Below are positions 1-64,000 of a stretch of 64,000 nucleotides of DNA, piece after piece (within the stretch, counting starts at the first letter, position 1; every line of letters begins with the position of its first letter). The translations under genes and the position numbers were made by a program. The notes under the pieces are model-generated. The model made no database searches. It worked only from the letters and a program-made list of their open reading frames with translations, and had not been told where the DNA came from. Source of the stretch: Xiphophorus maculatus (lineage: Eukaryota > Chordata > Actinopteri > Cyprinodontiformes > Poeciliidae). Location of the stretch: NCBI RefSeq assembly GCF_002775205.1, contig NC_036460.1, positions 251,501 through 315,500 on the forward strand. Direction: 5' to 3'.

Positions 1-606
1 CAACCAGTGACTCGGCATTTCCTGGATCTGCTGACTTATTTTATTACTCAGCAGATTCTTTTTTACTTCCCACTTTGAAAGTCAGGGAATTTTTCTGTGA
101 GATCCAATATGGCCGCTCCGCGCGTCGACAGCCACAAACTGCAGAGGAAACTTTTATTTTACAGGAATCGATGTTGCAACTCTGAACTGAACAACAGATT
201 AAAACTGAAGGGGTCAGTTAGCATAATGTTCCTCGCTGACTGACAACCAATACTTTGGGTCAGCTGAGCTGCCATATAAATAACCTTTGACTTGATAAAG
301 AAATGGACACATTTCAGTGTTTCACTGTAAACAGGGATATTTTCATAATAAAGCTGTTTTGTGATCAGATTGCAGTAACACCCCATGACCAGTAGGAGGC
401 GGTGGTATATCCAATGAGCGGTGAATGTTACCATGAACTGATTTAAATGAGAGGGAAGCGTGACCCGGGGCCACAGCGGGACGGATTAACCAATCAATAA
501 CTGATGATCACGATCAGCTGTAGCTCTCAGTGTCTCCCTTGTTTTTTCCTCGGCCTTAATTTGTTGGGTTTGTGCAGTAACTGACCTCTGGGTCTCCGCC
601 CCTCAG
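1..606 (+). other. Intron upstream of the ESRR last exon
   Basis: This stretch holds no recognisable coding exon on either strand. It ends in a pyrimidine-containing tract and an AG at 605-606 that serves as the splice acceptor for the receptor exon that follows. The preceding exons of that gene must lie left of the window. Confidence 0.6.
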
Positions 607-845
607 ACACCGAGCCGCCGGACTCTCCGGACTCGCTGCAGCGGTTCCAGGACGGCCTGCAGGAGGCGCTGCAGGACTACGAGTGTTCCCGCGGGGAGCC
701 GCACCGGGCGGGCCGGCTGCTGATGAGCCTCCCGCTGCTGCGGCAGAGCGCCGCCCGCGCCATGGAGGCCTTCCGGCGGCTGCACCGCCAGCGCCGCGTC
801 CCCATCCACAAACTGCTGCTGGAGATGCTGGACGCCAAGAGCTGA
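607..845 (+). CDS. Estrogen-related receptor (ESRR family), last coding exon, partial gene
   Basis: This exon encodes the C-terminal end of a nuclear receptor ligand-binding domain. The acceptor AG is at 605-606, the first two bases complete a split codon, and the frame runs to a TGA at 843-845. The peptide contains LQEALQDYE, then RAGRLLMSLPLLRQ, then VPIHKLLLEMLDAKS. These match helices 9-12 of the ERR family (ERR-gamma has HEALQDYE, LMTLPLLRQ and VPMHKLFLEMLEAKV), and LLLEML is the AF-2 activation helix that recruits PGC-1-type coactivators. ERRs are constitutively active orphan receptors that control energy metabolism from the nucleus. The segment between (FRRLHRQRR) is more basic than in ERR-alpha, -beta or -gamma, so this may be the teleost delta-type member (esrrd). 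That assignment is inference, partly from its position next to shkbp1. The upstream exons, including the DNA-binding domain, are outside the window. Confidence 0.85.
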
Positions 846-3152
846 GCAGCTTCTCTTCCCAAACCATTCTGGTTCTATCCTGCCGTCATTAGCGAGGTCG
901 TCCAGGTCAGACCACAAATTCACTTCCAAGTCAATAAGAGGGAAGAAAGGCAGAACATGTGACCAAACTGTAAGAAACCAGCAGACAGAAACTGGATTTC
1001 TAGCAGTTTTGCAAAATGGGAATAAAATATCCACATTTTTAACCAATAAACGATCAATACCAGCATCAGATATCAGGGCTTCCTGTGTAAGCCCCGCCCC
1101 CTTTATGGACGTTTATCTCTCAGGGACTGAGGAGGGAGTGTCATCATGTTTCCTGGGTTTACGTTTTCATGTATTTTTGTTATTTCTGTGTAAAGTTTTA
1201 TCTCAGCTTCTCCCGTTTTCTCAGGCGAAATAAATCCAAAACTTTTACAACAAAATCTGTTGAGTGTTCAATACGAACCGTTTCACAATCACTAAGGTTC
1301 AAACGTCACACAAGTGATGCGTTCAAAGGCTTAGGGAAACATTTGCTTTAACGTGAATTTAGGTTTTAATACTTAGGAGAATTTAGGAGAGAAAATTTTA
1401 TTATATCAAAAATTTAGTTTTTTATTAGACTTTATACAACAAACATTTATTTTAATTTAGAGGTCACTGAACTGGTTCGGATCAACGGTTCTGGTTCAGG
1501 ACGGTTTTCTGAAGTTTCACACCTCATTAAAGAAATCAGAACGAATCAATGCAGTTGTCCCTCCGGCCACTAGGTGGCAGTAAAGGCAGCAGATTGAGAT
1601 TTAAATACAGCAGTAAGAATGAAAATCAACATTTTAAATCTAACAAAACCAGAATACTTTTTTTTTTCCAGAAATCAATTATTTTTTCTCTCATGCCTGT
1701 TAGACCAGGAAGGCACGACCATATATGGACAATTAGCAGCTAGAATGTGATTATTTCACAGACAAATTTAGGAGGAATAAGTTGTCTGATTATTTGTTAC
1801 TAACATCCTCCAAGCAGGAAACACAGCAGGTCTTCATATTTTTTATATTTCTGTTGAAATCCGACTTTTTTGTTTTGTTTGGTTGTTCATGCTAAAATTA
1901 AATGGCTGCAGTCAGACTTCTCTCTGAACGGTTAATGAGGTCAAAGCGTAGTCGCCGCTCAGCAGCTGGAAAGATGGCCGCCGCCGTCCATGGACAGATT
2001 TTAAACAGCATGGAGACCCGATCAGAACCAGACGAAGGAACGTAAGAACATCGACCAGGTCTGTCTTCTTCAGGAGCAGAACTAAGACACGTCTCACTTC
2101 AGTGAAGTAGAAGTCGGATAAAATGCGGCGTGACCGTTCAGACTGTAGATGCTGGGAAACTATCGGATATGTATCTGATTTAGTTTCACACAAAAAAGTC
2201 AGATTTCTTTTGCATGAAAAGATTGAAATTGGGCGGTTCAGCGTGTTGTTTGTAAGCATAAAGTTCATTAGATCCAGCAGAGGCTGGATAATTTTGTCCC
2301 TCAGTGTCTGAGCTCAATTAATAAATGCTTCCACAAATGCCGGTCTGCTAGGTCTCTCTGCTCCGTCAGCCATGTTGTCACTTTCTTTCCTTCTCTGTTT
2401 TTAAACAGTTTGTGATTTTAGACTGAACTATAGAGGACTTGAAAACGACTTCGGCAGCAATCCACTAAATCCCTCTGTGCCAAACCAGTGTCTCCTCTTT
2501 CAGAACTGTTGGTTATTTAATCAGCTGCTGAACTGAAAGTATTTGGATAAAAGTGCCAGAGAGGGAAGTGGCAGAAATACAGAAAAGTATATTTATGTTG
2601 TACTGAAGTACTTCTTGCATACAAAGTGTTTTTCTTCACATAAACCTTCTGCTGAACTGCAGAGACACAAAACATCCAAATAAACATCAGCATTATAGAA
2701 AACCTTTGGAATAAATACTTCAGAGCTTAAACGGAGTTTTTTTTTTTGTTGGGAACTGATGGTGGCAGAGAATCTGACAGAATCGCCTGCTGCCCCCTGC
2801 AGGCTTTAAATCAAACTTCAGGTAGAAATGATAAAAATAAATCTTCTCTAGAAACCGGAGCAGAAAACTGTCGGATATAAAAGTTAGAAAACGTCACAAA
2901 CACCATCAGCTGAGTCCGGTCCCATCCGGTCCGGTCCATCTTTTCCCTTAGGTTCTGAGTGAAATTAATTAATGCAGTGAAGAAAAACCTTCATCCTGAT
3001 TTCTGGACCGGGTTTGGTTCTGGAGAATTCCAGCTGCAGAGTTCATTCCTCTGTAGTGCCACCTGCTGGAGAAAAGCACTCCATCCAGAGGTTTAAAGGA
3101 ATCCGAACGTCTCAATTTGGTTGGCCAATCAGAAGCCGGTCTGGTTGGCCAA
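846..3152. other. Convergent intergenic region with both 3' UTRs
   Basis: The ESRR gene (+) and shkbp1 (-) converge here, so the stretch carries both 3' UTRs and a short spacer. No coding exon was recognised. A CTCF-like core is at 1567-1580. A possible variant poly(A) signal for shkbp1 (ATTAAA on the minus strand) is at 2516-2521. The open frames seen here are short and show no family resemblance. Confidence 0.5.
1021..1026 (+). terminator. Candidate polyadenylation signal of the ESRR gene
   Basis: An AATAAA hexamer lies about 175 bases after the receptor stop codon, a normal 3' UTR length. A second candidate (AAATAAA) lies near 1228. Which one is used cannot be decided from sequence. Confidence 0.4.
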
Positions 3153-3166
3153 TCAGAAGCTGGTCT
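3119..3166 (-). repeat. 24-bp direct duplication spanning the shkbp1 stop codon
   Basis: Two adjacent 24-bp units, 3119-3142 and 3143-3166, differ at a single base. The right-hand unit carries the last codons and the stop of shkbp1 (minus strand). The left-hand unit is a copy of that end lying just inside the 3' UTR. Each unit contains an ATTGG/CCAAT pentamer. Confidence 0.9.
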
Positions 3167-3990
3167 CATTCATGTGTGGTTTGGGGCTGGACGGCGCCGC
3201 CGCTCCGGTTCCTTCTGGACTCGCCGGACTCTCTGGTGTCGCCGCCGCCTCAGCGGGCGACGCCGCAGCGCCACGGCGAGGGGATGACGCAGGGGTCAAG
3301 GAGCGGCTTGGACTGGGGATAGAGGAGGCGGGGCTTGTGGGCGAGGTGGGCGTGGCCCTGCGGTGCGAGGAGGAGGGCAGAGGGGAGGCGGACATGGAGG
3401 ACGGCGTCCCTGGGGTGTAGCGGGCTCCGGGGGACACAGTGAAGCTGGTGGGGGTCCGCAGGCTGAACCTGGCTTCCAGCTCGCTACAGACCGCCACGCT
3501 GCGCCTCATGCCCTCCGACCACGGTGGCGTGCCGAAGGCCGAGCTGGCCGCCGCCTCAGGGCCCTTGGCCAGTTCCTGGCAGCGCTCCACGAAGCTGCCG
3601 CGCCGGACTGCCTCCCGGTCCCGCTCCCGCTCCGGGTGGTACCGAGGCGCCTGGGGGCTCGGGCCCTGATGGTGGGCGGGGCTCTGGAGGTGGGTGGGGC
3701 CATAAAGGCTCTGGAAGCTGGCAGAGGGGGCGGCGTCTCTGGGCAGTCTGCTGAGGGGAGCTGGGGGCGGAGTCTGCCGAGGGAGGCTGCCGCTCAGCGA
3801 GGCGGAGGACCCCGACGCTCCGGGTGAACCGCGGAAACGGTCGGCCCGGTAACTGTCGCTGAGCTGAGAGTGGAGGCTGCAGAGACAGGAAGTGACATCA
3901 GTAAGCTTCCTCACTAATTTAAAAAGGTGTGTGTGCGTGAAACCCTGAAATGAAGGAAAGAACAAAAGATCCTGACTGGTGTGACGAGCA

Positions 3991-4025
<35 letters not shown>

Positions 4026-7000
4026 ACTTGTTTATAGGACATATTGAGGACCTTTTTCACAGCTTTCACCAGTGAAGGGAGGTCATTTGTGGAAGTTAGG
4101 ACGTTTTCTAGGTCCTCACTTTTTTCTTAGCTCCACTGGTCAGATTTAGATATTTGGTATGAGTTCAGTTCTGGTTAAGATTCGGGTAAGAAATAGACTA
4201 GTGATGGTTAAATGTCTGGTTTAGGCATATATGCACAGAAATGTACAGAAATCAAGACAAAATGCTCAATATGAATAGACACGCGCCCCCATCTTCCTGC
4301 TGGAGTGTAAAGAGCTGCATGATGATGATGACCAACATCGTCAACATAACATAATATGTACCCCAGCTATATAAAAGACAAAGGGACGCAGTGCTTTGCT
4401 ACTAATTGTCAACACTACAACTAAATATAACAAGGTCAGAAAAAAGTTTTAATTAAGAAAAAATGGCGAGGGAGAGGGAGTAGTTCAGTTATGCTAGCTT
4501 GACTTTGGCAACCATAACATGCAGATGTGATGTGGAATTTCAGTTCAGTGAAAAAATAAAAACAGGTGACCCACAGACCACTACTGTGTTAGCGTAGCTA
4601 ATAGCAGCGGTAGCTAATCTACCACAGCGATCACATTAATGATAACAAAATAAACATCAGGCCTGAAAACATAAAACTGCAACGGACTGAATTTTCAGTT
4701 TGTGTGGGAAATATTTCAAGTGTTTTTTAGTGTTGAATCCTGATACATTAGTAGAGCTGTTGTCAGTCAGTTGCTATGGCAACGGGTCTGAGTGTACCAT
4801 AGCCAACAACGAAAGCGAGAAAAAAAGCAGAGTTCTGAGTTGTTCTTCAACGGTTTTTCTGCCATTTTTCCCTTTGGTGTGGAACATAGCACTGAATTAA
4901 TTAAGCGTACATCTCCAGGTTTCATTTAGTTAATGGTTCACCGCGGCAACGCTCAACACGTCCATAGAGGTAGGTGTGTGTCTTTCTCTTTGTACCTGCA
5001 GGTGGAGGTCCTGGGCGTGCTGTCGGGCGTCCGGGTCAGAGCCAGGTCACACTGATCCAGCAGCTCCAGCAGCTCCTCCTCCGTCGGCCCGCCCAGAGCT
5101 GCCGGAACAAAAACACCTCGTCATCCCCTCTGACCAATCAGAGCGCTCACGTGCTCAGGGCGCCACTGACCTCTGATGTCGACCTTCCCGGCGATCTCCA
5201 TGGCTGTGGTCAGGTCCCACATCTGGATGCTGCCGTTGCCGTGGCCGCTGAACAGGTAGCGGCGCGGGCGCGAGCCAATGCGACTCGAGCCCTCGCACTC
5301 GTGGACCATGAAGGCCGTGATGGACGTCCCGTCCACCGACCGCACCTCGCACACCCTGGAGAGACAGCTGCTGTCAACAAACCCAGAGACTACTCACTCT
5401 GAAGGTGGTGGAAGTGGGAGGGGCTCATTTACTGAAGCAGGAAAATTGCTTCATCTGACCTTCACATTTTAAAAAATCTGATTTATCCAAATTAATTTGT
5501 ATTTTCAGGATATTTTCTTTGAATTGTTCTGAATAATTAATATTCTGTTTAGCAGCATCTTCACATGCTTCACTATTTTTTCAGAAGTTTGTGTTTAATA
5601 AAAACATGTTTCTTCCACAATCCTTTGACAATCTAAACTGAATCGATCAGTGAGACCCATCAGCTTCAGGAAGTCTTTAAACATTTAACATCAGATAAAA
5701 CTTTGAGATGGAACGTCCTTAATGCTTTTTTTTCTTCATTTATACTTCAATCCAGATTCGATTCAGATCTAACAGCTGATACTAGATGAAAGCGTCGCCA
5801 TGATTAAACTCCAAACTGGGGGCCAATCGCCACCAGGCCGCCTCTGATTGGTCTGTCATCAGGAAACGTCCCTCACCTCTTCCCGTTTGACGACAGCCGG
5901 ACGTAGAGCTTATCCGTGTCCGGAACAACTCTCTGGATGAACACCTGCTGGTCGTCCCGCTCCCCGTATGGACCTGGAACCACACAGACCTAGCTAGGTC
6001 AAACAGAACCCAACAGTACCCAGTACAACCCAACAAAATCAAATAAAATCAGTTAGAACCAAACAGAGCCCATTAGAACCCGCTGACCGATCTCGGTTCC
6101 GGCGCTGCAGCCTCCGTGTCCGTCCACGTCGTCCAGACTCAGGATCTTGAAGGAGGTGAGTGGAGTGGACCCGGGCTGGGTGGAGATCATCCCTCGGAAC
6201 CGGGTCACAGTCCAGGTCCGAACGTGGTTGTTGTCCGCACAGACTGGAAAACACAAGGAGGAACCATCAGAACCTGATGCCGGCGCCTGGACCCATCAGA
6301 ACCGGGCCTGGTACCTGAGATGAGGTGCTTCTCAGACAGCATAATCTTGGTGACGGGACTGCGGTGGACAGAGAAGGTCTGGAAGAGCTGCGGACCGGAA
6401 CCGACCGTCTCCGGATGCTGGACGATGACCCGGACCGTACCAGAACTGGTTCCGTACGCGATCTCGATCCAGTTCCCGCTGTCACCTGAACACACCACAG
6501 TTCTGACTACTGCAGATTCGTTACAAAACAGTGAAAAGCGTTGAGTTGATGTGATGCTGACGCTGACCTGCAGGGGGCAGCGTTTCCTCCGCCTGTCCGC
6601 TGCTGCCCCCTGTGGCCACCGATAAAACTGGAGCCATTTCAAATCTTTAAAGATTAAAATTTTGTGTCTAATCCGTCTGCTTATTTTATTTTTTTTGTTT
6701 GTTTTTTTGGATGAAATTTAATATTTAAAAAATATTATATAATTAATTACAAATATTTAAATGTTTTTAATTAAACTTTCTCTCCTTTTATAAGTGATTT
6801 TAGTTTTTAATGCCACTGTTGAATTCTGGCTTTTGTCAGAGAAGGATAAATAAATGTTGTTATTTATTCATATTTATTTAAAAAAAAACAATAATGTTTT
6901 GATTCATATTAGAGTTTTACGAATAAATAAATTTATTTTCTTTAAATATTTTAAATTAATCCTTTCAACCATTTATAACAGCTTTGTTTTATATTTCATT

Positions 7001-10000
7001 ACCTTTTTTCTTTACAGCTTTTTATTTAGGTTATAATTCAATGTTTGTTTTTATTTTATTTTATTAGTTTTAAATGTCTTACTTCTTATTTAATTCATTA
7101 AATTATTATTCACACTTCTTTTAGATCACAAACCTTTAATTTTAGCTCTGAGAAACTCTGACCCCTCCTAACTGTATATTTTTAATGTTAATTTGATGCT
7201 TTTATTCTTTATTTAGTTGTGGATGTTGTAATATTCAGTTTGTTGGCTGTGTGTCCTGCCCAGTCCTCCCAGTATGAGTGGTTTGGTCCTTACTGGTTTT
7301 CGGGGTCAGGTAGACGCTGAGGGCGGTGATGGCGTCCTCGGTTGGGTCCCTGTAGAGCTCCGTCACCAGCAGGTCGTTGTCCTTCATCCTCAGAGGGAAC
7401 TTCTGGACGTCTGACGGAGACAAAAACATCAGCTACCTGTTGTCATGGTGATGGACTTGGACCATGTTGCCATGGCGATGGACTTGGACACGGCAGTCTT
7501 ACCGATGTAGTAGATGGATCCGTTGTTGCAGCCCAGGATGAGGAAGGATCCGGCCGTGTCGTAGCTGCTGATGGGAACAACATCCTGGTTCTGCAGCGAG
7601 AGGGGAGGGGGCGGGGCTTATTGCCTAGCAACCAACATTGAACCTGGAACTGTCCAGAACCTGACTCCACCCACCTGCCAGTGCTTGGTGACGGCGTTCC
7701 AGACACCGACCTTCCCAGTGTGGCTGGTAGCGATCAGCTGGTTACCAACGAAGAAGAGCGCCTCGGCCGGAACGTTGAGGCTGAACACGCCTGCAGGGGG
7801 CAGCACACGCATTTACAGGCCGTTCTGAGGTTCTGTTCAGATCTGTCCCAGTTCTGCTCAGGTCTGATTATCATAAACAAGCCTGATCCCAGTTAGACAG
7901 CATGAAAGAAGTAATTTAAATGATTCTCATTGTCCAATCAGAACAGACTTCCTCTAAGCTGAAAATGAGACAGGAAGAAGAAAAAAAACATGGAGTCTCA
8001 GAAACCAGGAAGAAAAATCAAAACTTCTCACATAAATGGAAACGAATTGATATTAAAAACTACAAGAAGGCTTTTGTTAGTTTGATTCTGATCAAATTAA
8101 ACTTTAAAGTCTATATTTTTTAAGAAATAATGTTGAGGCGATGTAAAAGTGCTGAAAAATTATTTCTAAAAATTCCTCAATAAAAAGAGAAAAACATGTG
8201 TTAGAAAAATTATCTAAGTTCATTTACTTGTGAGTTTATTTGAAAGGTTATGTTTTCATATTATTATTCTGTTTGATGTTTACTTGACTCCTTTTCTTCT
8301 GTGAAACACTATTAACCATTTTTAGGATGTTTGCCTGGAGGCTAGAGACGTTTACACATTCCTGTGTTATCAGCTTCATGTGTAACGGATTAGTTGCGGT
8401 CAGCCTCATGCCCTTGTAAGGGCATGCCCACAGAAGGTTCCAGAACACCCTGTAGCAAAGGTCATTGGTCAAATTCTTTGTGTGACTATGTGAAAAAGCC
8501 CAACCTCCTTCCTTGTATTTTCTAATAAAGCCAAATGCAGAGAGAGATCAGGCAGAGTTGATCCCAGACAGTGTTTGACAGCGGCTGTCCGTGTCTCGGG
8601 TCCACTCTCCTCTTCTGCAGAAAAGTAAATCGTGTCTCTGGTTGATTCTTTGCAGGTTAGGAATTAAAATAAACCTATCAACATGCAAACTACAAAATAA
8701 GACCAAAGAATGAAAACGGAAAAAAGCACAAAAAAAGATTAAAAACTGAAAAAAATTTAAAAAATGAAAAAAATTTTTTTATATATTTTATAAAGTAAAC
8801 AAACTGAAAACTAAAATACATGTAGAAAAGTTAAATTAAAGTAGAGCTGAAATACAATATAAAATTACTAAAAAATTAAATAAAAATTGAGAAAATTTCC
8901 AAAGAAAAAATAAAACTGAAGAAACACAATAAAAATTTAAAATACTATAAAAACCATACCAAAAATATAAAATCTAAACAAAAAACACGTTTTATAAAAA
9001 ACGTTAAAACATAATTTTTAATTCTAAGCATTCATAGAAATGTAAACTCATAACTTTGATTTGCATCAGGAAACAAAAATAAATATAAGTATAAATGTTT
9101 TTTACTTCCTGCAGGTTGAAGCAGCTAATCTGAAAATTGACCGTCAATCGTACCGATTTCGTTCCCGTTGCCGTCAGGACAGATGGACCAGAGGATGATC
9201 TCCGTCACCGAGGCGACGGCCACCATCTTGTCGTTGTCTCCAAGCGACCCGCCCAACACCTTGGCGTTGAGGGCGACTCTGTCGATCACGTAGTCGAGGC
9301 GCGGCGAGGTGAAGACCTGCTGCCAGCCGTTGGATTCCTTCATCCTGACGACAGGAAGAACAACCTTCACTTCCTGGTTCCGCCTGCCAACCGGCCAATC
9401 AGAGCACCGCAGGAGTCGCTTACCTGTAGCAGACGACAAACTGAGCGTACGCCACCGCGATCCAGTTGTGATGGCCGCAGATGATCCGGACCATGCCGGG
9501 ATCGGACAATCCTCCTGCAGAACCACAGAGTTAGTGACATCACTTCCTGTAGAGCCGTGGCGGCGGTCCGACCCGTTACCTGCAGACATTCTGTCCTCGG
9601 CGCCGGTCCGGCCCAGAAGCCCGGCGTTCCCCAGGTTGGGCGGCATCGTGTTGCTGCGTCGGACCGGCGCCCGCTCCACTGGCCCGGCCCGGCCCGCCAT
9701 GAACTGAGACCCGGCCACACTGTGGCGGTTCCGACGCTTCGCTGGGTACACTGGGGAGACATGGACATGGATCAGGGCGGGTCTGGACCAGAACCGGGTC
9801 GAGTCCAGGACCGGGTCAGGTCCAGAACCGGGCCTGCTGCTGGTCCAGCTGTACCTGGGGGAGGCAGGTATCCGTTGAACAGAACGTTTCCGCAGGAGGA
9901 CCGGTCCAACTCGTCACACAGCTGCAGCTTTCGCACTGAAAGAAAATGAAAAAAGGATTTAATAATCAGAACAGCGCCTCCTGGTGGCAGCGGGTCGGAT

Positions 10001-12309
10001 TTTTCCAACAGTTATTCCCTCTGGTTCTGGAATCATCTGGAAGGACTTTTGCTGAATTTTTAGCTGTGATGCGTCACCATGGCAAAGAGGTTTACAGCTG
10101 ATTAGCAGCTCAAATATTACCTGAACTTTGACCCCTGATCAGCTGGAAGGAGGCTTCATGGATGCAGAGAGAATTTCAATCCGTTTCTTCCATCATGACG
10201 GGCAAACTGGATGAACTTCAACCAGTTTTATATTTATTACGGCGCTCAGTGGATCATGGCTGCAGCATCTTATCCCCTACTCCAACATCTCTCTGCTCAT
10301 CCTTCCAACCAGACGGCCAGACAGATTTAAAGAGGAGCAGCAAAAGCAAAGGAGGTGGATTAGCAGTGCTAGCTAACAAGTGATGGTGTCATTTAACTTC
10401 CCTTTAGGATAAATGAAGTAAGTTTGGATTGAACTGAACTGTTCTCCAGGTTTTCTTGTTTCCAAGCAGAACCAGAACAGAAATCTAAAATATAAGATCT
10501 ATGTTCAGCTGGAGAACCAGAAGCCTCAGGACGAAACGTGACGCCCGAACGTCACGTTTCCTCATCCTGACCTGAGCACGGCGGAGGCAGCATCATGCTG
10601 TGGGGCCGTTTTTAGACATCAACCTGACCTGACATGGTTCATGTCAGCAGAACATCCCTCTACCTGCTGCTGAGGCGCTGAGAACCAGCAAAGGGTGAGA
10701 ATACTTTAGCTGCTCTCACCCAGCGGCGTGATCCCGTAGAACTCGGCCTCGTGCATGAGCATGTGCACGTTGATGGAGCGCGGGTACAGCTCTTTGCTGC
10801 GCAGGAAGTTAAGGATGGGAGCGAAGAGCGACGGGTCGCGGTCGATGAAGATCTGAGGAGAGAAACGGCAGCGTGACGAAGAGGAAGACGACTCAAGCAG
10901 AAAAGAGTCCAGGAACACTCACGGCTCCTTCGTCATCCTTCAGGGTGGAGATGCGGCCGCTCAGCAGGCTGAGGAACAGGAAGAGGAAGAAGAAGAGTTC
11001 AGGAAGCTGGTCTTAGGCTGAATGGAGATAAATAAAGTCAGGCTGACTCACCTGGAGAAGAAGGAGTCAGGAACCCAGGTGAGCGTCTGTCTGGAGGTAC
11101 TGAACCTGTTAAATGTTACAGAGCCCATCGCTTTATTCTTCAAGGATTTAATCAAACTAGTAAATTCATTTAATTACATTTAAATCAACAAAACCAGCTG
11201 AAACATCAGGTTCTGATTAGGGCTGCGCACCACTAGCTATGCTAACCCTAATCACTAAGCATAAAGAGTAGCTCCACTATTGCTAAAACACTACCCCAAC
11301 TTAGCATAAGCTAATGCTAAATGCTATATTAAAATGGTATTGAGTGGACGCTATGTTAAAACAATTTACCATATGGTATTTAAATAAAAGAATTAGCTCC
11401 TCTGTTAGCGCATTAGCGGAAGTTGTCCTACCAGGGGTTTAACTTTCAGCTCAGCTCCAACAGCACCTAGTTGAACTAACCGTATTTTCCTCACCCTCCT
11501 CCTTTACCTCCATACTCGGTAAGTTTCTGCTACTCAAAGATCCATTTCTTCACAAGTCAAGGACTCTGACGACAGCGAAACGTCATGCAGTCAACCAAAT
11601 ATTGCAATACTTAACAAATCTTCATTTTCCCACCAACTTTGGGAAGTTTTCATGCAGTAAGGAAGACGGAACTGTTTCATGTTGTCAAGATGTTTGTTGC
11701 TAACAGAAACTAAAGCTTCCAGTCAGAGTTCCAGTTTAGTGATCCCGATGTCAACACCAGGTCTGACGGGAAAAAGCTCATTCCTGCAGCTAGTTTGTTA
11801 AGGTTCCATTATCGGACAAGGAGATATTTGTATAATTTTCATCTCCAAAGTCAATCTATTAAATCCAGACTATCAGAAATAAGACTCCTATTTGTGCAAA
11901 TCTAATGTATTTGTAGTTTTTAGCATAAAGTGACAGTTAAGCTTTATATTCCATCTGCATGCGTCCATTTTCGGACACAAAGTAAAAACCCAACCAATTT
12001 AAAATTATAACTTCATTTGTTTTTATTCAACCTCAGAAGGAACACATGGGGTAATAAAAAAGGTGTAAATCAAACAATTCTTTATATAAAACCCTGACTA
12101 TTCCCTTTTATGTCGTATAAAACGGTCTATTTAGATAAAGAGAGAATTAATCTTGAAAGGATGGCAAGCTGTCCGACAATGGAAGCCCCTACATTAGCTT
12201 AGTCTCATCTCTCCAGCTAGCCGGGTTAGCCCAGAACTTCCGGTGCTCCTCACCTCTTCCCACCGACATTCAGGTGGATAATATCCCCACTCTTCACCGG
12301 GGAAGACAT
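3153..12309 (-). CDS. shkbp1: SH3KBP1-binding protein 1 (BTB domain plus WD-type propeller), complete gene
   Basis: The model has 17 coding exons (minus strand): 12254-12309, 11052-11105, 10923-10968, 10720-10852, 9855-9935, 9580-9750, 9424-9514, 9154-9344, 7675-7790, 7503-7590, 7294-7410, 6315-6485, 6088-6243, 5877-5973, 5171-5355, 4996-5098 and 3153-3876. All introns are GT-AG, phases agree throughout, and the total is 2580 nt or 859 residues. Residues 10-97 are a KCTD-type BTB/POZ domain ([36 protein letters not shown]). Residues 185-585 form the WD-type propeller ([42 protein letters not shown]). The rest is a Ser/Pro-rich tail. [28 protein letters not shown] and the terminal NETSF point to SHKBP1 rather than its paralogue KCTD3. 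Human SHKBP1 binds CIN85/SH3KBP1 and limits EGFR turnover. Two PxxxPR motifs of the kind CIN85 SH3 domains bind are present (residues 609-614 and 814-819). The 241-residue last exon makes this protein about 150 residues longer than the 707-residue human one. Confidence 0.95.
3993..4022. repeat. (GT)n microsatellite in the last shkbp1 intron
   Basis: About fifteen GT dinucleotides in a row lie in intron 16 of shkbp1 (3877-4995). The rest of that intron shows nothing recognisable. Confidence 0.95.
8325..8665 (+). mobile_element. Possible solo LTR or LTR-like repeat in shkbp1 intron 8
   Basis: The stretch has the look of an LTR: a moderately GC-rich block in an AT-rich intron, an AATAAA at about 8523, and then a region resembling R-U5. 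No paired LTR, primer-binding site or coding remnant was found, and target duplications could not be defined. It could equally be another interspersed repeat. Confidence 0.3.
8690..9115. repeat. A-rich low-complexity tract in shkbp1 intron 8
   Basis: The sequence is dominated by runs of A with scattered AAAATT and AAACTGAAA words. It is low complexity with no coding potential and probably decayed repeat sequence. Confidence 0.6.
10160..10390 (+). mobile_element. LINE endonuclease-domain relic in shkbp1 intron 4
   Basis: The plus strand reads [12 protein letters not shown], then [17 protein letters not shown], then a segment ending in [12 protein letters not shown] before a stop. This follows the layout of the apurinic-type endonuclease of fish L2/Rex-like LINEs, where a KMDEL segment, a TETWL segment and a KGGGL(A/C)VYVN segment occur in the same order. 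It is short and decayed, and antisense to shkbp1. Confidence 0.6.
10575..10625 (+). mobile_element. Tc1-like transposase relic
   Basis: The plus strand encodes [10 protein letters not shown] preceded by a His/Gly-rich segment. This is the GGGSVM(L/I)WGCF block of Tc1/mariner transposases. Only the immediate motif is recognisable, and it sits in shkbp1 intron 4 just before exon 4. Confidence 0.55.
11106..12253 (-). other. First intron of shkbp1
   Basis: This is a 1.1-kb intron between the first two coding exons. It contains GCTAA-rich low-complexity sequence around 11220-11420 and no recognised exon or element otherwise. Confidence 0.6.
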
Positions 12310-12450
12310 TCTCCAGAGACCGAGTGACTCGGACAAATCCAGAAAAATACGAATTTAATCCATTTTCTGAGCAGAAAGTAGCTCAACAAAGCACTTCCTG
12401 CTACACGATGAAGGTGGGAGCTAAAAGCCGGAAATGAGCTGCGGACAAGT
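12310..12450 (-). promoter_or_regulatory. Likely shkbp1 5' UTR and promoter-proximal region
   Basis: This is the sequence immediately upstream of the start codon at 12309 (minus strand). It is richer in CpG than the flanking intron and intergenic DNA. No TATA box was recognised. The transcription start cannot be placed. Confidence 0.3.
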
Positions 12451-12929
12451 GAGACGACGTAAACTCCGGACCGGATTTTCCATGGTTCCGGACTCCAACA
12501 AAAGGACATTTAAAATATATATATTTCTTTTATTACAACAAAAAACATGTTATCTTTCACGTGTTTCGGATCCCATTAGTGTTCAGAAACAAGTTTTTAA
12601 ACAAAAAGGGAACAAAAGTCCTGCTAACTCCTTTGGGACAATGACATTTTATGATGAATAAGGGAAAAAGTAAATTTCTGGGTCACTGTAATGAATAAAA
12701 ACATCATGAACTAAGTGAAAGTTACAGCCATATGTTACATGCTGAGCTGCATTCACTGAGCAGGTGTCGGTTTCGGATCTACAGTGTTGTTTCAGCAGAG
12801 ATGAGCGGAGATGCTCCACTTCCTTCTGGCATGTCGGACATCTTCCTCCTCCCTGCTGGGTTCCTCTTCCTCCCATTATCCGGCTGCAGTGTCCACAAAC
12901 ACCCAGCCTGGGAAACACCTCCGGTTAAA

Positions 12930-13960
12930 TATGGAACAAAACAATGTAAAAATACCTCAATATCAGAATTACCTTTCTTTACACAATCAATAAAAAAATT
13001 AATTACTTTCAAACACCCACAATAAAATCTACTCTGACAGCCTGAAAGTTAGAAAAATCACTAAAACATCATTAAATCCTTGCAAATATACTCCAATTTG
13101 GCACAATCCAGACTTTCAAGCATTAAACAAATCAATCTAGTATTCATCATGGGCAGAAAAGGGAATCACTCAAATCCAACATATATTTCACAATAATCAG
13201 TGAAATTATTTATATCTTTTGGTGATTTGGTCCAGAGGCTTGGAGTTGGGAAAGAAGAGTTTCTCCACCACCAACAACTTAAACACATAATTAAATTCAA
13301 AACATCCTTAGTCAACTATTTATTGGAAACACCAAAATTATTAGCAGAATTCATGAAAACTTTTGATACGAGGGGTAAACTTGTATCCAGATTGTATGAA
13401 TTCATTTCCTGGACAGACATAACAGCAGCAATCCCAGAACACAAATGGGAAACTGATCTGACTTCTGGATCAAAATCTGTAACATGTTCTCTGCCACCAG
13501 TAACACAAACTTACAACTAATACGGTATAAAACAAGTCATAGGTGCCACATTACTCAGAGAAAAATGTTTAAAATGGGTTTTACCAATTCCGACACTGTA
13601 AACATATTGACAACTATTTCCATGCCATTTGGACCTGCACACCTGTTCAACTCTTCTGGATATTAGTAACCAAAATCTCTCCGCCATTTTGGCTTGCAGA
13701 GTCCCAGTTTCTCCTGTCTACTTGGTAACCACACTGAAACTGAACATTTTCCAGATAAATGCAAAGATCCATTTCTAGTTTCTCTATCGCCAAGAAAGTA
13801 AAACTTCTCAACTGGAAATGAAAAAACTCACTACATATTAACATCTGGACAAACCTTCCTACTGAATATATACATCTGGAAAGGATTACCATTATCAAAA
13901 AGATAATCTAGCTCTATTAATCAATATCTGGAACTCATTATTTGAATTCCTCAAAATAGA
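12930..13960 (+). mobile_element. L1-like LINE, decayed 3' part of ORF2
   Basis: Across frames, the plus strand reads IWHNPDFQALNKSI, FGDLVQRLGVGKEEFLHHQQLKHI, SNTNLQLIRYKTSHRCHITQRKMFKMGF and FHAIWTCTPVQLFWILVTK. This order is typical of the C-terminal region of fish L1-clade ORF2. The frame is broken by frameshifts and stops, so the copy is dead. Weaker matches continue to about 13960. Confidence 0.65.
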
Positions 13961-14700
13961 TTTAACAACTGGTGGTGATGCCACACACTCCAAAAAACTA
14001 AAACTAAAGTCATTTCACTTACATATCTTCTAAAGAAGTTTTATTAACCAGTTAATTAAATCAAAGTGTTTTCAGAATCACAGGCATAACAGATGATTGT
14101 TTAACTTCACACACATAAACACATTCACAGGATTTTCTTGCATTGAATTAATCCAACTCATTATGTTTTGTGTTTGTTCTTTGATTATTGTTGAATATTA
14201 CTATAATTATTATGGTTGTTACGGTTTTGTACTACCATCTTCCTAAATAATGAAGCCATAAGCTTCATCTCCGCCTTTCTCATTGATGACGAAATGAAAA
14301 AAACCCCAGACTGGATCCTCGGTTTACTTCAGAAATAAAAACGGTACAAAAAACTTTTCCACAAAATAATAAAGAGTAAACAAGAGAGTCTAAAGAGAGA
14401 GAGGTCAAAAAACTGTGGCTCCACTCCAGCAGCCAACTAACTCTGCAGACACACCCTAAAATCCTTAACTGCATTAGATATGCAAATTTAAAGAAGGCTT
14501 TAGTTTAGTCCACTATAATAAATTCGTATGCAGATTTAACTAGTAATCATATTTACCCAAATAAACAAAATATAAGAAATATAAACAATTTATCCTAAAA
14601 GTCTGAATGAACAAAACTGAATTTAACTTCTACAATCATCATCATCGTTATTATGATCACAGATGATAATCTTGAGTATTTGGTCGGTCGGTGCAGAGAG

Positions 14701-14790
14701 GAGGATTATGGGGAATTATGGGGGATTATGGGGAATTATGGGGGATTATAATTCCCCCATAATTCACAATGGGGGAATTATGGGGGACCG
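14701..14790. repeat. GGGGATTATGGGGAATTATG-type short tandem repeat with a hairpin
   Basis: Alternating 10-bp words (GGGGATTATG and GGGAATTATG) repeat, then invert. A perfect 12-bp inverted repeat pairs 14733-14744 with 14754-14765 across a 9-base loop, followed by a further GGGGGAATTATGGGGG copy. Confidence 0.85.
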
Positions 14791-14870
14791 TCCGGCCCCG
14801 GGGACCTTTCTGTTAGGAGCCATTTTCTCTCCTCCTTATTCTCACCGGTCTAATCTGCCTCCAGATCGCG

Positions 14871-14915
14871 GACCGACCCGGACCGACCCGGACCGACCCG
14901 GTCCGACCCGGTCCG
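14871..14915. repeat. 10-bp tandem repeat (GACCGACCCG)
   Basis: There are three exact copies of a GC-rich 10-mer, then one copy with A to T at position 2 and a half copy. It is a small GC-rich island in AT-rich DNA. Confidence 0.9.
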
Positions 14916-15047
14916 CTTCCACTCGACTCCAGACCAGACGCTCCTGCGGACCCTCCGTTGAACTTTCCTTTAGTTTTTCTGTAAATAAATCTTTAATCAG
15001 AGCCTGAGAGTGTTTGTGGGTTATACATGTGATGTGTATGACATCAG

Positions 15048-16018
15048 GCTCTCAGCCTGAGAGCGCTGCAGTCGTTCTGACGGAATGAGAAGGCTGAGAA
15101 TGATGTGAAGGCTGTGAAGGCTGTGTTTGTCACATGTCATACATGTGACAAAAAAAGAAACGGAAACGTCTCAGGGTCAAACCAAAGCACCAAACAGCAA
15201 CATGTCAGTCACACCAACAACAAGGAAACCAAGAGAGAAAAGTCAGCATCTGAAAAATATATATTTAAAAACATTACAATAAAATATATCATTTAGTAAA
15301 TAAACAAACTAAAATGTAATTAAGCTAAAAATACAGCAAATTAATAAAGAAATTACCTTGACAACAACATGAAACAAACAGTAATGCCCTTCTATGGTTT
15401 GCTTTGTTATATATATTATATTTAATATGCTGCATTTCTGTAAACTCAATCAGGATTTGATAATTAATGTTTTAATCAAGGTCTTATTTTAGATTTAAGG
15501 GTTATTCTTTATACTTGGACATAATTTATTATAAAATGATCACATATTTATCTCAGCTGATCCTAATGCTGGTCAAAGTGAAATATTTAAAATGTTTTCT
15601 GAGGTGAACATTTATGTATTGATGCACTAAAAAACCCTCTAATTTATCCTGAGTTTATGGAAATAGGACGGCGGATATTTTTACTCTCGGTGGTTAAAGT
15701 GAGAGAGAGAAAACGAAGGGAGGGAAGAACTGAAAACAATTGATCTGAATCCCTTCCTGTTATCTGCTGAGACGAGAAAAAATGACTTTAGGACAGCAGC
15801 ACAGCCTTCACATCATTCACAGCCTTCACAGCAGCACAGCCTTCACATCATTCACAGCCTTCACAGCAGCACAGCCTTCACATCATTCACAGCCTTCACA
15901 TCATTCTCAGCCTTCACATCATTCACAGCCTTCACATCATTCTCAGCCTTCACAGCAGCACAGCCTTCTCAGCCTTCACATTCCGTCAGAACGACTGCAG
16001 CGCTCTCAGGCTGAGAGC
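15048..16018. mobile_element. 971-bp element with perfect 40-bp terminal inverted repeats
   Basis: Positions 15048-15087 and 15979-16018 are exact reverse complements over 40 bp, and each tip is itself a 17-bp palindrome (GCTCTCAGCCTGAGAGC). Inside the arms the similarity continues as AAGGCTGTG words on the left and CACAGCCTTCACATCATT words on the right. The right arm has expanded into a tandem array at about 15797-15975. The interior is AT-rich with no transposase. This suggests a non-autonomous DNA transposon. A clean target-site duplication could not be identified. Confidence 0.7.
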
Positions 16019-16054
16019 ATCCTCAGGTCTGAACTCTTCTCTGTTGAATCTTAA

Positions 16055-16290
16055 GTCAGCTGTTTGTCCTTGCCGGGTTGCAGTGGTTGCTGGTGCCTTG
16101 CTCGTTGGTCTCTGGGTGAGAGGCGGAGTCCGCCCTGGACATGTGCCTGGTCCTTCGCAGGACAAACAGACACACTGTGGAGGGAAGCCGAAATACACGG
16201 AGAGAAAACCGGTACGTGGGAAAGCACAAACCCCAAGCAGGCTGGGATTCGAACCCAGAACCTCCTGGCTACCAGCTGCTCTCTAATTTT
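16055..16290 (-). mobile_element. tRNA-related SINE-type interspersed repeat
   Basis: The segment carries CTGGGATTCGAACCCAG, which is a Pol III B-box (GGTTCGAATCC) read on the minus strand. It is preceded by the AAGCCGAAATACACGGAGAG block found in a very common fish repeat. It is diverged and truncated, so it is not a functional tRNA. Confidence 0.6.
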
Positions 16291-16457
16291 ATTAAACTCT
16301 GATCGCTCAGTTGAGCAGGAGGTGATAAAATCTAGAGCTTCTTTGACATTTCACTTCAATTTCCTGTGAGTTTCTTGGAACCAAAAAGCTAATGTGCAGG
16401 TTTAGAAAGTGTTTCAAACTGTTTTCCTGCCTTCTTTCTCGCTTTGCGGCCGATTCA

Positions 16458-16498
16458 GACATGAGCCAAACTGGTCTCCAAGCGGTTTGGCTCATGTC
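16458..16498. repeat. Perfect 14-bp inverted repeat (hairpin)
   Basis: GACATGAGCCAAAC at 16458-16471 is perfectly complementary to 16485-16498 across a 13-base loop. Nothing coding surrounds it. Confidence 0.85.
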
Positions 16499-16659
16499 CT
16501 GGCTGCGGACCAGCAGGCCGAATCTGTATTGTCCTGGGCGGTTGGTGATCCAGCCTACTGGTGTTTTACGTCTTAAAGGAAGAGTTGGAGGAAGGGCGTC
16601 CAAAGCATTGGAAATATTCCTCAGACGGTATAAACAGGAACAAACCAGAGATTTAACGT

Positions 16660-19010
16660 GATTTTTCCTGAAACTTTAGTTTCTGAACAAGGATTCAGCC
16701 AGAGACTCGAGCATCTGCTGTATCTTTGCTGTTATTTTTTATGGTGCAAAGATGATTACTTGAGTTTTCTCTTCATTAGTTGGATAAATCTTTGTCATCC
16801 AGTCCTTGATTGAATCCAGACAGTTAAGTAAAATGTGCAGTTTTTAGACTTTATTAAGATGAAAAGAAATATATAACTGGATGTGTGGAAAGCAGGTCAG
16901 AAGCAGCTGGTGATCCCGGACAAGCCCCCACTTCATCAGTACAGACAGGAAGTCGGTTTGTTAGGAACCAGATCAAACCCTGATTTGTGATTCCATGTTG
17001 CTGGTTTGACTTGAATTTTAAGCAGCAGCTGTGGCAGACCCAGCAGAGCACGCCATCACCCCCAGTTCTCCCAGTTCTCCCAGTTCTCCTCCTGTAGGCT
17101 GAAGGGCAGGTGAATCTGCAGCTTCCTCCTTCTGCTATAAAATGTCATTTATTTTGAAATATTTGCATAAATTCAGTGGCTTGCACAACGCTGGATGTTG
17201 CACAACAGTTTAAGAGGCTCACTGCAGCAGATCGTTGTTCAGAGTTCACACATCGTCTTCCTCGGTTTTCTATTTGATTTATTGTTGGATTTAAACCGAA
17301 CGTTTTGTTCCACCTCATGTTTCAAACATGAATTCAACTGAAAAGCTTCTGAATTCCTCGTTCGCTCTTCCTCTGACGGCCCAAATCCTCACCGTTTGGT
17401 TCCCTGGTTTCTGTGTAAACACCCTTTAGGTGTGAGCGTGTGTGCACACGTCTGCATGAAATCATCGCTACAGCAGTAATATGGGCATGCAGTGTTTGCC
17501 ACAGTGATGTGGTTTGTAGAGTCATTAGCGGAGAGAAGTCGTGAGGATGACCAGAGGAAGCAACGTCACACAGGAAGTTTATCTCCAGTGCAGCTCATCT
17601 GCCCTCATATGACTCGGTTCACAAGGAGGAGCTCAGACTGCAGGAACAGGCAACATCTGCACGGACGGCTGCCGCACAGCTGGCTCTGCTGGAGGTGAGC
17701 GCACACATGCAGGACATCAGCTGGAGACTCACACCGCACATCTGACACTTTCACGCCTCGACTCGCTTCGTTTCTGATTACAACGTCCCAGATGGATGAA
17801 AAACTCTGATCCAGCAGAGATCAGATCAAATCTGCTCTAAAAGCTGAAATAATGAGGATTCACTCAGAGCAGGTTGGAATATTTAATCAGACTGAAGGTG
17901 ATCTGGTAGAAAAGTCCAGAACTTTCTGTGTTTCTCTGATTCATCTGCTTCTGAAACTGATAACGCTTCTTATCGCATTTCATAACTTTGTGTTTCGTCA
18001 CATCGTCAGGCTGATTCTAGAGATTGCTCCAAATGTTAGTTTTCTCTTAAATGTGAACAGATAAAATAAAGTAAAACAAAATAAAAGTCAATTTGTGACA
18101 AAAAAGAGACAAATTTTGAATCAAATGAGGAGCCAAAGGTTGAAAAGGATCCAAAAGATTGGATAAAAGTTTAATACTGAGTTATTAATAAAATGCCTGA
18201 TTTATTTAAACTCTACAGGGTAAAATAAGATAAGGAATAATAAAAACAAATGTAATGAAAGCCTTCTCTGCATCCTGATGTGAATCATAACCTGCCGTAT
18301 TCCTGGTGGGTTTGTTTTCCTCACCGTTAGAACGTTGAGCTGCTCTATGATCACAATGCAAAGCTGTGGTTTCAGTTTTTCATAAGTGGAAGTCAGAGCT
18401 ATAATTACATGGTTCGACTTTCCCTTCCGGCCGTTTCTCCAGGAAACCTGATCACAGCGGCGACACGCCGGCCGCTGATCACTTCTCCTTCTCTGGCCTT
18501 TCAAGCTCAGCGACGCTTTTCGAGTCTCGCGTTCTGCCAGAGCCACTCAGGTGTAGTTAACCCCACATGTCCACCAGGGGGCAGAACAGAAGGGGGCAGG
18601 AGCTGCCTGGCAGTTACCTGAGCGCCTGACAGCAGTCAGAGTCATCCAGATAAAAAGCATCTGATGAAGGCTGGTGAGGATGACTCTGGTTTGCATGAAG
18701 CTCAGATGACCAAACCACAGGAAAATCACACATGCTGCGTCTTCCCACAATGCATTGGAAACAGGAAACTCCAGAAAGGATGACCTGGCCACACTTTTCA
18801 GAAACAGAAACACAGTTGTTTTGGAAAGGCAGAACAGCTGTAGACAGGAAGAATGAAATGTAGTAACATCTTTTTACACTGGGGATTGTTTTGCTATTTT
18901 TATGAGAAAGATTTGAAAGTTTTAAATTTCTGTCATTTTCCGTTCAGTCTGGAGAAGCAGCAACGGAACTGGGAGAATGTTTCTCCACCACTGGAGAATA
19001 AACCGGGGGA
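16660..19010. other. Intergenic DNA without a recognised gene
   Basis: No exon with family resemblance was found. A strong donor-like GTGAGC at 17695 follows a GC-richer block (17540-17694) that could be a noncoding first exon of the receptor at 22877, but nothing proves it. A perfect CTCF-like core lies at 18571-18584. Confidence 0.4.
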
Positions 19011-19308
19011 GGGAACACGCTAACAGGGAACAACACGCTAACAGGGAACACGCTAACAGGGAACACGCTGACAGGGAACACGCTGACAGCCAGGGAACAC
19101 GCTGACAGGGAACACGCTAACAGGGAACAACACGCTAACAGGGAACACGCTAACAGGGAACAACACGCTAACAGGGAACACGCTAACAGGGAACACGCTG
19201 ACAGCCAGGGAACACGCTAACAGGGAACAACACGCTAACAGGGAACACGCTAACAGGGAACACGCTGACAGCCAGGGAACACGCTGACAGGGAACAACAC
19301 GCTAACAG
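19011..19308. repeat. Minisatellite of GGGAACACGCTAACA-type units
   Basis: Roughly 15-19-bp units (GGGAACACGCTAACA, with ACAACACGCTAACA and ACACGCTGACAGCC variants) repeat for about 300 bp. The variants recur in a regular order, so the array seems to have grown by multi-unit duplications. Confidence 0.9.
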
Positions 19309-19719
19309 CGGAGCTAACGTTTTGCTGAAGGTTAAACGTTTTCAGCCGCCTGACGCTCCAGCTACACACTAAAGGTTAAAGTTCATGACAGGATGGCAAG
19401 AAAAAAAGAGCAAAAAATAAAAATACAAATAAGAAAAAAAACTAGAATACATTGATATAAAATAAGCAAATAATAAATCAATTAATTAATTAAAAACCTG
19501 AAATAGAAAATAATTAAAAATTATTTAAATAAATAAAATAGATGAATCAAAAATAAATGAATAAAACCAACAACAGAAATTAGATTTATAATAAAATAAC
19601 TAAAAATGATTGCGGCAGGACTTCTGGAATCTCCTCTGGACAAATTGATCCGTTTGTCAATAATTCACATTTCTGTATTTGGAAAAGAGAAACACGTCAG
19701 ATCAGCACTTCCTCCCTGA

Positions 19720-19800
19720 CATCAGGCACGGTGGTGGAGGGTTATGCTCTGGGCTTTAGACCTGAACTCCATAATCCAAGTTCAGACTTTGGTCTTGACG
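19720..19800 (+). mobile_element. Tc1-like transposase relic
   Basis: The sequence GGCACGGTGGTGGAGGGTTA and what follows corresponds to the GGGSVM(L/I)WG-coding block of Tc1-like transposases in degenerate form. No longer frame survives. Confidence 0.4.
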
Positions 19801-20454
19801 TTTTTCCATGTCAAGACAGAGGAAGACAGAGGAATAAAGCCAATATTCAGGCGACGCTCCAGTCTCAGCCTGCTGCTCACTGCTTTCTGGATAAACGTAT
19901 AAAAATAATTTGAGTGCTTGATGGAGCCAGTGTTTCTGTGCAGAAGTGGATCAGAGCCAAAGGAACTGAGCTAGAAAAAGTTTCACTTTAGGTTATTTAT
20001 GTGGCTCCGTTTCACACTGAAGCTCATCGCTGAGCGAAGTTCAGGCCGTTTCCAGCTTCAGTTTCAAACTCTGGTTCTGGTTCTGCTTTTCCTGTAAATC
20101 TGTCCATCATTACATGAGAGCATCATGAGACAACTGCAGATCAAAGTTCATCCGATGTTCAAATATAACTTAGAAACTGACCAGGAAACAAACTGACTCA
20201 AAATCATTTTTAAAAGGTTAGTATTATTATTATTTTTCTTTTTTATGTTGGTTATTTTTCATTAGTTACATCTTATTTTTATTTTTAATTATTTTAAAAA
20301 TCTGCAATGGATTTTAAAACCCTTTGTCTTATATCTATTTATGTTTTTTACATTTAATTTTTAACATTTTAATTATTGTTTAATTTTATTTCTTATATTT
20401 TTTACATTTTTATTGTAAATATTAAAACAAGAAGCTAAGTGAGCTTCAGCTTAG

Positions 20455-20505
20455 CCAGAAACAGCCCAGATCATCACTCTGCCTCCGCCGTGCCTCATCC
20501 ACAAA
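20455..20505 (-). mobile_element. Tc1-like transposase relic, minus strand
   Basis: The minus strand reads GGCACGGCGGAGGCAGAGTG and onward, giving HGGGRVMIWA. This is the Tc1 GGGSVMIWG block with substitutions. It is a short relic. Confidence 0.45.
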
Positions 20506-20509
20506 CCGA

Positions 20510-22700
20510 TTCGCTGCTTTTCGTCTTCTTCAGCTTCCAGACGGTTCTGTTCTGTTTACAGGTCTGAGTGCAGCTTGTGAGATTTAACCAGAAATGTTTC
20601 ACTCTCAGTTAATTCATGAGGTAGAGAAGGATTGTCATTTAAATAATGACATCCTGGTTAAAAATCTGCGTTTTGCATTAATTCAGCTGATGTTTGTAAA
20701 ACTGGTCGACAGGAATCTTCTGAAAACATCAACGCTGCATCAGATAACGAGTGTGAAGCCCTGAGGACGTTACAATGACTCAGCCTGTCGCACGAATACC
20801 TGTCAGAGTTCTGCTGTATTTGTGTTTGTGGTGATGAAACTGCAGTAAAACATCCACAATCCGTCTAAAAAAATCAGTTTCTGAGCTCATTTTTAGTTGC
20901 TCTCAGCTTTGTTTACAGGAGAAACTCAGAGAAATTGTAAACATAGACGTTAATTATGGCTTCAGTCCTGCTGCAACGTTTTAATTTTCACTGACAGGAA
21001 CAACTTGGATCTTCAAGTGGTATTTATAGCCTTCACCAGAATGAGAGAGAGCAAAAATATGAGCATGATGAAATGTATTTTTATGCTTCCTATCTTTGTC
21101 ACCTCTCTGTTTCTGCTAATCTTGTTCAGTGATTGTGAAACTGAGCTGCAGGAAAGAGAAGAGGCGTTTGCTCTGAGAGGCAGCAATATTATACTAATGA
21201 AAAATACTGAGAAACGTTGCTGCATTCGTTAGTGTTATTATTGATGTGAAGCCGTTTATGCTGTCATGTTTTTACAAACAGCAGAAAAATAATCTTTAGA
21301 CAAACAGCAGTCAGGATTTAACCCTAAAATACCCGAGCGAGGACAGGAAGGCCTCCGTCCGTCATCCTGTTTTCACAGGAGTGGATGAAGGAGCGCCGTT
21401 GGATCGGGATCAATCGGAACAGGAAGTTGCAACCCGGAGTCAAAGATGCTCGTTATTTGCAGACGTGGTTCAGAGCAAACAGAACGCGGCGCTGAAGGCT
21501 GCTGGACTTAAAAGGAGAAGATCAGAAGGAAGCAGCTGCACAGATTTAGTTGTTTACATGCGCAGAACATCTGGAGGATGATCTGCAAACCGTGTCACAG
21601 TGCGACTGATTTAACCTGCCGATGGGAGGCTTTTATGGCTGGATTCTGATGCCGGCCCAGACGGATCCAGAACCACTGAGATGATTTAACCGCCCGTTTC
21701 TCCTGTAGGAGCTGACTGCCTGCAGGGGGCGATGGTCATTTCTTCAAACTCAGTCAATCAGCCAAACGTCTGTCTGGCTTTAGGAAAACAAAAATAGGAA
21801 GTTGAGTCTGTTTGCTGAAAACTGATGAGATATTTGAAATCAACTCCTGTAACTTTCTGAAATGTAATAAAAAAAGCAAAACAATCTCCAAATTTCCTAC
21901 AGAGTAAAACTTTCAGTTAAAACTTTTGACAAGTTGAAGACAGTGTCAACACTCGAGTTCAAAAGTATAAAATGTTGTGCAGAACGCTGCTGACAACGCT
22001 CAACTGTTAGCTTTGTTTTGACTGATCTTACCAATATGGAGGATTCTGAAGTGAGACCCAACCAGCTGTAGCTTCAGGTTAAGACAAATTACAAATTAAT
22101 GTTTATGCGACAAAAACTGGTAAAGATTTTAACTCAACAGCAGAAAAACTGCTGAAATGTAATAAAGTGGCAGAAACATTAGAATAGCAAGACTTTAAGC
22201 TGATGTGCATAAATAGTAAGACTGTCAACTGAAAAACGATGAACAAGACAAGATGTTACTAAAGATCCCATTGGTCCAAACAGTTGAAGCAAGTGTTCAA
22301 ACAGGTGTTCAAGTGTGAAAATTGGAAGAAACCTTCCTGCATTGAGGATGGAAAAGATAGAAGATGATCTTAGACCTGCATCACAAGCTGAAGGCAGGAA
22401 TAAAACCTTTGGTAAAATGTAAAAAAATGTGGCACAGGCTTGAAAAGTGTAATCTGTTGACTTAAAGACCAGATGATCTGAGGTTGGAGTTGGATGAAAA
22501 CTGTGGAAATGTCTTGACTTGGTGTCCAACTTAGTGACATGTAACACTAGTGAAACTCTGAAATGCCGTATTTATCACTGGCAACCAAAGAAATGACCTT
22601 GGAGAAATTCGCTCTCACTTTGATGAACAGCTCTTGATTTTACATGGATATGTGGTATTACTATGGATATACATGTAAATTAGCATAAACAGAATGTATT
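20510..22700. other. Intergenic DNA upstream of the first receptor
   Basis: No coding exon or well-defined element was recognised. A 66-codon frame at 21381-21581 is preceded by an AG acceptor-like site but shows no family resemblance. Confidence 0.4.
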
Positions 22701-22709
22701 TCATAAAAC

Positions 22710-22850
22710 TGGCCCAGGGCAGCTGTGGCTACAGTCCAGCAGCCTGTCATCATCAGTGTGTGAATGGGTGAATGAATGTAGTTGAGATCCTCTGGACTTG
22801 ATAACACTCTATACAAGTATAGGCCATTAACCAGTTACCATTTATTAAAG
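22710..22850 (+). repeat. Interspersed fish repeat abutting the first receptor exon
   Basis: The words TGTGTGAATGGGTGAATG, GATCCTCTGGACTTGATAA, CTATACAAGTATAGGCCATT and TTACCATTTA occur in the order of a widespread fish repeat 3' end. It stops about 25 bases before the splice acceptor (AG at 22873-22874) of the receptor exon, so it may sit inside the 5' UTR intron. Confidence 0.55.
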
Positions 22851-22876
22851 CCATCTTGTCTTTTTTGTTGCCAGGA

Positions 22877-23911
22877 ATGGAGACCCTTAATTCGTCTAAC
22901 ACCAACAACCAGTCCGACATTCACAGCATCTTCACCAAGCAGGTCCTTCCCCCTTTCTACATCGCCATCTTTGTTCTGGGCCTGTGTCTAAATGTTGTGG
23001 CTGCCTGGATCTTCTTCAGAGTCCCAGCAGACTCTGGTCTGGTGGTCTACCTGAAGAACATGGTGGTGGCTGACCTGCTCATGCTGCTCTCCTTCCCCTT
23101 CAAGGTGGTTGATTACTTGGGTTATGAGAGTTTCGACCTCGATGTCATCAGGTGTCGCTACACAGCCGTACTCTTCTACTTCTCCATGTATGTTGGAATC
23201 CTCTTCATCGGCTTCATCAGCCTTGAGCGCTACGTCAAGGTTGTTTGCCTCTCCCCTTCCTCCTCCACCATCCCTTCTTCCAGGTCCAGATTCGGTGTTG
23301 TGTCTGTGCTACAGCATATACAGAGGGCCACTTTTGCCCGGGTTCTGGCGGTCCTCACATGGAGCCTGCTCTTCCTGTGCTGTGCCCCCAATGTCATACT
23401 GACAAGCAATCTTGAAGAAAAACAGTCTGGGAAATGTGTGGATTTGAAGACACCACTAGGCAAGGAGTGGCACAAAGTCTCAAGCTATATCAGCGTGTCC
23501 TTGTTCTGGATGACACTTGTTGTTGTGACTTTCTGCTACACATCAATCGCTCGCCAGGTGTGCAAGACGTACCGCCGCATGCGCCGCGACACCATCGACA
23601 TCTGCCGCAAGTCCAACCGCAGCATCTTCAGCATCCTGGTGGTGTTCTTCATCTGCTTTGTGCCATACCACGTCTGCCGCGTGCCGTTCACTCTGAGTCA
23701 GTTCAGCCATTCAGGCTTCACCTCAGATGTCCAATTTTGGCTTTTCCAGATTAAGGAGGGAACGCTCTTCTTGTCGGCGATGAATGTCTGTCTCGACCCT
23801 GTAATCTACTTCCTGATGTGTAGGACTTTCAGAAAGTCCCTGCTGAGGAAACTGTCAGTGAGAGCAAGGAGGAAGTCGCTTACCACTGCTCAGAGTCTTA
23901 GCAACATCTAG
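22877..23911 (+). CDS. P2Y12-like class A GPCR, paralogue A
   Basis: This is a 344-residue seven-transmembrane receptor in one coding exon. The ATG lies two bases after a CCAG acceptor, so a 5' UTR intron is likely, and the paralogue at 29477 has the same layout. Landmarks are Asn39 (TM1), Asp66 (TM2), Cys93/Cys187 (TM3-ECL2 disulfide), Trp162 (TM4), FVPYH with Pro263 (TM6) and DPVIY 307-311 (TM7). His265, Arg268 and Lys293-Glu294 are the 6.52, 6.55 and 7.35-7.36 positions that contact nucleotide in P2Y12. The N-terminus has sequons at Asn5 and Asn11. The closest human proteins are the P2RY12/13/14 and GPR87 group, Gi-coupled receptors for nucleotides or nucleotide sugars at the plasma membrane. 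DRY is replaced by ERY (117-119). Loop ICL2 is about 17 residues longer than in P2RY14 and rich in Ser. The end, LSNI, fits a class I PDZ ligand. The ligand is unknown. Confidence 0.9.
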   Translation: METLNSSNTNNQSDIHSIFTKQVLPPFYIAIFVLGLCLNVVAAWIFFRVPADSGLVVYLKNMVVADLLMLLSFPFKVVDYLGYESFDLDVIRCRYTAVLFYFSMYVGILFIGFISLERYVKVVCLSPSSSTIPSSRSRFGVVSVLQHIQRATFARVLAVLTWSLLFLCCAPNVILTSNLEEKQSGKCVDLKTPLGKEWHKVSSYISVSLFWMTLVVVTFCYTSIARQVCKTYRRMRRDTIDICRKSNRSIFSILVVFFICFVPYHVCRVPFTLSQFSHSGFTSDVQFWLFQIKEGTLFLSAMNVCLDPVIYFLMCRTFRKSLLRKLSVRARRKSLTTAQSLSNI

Positions 23912-24772
23912 GAGAAGAGGACAAGGAGTCAGAGGACAAAGAAATATTTAGCAGCTAAAAAAAAGGGAAGCAAAAGAAAGAAGGCGGTGAGCAGTGACGA
24001 AATCCTTGGCGACTACCCAAACTGGACTATATGGAGACCAAAACCAGTCCTTATGGGCTGGTATCTTTTAGATCTTTCACTTCTCCACCACACCGGAATC
24101 AACTGATAATCTTCCAGATCATCAGCTCCAGATATTAGCATCCATTAAGCTTCAAAGGTGCGTAAAACTTGAACTGTGCAGAAGCCGCAATGATGGACAT
24201 TGTTGCTGAAATTACGTAGTTTGACTATAGTGCCGTGTGGACCTGCAAACGTGCCAAGCTGTCCAGAAAGAAATCTGAGATGATCTGAGCTTTGGAACAG
24301 AGTCCATAATGCTCCTGGGAGATCAGAAGATGGGTCCATTGTGGCCATTAAGGACTGATTATGGTCCACAACAATACTCAGATGGGCCTTAAAGTTTCAG
24401 TGCTGCTCAGTTGGTTCCAAGAAAATATTCCTCCCTACCATTAGACCAACACCAGCAGCCTGAACCAAAGCAGAACGGATCCAGGCCTTCATGTTTACTG
24501 AAATACTGAACAACCAGCTGAACCTGAGACTTTCTGGACCGGGAAACTCATTTGACATCAATAACTACTCATGATCCGATAACCTGCTACTCACTAGATC
24601 TTTTCTCTTTTTCAGAACATTCTCAGAACATTCTCTCTTAATCTGAGAGATGGTTGTGGGTTGAAATCCTCGTAGATCAGCAGGCTCTGAAAAACTCAGA
24701 CCAGCTGTCTTTTTGCTTAGCTTGCAAAACCAGCAAACATGCCTTTTATTTATCTATGTCACTTTTATATTC

Positions 24773-24778
24773 AATAAA
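24773..24778 (+). terminator. Candidate poly(A) signal, receptor A
   Basis: An AATAAA hexamer about 860 bases after the receptor A stop would give a plausible 3' UTR with no competing gene in between. Confidence 0.5.
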
Positions 24779-24959
24779 GCATTAACTTGTGTTGAACTGT
24801 TTTGATTTGGCCCATTTCATGGGGGAACGGTGACGTCTGTTTTTAATTTCACTTTTTCTCTGCTGCCATCTGGTGGCCAAAATCTATAATAGCAGGATTT
24901 CTGCACAGGAGGCGGTCGGTGTGGAGGTAAAGTTTGGCTTTTATCCAGTTAGATGTGTA

Positions 24960-25022
24960 TAGATGATTAGCAGTAGCACATGCCTTGCATCAAGAAGGTC
25001 CCGGGTTCAAATCCCTGATATT
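24960..25022 (+). mobile_element. tRNA-like SINE fragment
   Basis: The words AGAAGGTCCCGGGTTCAAAT and GATTAGCAGTAGCACA resemble the B-box and A-box halves of a tRNA-derived SINE head. No full cloverleaf can be drawn, so this is not a tRNA gene. Confidence 0.4.
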
Positions 25023-25024
25023 TA

Positions 25025-26350
25025 TACACACAAACCTGTATGTAAGAAAAACAAATATTTTATGAGACCAAAATAGAGTTAAAAATCTGATTACTGGGAA
25101 CAAAACATTTAGGACTTACTTTGGGAACAAACTCACTTTAATCATCTAATTGAGTTAAATAAACAACGATAAGTTATGGTGCATGTTAATCTGAGGTTAA
25201 AGTTAAATAACTTGATAAGGATTTTTAGTTTTAAACTGTTACAAAACATCTGGTTGAAACCTTTCTTTAGGAAATCACTGAAAATAATCCTGAAAACAAA
25301 TGAGTAAATAAGACTAAACCATAATGTTGAGTTACTTTTAAAGAGTATAACTTCTAACTGTGCATCTTCATTTTATTGCAAGACTGTTTCACATTAAAAA
25401 TATTGCATTAGTAAATGAAAATCCTAAAAAAAGATTTGAGTTTTTACAGAGTGAAGGAAACTGGTGAACAAAGTTCTTTGAGTAAAATGGGCTTTTGGCA
25501 TTAAAAGTGTTTGTTGGTTTTAAATCCTCAGAAATGAATCTGGTACCAGAGGGAATGTTGTAGAACATGTTGGAGTTTAAAGAGATTTACATTTTTAAAG
25601 GCGTCATCTCCTATAAGTTAAGTTTATTTGTTTCCTGTTCCAAAGAGCTCGACTACGGAGAAGTTCAGGAAACCTGCAGACTCCATCTTCCTTCATGGTT
25701 CAAAAACATATTTTCACTCAGTTCAAAAGTTTTGTTTGAGAACTTTGAACGGATCCAGGCCTCAATATTTAGCATGCTAACGTATCGTTTAGCTGGCTAA
25801 TTATTTAGCGTAAAAATAAGTATTTATCTTGCTAACTAAACATTCAGCTTGGTAGCTAAATATTTAGCCTCTATTTCAATCTTTATCTTTCTAACTAAAC
25901 ATTTAGTTTGCCAACTAGATATTTAACTACCATGTAAACATTTAGCTGCTATTGTGAAGGTTTTCCCATCTGTCTGATCAATACATCTGATTATCAGCTT
26001 CTGACTGATACCGATACTCGACTTTCTGTACAATCACAACTTGAGGGTGATCATCGTCAAGACAAAGCAAACAGACGGAACCATCAGGAAACCACTTCCT
26101 GATGTTTTGGTCGCACCTTCTGTTATGAAGCCACAGACTCGACTGTCTCACCCTCCGCTTTTCACCTGCTTCAGCAGGATGAGCCATCTTCACATCTTCT
26201 TCTACTTTGACATTTTCTCCTGAAGTGGACTTGGAGAAGTAAAAGAGAGCAGAATTAACCCAGATTCTGGCCCGGTTTCTTCTTTAAAGAACACAAACAA
26301 GAATCTGGCACTTCAGATATGTGGGAACTTTTACGCTGACAAAAGAAAAA
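25025..26350. other. Intergenic DNA, partly TTAGCT-rich
   Basis: No exon was recognised. From about 25770 to 25950 the sequence is a degenerate TTAGCT/GCTAACTAAA low-complexity tract, which resumes at about 26570-26760 after a SINE. Confidence 0.5.
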
Positions 26351-26354
26351 TTGC

Positions 26355-26525
26355 ATTGTCATCATTTTTTAATTTTATTGGCTCTAGTGGCCTTTATTTG
26401 ATCATTAATTGACAGGAAAGTGGGTAATGAGAAGACATGCGGCAAAGGCCGCCAGACCGGGAATCGAACCTGCGACGGCCACATCGAGGACGAAGGTCTC
26501 TGCTCAACCCCGGCGCCACCACAGC
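26355..26525 (-). mobile_element. tRNA-derived SINE, minus strand
   Basis: Read on the minus strand, the order is GGTGGCGCCGGGGTTGAGCA (A-box side), GTCGCAGGTTCGATTCCCGG (B-box), CTTTGCCGCATGTCTTCT, CACTTTCCTGTC, then TCAAATAAAGGCCACTAGAG. This is the standard structure of a common fish SINE. Copies of the same family occur at 29125-29240 and 56505-56640. Confidence 0.75.
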
Positions 26526-27164
26526 ACAACCATCATCAGTTATTCATATCTAAATGTTACAGTTTTAAACTCATTTTAATTAGCGGGATATATATTTAGC
26601 CTCAAACTAAATCTTTAGCTTGCTACTAAATATGTACCAAGCTAAGTATTTAGTTTCATAGCTAAATTTAGTCAGCAAGGAAAATATTTAGAATTAAACT
26701 AAATCTTTAGCTTAACTTAGATAGGAGGCTAGCTGTTTAGCTTAAAACTCCAACATGAAAAGCAGGCTGAAGATGTGACTGAAGAAAGAAACCAGTTTAT
26801 TTCTAAATAGGCTAAATAAGCCAAATTATTGCTGGTAATCTGTGATCAGCTCCAGATGCTCCCTGTCCTGTAAAAACCCTGAATCTGTATTTATATGAAA
26901 CTGGACCAATAAAGCTGGTTCTGATCTTGTTGCTGATTCCTTGGCCTCCGGCCATCAACGCTGTTACCCGGTTAACTAATGTTCATCATGAGTGTCAGTC
27001 GTGTTTATTCAGTTTTGCATCCGATTTTCATAATTTGTTTTTAGATGTTTGTTAACCGGATCGGGTTTCCTCGGTGCTGCTCTCTTCAGGTTTGTTTTTT
27101 TCATCCTAACCAGTTAAGAGTCTGACACCAGCTCAGCACCATCATGGAAATGTCTGAAATGAGT

Positions 27165-27345
27165 GTTTGTTTCAGGAAGGTGTGGTTTGTGGTCACACTG
27201 ACGATTGCAGCAACATGCTGCGAATGGACAGGAAAGCAGATTCTCTGCAGCAACACAGAGAATTAAGTCAACGGGTCGGAGCCGAGCAGAACCAGGACTC
27301 CGGGTCTGAGAGCCAGAGAGACAACGGCAGGGGGGAAGGTCCAAT
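27165..27345 (+). repeat. Dispersed block also found at 50389-50590
   Basis: The block shares, in the same order, GTGGTCACACTGACGA, CTGCAGCAAC and GGGTCTGAGAGCCAGAGA with the block at 50389-50590. Each copy lies 2-3 kb upstream of a receptor coding region on the same strand. It could be a transposon piece or a duplicated 5' exon or promoter. Confidence 0.55.
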
Positions 27346-28358
27346 TCCAACCCTCTCACACGCAGCCAGAGGTGGGTGGCGCAACCCAAACACTGGATTC
27401 AAGTAAGAGTAGCACTCCATCATGTTTTCCTAAAACCCGGGTCCGTTAAGTTACTCAGGTAAGACTGGAGGTATATTTGGTAAAATACGTTTAACAAATA
27501 CTTGGTAAAAGTACCAAAAGAAGCAGACTTCAGTGAAGTCACCTTGATGACATTTTTAAAGTTATGTGTATATTCTAGTATTTTAAATACTAATAAATAA
27601 ATATCAGATTGGGGCATAAGAAAATTTTATTTACTGTATAAAACTTGGAAAACTTTTTATTTAATTTCCCTTTTGGGATTAATAAAGTATTTATGGATTG
27701 AATTGTTACTTCCGATGACTCTACGGTGTTTACTGTATGTTCAGTCGGCCTCATCATGGCTGGCAGGTAGAAAGTTAAAACAACAAAGCTGGTGTAAGGA
27801 CAGGAGGTCTCACTTCAACACAAACTGGAGGTGTCAGAGTTTGGTGCATGTTTCCTTTCCATTCAGTCAGATTACTCACAGTGTGTAAAGTATACAGGAA
27901 GTTTACTTCAAAACAACATTAATCATGTAAAAGTAAAAAGTATGTATGTTATAAATAAATGTATGTTTTCCTCCAAATAGTCACTCAATTAACAAGTGGT
28001 GAGATATTGTTCCCTCAAACTCAGAATGCTGGACAAAAACAAATAAAATGAAGGATGACTCCTAATTTCTGTACAAAGATGATATAACTACTCAGTCATG
28101 CAACACTGTTTGGGAGTGGGGGTCAGAGGTCAGGGGGATCTGTCCGTTCTGGGATTCTGATGGTTCTGAGACATGTATTTAAAATCAATTTGAAAGTTTG
28201 AAGCTTTCTGAAGCCCTGTCTCCAGGAAGTCATCAAAACATTCTCCTCTATTAACACGTTAACGTTTTTACCAGCGCTACTCTGAGCAGTAGCTCCTATG
28301 ACGAGCTCAGCAGGTCCACCAGGTGTTTGCTAATTGCTACTGGCTAGTCTGAAGGATC
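27346..28358. other. Intergenic DNA between receptors A and B
   Basis: The sequence is AT-rich with no exon or element that I could name. Confidence 0.4.
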
Positions 28359-28488
28359 TGAGGGGGGAGGAGCTGCTCCTTGAAGGCGGGGCTAGGGTCA
28401 TCCCAGTGTTATGCAGCTGAATGGTTGCCATGGAGATTAAAGGATTTCTCAAACATCCATGAAAGAATCAAAGCAAAACTCCAGGTTT
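28359..28488 (+). repeat. Interspersed repeat, copy 1
   Basis: The segment shares GGAGGAGCTGC, GAAGGCGGGGCTA, AGCTGAATGGTTGCCATGGA and AAAGGATTTCTCAAACAT with 42088-42210, in the same order. It is a dispersed repeat of unknown class. Confidence 0.7.
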
Positions 28489-29124
28489 GTATCTGATGAA
28501 AAACAAGATGGTGCCTCGCTAAGCAACAATGTATTTGTCTCTGTTCACGTTGGCTAGTTAAAGGTTTGGCCAGCCCTGGCCTGTGGTGATGTGCAGAGAG
28601 GAAACTGACGGAACGGCTCTTCCTCTAACATGGTAACAGAGACCTCAGTGCTTCCACCACACCTGGATTCAGGTGAGGGAGGCTGGTAACGGAGGTTACT
28701 CCAGGTGTCTCCGTCTCTGCCCACACTGACGTTAACATGGTCGAGGACAATCTGGGAATCATCAGACGGCATCTTCCAGTCTGATCAACTGGACCACGAC
28801 CAGAACAACAGTCTGGTTTTCTGGCCGGACACACAGAGCTGCACACAGAGGCAGATTTGCCTAACAAATGACTCATGCAAAAGTTGTCCCACTGTGCACA
28901 AAGATCACTTCTACTGAAGCAGCTGGGAAGATCACTACCGTGTTTTAACTGGCAACCAAAAACAGCATATGTGGCATTTCAGCACCATTAAGTGGAATTG
29001 GAGATTTGCATGCGATGCATAAAACCAGTTTGATGATCTGTTGTTTTCCCACTGACTGGTTTTGATATCTGACGTCAAACTGGCAGCTGATGACAGCAGT
29101 CACAAGCAACAGATAGAAATGGAC

Positions 29125-29240
29125 TTAAATGTTTTCATGTGGTGGTCGCAGGTTCGACTCCTGGCCTGGCGATCTTTCCCTTCTCTCGTTGCCCTCTTTC
29201 CTGTCGAACTACTTTCAAATAAAGGCCAATAGAAACAACA
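29125..29240 (+). mobile_element. tRNA-derived SINE, truncated, plus strand
   Basis: The order is GTCGCAGGTTCGACTCCTGG, CCTGGCGATCTTT, CTTTCCTGTC, then TCAAATAAAGGCCAATAGA. It matches the SINE at 26355-26525 but lacks most of the A-box side. It lies about 240 bases before the exon of receptor B. Confidence 0.7.
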
Positions 29241-29476
29241 AAACCTTTACAAAAAAACCTGAGTTAATTGAACAACTTCCTAACCTTTACTGCTATTATT
29301 GCCGAGGTTTTAGGCTCAGCAGATCCCGGGAACTTAACGATCAGGCAATCATTTAAAAATGTAACTCAGTTAATCTAAGCATACCAATTCTGTAAGAGGA
29401 CTTCAGTCTTGAATAAAAATTGCTTTGAAGTTTTATTAAACATATTTGCATCATGTGTTATTGATCTTTTCCAGGT

Positions 29477-30625
29477 ATGGACCTCTTTAACTGCTCCAAG
29501 CTCTCCACCAACAAAACCAGCAGTAGCACTGTCTTCACCAACCAGGTCCTCCCGTCGTTCTACATCGTCCTCTTCGTTGTGGGTGTGGTGCTAAATGGCA
29601 TGGCCGCCTGGATCTTCTTCAGAGTCCCAGCAGATTCTGCTCTGGTGGTCTACCTGAAGAACATGGTGGTGGCTGACCTGCTCATGCTGCTCTCCTTTCC
29701 CGTCAGGGTGGCGGTGAAAATGGGCTTCAACTGCTGCCACCTTTGGATTTTTAACTGCCAATTCAATGCCGTGCTCTTCTATATGTCCATGTATGTAGGA
29801 ATGCTCTTCATAGGCTACATCAGCCTTGAGCGCTATGTCAAGATTTTCCAACATGCATCTTCCTCCACAAGCACCTCCTCATTCAAGATGAAATGTAGTG
29901 GAGTGTCTGATCTAAATCTTATGCAGAATACCACCTTTGCACAGGTTCTGGCGGTCCTCACCTGGGGTCTTCTCTTCTTATACTCTGCACCCAACGCCAT
30001 GCTGGCAACCTGGCCAGCCAAAGACCATAACTTCACAAAATGCATGCAGCTGAAGACGCCACTTGGTGCCCAGTGGCACAGAGTATCCGTCCTTATTAAC
30101 ATGTCTCTATTCTCGGTAACACTACTTATCGTAGGCTTCTCCTACACCTTCATAGCTTACCAGGTCTACAAGACGTACCGCTGCATGCGGCGCGACAGCA
30201 GGGGCATCTACCGGAACTCCAACCGCAACATCTTCAGCATTCTGGCAGTTTTCTTTGTCTGCTTTGTGCCGTATCACGTCTGCCGCGTGCCTTACACCAT
30301 GAGTCAGATGTCATCATCAAGCTTCAGCGAAGATACCAGTATCCTGCTTCACCAGATCAAAGAGGGAACTCTATTCCTGTTGGTGACGAATGTCTGCCTA
30401 GACCCCCTGATCTACTTCCTAATGTGTCGAAACTTCAGAAAGTCGCTTATAAGAAAACTGTCCAGTAAAAAAAGGAGGAAGCCTCCGCCAACCAATCAGA
30501 GTCTGAGCAACATGCAGAGGGGGGGATGGAGGAATGGATGCAAAGCAGGAGGAGACACTGAAAGAGAAGACAAGGACAGAGTAGATCCTGGAAGAGGAGG
30601 CAATCAGAGCACAGCAGATCCTTGA
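29477..30625 (+). CDS. P2Y12-like class A GPCR, paralogue B
   Basis: This is a 382-residue receptor in one coding exon, with a CCAG acceptor two bases before the ATG as in paralogue A. Landmarks are Asn40, Asp67, Cys94/Cys189, ERY 118-120, Trp163, FVPYH with Pro265, Lys295-Glu296 and DPLIY 309-313. His267 and Arg270 complete the nucleotide-pocket signature of the P2Y12 group. Sequons at Asn5 and Asn12 mark the outside N-terminus. It shares with paralogue A the extended Ser-rich ICL2 (44 residues from Arg3.50 to Trp4.50, against 27 in P2RY14) and long stretches of TM1-TM2. After SLSN, where paralogue A stops, this protein continues for about 36 hydrophilic residues, so the PDZ-like end is lost. 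The two genes are clearly a tandem duplicate pair. Gi coupling and nucleotide-type ligands are inferred from the family only. Confidence 0.9.
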
Positions 30626-30994
30626 TGCCCAAAAAGAGTCTGGGCAACATCTTGGCCAACAGGAGACAGAAGGATGAACATTTTTGTGCACCAATGGAGA
30701 AAGAAACTGGCGAGGAATCTTCAAATCGAGAACATTTGTGAGGCCAAAGTTGTGGTCCAAAAAACATTATGGATGGTAGGAACCTCTATTTAGGGGAAAG
30801 TTGGTGCTCTCCGTGTCCTTAAAAGATTCTCTTGTTGCACTGAGACAAGAAAATACCAACCAAATCAGGACACAGAGAGACTTTGTGTAAGTGGTGACTC
30901 TGAAGATATTAGTCACCATAAAGGTTTCACACAATGAGTTTTTGTTGTCTTTGTCGTGACTATATGAGTTCTGTATGTGAAATAATAAGCTGGT

Positions 30995-31000
30995 AATAAA
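30995..31000 (+). terminator. Candidate poly(A) signal, receptor B
   Basis: An AATAAA hexamer lies 370 bases after the receptor B stop. Confidence 0.5.
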
Positions 31001-31004
31001 AAAC

Positions 31005-32790
31005 TGCCTAACTTCAGAGCCTTCTTTCTGTCTTGTTTGGCTTTAAGTTTGTTGAGATGATCAGAAAAAGCACCAAACGGCTCTTGGAGGCCTGAAAAGT
31101 TTATGACATGCAGGAGATCCAGATCAGAAGATTCTCTGAGGAAAGGAGGAGGATCATCCTCAGAGGTTTCATGTCAGGATTTGAAGTAGCAGAAAACTAA
31201 AAAGTGGATATTTTGTCATCTGGTTGTTGGAGACACTGCAGATCCTCCTTGATGGAGAACCTGGTGAAGGTGATGTTTTGTGTCTTTACCTCAACCTGCA
31301 GGTTTCCTCCAGCAGGTGGAAACTTGATGTTCTGCACTCTAGCAAGACATCAAGAAGTCTTTGGAAAAGAAACAGCATCACAGAGGTTCAAGTTTCAGTG
31401 GATCTAAACTTTAAATGACTGCTGACTGTATATTTTCTTTAAGGCTTTTTCTGACTTATAAAGGTCAACATTTCTCTGTTTTAGCTGCAGATTCTCTGGT
31501 TTTTCCTGTTTTGAACAGTAGCACAAAGAAATAGGCCTCATTTTTATATCATACATGTATTTATATCCCATTAAAACAGGAAGTTATGGATAGCTTATTA
31601 AAAACTCCTGGAAAAGTAAAGTATTTACAAAAAATATCACTTGTATTTATCTAACAAAAATATTGGGGGTGCCAGTAATTGTGCAAACAGTGATTTTATC
31701 AGGATTATTTTGTTGAATTAAAGTCCAGAATGGCTGCATTGACGCACGAACCTCTAATTTTTAATGTCTTTGCTGCCATCTAGTGTTTAAAGTGTGTAAC
31801 AACATAAACCTGCATGCAGAAACGATTCTACCCTGAAGTTTTCCTTCCCCATGAATTGACATCTTCATTAGTCTGTATGAGACAAACAGCTTTATTGTTG
31901 GGATATTGTTGTTCATATGCATTTTACTGGTTTTGTGTAATAAAATCTTACAAATCAACTTCTAAACAAACAATAATAAAATAAACACAGACATTCTAAC
32001 TGTTAGCCAGAACTATTATTATTATTATTATTATATTTGTCACTGTCTTGTTTTTATCTTTAACTTTTTTCCTCATTTAGCCACACAGTGGTGCAGTAAT
32101 GTTCATAACCACCAGAGGGCAGCACAGACTGGTACATTTTCCCGTTTTTTCTCCTTTTTAAAAATCTTTGAATATCAGGTGAGAATCCAACAGATTCCAT
32201 TTATTTCTGCTTAAATAATCAATCCGATAGAATCACTTAATGTCCTTGACAGGAAGTCAGTTTTGCTCCCAATAACTGCAACATAAAACACACAGGATCT
32301 ATTCTGATGAGAACCAAGAGCAGTGAAGTTGTTGGGGATAAAAATCTTCCCTGTATTAAACCGGTTTCAAACACATTTACTGTTTCATAAGATTCATTGG
32401 CTCTGATTCATTTTAAAGTTATTTTAATTTTTACCAGAAATGAAGTAAAAATCACGTTAAGTTTTGTTCTGTTTGTTAAGTTTAGATTGTAATGAAAATG
32501 AATCTCAGAGAATAAAGTCGGGGCGGTCCGGTTTGGTTCATTCAGCTGGTTGGACTCCTGGTCTGAACCAGAACTGTTGACTTTCCCAGCAGGAGCCAAA
32601 CAGCTGCTCCTCTTCCTGCTGCGGTTTGTCTAATCTTGATGTTTTTCTCTCTTCAGGGAGAATCCCTGCAGACTTCCTGGTAGCAGGAATGCTGCCTCAC
32701 AACCGGCTCCTCAGATCGGACCGATAAGGAAAGAAAATAAACCTCAACCGGTTTTCTGAGAAACAATCTGTTAAAAATGTTAGGAGGGAG
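31005..32790. other. Intergenic DNA downstream of receptor B
   Basis: No gene was recognised. CTCF-like cores occur at 31773-31785 (imperfect) and 32109-32122, and a short ATT run lies near 32010-32035. Confidence 0.4.
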
Positions 32791-32799
32791 CTACTTTAA

Positions 32800-32880
32800 G
32801 CTAAACTGGTGGCACTGCTGGGTTGTGGGTTCAAATCCCAGCCTCTTTCTGCATGGAGTCTGCATGTGACTGTTGGTTGC
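32800..32880 (+). mobile_element. tRNA-related SINE-type repeat, fragment
   Basis: GGTGGCACTG, GTGGGTTCAAATCCCAGCC and TCTTTCTGCATGGAGT follow the order of the same fish repeat family seen on the opposite strand at 16055-16290. The B-box is intact but the rest is truncated. Confidence 0.55.
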
Positions 32881-33621
32881 TTTGGTAACTGCCGGCCACC
32901 TCCATCCCCCTGCTGCCCTCTAGTGGCTCCTCCAGTTTTAGACCCATTTTTAATAACGTAAAGCATCTTCACATAACCTCTAATGCCTGGACCCCTGCAG
33001 GGTCATTAGAACCTCAGACAGAACCGCAGGGTTCCCACAGTCCGGTCAGCAGTTTGGGTCCAGGTAGAGAGAAAACGGCGGTAGAATATCCGGGTGTATT
33101 AAAACATCAGATTGTGTATTTGATCAACTTTTTGGCTGCCAACTTAAAGTTTCTGAGTAAAATGGGTCAAAGTGTGACCTGAAGCAACACAGAACCAGAA
33201 TTTGAATCAACCGGCCCAAAGGTGGCTTCAGGATCGGGTCCAGTTCACATCAGGCCTCAGATTTAACCAGAACACCCAGAAGTCATGGCGACTCCAGGCT
33301 TTTCCTCTCAGGACGTCCAGAGGATTCATCAGAGAACCAGTGCATCGAGTTCAGTTTATTAGTAAAGTTAGCAAGTAGCGACAGTGGAGAGGAAAAACTC
33401 CCCTTTAACAGGAAGAAACCTCCAGCAGAACCAGAACCGGGCTCAGATGAGCCATTAGTTTGTTTTTAACAGTCAAGTCTGGAGTAACAGACGTCTGAAT
33501 GTTTTGATCATTTTAAAAATGTTCAATATTTCACTCTGTTTCTGATTTAAGGTGAGTTCACTGACTTCTGTGATGGCCACCAAATGGGTTACATTCAATC
33601 TTCTGTTCGTTCTGCCACTAG

Positions 33622-33945
33622 TCGTGTTTCCATCAACATTTTTTATGGAAAAATTAGAAATAGTTTCCTAGTTTCACAAAAAAGTTTTTACCCTTGCTTA
33701 AGGCAGTTCTTGGCTTTTCCAGGAAAAAAAATTTAAAAAGATGGAAAGACATTATAGATCTGTGCCTTACCAGAGGCATGTGTGGTCCATGCTAGTTAGC
33801 GATACTTCCTGTTTATTATGCGTAGCGTCAACGTCTGCTTTGTCTGGCTGACTCGCTTCACACTAGTAGATGGAAATACGCTTAATTCCAATTTTCTTTC
33901 TTTTTTGAGAGTTTGCTAAAATTTCACATAACTTGATGGAAGCAT
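33622..33945. mobile_element. MITE-like element, copy 1
   Basis: It begins with GTGTTTCCATCAAC and ends with CTTGATGGAAGC, which are imperfect inverted ends. The internal segment with TGTGTGGTCCATG, TACTTCCTGTTTATTA and GCGTAGCGTC is shared with 48291-48767. It is non-autonomous, with no transposase frame. Confidence 0.6.
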
Positions 33946-33984
33946 AGCTGCTGTCAGCCAGCAGATCAGTAGAGGAGATGGATA

Positions 33985-34200
33985 GTGATGGATACCTGGT
34001 ACCGAGTTAGAATCGCTCCAAACAGCAGCAGGAAGTGAAAACAATGGGGGACGAGTACGGAGCCCAGTGGGACTCCACCTGAAGGACGAACACTAAACCA
34101 ACCCTGACTGAGAGATTTGATCTGCTGATGGTTCTGGATAGAAATGATGGGAACACTTTATTTGAGGAGTCTTTATGCATGTTTGACTCCTGAAGTGTCA
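33985..34200 (-). mobile_element. LINE reverse-transcriptase relic
   Basis: The minus strand contains GGVPLGSVLVPHCF after SVRVGL. This corresponds to the RT motif GVPQGSVLGPLLF and the residues before it. Stops and frameshifts follow. Confidence 0.5.
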
Positions 34201-34483
34201 TCCAGTCTTATGCAGACCTTCTAATAAAGCCGTTTGTCTGCTCTGGAAACCCCAGAGAACCAGACGCCTCCAGCTGCAGCTCTGCTTGTTTATCTGCAGT
34301 TTCCCTGATAAACAGCGTTTCCTTCAGCAGAGCAACACAAGCTTCATTATGAGCTGCTTCCTCCTGCAAACGGGTTTTCTCTGGAAAACAGCTGACCAGG
34401 AAAACTGAAAACTGAGTTTTTTTGGTTTGCAAATGAGCAGCACTGCAGACAGGTTTCCGTTTTTCTCTTCCTCCTCCCCCCAG

Positions 34484-34579
34484 CACAGCGAGGAGGGAAA
34501 CGCTGCGATCGCAGCGCAGCTCACAGAGGGAGGAAGTCAGAGCAGTACTCTGCAGGTTCAGGCTGGCAGACGCACACAG
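34484..34579 (+). other. Exon-like segment of unknown use
   Basis: A strong pyrimidine tract and CCCCCCAG acceptor, 96 bases fully open in one frame (32 residues, beginning HSEEGNAAIAAQL), and a GTGAGT donor give the look of a phase 0-0 exon. No family match is known to me. It may be a 5' exon of the third receptor at 40949, a lone exon of an unknown transcript, or chance. Confidence 0.25.
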
Positions 34580-34599
34580 GTGAGTCCAGCAGGTAAATC

Positions 34600-36280
34600 T
34601 GATCATTTCCAGCTTTAACTCTGCTGCTGATTTGGCTCTGGAGGGTTGGAGGTCATCAGGTGATTCGCTCAGTAACAAGACTTGGAGTCGGATTGATTAA
34701 CTTCACGTTTAGATCTGCTTCAGATCGATCATGTCCACCAGAGAGGACTTCCGTTTATCGAATCGTTGGTAAAGCTGCAGCGGTTTCACACCTGGAAGCA
34801 GGCTGGGAAGCAGCTGCTTCCTTCGGTTCACTTTTTCTCTCTGATGTGGTTCAGCGGTTTCTGCAACAGCTTCTTGGTGTGGAGAAAAGAAATCTGCAGA
34901 TTGGCTGTAAATAACCCCAGAACGCGTTTCCCAGAGGCGCAGGTGAAGGATCTCAGGTGTTCTGCCTCCCAGAGGGATAAATATCCATCAGACAGACAGA
35001 ATATTAGAGGTTTTAGGTATTTATAGGTTGATATTTTGATGGGTCTACCTTCAAAGCAGACGATAGAGAAGTGGGAGCAGCTTTCTACCTGGATCACGAG
35101 GTTCTGTTCTGCTTTCTAAACTCTCGCTTTTCCATTTTCTCTACACGTTTTAAAGCTGATCTGTGTTTTAGGTTTAGGACTGATTCCTGACTGTCCAGTC
35201 CACCATACATTTATAGAAAAGATTATTCTGTTTGATATTGAATCTGATTTTAACCGTTCCTGTTTTGGATTTGTTTGGGCCACGATAATTATTTCAGGAT
35301 TTAAATCTTTCTGTTAAAAAAAGATTTAATCAGATTCTCTAAAATAAAAAACTTCCATCTCATTTTTCTGCCATTTGCCGAACAGAAATAATTTAATGCT
35401 TACAGACCTGAAGCAGGAAAACTTCAGTCTGATTTAATGTCAATGAGAAAAAAAGTTTGGATCTTTTAAAGTTTCCTGTAAACTTCTGTAGTATAAATAA
35501 CATAATAAATAATCCATTTAAGGTCTGATGTTTTACAGTTTAGGTTAGAGATCCTTACATTCATCAAATCTGTGACTTTTATTCAGCAGAAATTAAACAT
35601 GATAAGTTAAATTTAAATATTCCTGATTTCTGCTGAAACTAATTTAAATCTGTAGTCCCAAACATTTCAGACACCAAACCTGCAGCTACTAAACCAATAA
35701 ATCAGACGCAGATGCTCCTACATGTCCATAAAAACCAGAAATCCTCCCACAGATTATGGATCAATACGAGTAATCAAACGTGTTCAGGGATCGGATTTGT
35801 GCAGCAAAGTTATTCATAAAACCCATTTCAGCAACAGGATGTAAAAAGAAAATAAAACAACATTACAGAAAAGGAAAGAGTTGAAAAGTTTGAACCCAAA
35901 CTAAAATTTATGATGTTCCAGTTGTTAATAATCTCTAAGTTTAAAGAAACTCTGTGTTTTGGTAGATTAGCATCAAAACTGACACTAGTCCTCTCAAGGC
36001 CGACTTTGGAACCTTCTTTAAGTGGCTCTGAAGGTTCGGGTCAGAGGTCAGCCTGATCTCTGGTTTCCAGCTGGAAGAACTGAAGCTCTAGATCTACAAC
36101 TCTAGATCGTCCCTCTTTAGTTGAAGCTTCAGTTTCTGTTCAGCTGGCAGGTTTGGCTCAGTGATCTGTTCTCGCTGTCTGATCACGTTTTGACGTCACT
36201 TTCCTGTAATTCTGGAAAAGCGACGCCTTGAAATCCAGACTGAACTTTAGAAGCAGCTCTGAATGAAATCCATTTATTCT
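34600..36280. other. Intergenic DNA without a recognised gene
   Basis: Nothing with coding or element character was recognised on either strand. Confidence 0.4.
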
Positions 36281-36289
36281 GCGGCGTTT

Positions 36290-36650
36290 CTGCCTGGTGT
36301 TAATATCGTTGCATCATCTGCAGCCAGATCACAGTAATGATGCCGAGGAGAACAGGACGGGTTCGAGCGAGGAGCCCTGAGGGACTCCACGGCGTTCTGC
36401 ACATTTAGTGTTACTGACACCATGTTAGTCAGTTTGTTAGTTTTTACATCGCATGAATCCCTCCACTTCCAGTGAGACATAAAAATGACTCAATTTGACT
36501 AATAAAATCATGCGGTCAACGGCATCAAAGCCTATTTTCATGTCAACACAGGAGCTCCTACTCATTTCTCTGAAGTTTATTTTGTTTTGTTGATCTGCTG
36601 TGATAATTAACTGATCAAAGCAGGAACTGAAACCATCTTTGTTCACACAG
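36290..36650 (-). mobile_element. LINE reverse-transcriptase relic (palm domain)
   Basis: The minus strand encodes IGFDAVDRMILLVKLSHF, equivalent to RT motif A (KAFDTVDHEILLEKLSH). Further along come GVPQGSSLEPVLFS in a second frame and AADDATIL, equivalent to the YADD catalytic box. Frameshifts and deletions make it inactive. Confidence 0.65.
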
Positions 36651-36840
36651 TTTGCTTCTCCGCTGTTTTAGAGACGACCACCAGCAGTTAGCATGCTGTT
36701 AGCGCATGCTTGCCCTTTAAATATGGGACTGAACGAGAGTCTGTCAGTCAGATACCAACTTCAGTGTCATGAGCGTTCACACGTTCATCCATTGCCAACT
36801 TCTCATTGGATAAACATCCAAAACGTGAGAAAAAACTGAC

Positions 36841-36876
36841 GGCTAATGTTTTCGTTTGAGAACAAAAACATTAGCC
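36841..36876. repeat. Hairpin with 16-bp arms
   Basis: GGCTAATGTTTTCGTT and AACAAAAACATTAGCC pair with one mismatch across a 4-base loop. It may be the fold-back end of a small element. Confidence 0.7.
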
Positions 36877-37969
36877 GCCCCCTGATGGAATGACGCCCTG
36901 GGCTGAGAGTCGATGCGCCCCGGTAAAAAACGGTCTGCATGTGAAGGGATTAGTTTATCACGCTGACCTCCGACCTGATGTTGGTTTTTACTTCTTGATA
37001 TCATGAAAACAGGAGAAAAGCATTTATCTGTTAAAATCAACAAATCGAGATCCAACAATAAACAATGAGGCCAGAAATCCAGACTCTGAGTTTCAGCAGA
37101 AACTGGTGTCTCATCAACGTTTGATAGAAGAAGCATTAACACGTCCTTATCCAATAATCCATGAACTAAATAAAATATCAGAAGAGGAAGCAATTTGTGA
37201 TGTTACACAGTCAAAGATTAGCAGCAATAATCTGGGTTATTTAAGTTTCAAATGGATTATTTGGTTAGCTAGCTAAATATTTAGCTCAAAGTTAAACACT
37301 TTTTAAGAAATATCACTACAACATAAATCTTGTTTCTCGTGAGGTTTGGGCCAACATTAATGAACCAGAGGAAAGCAGAAGGCGATCTGTAAGAGGAAGT
37401 ACGTTTCTTAAATTGACCTAAACCAGCCAGTGTGGCCTAATCTGGATTATTTCTTAGACGTTTAAGTAACATTTCACAACCCCAGTTGCTCTTTCAGTTT
37501 TACTGAATGAATATGAGGGAATTTTTCTGCCATAATCGAAGAGCGCACATTTTAATTTTGAAAGCAGGACTTCATGTCTTTCTTATCAAAACTTCCCGTG
37601 GCTCACAGAGCAAGTGGCTCTGTGTCTGCGCTGATAAAGTTCCTGACTGTGTTCCCGGTCGGCCGGAGCTTTCGCGCTCGCCTCGTAGTCACGCATCATG
37701 CTGGTTTTATATTATTTTATTATTATTTTTATATAATTTTTCTGGTTACACGAAGCACCAACCCATAACAAATGTTTTGTCCACTTAGTCAGAGTTAATG
37801 AGGGCGGAGATCTGAGAAACTGAAGCAACCAAAACAGTTTCTGTGTCTCTTATTAAAACTCAACAGACAGAAATGTTAGAGCTGCTAAAGCCACATTAGC
37901 AGCATTAAATTGAATCTCAGTTTATTGCTCATCTCTGCTCAGTGCAGCAGATTGAACTCATCCTGCAGG

Positions 37970-38420
37970 GCCGGTCCAAGGCTGCATGAGGCCTGGGGCA
38001 GAATCTGACCTAGGGGCCCCTCTTGCTGCTAAAACCATCAGCACCTCTAACAGCTTCTGGGTTGGATTTAATCTGGGAGAGAGAGAGTAGATTAACTGGC
38101 CAACCTGAAAACAATCAGTTATAATTACAGTTTATTCATTTGTATTTGTGAACAAACAGCTCAAACTCACAGCATCAGATTGTTGCTATGGTAACAAGAC
38201 AATCTAACTATGAAGATTGTTTGATCTTTTACAAAGTAAACCTGCCAGCTCCTTAAAATCTTACATTTAAATGTTAAACAATTTAAAATCTTTTAATTTA
38301 TGCTGAAACCATTAAATCAAATTCAGCAGCTTTGATCATCTCAATAAATAAATGTTACATTTATGTATCTGTGCTAAAATATCATCATTTATGGCCCCTG
38401 AAGCCCTGGGGGCCCGATGG
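37970..38420. mobile_element. Possible hAT-type non-autonomous element
   Basis: It starts with GCAGGGCCGGTCC, a start typical of fish hAT-like repeats, then GGGGCAGAATCTGACC and GGGGCCCC. It ends near GGCCCCTGAAGCCCTGGGGG. The interior is AT-rich and has no transposase. Confidence 0.4.
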
Positions 38421-38429
38421 AGCTGCCGA

Positions 38430-39590
38430 CTTCATTTGGATTAAACAGAAGTGAAAATAATTGATATTCATTTTAATTTTGATTTGTTGTTTTTAAGACT
38501 AATTTATTTATTTATCTGAGTTTATTTTGTAGGGACAGACACACATGGACATAAACAAACTGAATAAAACAGCAGTCCATGTTTGTGTCATAGTGCCATA
38601 GCAACAGCTAATTCACAGCACTTGTCCCTAGATGGGCTTTTAAAAAGTACCTCTAAAAGTGAAAATAATAATCATTTAAAATAGCACAGCATAATGTTGA
38701 CCACATCTACAAACAAACAGTAAAACATGAAACATTAAAAATGGGTTCAGTTCTGTTTCCTGAATGTAGTAAAACTGGTTACAGACTTTAAATCTACAGG
38801 AAGTGAGTTAAAAACTGCAGATTCTCTCAGACAGACTTTGAGGAAAAGTGGTTCTTAGAAAGAGAAAGTTATAATCTCCATCTGAAGCTGCTCTAGTAGA
38901 TCTGCTTCTACTAGCTGTGGGTTTAAATATCGTTTCACTGTCAAAGTTTTCCTGTAACATATAATCAGTAATATTTTACGTTTCCTGTCAACTTAACATC
39001 TTTTAATATAAAAACATGGCGGACGCCTCGGCGCCCCGACCGCCGGGCTCAGCAGGTTTACTGGGGGAAACTCTTCACACCCATAATAAATAAAAATGTC
39101 TGCTGTTCTGATGAACTGGTGGTTTGTAAAGTTCCTGCCTGACAAAAGATCAAGGTCGAGCTGTGAAGCCAAACATGAATAACTTTGCCACAAACAACTT
39201 GTTGTTCGGTTTTTTTCATGCATGCCGACACATAAGCAGATATTTCCTTCAACATTTTAATAAACTGAGCAGAAATCTGCCTCAGCGTGTTCTTATGATG
39301 TTATTGTTGCTTTTTTCTCTGTGGCTGACTGCAGATGTTCGATGTTTCGATAAGCTAAGCTGCTTCTCACTTTCGGAGGTTCAGAACCCGACCTCAGTCT
39401 GGCCCAGAATGTTTCAGGTTCAAATAAATATGATCACGTTTTATTTTACATGTGAACCAACGTCTCTGATGGAGGAGCTACCGTAAATACTGGAATAGAT
39501 TCCTTATGTATTTAATTAGATGTGATGTTCATCAATACAGTAAAATCTGGTTAACTTAACTGATTATTTAGACATTCAACCAATAAACCA
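38430..39590. other. Intergenic DNA without a recognised gene
   Basis: This is AT-rich sequence. A short GC-richer patch at 39010-39060 shows no coding resemblance. Confidence 0.4.
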
Positions 39591-39599
39591 AATCTGAAA

Positions 39600-40560
39600 T
39601 TCAATATTTAACTTTATTATGCTAAATTATGACCAAAGTTAACCTAAATTAATCTGAGTTCAGTTAAACTAAGATAGGAGATGCTAATAATAGATAAGAT
39701 GTGTTAAACTAAGCTAAGGTAGGCTAATTGTCATTAATTTAAGTCAATTTAACTTAGATATGCTAACCTAAGTTGTCATACACCAAGCTAAGCTTTAAAG
39801 CGCTAAGAACAATTAAACTAACTAAACTAAAATATCTAAAGTCTTAGAAAAGGTTAAGAGCTGTTAAATCAAAGTAAATTAGGCGAAACATCATTAATTT
39901 AAGTCGTGTTAAATATGCTAAGCTAAGTTGTAAACTAAGCTAAGTGATGGTAAAACGGTCTATGAGTTGAGGTTGGCTAAAATGAACCAACAAAGAATCC
40001 TGTGTTCAGGTAAACTGAGATAAAATATGAGTTAAAGCTTCTTCTTTTTTATCAAGTAAAGCTCTGAGAGACAAGCTGTAAATCTTAACAGTGACCCGTT
40101 TAAAAATGAAATTAATTTTAATATACATTAACCAAAGCAAAGGCACTCTAAGATAAATAAGGGTAGGCTGAGGAAAAGCTAAACAAAGCTAAGATAAATA
40201 AGATAAACATAAACATAAATAAGATAAACATATTTATCTTATTTATGAGATAAATAAGATAAACATAAGATAAACATAACTAGCTTCAGTTAGCTAGTTT
40301 CAGTACTAGCTAACTGAAGCTAAACACAAGCTAATATTAGATAAAAAATAAGTCAAGGTTAGCTAGTACGTGGAAATTTAAGCTGAAATAAATTGGAGCA
40401 CGCCGACACCGACATGAGCTTAGCTAAACTAAGCCAACAATAAATCTGAACTAAACCAAGCAAAACTGATAACTAAACCACACTCAGCTAAAAACGAAGG
40501 ATAAAACGGTAGACTAAAATAAGTTTAGCTAAATCAGCTCCATGAAACTAAGGAAGCCAG
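39600..40560. repeat. Degenerate CTAAGCTAA / GATAAACATAA low-complexity tract
   Basis: For nearly 1 kb the sequence is a drifting succession of AAGCTAA, TTAAACTAA and AGATAAACATA words in no fixed period. Similar but shorter tracts lie at 11220-11420, 25770-25950, 26570-26760 and 60600-60740. Confidence 0.7.
40281..40322. repeat. Perfect hairpin with 18-bp arms
   Basis: TAGCTTCAGTTAGCTAGT at 40281-40298 pairs perfectly with 40305-40322 around a 6-base loop, inside the CTAAGCTAA-rich tract. Confidence 0.85.
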
Positions 40561-40948
40561 AATAATGTGAGCTACTGTACGCTGAGATTTTAATCACCTT
40601 GTTGGCGCTAAAACATTTATTCTACCTTCACTTTAGTTTATTTTAGAACAACAACTGTCGTCTGAAAACACTTGGAAAGCAGAAAGATCCTATTTGTATC
40701 CAGTGATGAGCAGCTCAGCCTCCCTGAGGTTCATTATTCCAATTCAGTCGTTTTTAGAGGACAATGCTGTCATTCCTGTTTACCGCGCTAACTGATGAAT
40801 GTTTTCTATGTACAGAACCCAGCGGACTGAGCACCAGTCCCTCATCCTGCTCTGTCCTCTCTGGTTCTGATAAATCCGGTTCACACTTCGTTTGGTGAGT
40901 CACTTTGAAGGAATGGGTCCAGACTCGCCGTCTGTCCTCCCAGAGACG

Positions 40949-43900
40949 ATGAATAACAGTAACTCCACCGAATGTGAACCAGTTCACAAATCGACCAACA
41001 CCTTCTTCATGGTGATCTACAGTCTTATTTTTCTGGTGAGTGTTTGGTTGGAGCTTCGTTGTTCGTTGTTGGCGCTGCAGTGTGACTCGGTTCCTGTCGT
41101 CCTCAGGTGGGTTTGATCCTGAACGGATTCACGCTGCGGGTTTATTTCTGCGTGTCGCAGCGCCGGGCGTCCAGCAGCGTCACCGTCTTCCTGAAGAACC
41201 TGGCGGCCTCCGACTTCCTCATCAGCCTCTGCCTCCCGCTGCGCATCATAAACTTCGCCACCAACTCCACCCTCATCCGACAGGTCTACTGCAACTTCGG
41301 CGCCTCCGCGTTTTACCTCAACATGTACGCCAGCATCCTGTTCATGGGCTACATCGCCGCCAACAGGTAGGCCTGAGCTATCACCAGCATCGACCAGAAA
41401 CAACCAACTGAAAGCATCCCAGATTATTTTCAGCTCATTCCAACACATTACAAGAAGAAAGCAACCCAAAAATTCATTCAATCTTTCATTTGCATATTAT
41501 CTGCCAAAGTTATACAGAAACAGAATAAAACACTATTTATGTCCTGGATCCTCTGCATAGAGATTATGTAAAGATATAAAAATTATGACGTTCTTCGGCT
41601 GACAGATGACAAATTATGCATTCTAGAAATGCAGAAATAGATTTAAAATCAGAACATACTGTAGCTTCTCTTCTGTCTGTACGGCTGACAACCTGAGTTC
41701 CCCGGGGATTTCCGCTGCCGGTGAAAAACCTTTATTTTCAGTTTTTATTGGTTTCTTCTGCTTTTCCTTTCAGAACTTCAGTTTGTTAGTTTCCTTCTTG
41801 CTGCAGAATCTGGAACCTTTACTCAGCAGTTTGAAGCCCAGAATGACGCAGCTTTACAAGAAATCTGATTTAATTTTTATTTTAAGTAGAAGAAAGTCTC
41901 CAAGGGAAAGCAACAGGAAGCCGGAGTCCTCTGCAGAGTCTTGGGTTAAATTAGCTGCATTAAGAAATAATTTACTTAGGGGAAGCTAAGTGTGCTGCAG
42001 GGGCAGAGTTATGCATATAGTATCATTTTATAGCACAATCATCTATGTTACCTTCTGCTGTAATAGAAATGTTGTTTATATCAGCTCAGAGGAGGAGCTG
42101 CGCCTGGAAGGCGGGGCTAAGTCCAGCCACGCATTTCCCAGCTGAATGGTTGCCATGGAGATGAAAGGATTTCTCAAACATGAAATAACCAAAGCAACAC
42201 TCCATGTTTGATTTAGATGAGGGAATAACATGATGAAAAGATCAAAAACTACAACATTAAATGAAAAATTAGCTCCAATATTTAGCAGAAATGTTCCCAC
42301 CACTGTGGATTAGATTAGAAAGGAAACACTGGACATAAGTATGGATGTTGTATTAGTAGAAAACTGAAATGAGTTGATAAAATCCATAGAAGTTAAGATT
42401 ATACATAACAAACAAAAATAATAATAAAATCTAGAATAAGGAACAATATTCTTATTATTAACAACCAAAACAAAAATAAAATAGTTGAATATGAATAGAT
42501 ATTACAAATGTTGCTAAATTGACAAATAAAATACTATACAGTGAGATATAAACCAGCTAGAGTGAATTTTGCTTCCAGACCATCTGACCTCTGACCTCTG
42601 GCCTTTCAGGAAGCCTCACCATCTGGTTTAGTTCTCATTCGAGAGACGAATACACTGACAGCAGCGCAAATAAATGAGGTTATTTATTCTCAAAAGGAAC
42701 AATCTTCTCTGAGTGGCAAAAAAGAAAGAAGATAAAGTTTTAAGTAGCATTTTGTTACTTGACTTGTCAGTATAAAACAACTTTAACGCTCCTGGCCAAT
42801 AAAATCTGCTGTACAGCTGCATTTGTTTTATAAAGAATATGGTTTTTTACATATTTGATAAAACTGTCACCATGTCGTGTTGGTTGGGACAGATGAAGAA
42901 ATGAATCAAAAACAACCAATCAGAGCCAGGAGGAGGGTCTTAATGCTGTCACTCAACCTTGTGAATGTGCTGCTAAATGTGCTGCTGGTGGAGAAACAGC
43001 TTATGGTTCCAGGAAAAGCGTTTATCCACCGTCATCGAAGGCTATGCTAACTAGTCTTAGCATCACGACAGGATCTGCAGATGGAAAAAGCTGTAGCAGA
43101 ACTGAGCAAAGGATTTAGATCAAATGAGCAGCACTACATGGAGAGGTGATTAACAGCGCTAAGACCCGCCTCCTGGTTCTGACTGGTTGCTTTTATCATT
43201 GGGAGAAGGCAAAAGAGCTTGATTTTTTTTCACACATTATTTGTCTCATAGCAAGTTGTCACGACTGCAGACAGCTTGAAACGTGTGAAAATATATTTTA
43301 TATAAAAGTTGCATAGAGCAGCTTTAACAGGACTGAAAAAACAAAGAGAAACGCTGAAATAAAACTGTACAAACAACAACAGCTCAAAGACAAGGCAGAT
43401 AAACATCGTTACCTTAACGATGCTAACGTTATTAGCGTCGTTAGCTTAGCTTCGTTCGTAGATGGTAGATCATCTGTTTCAGAGATTAGTTACCGAACAT
43501 CCCGAATCTCGTCTAAACTCTGTCTTCTCCCTCCGGCCTCGGCTCCATGTCCTCTCGTTTGTCTTTTCCCGTCAGAAGGCGCCACAGCACATAAACAACG
43601 ATGTTCCCACTTCCTGGAACTTTAGAGCTTAGTACAGAGGAACAGCTCCACCTGCTGACGGAAACAAGAACTACAGCAAGTGGTGAAATAAAAGCAAGAT
43701 AGCATTTATTAAATACTTTTCTCAGGCATGAATTTTTACACGTTTGCATGTTTTATTCTTTTCCTTGTCTCTTCTGTCTGACAGACGGAGGATATAACTG
43801 ATAATGGCTGATATAACATTTGATCTCACTGATAATTTAGCAAAAATTAGCACAAAATTTAAGCTACTGCACTTTGAATAAAATTCTGTTTCTGTTCTAA

Positions 43901-45257
43901 TCTGGAACAAACATCCAGAAAACTGCAAAACTGTTGAAACACCGAGAACCAAGTTACATTAGAGCTACTGTAGATAATCAGCAGTATTGATTATTATGGT
44001 CTGGATTATAACTTTTTATGATCTCTCTTCACAATAACAATGTTATGACCTGTTGGATCAACGTCAGGCAGAAAATAATTTTTTGTATTTTTTTTAATGT
44101 TAAAATGTTAAGTTAAATTGCTTACATAATCTTACAGTGAAAAGTTTTGGTTTTACTCCAGACAGTTAAAAAAATTCTTATGTTTTATTTTTTCTAAAGC
44201 TTTCGATGGGAAAAGGGACTTGGCCATTCAACTCCCTCAGTCTGATTTTCTCAGTCCACTCCCTGAAGTTATGCAGAGGGGAATCCTGTTGTTTTCATGC
44301 TCCCACTGAGCCGCTGCTGTTTTATGATGAGTGGAAAGTAATGTGAGTCATTTTATACTCTGAGTGTTTGGCAGCGCATGTGACGGTTCTGTAACTCAAA
44401 CATCTGGATTCCAGGAAAATGTGGGCAGGTTGTTCGACATCCTTCTGGCTCAGGTTGGGTGAAATATGAGGCGTTATCATCTAACAAAAAAAATAAGTGT
44501 GTTTAAAATCTATCCGGTCAGCGTTTTGAGCTCAGACTGCGTCTTTATTGGTCTTGACTTGTTTAAGATCATCCAGGCTGTGATTCATTAGAGCTGAAGC
44601 AGGAATTACAGACCAAACAGACCCAGAGCTTCAGCTGGGATTTTTCCACTTCCCTGTTTGCACAAGTTCATTTTATATCTGATTGTTGCCAGGGCAACAA
44701 GATCACTGCTATGTAAAGAACAACAAGAAAATATTAAAACAGAGCCGGACGTGTCTGAGCCCGACGGCTGGTTCGGTCTGTTTACTTCCTGTTTCTTGTG
44801 GGCGTGGCCTGCCTCCCTCCTCTAATGCTAATCGGAGCATCTTGTGCTAAATTTGCACAGTTTTGCATGTATCTGTGTGGTCAGAGTCTCAGGAGCTGCA
44901 GATCAGATACCAGATCAGGTCTTCATGTGAGCACATTAACATGAGATTCACACGCTGAAAGTCGAGAAGAGGGTTTAAGGATGTGGTTTAGCGAACGCAG
45001 ACGAAGCTTCATGCTAACTTCCTGATGTTTGCTGCTCAGCACTAGAGCTGAAATGTCTTTTGTTCTGAAAACTCAGAGCTGTGCTGTGAAATGGCTGCAT
45101 GCACTGAGCCCGGTTGTGGTTCTGCTGGACCAGAACCCAGCAGAACCAGATCCAGCTTCCTGTTTTTCCTCTCTGCTGTTGCCATATGCATGAGGGGTTG
45201 CTGCAAAGTCAACGACACAATGCGAGCGTCAGTCAGTCCGTCAGTCAGTCCGTCCGT

Positions 45258-45314
<57 letters not shown>

Positions 45315-47822
45315 AGTCCGTCAGTCCGTCAGTCAGTCCGTCAGTCAGTCAGTCAGTCAGTGTCCTGATGGTCCAGGAGGAGAGACGGCTCCAGGCTCTG
45401 CTGGGTTTCCCATAGAAAACTCTTAATTTGAAAAGCTGAGCTTGATAACTAGGATCAATGGAAAGTTTTTTTTAAGTGCTTCTAGTTTCCTGGAGGTTTT
45501 TCTTTTCCACTCATTTTCAGTCCAGCCCTGTTTTTGTTTGAACCATTCAGGAATATGAAGCCTCCTAATCTCAGTTTAGTCAAAACATAAAGAAGTGAAT
45601 TTAAGATCGAACCAAGATGCTTTACTACCAGCACCTTTCTACAAGGCGACTTGTTCACATTTTAAAATGTTAACCATGAAAACTGAGAGGTTACACTCTA
45701 ACAGAAAAATACTCCAACTAACTGATGTGTAAAGCGCCGTTAGCTCAGACTCAGTCGACCCAGCTGAGAATCTGGCTTTTTCTGAACATGAATCCAAATA
45801 GGTATAATAATCTGATATCTATTTTCATCTCTACAGCTGCTTTCAAACTCGGCCTGTGAAGTTACCTGCCTGCCACGTTGTACGAACTGTGGACAGACTT
45901 GGCTCTTGTTGCCTGTTTCGGATCGTATTTTACTTCTTTTCTTTCCTTTTTTATCTCCATCTTGAAACCTTTGGACTTTGCTGCTCGAACCTTTAGGGCC
46001 TGAGAGTATTTTACATTCAGAGTCTGAAACGTTTCATCTACAGAACCAAACAATCTTCTCTGTTTTGAAGGTTTTGTTCTTTTCTGAATTTTTTTACTGG
46101 CAGCTGCTGGTTTGACTGAGTAAATCCTTAGATTGTTTGTTTGTGTCAGTTCTGGCCAAAAACACAGAATCACTGTGCTGGGATTGCTGGATTGGTGTGA
46201 CAGTCTGGACTTGTAGAAGTGGGTAAATGTACGGTTGAGGCGGCTAAGGTTTCGGTTTTGGATGTTCAGTGATGTTGTGATTAAACTTTGATGCTACGTA
46301 TCGCTTTATATCCGTCCAGCCATCTGTCTTCTCCCACTCCTCACCTGAAACCAGGTGGTGGAGACTAATCCTCCTTCAGCTGGTGTAAGATAATCTCCCA
46401 AATTATAATTCTGGCTGGAGCGTCTTATCCAGGAACGAGTCCAGAAAGCATCTATGATCCCTGAACCTCAGCAGCTCCTTTAAATACATTTATTTTCCTC
46501 TTTTAAATGGTCCGACACCAACTATGTCAGAGTTCTGAGTTTCAACATGAAACTGGCTCTACTCTACTGCCCTCTAGTGGAATTACAACACAAATATAAT
46601 TCATTTGCTCCAAACTTAAGAAGAACCTTAAAAATGGATTTTAATATAAATTACTGTTTATTTGTTTGGTTCTTTTTGTCATTGATGTAATTCTTAGGCT
46701 GGTTTTTATCTCTTATCTTTTCTGTGTCTAATTTTAATGTTTCTTGCTGCTTCATCTGCTAGTTTCATATAAAGGTACTGTGAATAGTTTTTGTAGATCA
46801 AACGTAGTTTAAACCAGACTTTTAAGAATAATTAACACAAACCAAACCTTTGACACGTGAAGGTGAGTCGGTCTCCAGAGTCACTGCTTTCTGTTTTGAT
46901 TAAACTGGTTTTTGTCTGTAACAGGAAGTCCTGGTCCTAAACAACCACAAAACCCCCATTAAACAGTGACAATGATTTAACTATAATCAGTCTGTTGAGG
47001 GAAACTTCACATCCTGAACATGTCAGCCTAGTTTTTACCCAAACCACAGCTGGAATCAGTTTTACTGGGTTTTTCCTTTATGACGGCTCTTTTTCCTGCA
47101 GGTACATGAAGATCGTCCATCCTTTGGGAAATCACTTCATCCACAAGGCCCGAGCCGCTTACATCATCTCCATCTTGACGTGGGGTTTCCTCCTGACGAT
47201 GACCAGCACCTACGTGATCCTCTCCCTCCTCACCCAGAAGTCTCAGGAGAATCTACCCGGTACGGTCAGCTGTGACGTCCTGCACAGCGTTCAGCTCAGA
47301 CTGCTCTACAAGGTCATCCACGCCTGCTCCGCCGCCATCTTCTTGGCCGTCCTCATCAGCCTCATCTGGTTCTACTACAGCACCTCCCGCAGGCTGGCGC
47401 AGGCACAGAAGAATCAGTCGATTACCAGCAACTCCAAGAAGCTCGCTAAGTCCCGGCGGAACATGCTGGTTCTGGTCACGGTCTTCTGCATCTGCTTTGT
47501 CCCCTACCACCTGATTCGCCTTCCCTACGCCTTCATGAAGACGCTGGTCTGCTCCTGGAATGGGTGGTTCTGGTACCTGAAGGAGCTGACCGTCCTGGTG
47601 TCGGTCCTCAACGTCTGCTTGGACCCTCTCATCTACTTCATCTTCTGCAAGGCGTTCCGGGCCCAGATGAGCATGAGGTCTTCAAGGAGCATCAACAACA
47701 CGGACAGTCCGACGCAGGTGGACACCACCGACAGGCGGAGCAGCGACGGATGGATGAACTCCCTCAGGAACCTCAGGAAGTTGTCAGTCGTCTCACTGAC
47801 TAAGCAAACCACCGTGGTGTAG
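40949..47822 (+). CDS. P2Y12-like class A GPCR with three coding exons
   Basis: The exons are 40949-41035, 41107-41366 and 47102-47822, all GT-AG, giving 355 residues. Intron 1 is only 71 bp and falls within TM1. Intron 2 is 5.7 kb, splits the Arg3.50 codon (phase 2) and holds repeats (42088-42210, 45228-45360). Landmarks are Asn35, Asp65, Cys91/Cys173, Trp143, FVPYH with Pro250, His252, Arg255, Lys276-Glu277 and DPLIY 290-294. These place it in the P2Y12-like branch of P2RY12/13/14, GPR87, GPR34 and GPR171, but I cannot name the orthologue. DRY is NRY (Asn115), an acidic-to-amide change at a position that controls the inactive state in many receptors. The N-terminus has NNS and NST sequons. 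The C-terminus TTVV fits a class I PDZ ligand. An in-frame upstream ATG at 40892 would add 19 residues. I chose 40949 because the shorter N-terminus looks typical. Confidence 0.88.
42088..42210 (+). repeat. Interspersed repeat, copy 2
   Basis: This is the second copy of the repeat at 28359-28488, lying in intron 2 of the third receptor. The shared words are in the same order, with small indels. Confidence 0.7.
45228..45361. repeat. (GTCA)n / (GTCC)n microsatellite
   Basis: About 33 tetranucleotide units of CAGT with interspersed CCGT variants lie in intron 2 of the third receptor. The open frames here (runs of VSQS) are products of the repeat. Confidence 0.95.
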
Positions 47823-48290
47823 ACTTCACACGCTCCTGAACCGATCTTTTACCAATGTCAGAAAATCCAGACTGGAAGTTCAAGGAAACCCTGTAAATCC
47901 ATCTTAGAGTTATTGAAGGAACCGAATCACCAACAGATCCTGAACCTGACACCAGTGGAGGGAAGTTGTTGATCTTCACCTTTAATAGTTTAACTTGAAA
48001 ATCCTCTTCTGAACAGGAAGAACACAGAGATTTTCTCAAACAGTTACATAAGTTGCATCATATAATCTCACAAGCATCAAGGTCAACGCATTTTTGGGAC
48101 TTTATTCAGTTATTTGACTGAAATTGACAGTAGAGTCATCCTGACTGTTTGGTTCACCTTCCTTGGTGTTGACCAATGATTTTCAAGGTTTTACAAACAT
48201 CTCCCAGAATCTTTCTAAAGCTTCAGCTTTTTCACTCGTGCTTCAGGTTCAAATGAAGCGAGTCTGAAAGTCAGTCCATTAGAGGTCCAT
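47823..48290. other. 3' flank of the third receptor
   Basis: This is probably 3' UTR. No AATAAA was found within 300 bases of the stop, so the transcript end is unplaced. Confidence 0.35.
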
Positions 48291-48767
48291 GTTTCCGTCA
48301 CCGTTTCATTTCTGCACATTTTTAAGTATCACAGCAGAAAAGGTGGTTGGACCAGCAAAATCCAAAATCCTCAATTTCCCAACATCATTTTTCTGCTGGC
48401 TTGATGTGGTTTTTGAGTCAATGTGCTAGAAGGGAGATGGAAACACATTTTGCAGAATAAGGTCTAATTTTCCCATCCACTGGTCTGGTGTGCCTTACCA
48501 GAAACACAAAACTCAGGAATATCTCAAAGTCCAAGCCTCCAGCTTGGAGGGGAAGACTTTTCACTAATCTGAGATGTGTGGTCCATGTTAGCTAGCAACC
48601 CCTACTTCCTGTTTATTACGGCCATGCGTAGCGTCTGATGAAATCACACTCTGATTAATTCACTCCAAACCAGACGATGGAGATGCTTATTTCACATTCG
48701 AATCCTTTCTTTTTAGCAACATTTTAAAAGTTTGCTTAAAATTCACATCACCACTGGATGGAGCTAC
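48291..48767. mobile_element. MITE-like element, copy 2
   Basis: It shares TGTGTGGTCCATG, TACTTCCTGTTTATTA and GCGTAGCGTC with 33622-33945, and ends with GTTTCCGTCA on the left and CTGGATGGAGC on the right, decayed forms of the inverted ends of copy 1. It is longer than copy 1 because of an internal insertion. Confidence 0.5.
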
Positions 48768-48769
48768 AG

Positions 48770-50240
48770 CACCGTTAGCACCGTTAGCAGCTCAGGTAGC
48801 AGCTGTGAGAAGGCCAAGGTGTGTCTTTAAATGAAATGAAACGATGGGATTCTCTCACTGGCCGTCCCTGATCAAAGGTTCTACGATGTGAACACAGAGA
48901 TCAGTGAATGTCACATGCAGGCTAGTTAGCTTAGCTTCAAGTTGATGTGAATTATGTGCAGAAACACAACAGCTGAGTCAAAGTGAAAAGCTGTTGATTT
49001 ACCGGGCCGTCTACGTTCTGACCCTCAGTGACGGTCATGAAACCTGGACCAGAGGATCTAGAAGTTGACTTTGCTTGGACATGTGTGGGAATCTGGTGGA
49101 GGAGCCGCTGCTTCTCCGATAAAATAACAGTTTTTCACAACAAGCTGATCATCTGCACGGCCGGTTTCATCAAACATCTCTTTGGGAATCACTTTGTTAC
49201 AGAACCAGCTGGTTCTTTTCCAGGTCTCTGGTTTGTCCATGAAAATCTGTGGCTTCAACAAAAACAGTTTTTCTGATGAAAGTCCTGAACAGGAACTGGA
49301 CCAGAACATCAAGAAAAACCTCCAGACGTGGTTCTGTTTAGTTCCTGCAGGTAGTTTCAGTTCCTGAGAAGAAGCTCCAGTTGTGAATGTAACAGTTCAA
49401 ACCTCCTCATCTCGTTCATAATCTCCCAATAATCACCTAATAATCCCGTTTTCCAGAGTTTTAGTTGCACTGGTTCCTTTAAATGTGAAGAGTCAAACTT
49501 CACGTCTGATTGGTCGACTAAACAGGAGCGAATGTAGCGCCGGGAAAAAGTATTTATACCCTTATTGTTGTCTTCTGCTCTTGCATTAAGTAAATGTCAG
49601 ATTGTCAGATTATTGTTAATCTCAAATAAAGATAACCTGAGAAAACATAAAAAGCTTTTTTCAAACTTTGATTTCTGTAATTAAGATTCTTAATCTCTGG
49701 AAAATTCATATCTGTGTGCAATATGTTATATTTATCTATACTTAGTCTGTTTATCAGGAATACTTTGATGGGATTTCAAAAGTCTTTACAACGTTTTTGT
49801 GTTTTCATCACTTAGATTGTTAATAAAAACTTCAAGTTTTACCACATTCTGGAAGATGCAGTTCAGTTTCATTCATTCATTATTTCAGTTCAGGTCATGA
49901 AAGAAGATGAGATGCAGCTGGAGAACCAAACCGTTTATTACAGCAGAAAATCCAAAATAATTCAAGAACAGAGAATTACTGTGAAGATTAAAGAGTTTAT
50001 ACTGGATGGTGATTGGCTGGTGGATCACAGGTGACCTGAAAAAGGAGTTTAGAGCAAAAAGCACTGAGGACCCCTAGTGACCATGAGCGGAACAACAAGA
50101 CAACAGATTTCCTGCTCATTCAATGAAACTCATATTAATCAGTTTCTGATAAATATGATGACATCATCATCCAAACATCTCCTGACATTTAAGAGAATCA
50201 ACATGAAACTAAATATTCATCATCAGGGAAAAACTCAGAA
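48770..50240. other. Intergenic DNA without a recognised gene
   Basis: A stretch at about 49540-49860 with AAAAGTATTTATACCC looks like an unclassified fish repeat end. Nothing coding was seen. Confidence 0.35.
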
Positions 50241-50243
50241 TGT

Positions 50244-50390
<147 letters not shown>

Positions 50391-50590
50391 GGCAGGGTCT
50401 GTGGTCACACTGACGACAGCAGCTTTCTCTCATACAGGAAAACACCTTCCACAGTTTAATGCTGCAGCAGCCAATCTGCAGCAGCAACCGAATCCAACGC
50501 ACCCGCGGAGTCCAGGAGAACCGGGCCACGTTCCCAGGGGCCCAACGCGGGGTCTGAGAGCCAGAGACGGTACGGATCAGCAGGTAAAGA
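50391..50590 (+). repeat. Dispersed block, partner of 27165-27345
   Basis: GTGGTCACACTGACGA, CTGCAGCAGCAAC and GGGTCTGAGAGCCAGAGA occur in the same order as in the earlier block. It lies about 2.9 kb upstream of the gpr171-like gene. Confidence 0.55.
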
Positions 50591-50599
50591 AGGTCTAAC

Positions 50600-53480
50600 T
50601 TGACTCTGCTGAGATCAGAAATAGATCGGATAACGAGGAGGGGCTCGGAGTCTAAAGGAGAACGGAGGGGCAGTTTGTTCTGACAGATGTTTCACTCTGG
50701 TGATTATTTTAACATGTTTCTGAAGGTTAATTTCCACATGCAAATAAATGATGGAAAAACATGGCAGAGGAACCTGGAAGGTCCAGGAAGAAGAAACATT
50801 AAACCACAAACATTCAACCAATCAGATCACTGAACCAGTTCAGGAGTTTACTGGTTTAATGGGGATGTTTCACCAAACTGGACTTCAGCTCACTGACTGG
50901 AAGTCAATGATGTGTTACTGGGAAATTGAGCATAAATTAGGAGGTGTGTGAAGATGTGTTTGTACAGAGAGAAGTGATGAAGAGATAAAAACGTCCAAAT
51001 GAAGGAATATGCAGAGTAGCGTGCAGAGGGATGAAGATGGAGCCGTCGTCTCACCTGCAGCAGCCATCAAGTCCTCATTTCTCTGTTTACGGTAATTCTG
51101 GGTCATTTTTAGCGTCATTCTGTGGCCGAAGCAGAACCTCTGCTGGTTTTAACCTGAAGACTCTGTGTCTTCTCTGCAGCTGTGAACCTCAGTTTGTCTC
51201 TTTGAGGGAGTTTTAATGAATTTTCCTAAATAAAACTTTAATTTGGAGAGTTTCAGATTTAGAAAACTTCCTGCACTTCCTTCCAGTCTGAGTGATTCAT
51301 TTTGCTCTGATGAGTTTAAACCTGATTCGTCACCTCAGATCATTTGCTGTTTTTAACAAAGTTTCCCCGTCTGACACATAGCAGCCGACGGCTTCCTGAC
51401 ATGTGCGTCCGTCTGAGCGAGTGGGACAGTGATGAGAAATCGGGCAGAATGAGTGTTTTCTTTACCTTTAACCCACGGCTGTCTGGAACGCGCCACTGGT
51501 GGAAAATCGCTGATCGTTGTGTTCAGTGGCATATTTAAGGGTTTTACAGAACGTAAGGAAGAGACGCTCTGTTTCACCTCGACGTGCCGAAAAGCTCGTT
51601 TGAGACCACAGAGGCTTCATCTGCATCCTGTCAGACTCTCAGCTCACTTCTTCTTCTCCTGTCAGCAGAAACCGATCTGATCACACGTTCATCATCTGCA
51701 GCGCCTATAGAAAGAGTTTTATCTTTTCATTGCCTTTTAAAGTCAATCATGATAAACTCTGGTGTCAGAGTGAAAACTGTTTTGACAATTAAATAAAAGT
51801 GTGTAGTATAAGATAAGTGATTTCATAAATATGTACTCCAGACATAAACTTTATTTTGTTTCACCAAGCAGTCTCTTCCCGCGTGCCTTTGGGCAAACTC
51901 TAGTCCAGCCTTGATCCAGCAGTGGTGAGCACACTTCCTCTACTAGCAAACCTAATTTTTAGCTCAACACTTTAATGCTTTTGCTAACCTTGAAAACGTT
52001 TGGTTCACTTCGTTTCCCTTAAATTAACTTTTCAGGATCAAATCTAATTTTCTTGGCTGTTTTCTAAACTTTCAGTGGAATAAAGTTTGAAGTTTTGGTT
52101 TTTAACTGTTGAAAATTCTTTAATTAATTAACTTTTATTTGACCAAATATCTTCATGTCAAGCAAGTAACACGGACAAAATTAGACAGACAGTATAAACA
52201 TAATATCCTAAAACATGTAAAGCAAATAAATGTCAAAATTAAATTGATGCTTGAGGGTCACAGTCTTTCTACAGCATTTATTAATTTGAACTGAACATTG
52301 CGCTTCAACACCAGCTTCTGCTAAATACCGTGTTGGCATAGCACTTTAGCATTAGCTTTAGCTAAATACTTGTGATTTAGGGTTAGCACAACTTACCACT
52401 GCACTCAGGTGATTCCACTCGCCGAGACACTGCTAGCTCTAACTGACTGGACTATTTTATCACCTTGACATTTAAAAAAAATCTTTTTCTTAAAAAGCCA
52501 CATTTTGGTGACATTGACTGATTTGTAAAGGCAATAAAAAAGGTAAAACATGTAAGGTGGTGAAGACTTTATCCAGACACTGTAAACACCTTCATTTATC
52601 CGCAGCATGTTTGACCTGATTTACCTTAGAAAGTGGAAAACATGAAGGTAGGAGGAGTCTGAGGCCTGCAGAGGTGTGATGATCAAGCGGCTGATTCTGC
52701 TGTGAACTGAGTTTATCAGGTTGCTTCAGATCAACTCTTCTTCAGCTGGCCGGCAGCTCTAAACATGTTATTAGGCTCAATCTGCAAAGGCCATCTCATG
52801 GTTTAAGCAGAAAAAGCTGCAAAGCCTTCAGGAGGATTATGACCTTTAAAAACATTGGCAGCAGAACGCCACCATCACTCAGGAACAGGGCGAACAAACT
52901 GTTAGAGCGGGCGACCATTACTGGTGATGACACCATTACTGGTGATGACACCATTACTGACACCACTAATCGGAAACCATGACCAATCAACCCATCAGGT
53001 TTCAGGAAGTCCCTGCGTTATCTGAAGGCTGCAATGTTCCTGTTAGCTGAAACAGTTTCATCAGCTTCGTAATCAGAGTCACCTCAACAGAACCAAAGGA
53101 TTAGATCTGCTGCTGTTGATCCAATCCATGATCCAGCAGAACCAACATCAAGCTGGATTTAATTCACTTTATTCATTTAGAGATGATTCACCAGAAACCT
53201 CAAGTCGGATTTATACCCAGATCCATGTAATCAGTCGTTGATAATAAGTTATCCCAGCCGTTTTCATTCAGTTGTTAACGGTTGTTGATGTGGCGTCATC
53301 AAGCCTTCATCATCTGTAAATGTGTAAGAGCTGTGATCTCTTCCAGCAGAAAGTGAAGCTGCATGTAGCTGAGCAGAAGAAGACCAACCTACAATCACGA
53401 CGGTAAGCAGCCAACAAACCCACAAGACGTCTGCTTCCTCTTCCTCTTTGTGTGCTGAAGCAAACAGGAACCTGTGTGTT
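50600..53480. other. Intergenic DNA upstream of the gpr171-like gene
   Basis: No coding exon was recognised. A fragment related to the 41-bp repeat of 62253-62595 occurs at about 52320-52370. A short ACCATTACTGGTGATGAC tandem lies at 52915-52965. Confidence 0.4.
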
Positions 53481-53490
53481 CTAGAGTCAG

Positions 53491-56399
53491 ATGGAGCTGA
53501 TCACGGTGCTCCACTCCTCCAACATCACCCCTACAGGAGGACCTGCAGAGAACCCATGCATCGTCAACGACCAGATGGGTCCCTTCATCGTCCTCTACAT
53601 CCTCATCTTCACCTTGGGCCTGCCTGGGAGCCTGCTGTCTGTCTGGGGGTTCATCCAAAGCCGCAGGTCTCAGGTGGGACAGCAGATCTCGTCTTGAAGC
53701 TGTGATTTCCATTTCTCTCAGTGATATTCCTGCTGTGTCTCTATAAACACTGATTACCAACTAGAACCAGTTTGACAGATTTTATTGATCACAATGGACA
53801 AATATTTGGTCAGTATTCAGAAATAGGATCATTTTGTGTTATGGTTCTGAGACCAAAGCCTTCCTGGAAAGTCCTCAGAACATTCTTCCAGAAGACTTGA
53901 TGATCATCAAGATGTTTTCTGGTAAATGTGGGATCAGCTTTGTTTTCTTCTGGGTCAGTAGTGGTTCTGGTCTTGACCTCCCACATGGAGGCCATTTTTC
54001 TCTGTTTCTAATTGATAAATCATGACATTGGACCTTAACTGAGGCCTCTTCTTCTCTTTAGTCTTTGACTAAAGGCCTTGAGCCATTTCTCCTGCTAAAG
54101 CTAGGCTAGCACATTTGTTTTGGTTGTATTTAGGTTCTCTCCATGTTCCACTGCATTTCTAAAGCCTCAAATTTTATGTCAATGACTTTTTCTTTAGATT
54201 GGGATACGATGTGATGCTTGGGATCTTTTACCTACTTCATGTTGTCAGTTACTTTTAAAGAAATGCCACAATTCTACAATCTGACAATAATCATGCATTT
54301 ATTTGACAAGTGATTTCTGTTTTTAGATTTGTTTGATGGCCTGAAACATTTCACTGTGAAAACAAATCTCACCTCACCAACATACTCAGGCATGCTGGCC
54401 TGAGTATGTAGCCTTGTACATTCTCTGCTGACGGTTGAGATTTCATGGTTGAGCATATTGAAATTTCTGTATTTTCCACAATTCAAGTAGATACTAACAA
54501 GTTTGATGAGCTAGTTTTGCTCCTAGCCCTCTGTCTTCTCACCAAGGTAGTCTCTACACCTGTAAGTGCGGTCACTGTAGTGGTAGTCCAGCTAAAGAGT
54601 GTTAACCTTATCGGTTCGCCGTCACACAAAAAAAAGAGTTAGATGTGAACACGCTGAGGAGATTACTGTGCGACACAGTATACAATCATAAAGATGTACC
54701 TTTGCGCAGATGTGTCCAGCGGACGTCCACTTTCAGCAGGTGTGGACCTCCACGAAGTGAAGTACCTGGGAGTAAGCCATGGTTGCTTATGGAGGGATGA
54801 AGTAGCTGAGTGTTTCACAGATCCCTGGCTTACTCTCTGGTATAGTTTGACTTAATTTGATGTTTGACATTCTGGATGTCTTGGTTGTGTCTCAGCAGAA
54901 GCACAGCACCTACGTCTACCTGGTCAACCTGCTTGTGGCCGACATCCTGCTGCTCTTTGCCCTCCCATTTAAGATCCTTAAGGACCTTGGCTCAGCATCA
55001 TGGAATCTCATGGTGTTCCACTGCCAGGCCAGCGGCGTCATCATATACATCAGCCTTTACGCATCCATTGCCTTCCTTGCCTTCATCATTGTAGACCGCT
55101 ACCTGAAGGTAGAGCAGGACATTCAGTGAGGACCATCTGTGTCTGTGACTGTGGTTTCATGACTCTGTTCTGCTGCAGGACCACCACACGGCGCGCTCTC
55201 TGCGGCTGCAGGAGTCCAGCTTCGCCTGGCTGTTGACAATGGTGGTCTGGATCTTGCTGCTGCTTATCATGGTGCCCAATATGGTGCTTCCCACAAAGGA
55301 CTACAAGGTACCACAACTTCTACTGATATCAGATGTATGATAGAAGTGAGGTCTTATCGCCTGTAACAGCAGCAAAGTTTTCTGAGTCTGACTTCGGTCT
55401 TATAACAACAGACCAAACAAATTTCCACCCTGACCACAGGAGAAGTGAACACCAGGTGTTTTCAATGGGAGAGGAAATCCAGCTCAGTAAAACGTGACAC
55501 TGAAAAGGTTTTGGCTGAGGAAGTTATAGTTATGCTGTAGCAATGCAGTGGACAGTTTGGGTGGATGAAAAAAATTAAACCCAAATGCCTAGCCCTCCAG
55601 GAATGGAGGGTTCTGGACCAGTCTTGGTCTCAGAAGAACCAAAGTTCACTTCAACTGACCCAAGATCTAAGTTTGTACATGGACCAGAATTCATTCTTTT
55701 GTTCTACATCGGAGACCAAGTGTGCATTCACCTCCCACAAAGAACCAGACTTGCAAGACAAGTGAACCAGAGTTCAATTAAGGCAGACTAAACAGGGCTG
55801 ATGTGAAGGGTCCCAAAGGTCCTTTAGATTTTCCATGGCCTCTAACTGAAAGTGTTTCTGCTTTCTCTGTTCAGGTGACAAAGTACCTCAGCTGTTCATC
55901 TTTGAAGGAGAAAATCAGCCTCCACTGGCACACTCTGACCGTGTTTCTCAACACAGCCCTCTTCCTCAACGCCTCTGCAGCCGTGCTCATCTCCAGCGCC
56001 CTGGCCCTCAAAAGACTCCTGCACAGTCACAGCGACCCCAAACTGTGGCTGGATGCCAGGAGGGTGGTGCTGAGTGTGACGGCAATGGCGCTGGCCTACA
56101 CCCTCAGCTTCGTTCCCTACCATGTGGTGCGGACGCCGTACACTCTGGCCCAGGCCGAGGTCATCAAGAACTGCCAGACCAAGAGGCAGCTGTTTCTGGG
56201 GAAGGAGTCCACGCTGTTCCTGAGCCTGCTCCACGTCTGCCTCGACCCGCTTCTCTTCTTCAACCTGGATGCTGCGTTCAGAGAAACAGTCAGGAGGCTC
56301 CTTCGCCGCAGCAGAAACCAGGCCGTTGAAGCAGATCAGCAGGTTGTGCAGGAAGTGATGCTGCCAAAAGTTCATGCAGAGGAGGATACTGCGGTCTAA
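53491..56399 (+). CDS. gpr171: GPR171-like class A GPCR, four coding exons
   Basis: The exons are 53491-53673, 54899-55108, 55179-55307 and 55875-56399. All introns are GT-AG, phase 0, giving 348 residues. A CAGCAG acceptor at exon 2 would allow one extra Gln. The match to GPR171 is specific. TM1 has GS where most receptors have the conserved Asn (GPR171 shares this). FHCQ before TM3, VPNM, then KD in ECL2, SFVPYHVVRTPYTLAQAEVI (human ...FVPYHIVRIPYTLSQTEVI) and the Lys-Glu of TM7 (284-285) agree in order. Other landmarks are Asp76, DRY 127-129, Trp155, Cys103/Cys181 and Pro255. GPR171 is a Gi-coupled receptor linked to the peptide BigLEN. That ligand link is from mammals. The TM7 motif is DPLLF (298-302), so the NPxxY tyrosine is Phe. 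The tail ends in DTAV, a class I PDZ consensus. The human coding region is one exon, so the three introns are notable. Confidence 0.85.
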
Positions 56400-56504
56400 T
56401 CACAGGTCTACAAAGACGATGAGCAACATTGCAGATGCTGCAGCAGATGTTCAAGAAACTGGATGTTTTTGGTAATTCAAGAACAAAGAGCGACTTTTGG
56501 GGCA

Positions 56505-56640
56505 TTGTGTGGCATAGTGGTTAGAGCTGCAGTTCGTATTCAGACGCCTCGGACCTCAACATGGCCGTCTTGAGTTCGAGTCCTCACTTCCTTTGCCTAT
56601 CCGCCATTTGCTGTCAGATTACTGCTGGATGAATGCTAGT
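56505..56640 (+). mobile_element. tRNA-derived SINE in the gpr171-like 3' UTR
   Basis: GGCATAGTGGTTAGAGC (A-box) and TTGAGTTCGAGTCC (B-box), then CTTTGCCTATCCGCC and a poly-C tract at about 56670, match the SINE family of 26355 and 29125. It lies between the stop codon and a candidate AATAAA at 56743-56748, so it is probably transcribed. Confidence 0.6.
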
Positions 56641-56742
56641 AGTGCCAAAATTTATAAAAACAAAACAACACCCCCCCCCCCCTTTTATCTTCTCAACAGG
56701 TTTAAGATGGTTGAACTGGAATACTACCAGGACTTAACTGGT

Positions 56743-56748
56743 AATAAA
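56743..56748 (+). terminator. Candidate poly(A) signal, gpr171-like gene
   Basis: An AATAAA hexamer lies about 345 bases past the stop. Confidence 0.45.
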
Positions 56749-57220
56749 GACGATCCTGTATTTATATTGTTTTTCTTGCACTGTCTGCACTGCCTTTGGA
56801 GCTGACTCTTTATGACTTTGGAGGAATGTTAAGTGACAGAATATCAGCAGAGAATGGATTCACCCTCCAGATCAACATCACAACCCTGAGACGTGATTAC
56901 TGGTGAACAATTCAGGAGATTGTGAGACTGTTCAGTGAATCGTTCATAATTTAAGTGCAATCATTTAATTTCATTGTTTTTATGTAGTTCCTGGAGCTGC
57001 AGTCAGCGGTGAAGAAACAGTTAAATGCATTCATCTGCTTGATGTGTGATGGCTTGTTGAATATTAAACTAAATTAAATGCAAGTGAATGTCATAATTAT
57101 TATTTTAATAACTGATGATTGGTCGGAACAAAATGATGGACAACACAAAACTCGTCTGGTTTTAGGCGTTAAAAGGGAAATCTGAGACAGTTTGGTTGTT
57201 CAGAAGCTGTCGCGTTGTGC

Positions 57221-57307
57221 AGAGGGCAGCAGAGGGCAGCAGGGGGCAGCAGCGGGCAGCAGCGGGCAGCAGCGGGCAGCAGCGGGCAGCAGAGGGCAGC
57301 AGAGGGC
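57221..57307. repeat. 10-bp tandem repeat (AGAGGGCAGC)
   Basis: There are eight full units and a partial one. The third base varies as A, G or C among units (AGAGGG, AGGGGG, AGCGGG). Each unit contains the AGGGGGCAGC-like half of a CTCF core. Confidence 0.95.
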
Positions 57308-57309
57308 TA

Positions 57310-59460
57310 ATTAGTTCTCCAGCCTGGAAATGACGCTGCAGAAATCCAAACTCAGCTTTTATCTGCAAGAAGAATCTCATCTGAGCTGAAATACGCTCCA
57401 AACAAGATAATCTGATTAAACTGGTCAATTGGATTAGAGCGGAAAACCCAGAAGGCTCCGAGGAACCACAGCAGAAACATGGACACAACCAGAGCAAAGG
57501 TCAAACTGCTGACAATGTTGCTTTAAATCCACAGAAATGATATCAACTGGTTGATGGCGGCTGTAGCTCAGACGGTCACTGAGGAAGATCTGGAGATGAT
57601 CCTCTGAGAACCTCGTTAATCTCTGTTAATCTCTGCAACAGAAAAGATTAAACCTCAGCCTGGGCAGATTTCAGATGGAAACTGTCCTTTGGTCTGAGTT
57701 TGACTTTATTTATTCTATTGGAGCTTTAGATGGAAACCAGAACAACAAGAACGTTGGTTCATTCAGGTCGCAGAAAAATCCAAACAGGATGAGCATGAAG
57801 AGATTCTGCAGAATAAAGTGGAAGATTATCTGGAGACGTCCTTAAGGTCCAGAGCCGTTTCCTCAAAGGTTCCCAGAGTTCCTCTGTCCCAGGCTAAATT
57901 TAGTGACACAGCTGCTGTGAAGCTGGCCGTGTTTCCAGATGTTGACGGAAGAAAAGTTCAATCAACATCCAACATCTCATCTGAAGTTCCACGTTTAGAT
58001 GAGATCAACAAGTCACCTTCAACCCGCTGTATGCCAGGCCACTAGATGGCGCTGTGATTTCAACATGACTTTGAAACGCACATGTACTTTGACTCTTAGC
58101 TTCCAGCTAACAGCTAACAGCCTCTGATCAACCGAGTGACACTCGGTTCGGTTGTGTTAACTGAACAGATGAAGTATCATAGCTCAGCTGAATGCTGTCT
58201 GTCAGAGACTCTGACCGCTGGTGGTTCTGTTGACGAGCTGCTGGACCGGTCCAGAACCAAAATGTGACGGAAATCCCGGAGAGGTCGGCAGTCAGGAGCG
58301 TCCGAATCTCGGAAAACGTAGATTTAAAAATCCTTAAAGGAACCTTAGTATTTAAAAAATTATGAATATGAACAGGCAAAAGAAACAAAGAAAGTAATGA
58401 ATCTGCTATTCATCAAAGAAAGAAATTAAAATTTATTTTTCGCCCCCCTCATTATCAGAACAATGGTCCGGTCCGATGTGTGGGCGGAGCAACAGCAGGA
58501 CCGGTACCGGCTAGCTGTTAGCTGTTAGCTGTTGCTCTGCAGCACAAACAATAAACCTTCCAGTAAGTAACAGACATGTAAACCTTTTATTTCCTTTCAC
58601 TGCTCAAAAGTAAGAAACACATTAACAGTAAAAATCAGACTGTAGTTTATTATTTCATTACTTTGGCTGAATCATGATAAACTGCCTCAAAACTAGAAAA
58701 ACTGACTGCATTGCTTTGATAGACCTAGGCTTGTTTGTCGAATGTAGCAAATATCTTAATCATATTTAAATAATTATATTAAATTTGAAACAGGAGAAAG
58801 TGGCTGAGCGCTGCGAGTGGCTGACAGCTCAGCGTGTGGGAGCCGAGAGCAGAGCGGCTGATGGTAAAAAAAAAGAAAGAAGTCTTTACTTCTTGCCTTT
58901 AAAATCACAAAATAAAATCTGAATATGTTTCTATAAAACCCTGGCACTTTGAGCGCTTAGTTTAAGTTATGATGCTTCCCAGATATTCATTATTTCTGCC
59001 TGTTGAAGGATCCAGGACACGGAAAAACCAAATTTAAGTTATAATTTACATAATGCATAACTTGTATGGAGAGTCTCTACAATAAATGAATATTTATGAG
59101 GAATTTTATTAACTGGGATTACTCAATAAAGCTTGTTTTTATTTAGAGCCTTAAATGTAAAGAGCAGATATTAGATCGGTGCCTCTGAACCAAACTGATA
59201 TCTGAACATTTAAATTTTGTTTTCCTCCTCTTTGTCTCAACCGTCTGTTTAAAGAGGAAAACATGTTTGATGAGCATTTTACTAGTCAGTCATTACTGGT
59301 CCTGAAGATTGAACACATTCAAACTTTTTAAGCCTCATTTTACGTGACATTTCACTGTAACTTTGCCCCCCAAAGAAATCTCCTGTTTGTGTTAACAGAT
59401 GAATCAGAGTAAAGAAACTGTTCCTCTAGGTTTTGGTCCAACTTCTGCTGGGTGTCTTCA
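57310..59460. other. Intergenic DNA without a recognised gene
   Basis: A perfect CTCF-like core lies at 58039-58052. No coding exon or nameable element was found. Confidence 0.4.
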
Positions 59461-59480
59461 CCTGGCTGCAGGCGAGCCGG

Positions 59481-59800
59481 CTGCAGGTGAGCCCACCCGG
59501 CTGCAGGTGAGCCCACCCGGCTGCAGGTGAACCCACCCGGCTGCAGGTGAACCCACCCGGCTGCAGGTGAACCCACCCGGCTGCAGGTGAACCCACCCGG
59601 CTGCAGGTGAGCCCACCCGGCTGCAGGTGAACCCACCCGGCTGCAGGTGAACCCACCCGGCTGCAGGTGAACCCACCCGGCTGCAGGTGAGCCCACCCGG
59701 CTGCAGGTGAACCCACCCGGCTGCAGGTGAACCCACCCGGCTGCAGGTGAACCCACCCGGCTGCAGGTGAGCCCACCCGGCTGCAGGTGAACCCACCCTG
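59481..59800. repeat. 20-bp minisatellite, 16 units, with 80-bp higher-order period
   Basis: Sixteen 20-bp units (CTGCAGGTGA then RCCCACCCGG) run without indels. The only variable base is G or A at position 11. Because 20 is not a multiple of three, all three minus-strand frames stay open across it, which produces long but meaningless frames. Confidence 0.97.
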
Positions 59801-60470
59801 CCAGGATGCTGCCTCTACCCTGAAGTTGCTGCCTGCTGCAGAATGCGAGGCGCTCTGCCGGGTCGTACTGGAGGGTAACAGCTGTGTGAGGTGCGGCGGT
59901 ATGTGAGGACGCAGACAGATATATCCTGACAGCCGGCGGCCCGGTCCGAGTCGCAATTCTGGGTCGGGAAGCAGCTCTGGGTTTAACATTCAAACTAAAA
60001 CTCCTCAGGTTTTCTCAGGTTTTCTGCGTTTTGTTCCTGAGATCAATTAATCAGAACCAAGGCCTCGTTTTCTCCTTCTCATCATCTCCTGATCTGACCA
60101 ATCACACATGATGAGGAGCTGAAGGTCAAAGGTTAAACAGCTGCTGTCTCTCTGTAGATCCTGTCAGAATAAAACTAACAGGTCTGACTTTTAATGTGTT
60201 TTCAGGAAATTTAAACCTGCAGAAATGAGAAAAAAATCTTTACTTTGAATGTTATAATGAATTCTGTTGATATTGTAAAATGTTTTAAAATGAAATAAAT
60301 CATTTAAATCAGCGATGACAGACCTGCTAGTGTTCTGCTACATCCGTCGATTTAAAGCAAACTCCAGATGAAGATTACATTTAATTTGATTGAAGATGTT
60401 CAGGATTAAATTAGGGATGTTGAAACCAGGTCCATGACTCACTGAGGGTTGTAACTTAGTTAGAGCTCAC

Positions 60471-60535
60471 ACACACACACACACACACCCACACGCGTGA
60501 AACCCCCCCCCCCCCCCACACACACACACACACCA
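60471..60535. repeat. (CA)n microsatellite interrupted by poly-C
   Basis: ACACAC runs flank a run of about 14 C at about 60505-60518. Confidence 0.95.
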
Positions 60536-61350
60536 GACTGCAGCAACATAAACTGAATATTTCTGACGTCTGGTTTGTTCTCTAACAGGAGGAAGATGAG
60601 ATGAGCTGGGTAACTTATGCTAAGCTACATAAACTAAGCTAACTGAAGTAAAAATGGCTAAGAACACTGAAGCTAAGCTGCAGTAAGCTAAGCTCTGACA
60701 ACTTAAGTTAACTTAGAAATGCTAAGCTAAGTGAAGTTAATATAAAAACGTCGTCAGTGTTGACTAAACTAGTCCATGTAAAGTTGTGAGGTGTGCTACC
60801 TTTTCCTACTACTCTCCAATCATTCATTATCATCACTGCATTTATTTCTATCGAAGCTCCAGCTGGCTCAGTGTTTCTGTTCCGAACGGCTGAAAAAGAA
60901 CAAACGTCCTAGTCAAAGCTCAGGCCTAACCCTGGTTGAATGCTGTGTTCAGAAAGCTGAGCAGAAACAAATGTTTGCAAACCTCAGTGAACTGGAGCTG
61001 CAGCGGAACAAAGAGGGAACCAGAATTCCTCCAGAACCATAAAGTCTGACAGAAAACCGCCATGAGAGTTACTGAAACCTTTCAAAGGCTTTTCCTCCAC
61101 CGACTCCGGCTTCCTGGATATTTCTGTTCTTCTTTCACCTCCTTCAGTCCGTTTCTCTCTCTGTCCTTATACGGCCTGACCGGTCACCAAAACGCCACCA
61201 GACGAGCCATTTATAGGCAGAGAGTCGCGGCTCGAGGTCGTTTGGTGCCGTGGGAACAGACGTCACATCACAAACACGCAGCGACAGAACCGCTCAGCTT
61301 CAGCTTCAGCCGCTTCACTTCCAGCACCAGTCCAGATCACCCCGACACCA

Positions 61351-61518
61351 ACGTCTCACTCCTCATCACATTATCACCCAACGTCTCACTCCTCATCACA
61401 TTATCACCCAACGTCTCACTCCTCATCACATTATCACCCAACGTCTCACTCCTCATCACATTATCACCCAACGTCTCACTCCTCATCACATTATCACCCA
61501 ACGTCTCACTCCTCATCA
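61351..61518. repeat. 30-bp minisatellite, 5.6 units
   Basis: Five identical 30-bp units begin with ACGTCTCACTCCTCATCACA, followed by a partial sixth. The period is a multiple of three, so a plus-strand frame reads through it as a 10-residue repeat (NVSLLITLSP). No family resemblance supports a gene. Confidence 0.95.
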
Positions 61519-61800
61519 TTGCCTCTAACCCAAAGTCTCGGATGTTTCCTGATTGGTTACGTCTTGGTTTCCTGAGCGTTCTGTTTTTAGGATATTGAGA
61601 CATTTATGACGGTTTATGATGATAACGTCATGAAGGTATTTTTAGCCGTCTGGGATGAGGCAACCTCCTCCTCCACCTTCATATCTCAGACTTTCCATCA
61701 GTGGGAGGAGAAACGAAGGAACGACTGGAGCTTCCAGTTTAACTGATGATCTAATGATCCTCAACTCAGAGTTAGAATTACTAGAGAGAGGAAGAGAGCA

Positions 61801-61905
61801 GGATGGATGGATGGATGGATGGATGGATGGATGGATGGATGGATGGATGGATGGATGGATGGATGGATGGATGGATGGATGGATGGATGGATGGATCCAT
61901 CCATC
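61801..61905. repeat. (GGAT)n microsatellite ending in a short inversion
   Basis: About 24 GGAT units end in ATGGATCCATCCATC, where the repeat flips to its complement. Confidence 0.97.
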
Positions 61906-62252
61906 TCCTCCAGCCTTCATGTTCTGAATTGTCTCTGAAATGCGACTGAGACTCTGGTTCTGGTTCCGGGACTCGGCCCAACAACCTCTAGATTTGCATT
62001 TGGTTCTCTAACAGTCTGGCGTTTCCATGGCAACCTGTGAACAAAAGGACACGACTCGGTGGTTTACGGTCCGGTTGAAGCTCTGAATGTCCGGGCTCCA
62101 GATGATTTGAACCAAACTCTCGCTGCTCCCTCACATTCCATTTTCAGGTTACTTAGGCTAAAGATTAGCTCCACTAGCAAAGGCAGGGCTAATGTGGATC
62201 TTATTACTTTTGCTAACTTTGAAAATGATTAGCCCAATAATAATTCTGTGTT

Positions 62253-62595
62253 GGTTTAGCACTTTAGCATTAGCTTCTGCTGACTACCATGTTTTTTAGT
62301 GCTTTAGCATTAGCTTCTGCTAACTACCGTGTTGGTTTAGTGCTTTAGCATTAGCTTCTGCTGACTACCATGTTGGTTTAGAGCTTTAGCATTAGCTTCT
62401 GCTAACTACCATGTTGGTTTAGTGCTTTAGCATTAGCTTCTGCTGACTACCATGTTGGTTTAGAGCTTTAGCATTAGCTTCTGCTAACTACCATGTTGGT
62501 TTAGTGCTTTAGCATTAGCTTCTGCTGACTACCATGTTGGTTTAGAGCTTTAGCATTAGCCTCTGCTAACTACCGTGTTGGTTTAGCACTTTGGC
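62253..62595. repeat. 41-bp minisatellite with an alternating 82-bp higher-order unit
   Basis: About eight 41-bp units carry the core CTTTAGCATTAGCTTCTGCT. Two types alternate: TTAGTGC with GCTGACTACC, and TTAGAGC with GCTAACTACC. They repeat as a dimer at least three times. Confidence 0.95.
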
Positions 62596-62839
62596 TCTAA
62601 ACTAATGTTTAGAATTAAATCCTTAGGGCTAGCGTCGCTAATGTTAGCGGTGCCAACATCTGCATTTTCTTGTCCCAGATTTTTATGTCACGACTTTATT
62701 GGCGTTTTGTTCGTTTTTATAAACCTGCAGCTGAAATGTGATGCATCTTCTGTCTTTGAAAGCTGCTTTTAAAATAAATTTTAGTTTCTGAATTCGTTGC
62801 GCTTAGCGCTGATGGGAAAAGTCTGGCCGTACTGGACTG

Positions 62840-62923
62840 TGAGGAGGAGAGCAGGGAGAGCCGACCTGCAGCAGACATGAGTGAAGAGTGAAGAGCTGAC
62901 GAAGACGCCTGAGAGGCGACACG
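62840..62923 (+). other. Possible noncoding first exon of a gene to the right
   Basis: A purine-rich GC-moderate block ends in a strong GTGAGA donor at 62924. It holds a tiny upstream frame (M-S-E-E-stop). No coding exon follows within the window, so this is speculative. Confidence 0.2.
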
Positions 62924-62929
62924 GTGAGA

Positions 62930-64000
62930 CCTTCCTTCAGCCCAGCCTCTGATTTATCCTCTTCACTTCCTGTTGAACCAAACGGAGCCGAGGCCGTACC
63001 CGAGGAGGCGCCTCTGATCCCAAACGACCCGTTTGTATCATAAAGACTCTCTTTGCTCTGGAGCCTCCTGGTTCAGGTTTCTGTGGATGCAGACGTTACT
63101 CTGATCAGGCTGACTCAACAGAACCGGATCCATGAAGTCATCCTGCCGCAGTTAGCATGCCTGCGTTATAAGAGCACTGCCAGGAAGCAGAAACTGTGCT
63201 GACATGTCTGGAAGGAATGCCGACTCTCACACTCAACACGTCGTTCAGACTCTACCAATCTGTCTGCAGATCGGACACCACAGGAAGTTTCACCTTCTCA
63301 CGTCCCACAGTTTAAACGTTTACCTCAACAGAAACACTTTCCAACAACAACAAACAACTACCCTAACCCTAACCCATCATCAGATCTGACGTCTCCTGAC
63401 TTTGTTTAGATACCAAACCAAGCTGCTGCTCTGGATCAATCCTCTGGGATGAGCTCATGCAGCCGCCGTCCCACAGGATCAGTATATTAGCTCTGCAGCC
63501 GAGCTCTCATTGGTTAATTAGTTTTTTATGATTGTCCTCTTCATCATCATCCAGCCTGATTGAGCTTCAGCTGCTGGAAGTCAGAGGAAGAAGACTAAAA
63601 TAAAATCAGAAAGCGTTTTGTCGTCTCCAGGGTTCTTAACCCGTTTTGGACGGTTGTCGTGAATTTGCATCAAACTGGGTCCAGCCTGAATTCAGCCTTC
63701 CTCCTGCATGTACACTGTTACTGCATGCATGTGCCCCACATTAAAGCCTTTCTCCACCCTCTAGTGGTCAGAGTGTGAACTACAGCTGTACCATGAACAA
63801 TCAGGTTGTCAGATTTTATTAATTTGGCTTAGTTGGAATAAATCAGATTATTTATATTATTTACTACTGACAAGTTGGATTAAAACCACCTCAAATGGTC
63901 CCTGATTTATTAAATATATGAGGACTAATAATTACTAATCCAGAATTAAATAGCTGAAACATGAACTGATGAACTGTTGTCCTGTGAATAAGGGATCAAA
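62930..64000. other. Right-hand intergenic or intronic DNA
   Basis: No exon was recognised. A CTCF-like core is at 63754-63767 and a short CCCTAA run is at 63361-63375. Confidence 0.4.

Follow-up and report, generated by a model that had tools for sequence, protein, structure and literature searches.

The window analysed here, a 64,000-nucleotide stretch of contig NC_036460.1 from Xiphophorus maculatus, carries two receptor genes in tandem on its forward strand. Receptor A is a single intact open reading frame (ORF) of 344 aa at 22877..23911 (ATG at 22877, stop codon ending at 23911), and receptor B, its tandem paralogue, is a single intact ORF of 382 aa at 29477..30625 (ATG at 29477, stop codon ending at 30625) that is 60% identical to A. 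Against the 7tm_1 profile A scores 102.1 bits and B 87.7 bits, both above the curated cut-off of 30.5, identifying them as class A (rhodopsin-like) G-protein-coupled receptors (GPCRs). Both proteins carry PYH..R.P(Y/F)T..Q in TM6, and their TM7 opens with KE (QIKEG); these are nucleotide-site residues. The closest solved relatives of A and B are P2RY14, P2RY12 and P2RY13, then GPR34, with other receptors ranking lower; these are members of the P2Y12-like group, which according to PMC3247265 consists of P2RY12/13/14, GPR87, GPR171, GPR34 and GPR82. At the DNA level, the two genes match over 988 columns with 73.7% identity, straight across the insert described below, and the match is lost in the flanking DNA except for one 113-column inverted match. 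An AlphaFold2 model of A with B was unusable (pLDDT 41) and was set aside.

Two further receptors lie downstream on the same strand, and the exons of both come from splice modelling without transcripts. Receptor C, a P2Y12-group member at 40949..47822, has three modelled coding exons (40949-41035, 41107-41366 and 47102-47822) separated by a 71-nt intron (41036-41106) and by an intron located in the Arg3.50 codon of the DRY motif (41367-47101). Receptor D is gpr171-like and spans 53491..56399 in four modelled coding exons (53491-53673, 54896-55108, 55179-55307 and 55875-56399), with a 70-nt intron at 55109..55178 (+) in intracellular loop 2 (ICL2), directly past Lys3.53 and in phase 0. Elsewhere in the window, the matches of a minus-strand ORF at 9128-9913 to solved chains are unconvincing (best E 0.21). 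MED12L hosts this receptor cluster in human; two MED12 stretches used to look for it matched nothing at E 1e-4 within the surrounding 264 kb, a weak null because the query came from a paralogue. Viral and prokaryotic contig collections, as expected, yielded no confirmed relative of A.

The sequence-only reading had called A and B "P2Y12-like", a description that stands for the receptor group and fails for orthology. Both receptors fall outside the P2RY12/13 clade (95/95), ruling them out as P2RY12 orthologues, and the contig carries a separate fish p2ry12 at a distance of 24 Mb (C18:24.64 Mb), which joins human P2RY12 in the tree (96/95). In a 10-row tree A and B join human GPR87 with moderate support (82/87), and in a 14-row tree they sit among deep branches whose positions, including the GPR87 grouping, lack resolution. 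The human GPR87 sequence used in the trees and in the comparisons below is provisional; two GPR34-like receptors of this genome (L111 and L112) are absent from the 14-row tree and from the profile of relatives used below, and D is absent from that profile. Judged by their sequences, A and B are nearest to GPR87 and P2RY14.

It is in ICL2 that the two receptors depart from their relatives. Measured in both ORFs, the spacing from Arg3.50 to Trp4.50 is 44 residues (23228..23362 in A and 29831..29965 in B, both +), and on the modelled exons of C and D it is 27; for D the automatic rule halted at an earlier Trp (20), and the conserved Trp gives 27. When A is matched by phmmer to solved P2RY14, P2RY12, P2RY13 and GPR34 chains, the A side is 17 residues longer each time. 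One placement of the 17-codon insert in A is 23246..23296 (+; CLSPSSSTIPSSRSRFG), with a gap position uncertain by ~8 residues, and the segment of B aligned to it is 29849..29899 (+). The best gap placements start 11-14 residues past Arg3.50, although in A a start at +6 does nearly as well. Since the profile puts the gap within the run of Ser, other choices of the 17 residues are possible besides the one named. Ser and Thr together make up 8/17 residues of the aligned core in A and 9/17 in B, compared with ~17% over the aligned proteins. Because the insert is equal in length in A and B and aligns without gaps, it probably predates the duplication, as judged within this one genome. The sequence-only reading had stated the 44-residue spacing, the 27 of the two neighbours, the Ser richness and a shared insert older than the split, and these observations bear it out, the last as probable.

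Two further features mark the loop. At +7 from Arg3.50, where 9 of 14 relatives have proline and the other five also lack it, A has Leu and B has His. An S/T-x-[RK]-x-[RK] motif occurs at homologous positions (S134/R136/R138 in A, S135/K137/K139 in B); S-x-[RK]-x-[RK] fits a minimal PKC consensus. By eye, an origin of the insert as an internal duplication of flanking loop codons is unsupported, and Tandem Repeats Finder gave five rows scoring at least 30 across 22800-30700, none of them in an insert, so a tandem-repeat array that this program could detect is rejected.

A loop of this length is rare. Among 14 other P2Y12-group receptors (8 from this genome and 6 human) the spacing is 27 in 12, with the two GPR34-like receptors at 28 (L112) and 34 (L111), so that 27 is usual and not strictly defining for the group. 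In a sample of 80 receptors from this genome, read with a nearest-to-27 rule, the spacing was 25-30 and exactly 27 in 66, although one of them (L074) is better read as 33. The 80 were taken in order from a list of 149 match rows, passing over a number of partial matches and tandem duplicates, so that 69 rows are not in the sample. Five additional matches of A gave 27, 27, 27, 28 and 34, and across all 91 receptors of this genome that were read besides A and B, no spacing exceeds 34. The A/B insert is thus confirmed as real and unusual in length, and a literature search found no paper whose title or abstract opening describes it.

An insert in a gene of this kind might be a short intron read through by mistake, and the sequence-only reading had taken it to be coding. 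Enumeration of GT-AG, GC-AG and AT-AC pairs upholds the coding assignment: no pair in A restores a spacing of 27 (two 42-nt pairs would give 30), and in B one GT-AG and one AT-AC pair, each of 51 nt and both weak, would do so. In-frame removal to 27 is therefore not available in both genes, and a spliced intron is rejected for the pair. For B alone, one could still propose an ultrashort intron at 29837-29887, whose GT-AG pair (TAT|GTCAAG ... TTCAAG|AT) is in frame and leaves R-Y-M-K in a mature loop of normal spacing, with the AT-AC pair as a second option; 'ultrasmall' introns are reported for fish MC2R (PMC3151243). We find this hardly credible, as the donor departs from the consensus, A has no pair giving 27, excision after R-Y comes 20th when 29 gap placements are scored against an 11-relative profile, and the two short introns measured in this window are 70 and 71 nt rather than 51.

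A different proposal concerns origin and not function, namely that an intron was gained in ICL2 and later turned coding. The introns of C and D lie six and two codons, respectively, before the earliest insert placement, and PMC3151243 describes intron gains in compact-genome fish that hit the DRY motif in MC2R, MC5R and CHRM3, and other sites in P2Y2, P2Y3-like and P2Y6. Receptor A has AAG|GTTGTT followed 44 nt on by TTCTTCCAG|G and, much as at a 3' splice site, pyrimidines fill 92% of a 36-nt stretch, a share equalled or exceeded by ~0.01% of stretches of this length across the window. However, several relatives have Val-Val or Ile-Val where A has GTT GTT, so the protein sequence itself leads one to expect a donor-like site, and 44 nt is not divisible by three. 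Moreover, pyrimidines make up only 69% of the B stretch, a level attained at 5.4% of positions in the window, and TCC-type Ser codons give pyrimidine tracts in any case. We consider an exonised intron unlikely.

Our preferred reading, held tentatively, is that the common ancestor of A and B, a P2Y12-group receptor nearest GPR87/P2RY14, gained ~51 nt of coding DNA in ICL2 and was then duplicated in tandem. The usual tight ICL2 would have been replaced by a Ser/Thr-rich, partly basic extension lacking the +7 proline, and this extension would be translated as read, stay flexible and lie outside the G-protein footprint. Kinases might phosphorylate it, S-x-[RK]-x-[RK] being preserved in A and B alike, and the phosphorylated loop may lower G-protein coupling or help arrestin binding, weakly tuning the receptor without a strict sequence need.

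Nearly as likely is that the insert is merely tolerated, a functionally near-neutral extension drifting in frame at the membrane edge, where ICL2 accepts hydrophilic residues. The insert has a dN of 0.69 (0.42-1.17) against 0.26 (0.22-0.31) for the rest of the gene, and this near-neutral rate argues against a tightly constrained motif. Of 328 equally long segments, 17 reach its pN; those outside the insert are located near residues 76-80, 169-175 and 272-276, which we take to be extracellular loops. Identity between the inserts (3/17, drift means 5.5 and 5.1) and position-wise sharing of Ser/Thr (5 sites; P 0.21 and 0.28, not above drift) both match the expectation without constraint, and the dN/dS of 0.75 has so wide a 95% range (0.21-2.33) that constraint is unproven. 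Retention of S/T-x-[RK]-x-[RK], which counts for the preferred reading, gave P values of 0.079 and 0.075 at a divergence of 0.65, 0.14 at 0.45 and 0.04 at 0.9. Only the total Ser/Thr content surpasses the drift expectation, somewhat: at 0.65, the probability is 0.018 of at least 9 starting from A and 0.051 of at least 8 starting from B, with corresponding values of 0.038 and 0.101 at 0.45 and 0.011 and 0.025 at 0.9. This excess speaks weakly against mere tolerance, as does the equal insert length of the paralogues, although mutation bias in TCC-rich DNA could produce it. A further objection is that ICL2 contacts G proteins and arrestins.

In most receptors phosphorylation sites are found in the tail or ICL3. 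Taken further, the preferred reading of a weakly tuning loop would make A and B a GPR87/P2RY14-type pair of a fish lineage in which a phosphorylatable ICL2 replaces the KP(F/L) G-protein contact as a built-in switch, possibly from an intron captured where sister genes gained theirs; this we regard as quite improbable. ICL2 length is so strongly conserved in the sample of 80 that the A/B extension offers a ready-made natural test: a 17-residue Ser-rich ICL2 lacking the usual motif would probe the need for this loop in coupling to G proteins and arrestins. The outcome would be informative for GPR87 too, a receptor with a ligand assignment that is still under debate.

Among known systems, human GPR87 (provisional sequence), the neighbour in the 10-row tree, is 42% identical to A and 36% to B and shares PYHxCR in TM6 with both and CRYTxVLFY in TM3 with A only; it differs in its ICL2 spacing of 27 and its KPF, and no GPR87 chain is among the PDB matches listed for A and B. 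P2RY14 (solved, 9ydu and others) is the best solved match (2.2e-77 for A, 5.3e-70 for B) at 41% and 37% identity, respectively, but its ICL2 is 17 residues shorter and has KPLW. P2RY12, in its human form and its fish copy, is of the same receptor group, but belongs with P2RY13 in the clade that excludes A and B, and has a spacing of 27. Within this genome L111, by our reading of GPR34-like type, also has a lengthened ICL2, with 7 extra residues that are Arg-rich rather than 17 that are Ser-rich. Finally, the intron gains of fish GPCRs, some in the DRY motif (PMC3151243), affect the same gene region as the A/B insert, but those are spliced introns whereas the insert reads as coding, and it is the introns of C and D that look like further cases of such gain.

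Receptors A (22877-23911, 344 aa) and B (29477-30625, 382 aa) are class A receptors, each encoded by a single open reading frame on the + strand, and both exceed the 7tm_1 profile cut-off. They are 60% identical. When their DNA neighborhoods were set against each other (20001-28400 versus 28401-36000), a single 988-column match of 73.7% was detected over the coding part and, besides this, one 113-column inverted match in the flanking DNA. This limited similarity, together with a dS of 0.65, indicates that the duplication is not recent. B continues for 36 residues beyond the end of A as a charged tail (30515-30625), and a stop codon lies in A where this tail begins; the tail has the look of former 3' sequence that is now read through. 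Elsewhere in the window, a 20-bp minisatellite (59477-59798, 16 copies, 97% match) opens a repetitive open reading frame on the - strand (59352-60014).

The sequence-only reading had counted 44 residues from Arg3.50 to Trp4.50 in both A and B, and 27 in the other two receptors of the window, C and the gpr171-like D. Both counts were reproduced, the latter after splice modelling. Human P2RY12, P2RY13, P2RY14, GPR34, GPR87 and GPR171 also have 27, that of P2RY13 on a verified sequence. A search of the 704-Mb genome (101 contigs, with the window at C18:251501-315500) using A revealed a second P2Y12-group cluster at C18:24.62-24.64 Mb, comprising p2ry12 (exons in loci L106 and L105, with L109 between them), two p2ry13-like genes at 24.63 Mb, each read as one open reading frame (L107 and L108), as well as a p2ry13 of three exons (L110). 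The spacing is 27 in each of these four genes. L107 and L108 are diverged neighbors of the intron-containing p2ry13, and L108 carries PLHILRIP in place of P(F/Y)H..RIP or similar in relatives. Five more matches of A gave 27, 27, 27, 28 and 34. Two loci were read as GPR34-like: L111 (C24:7388930-7389817), with a spacing of 34 and an Arg-rich intracellular loop 2 (ICL2), reads as a second, smaller ICL2 extension within the group, and L112, with a spacing of 28, has one in-frame stop within the match, perhaps an intron. Hence, 44 was found in 2 of the 10 P2Y12-group members read in this genome. For a broader sample, 80 receptors were drawn in score order from 149 match rows, and in each the Trp giving the spacing closest to 27 was used. 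Because a number of incomplete matches and tandem duplicates were passed over, the sample leans to ordinary receptors. Spacings were 25 (3), 26 (3), 27 (66), 28 (2), 29 (5) and 30 (1), with one of the 26s (L074) better read as 33. Across all 91 receptors besides A and B (the 80, the five, C, D and four cluster genes) the maximum is 34, and 44 is an outlier within this sample.

Candidate excisions between Arg3.50 and Trp4.50 were enumerated (42-57 nt, frame kept; GT-AG, GC-AG and AT-AC pairs). In A the candidates are a GT-AG pair and an AT-AC pair, each of 42 nt and either leaving 30, and none gives 27. B offers two GT-AG candidates (51 and 42 nt) and three AT-AC candidates (51, 54 and 42 nt). 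Excision of the 51-nt GT-AG pair would yield 27. A spliced intron was rejected because this donor is weak against the consensus, A lacks a counterpart giving 27, V-K-I-F, the counterpart of x-K-(I/V)-V in several relatives, would be deleted, and the matching gap placement comes 20th among 29. On the sequence evidence, the insert is not an intron, in keeping with its original description as coding.

For comparison, two short introns were sized in this window: one of 71 nt, in TM1 of C (41036-41106), and one of 70 nt, in ICL2 of D (55109-55178), directly after Lys3.53 in phase 0, where human GPR171 is not known to have one. C also has a 5.7-kb intron (41367-47101) within the Arg3.50 codon (AAC AG|G TAC). 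On the same contig, about five receptor-like matches to A lie in tandem (C18:2003562-2038507), with a break between TM3 and TM4 that points to a possible intron close to the DRY region. The receptors and their introns indicate a fish as the source of the DNA.

The insert aligns without gaps between A and B, which fits one insertion event before the duplication, as had been proposed. It is improbable that this event was the exonisation of an intron. A 36-nt, 92% pyrimidine stretch of the A insert does end in TTCTTCC followed by AG|G, like a 3' splice site, and C and D have introns in the Arg3.50 codon and after Lys3.53. Moreover, fishes with compact genomes are reported to have gained introns both within the DRY motif (MC2R, MC5R and CHRM3) and at other sites (P2Y2, P2Y3-like and P2Y6; PMC3151243). 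The Arg3.50 intron of C is a DRY intron of the kind described for other fish GPCRs. However, TCC-type Ser codons produce the same pyrimidine-tract appearance, the donor-like GTT GTT encodes residues common among relatives, and the tract is weaker in B (69%).

Within the 17-residue core, dN is 0.69 (0.42-1.17) versus 0.26 (0.22-0.31) for the rest, and dN/dS is 0.75 (0.21-2.33) versus 0.41 (0.31-0.56). Neutral simulation at a divergence of 0.65, approximate in that one paralogue is the start and all change falls on one branch, predicts 5.5 (from A) or 5.1 (from B) identical residues, whereas 3 are seen. The reported Ser richness is borne out: B has 9 Ser+Thr against a neutral expectation of 4.7 starting from A (P 0.018), and A has 8 against 4.6 starting from B (P 0.051). 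Neither the 5 position-wise shared Ser/Thr (P 0.21 and 0.28) nor the 2 shared basic residues (P 0.19 and 0.16) exceed drift in this simulation. An S/T-x-[RK]-x-[RK] pattern, picked after the alignment was seen, is kept (A S134, R136, R138; B S135, K137, K139; P about 0.08). Together, there is a hint, no more, that the composition of the insert, rather than its sequence, is maintained. In known class A complexes, ICL2 packs on G protein and arrestin via a short helix, in a contact that includes a hydrophobic residue after a proline. At +7 from Arg3.50, 9 of 14 relatives have Pro; A has Leu and B has His. The insert stretch is hydrophilic. We infer a flexible loop that would lie away from the interface, would plausibly be a substrate of kinases such as PKC or GRKs, and would lower coupling or favor arrestin. 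The rival reading, a loop that is tolerated and simply drifts, has almost the same likelihood.

In the trees A and B pair as sisters (support 100/100). "P2Y12-like" stands as a group name but not as gene identity: in a fourteen-row tree with the insert removed, the P2RY12/13 clade (95/95) excludes them, GPR171 groups with D (100/99) apart from them, and they fall in a fork of unresolved order with GPR87 and GPR34. In a ten-row tree their partner is human GPR87 (82/87). By identity to the human receptors in the comparison, A is closest to GPR87 (42%) and P2RY14 (41%), and B to P2RY14 (37%) and GPR87 (36%). A scan of 264 kb at E 1e-4 found no additional P2Y12-group matches. The local order is A, B, C and D, on one strand throughout, which is similar to the human order GPR171-P2RY14-GPR87.
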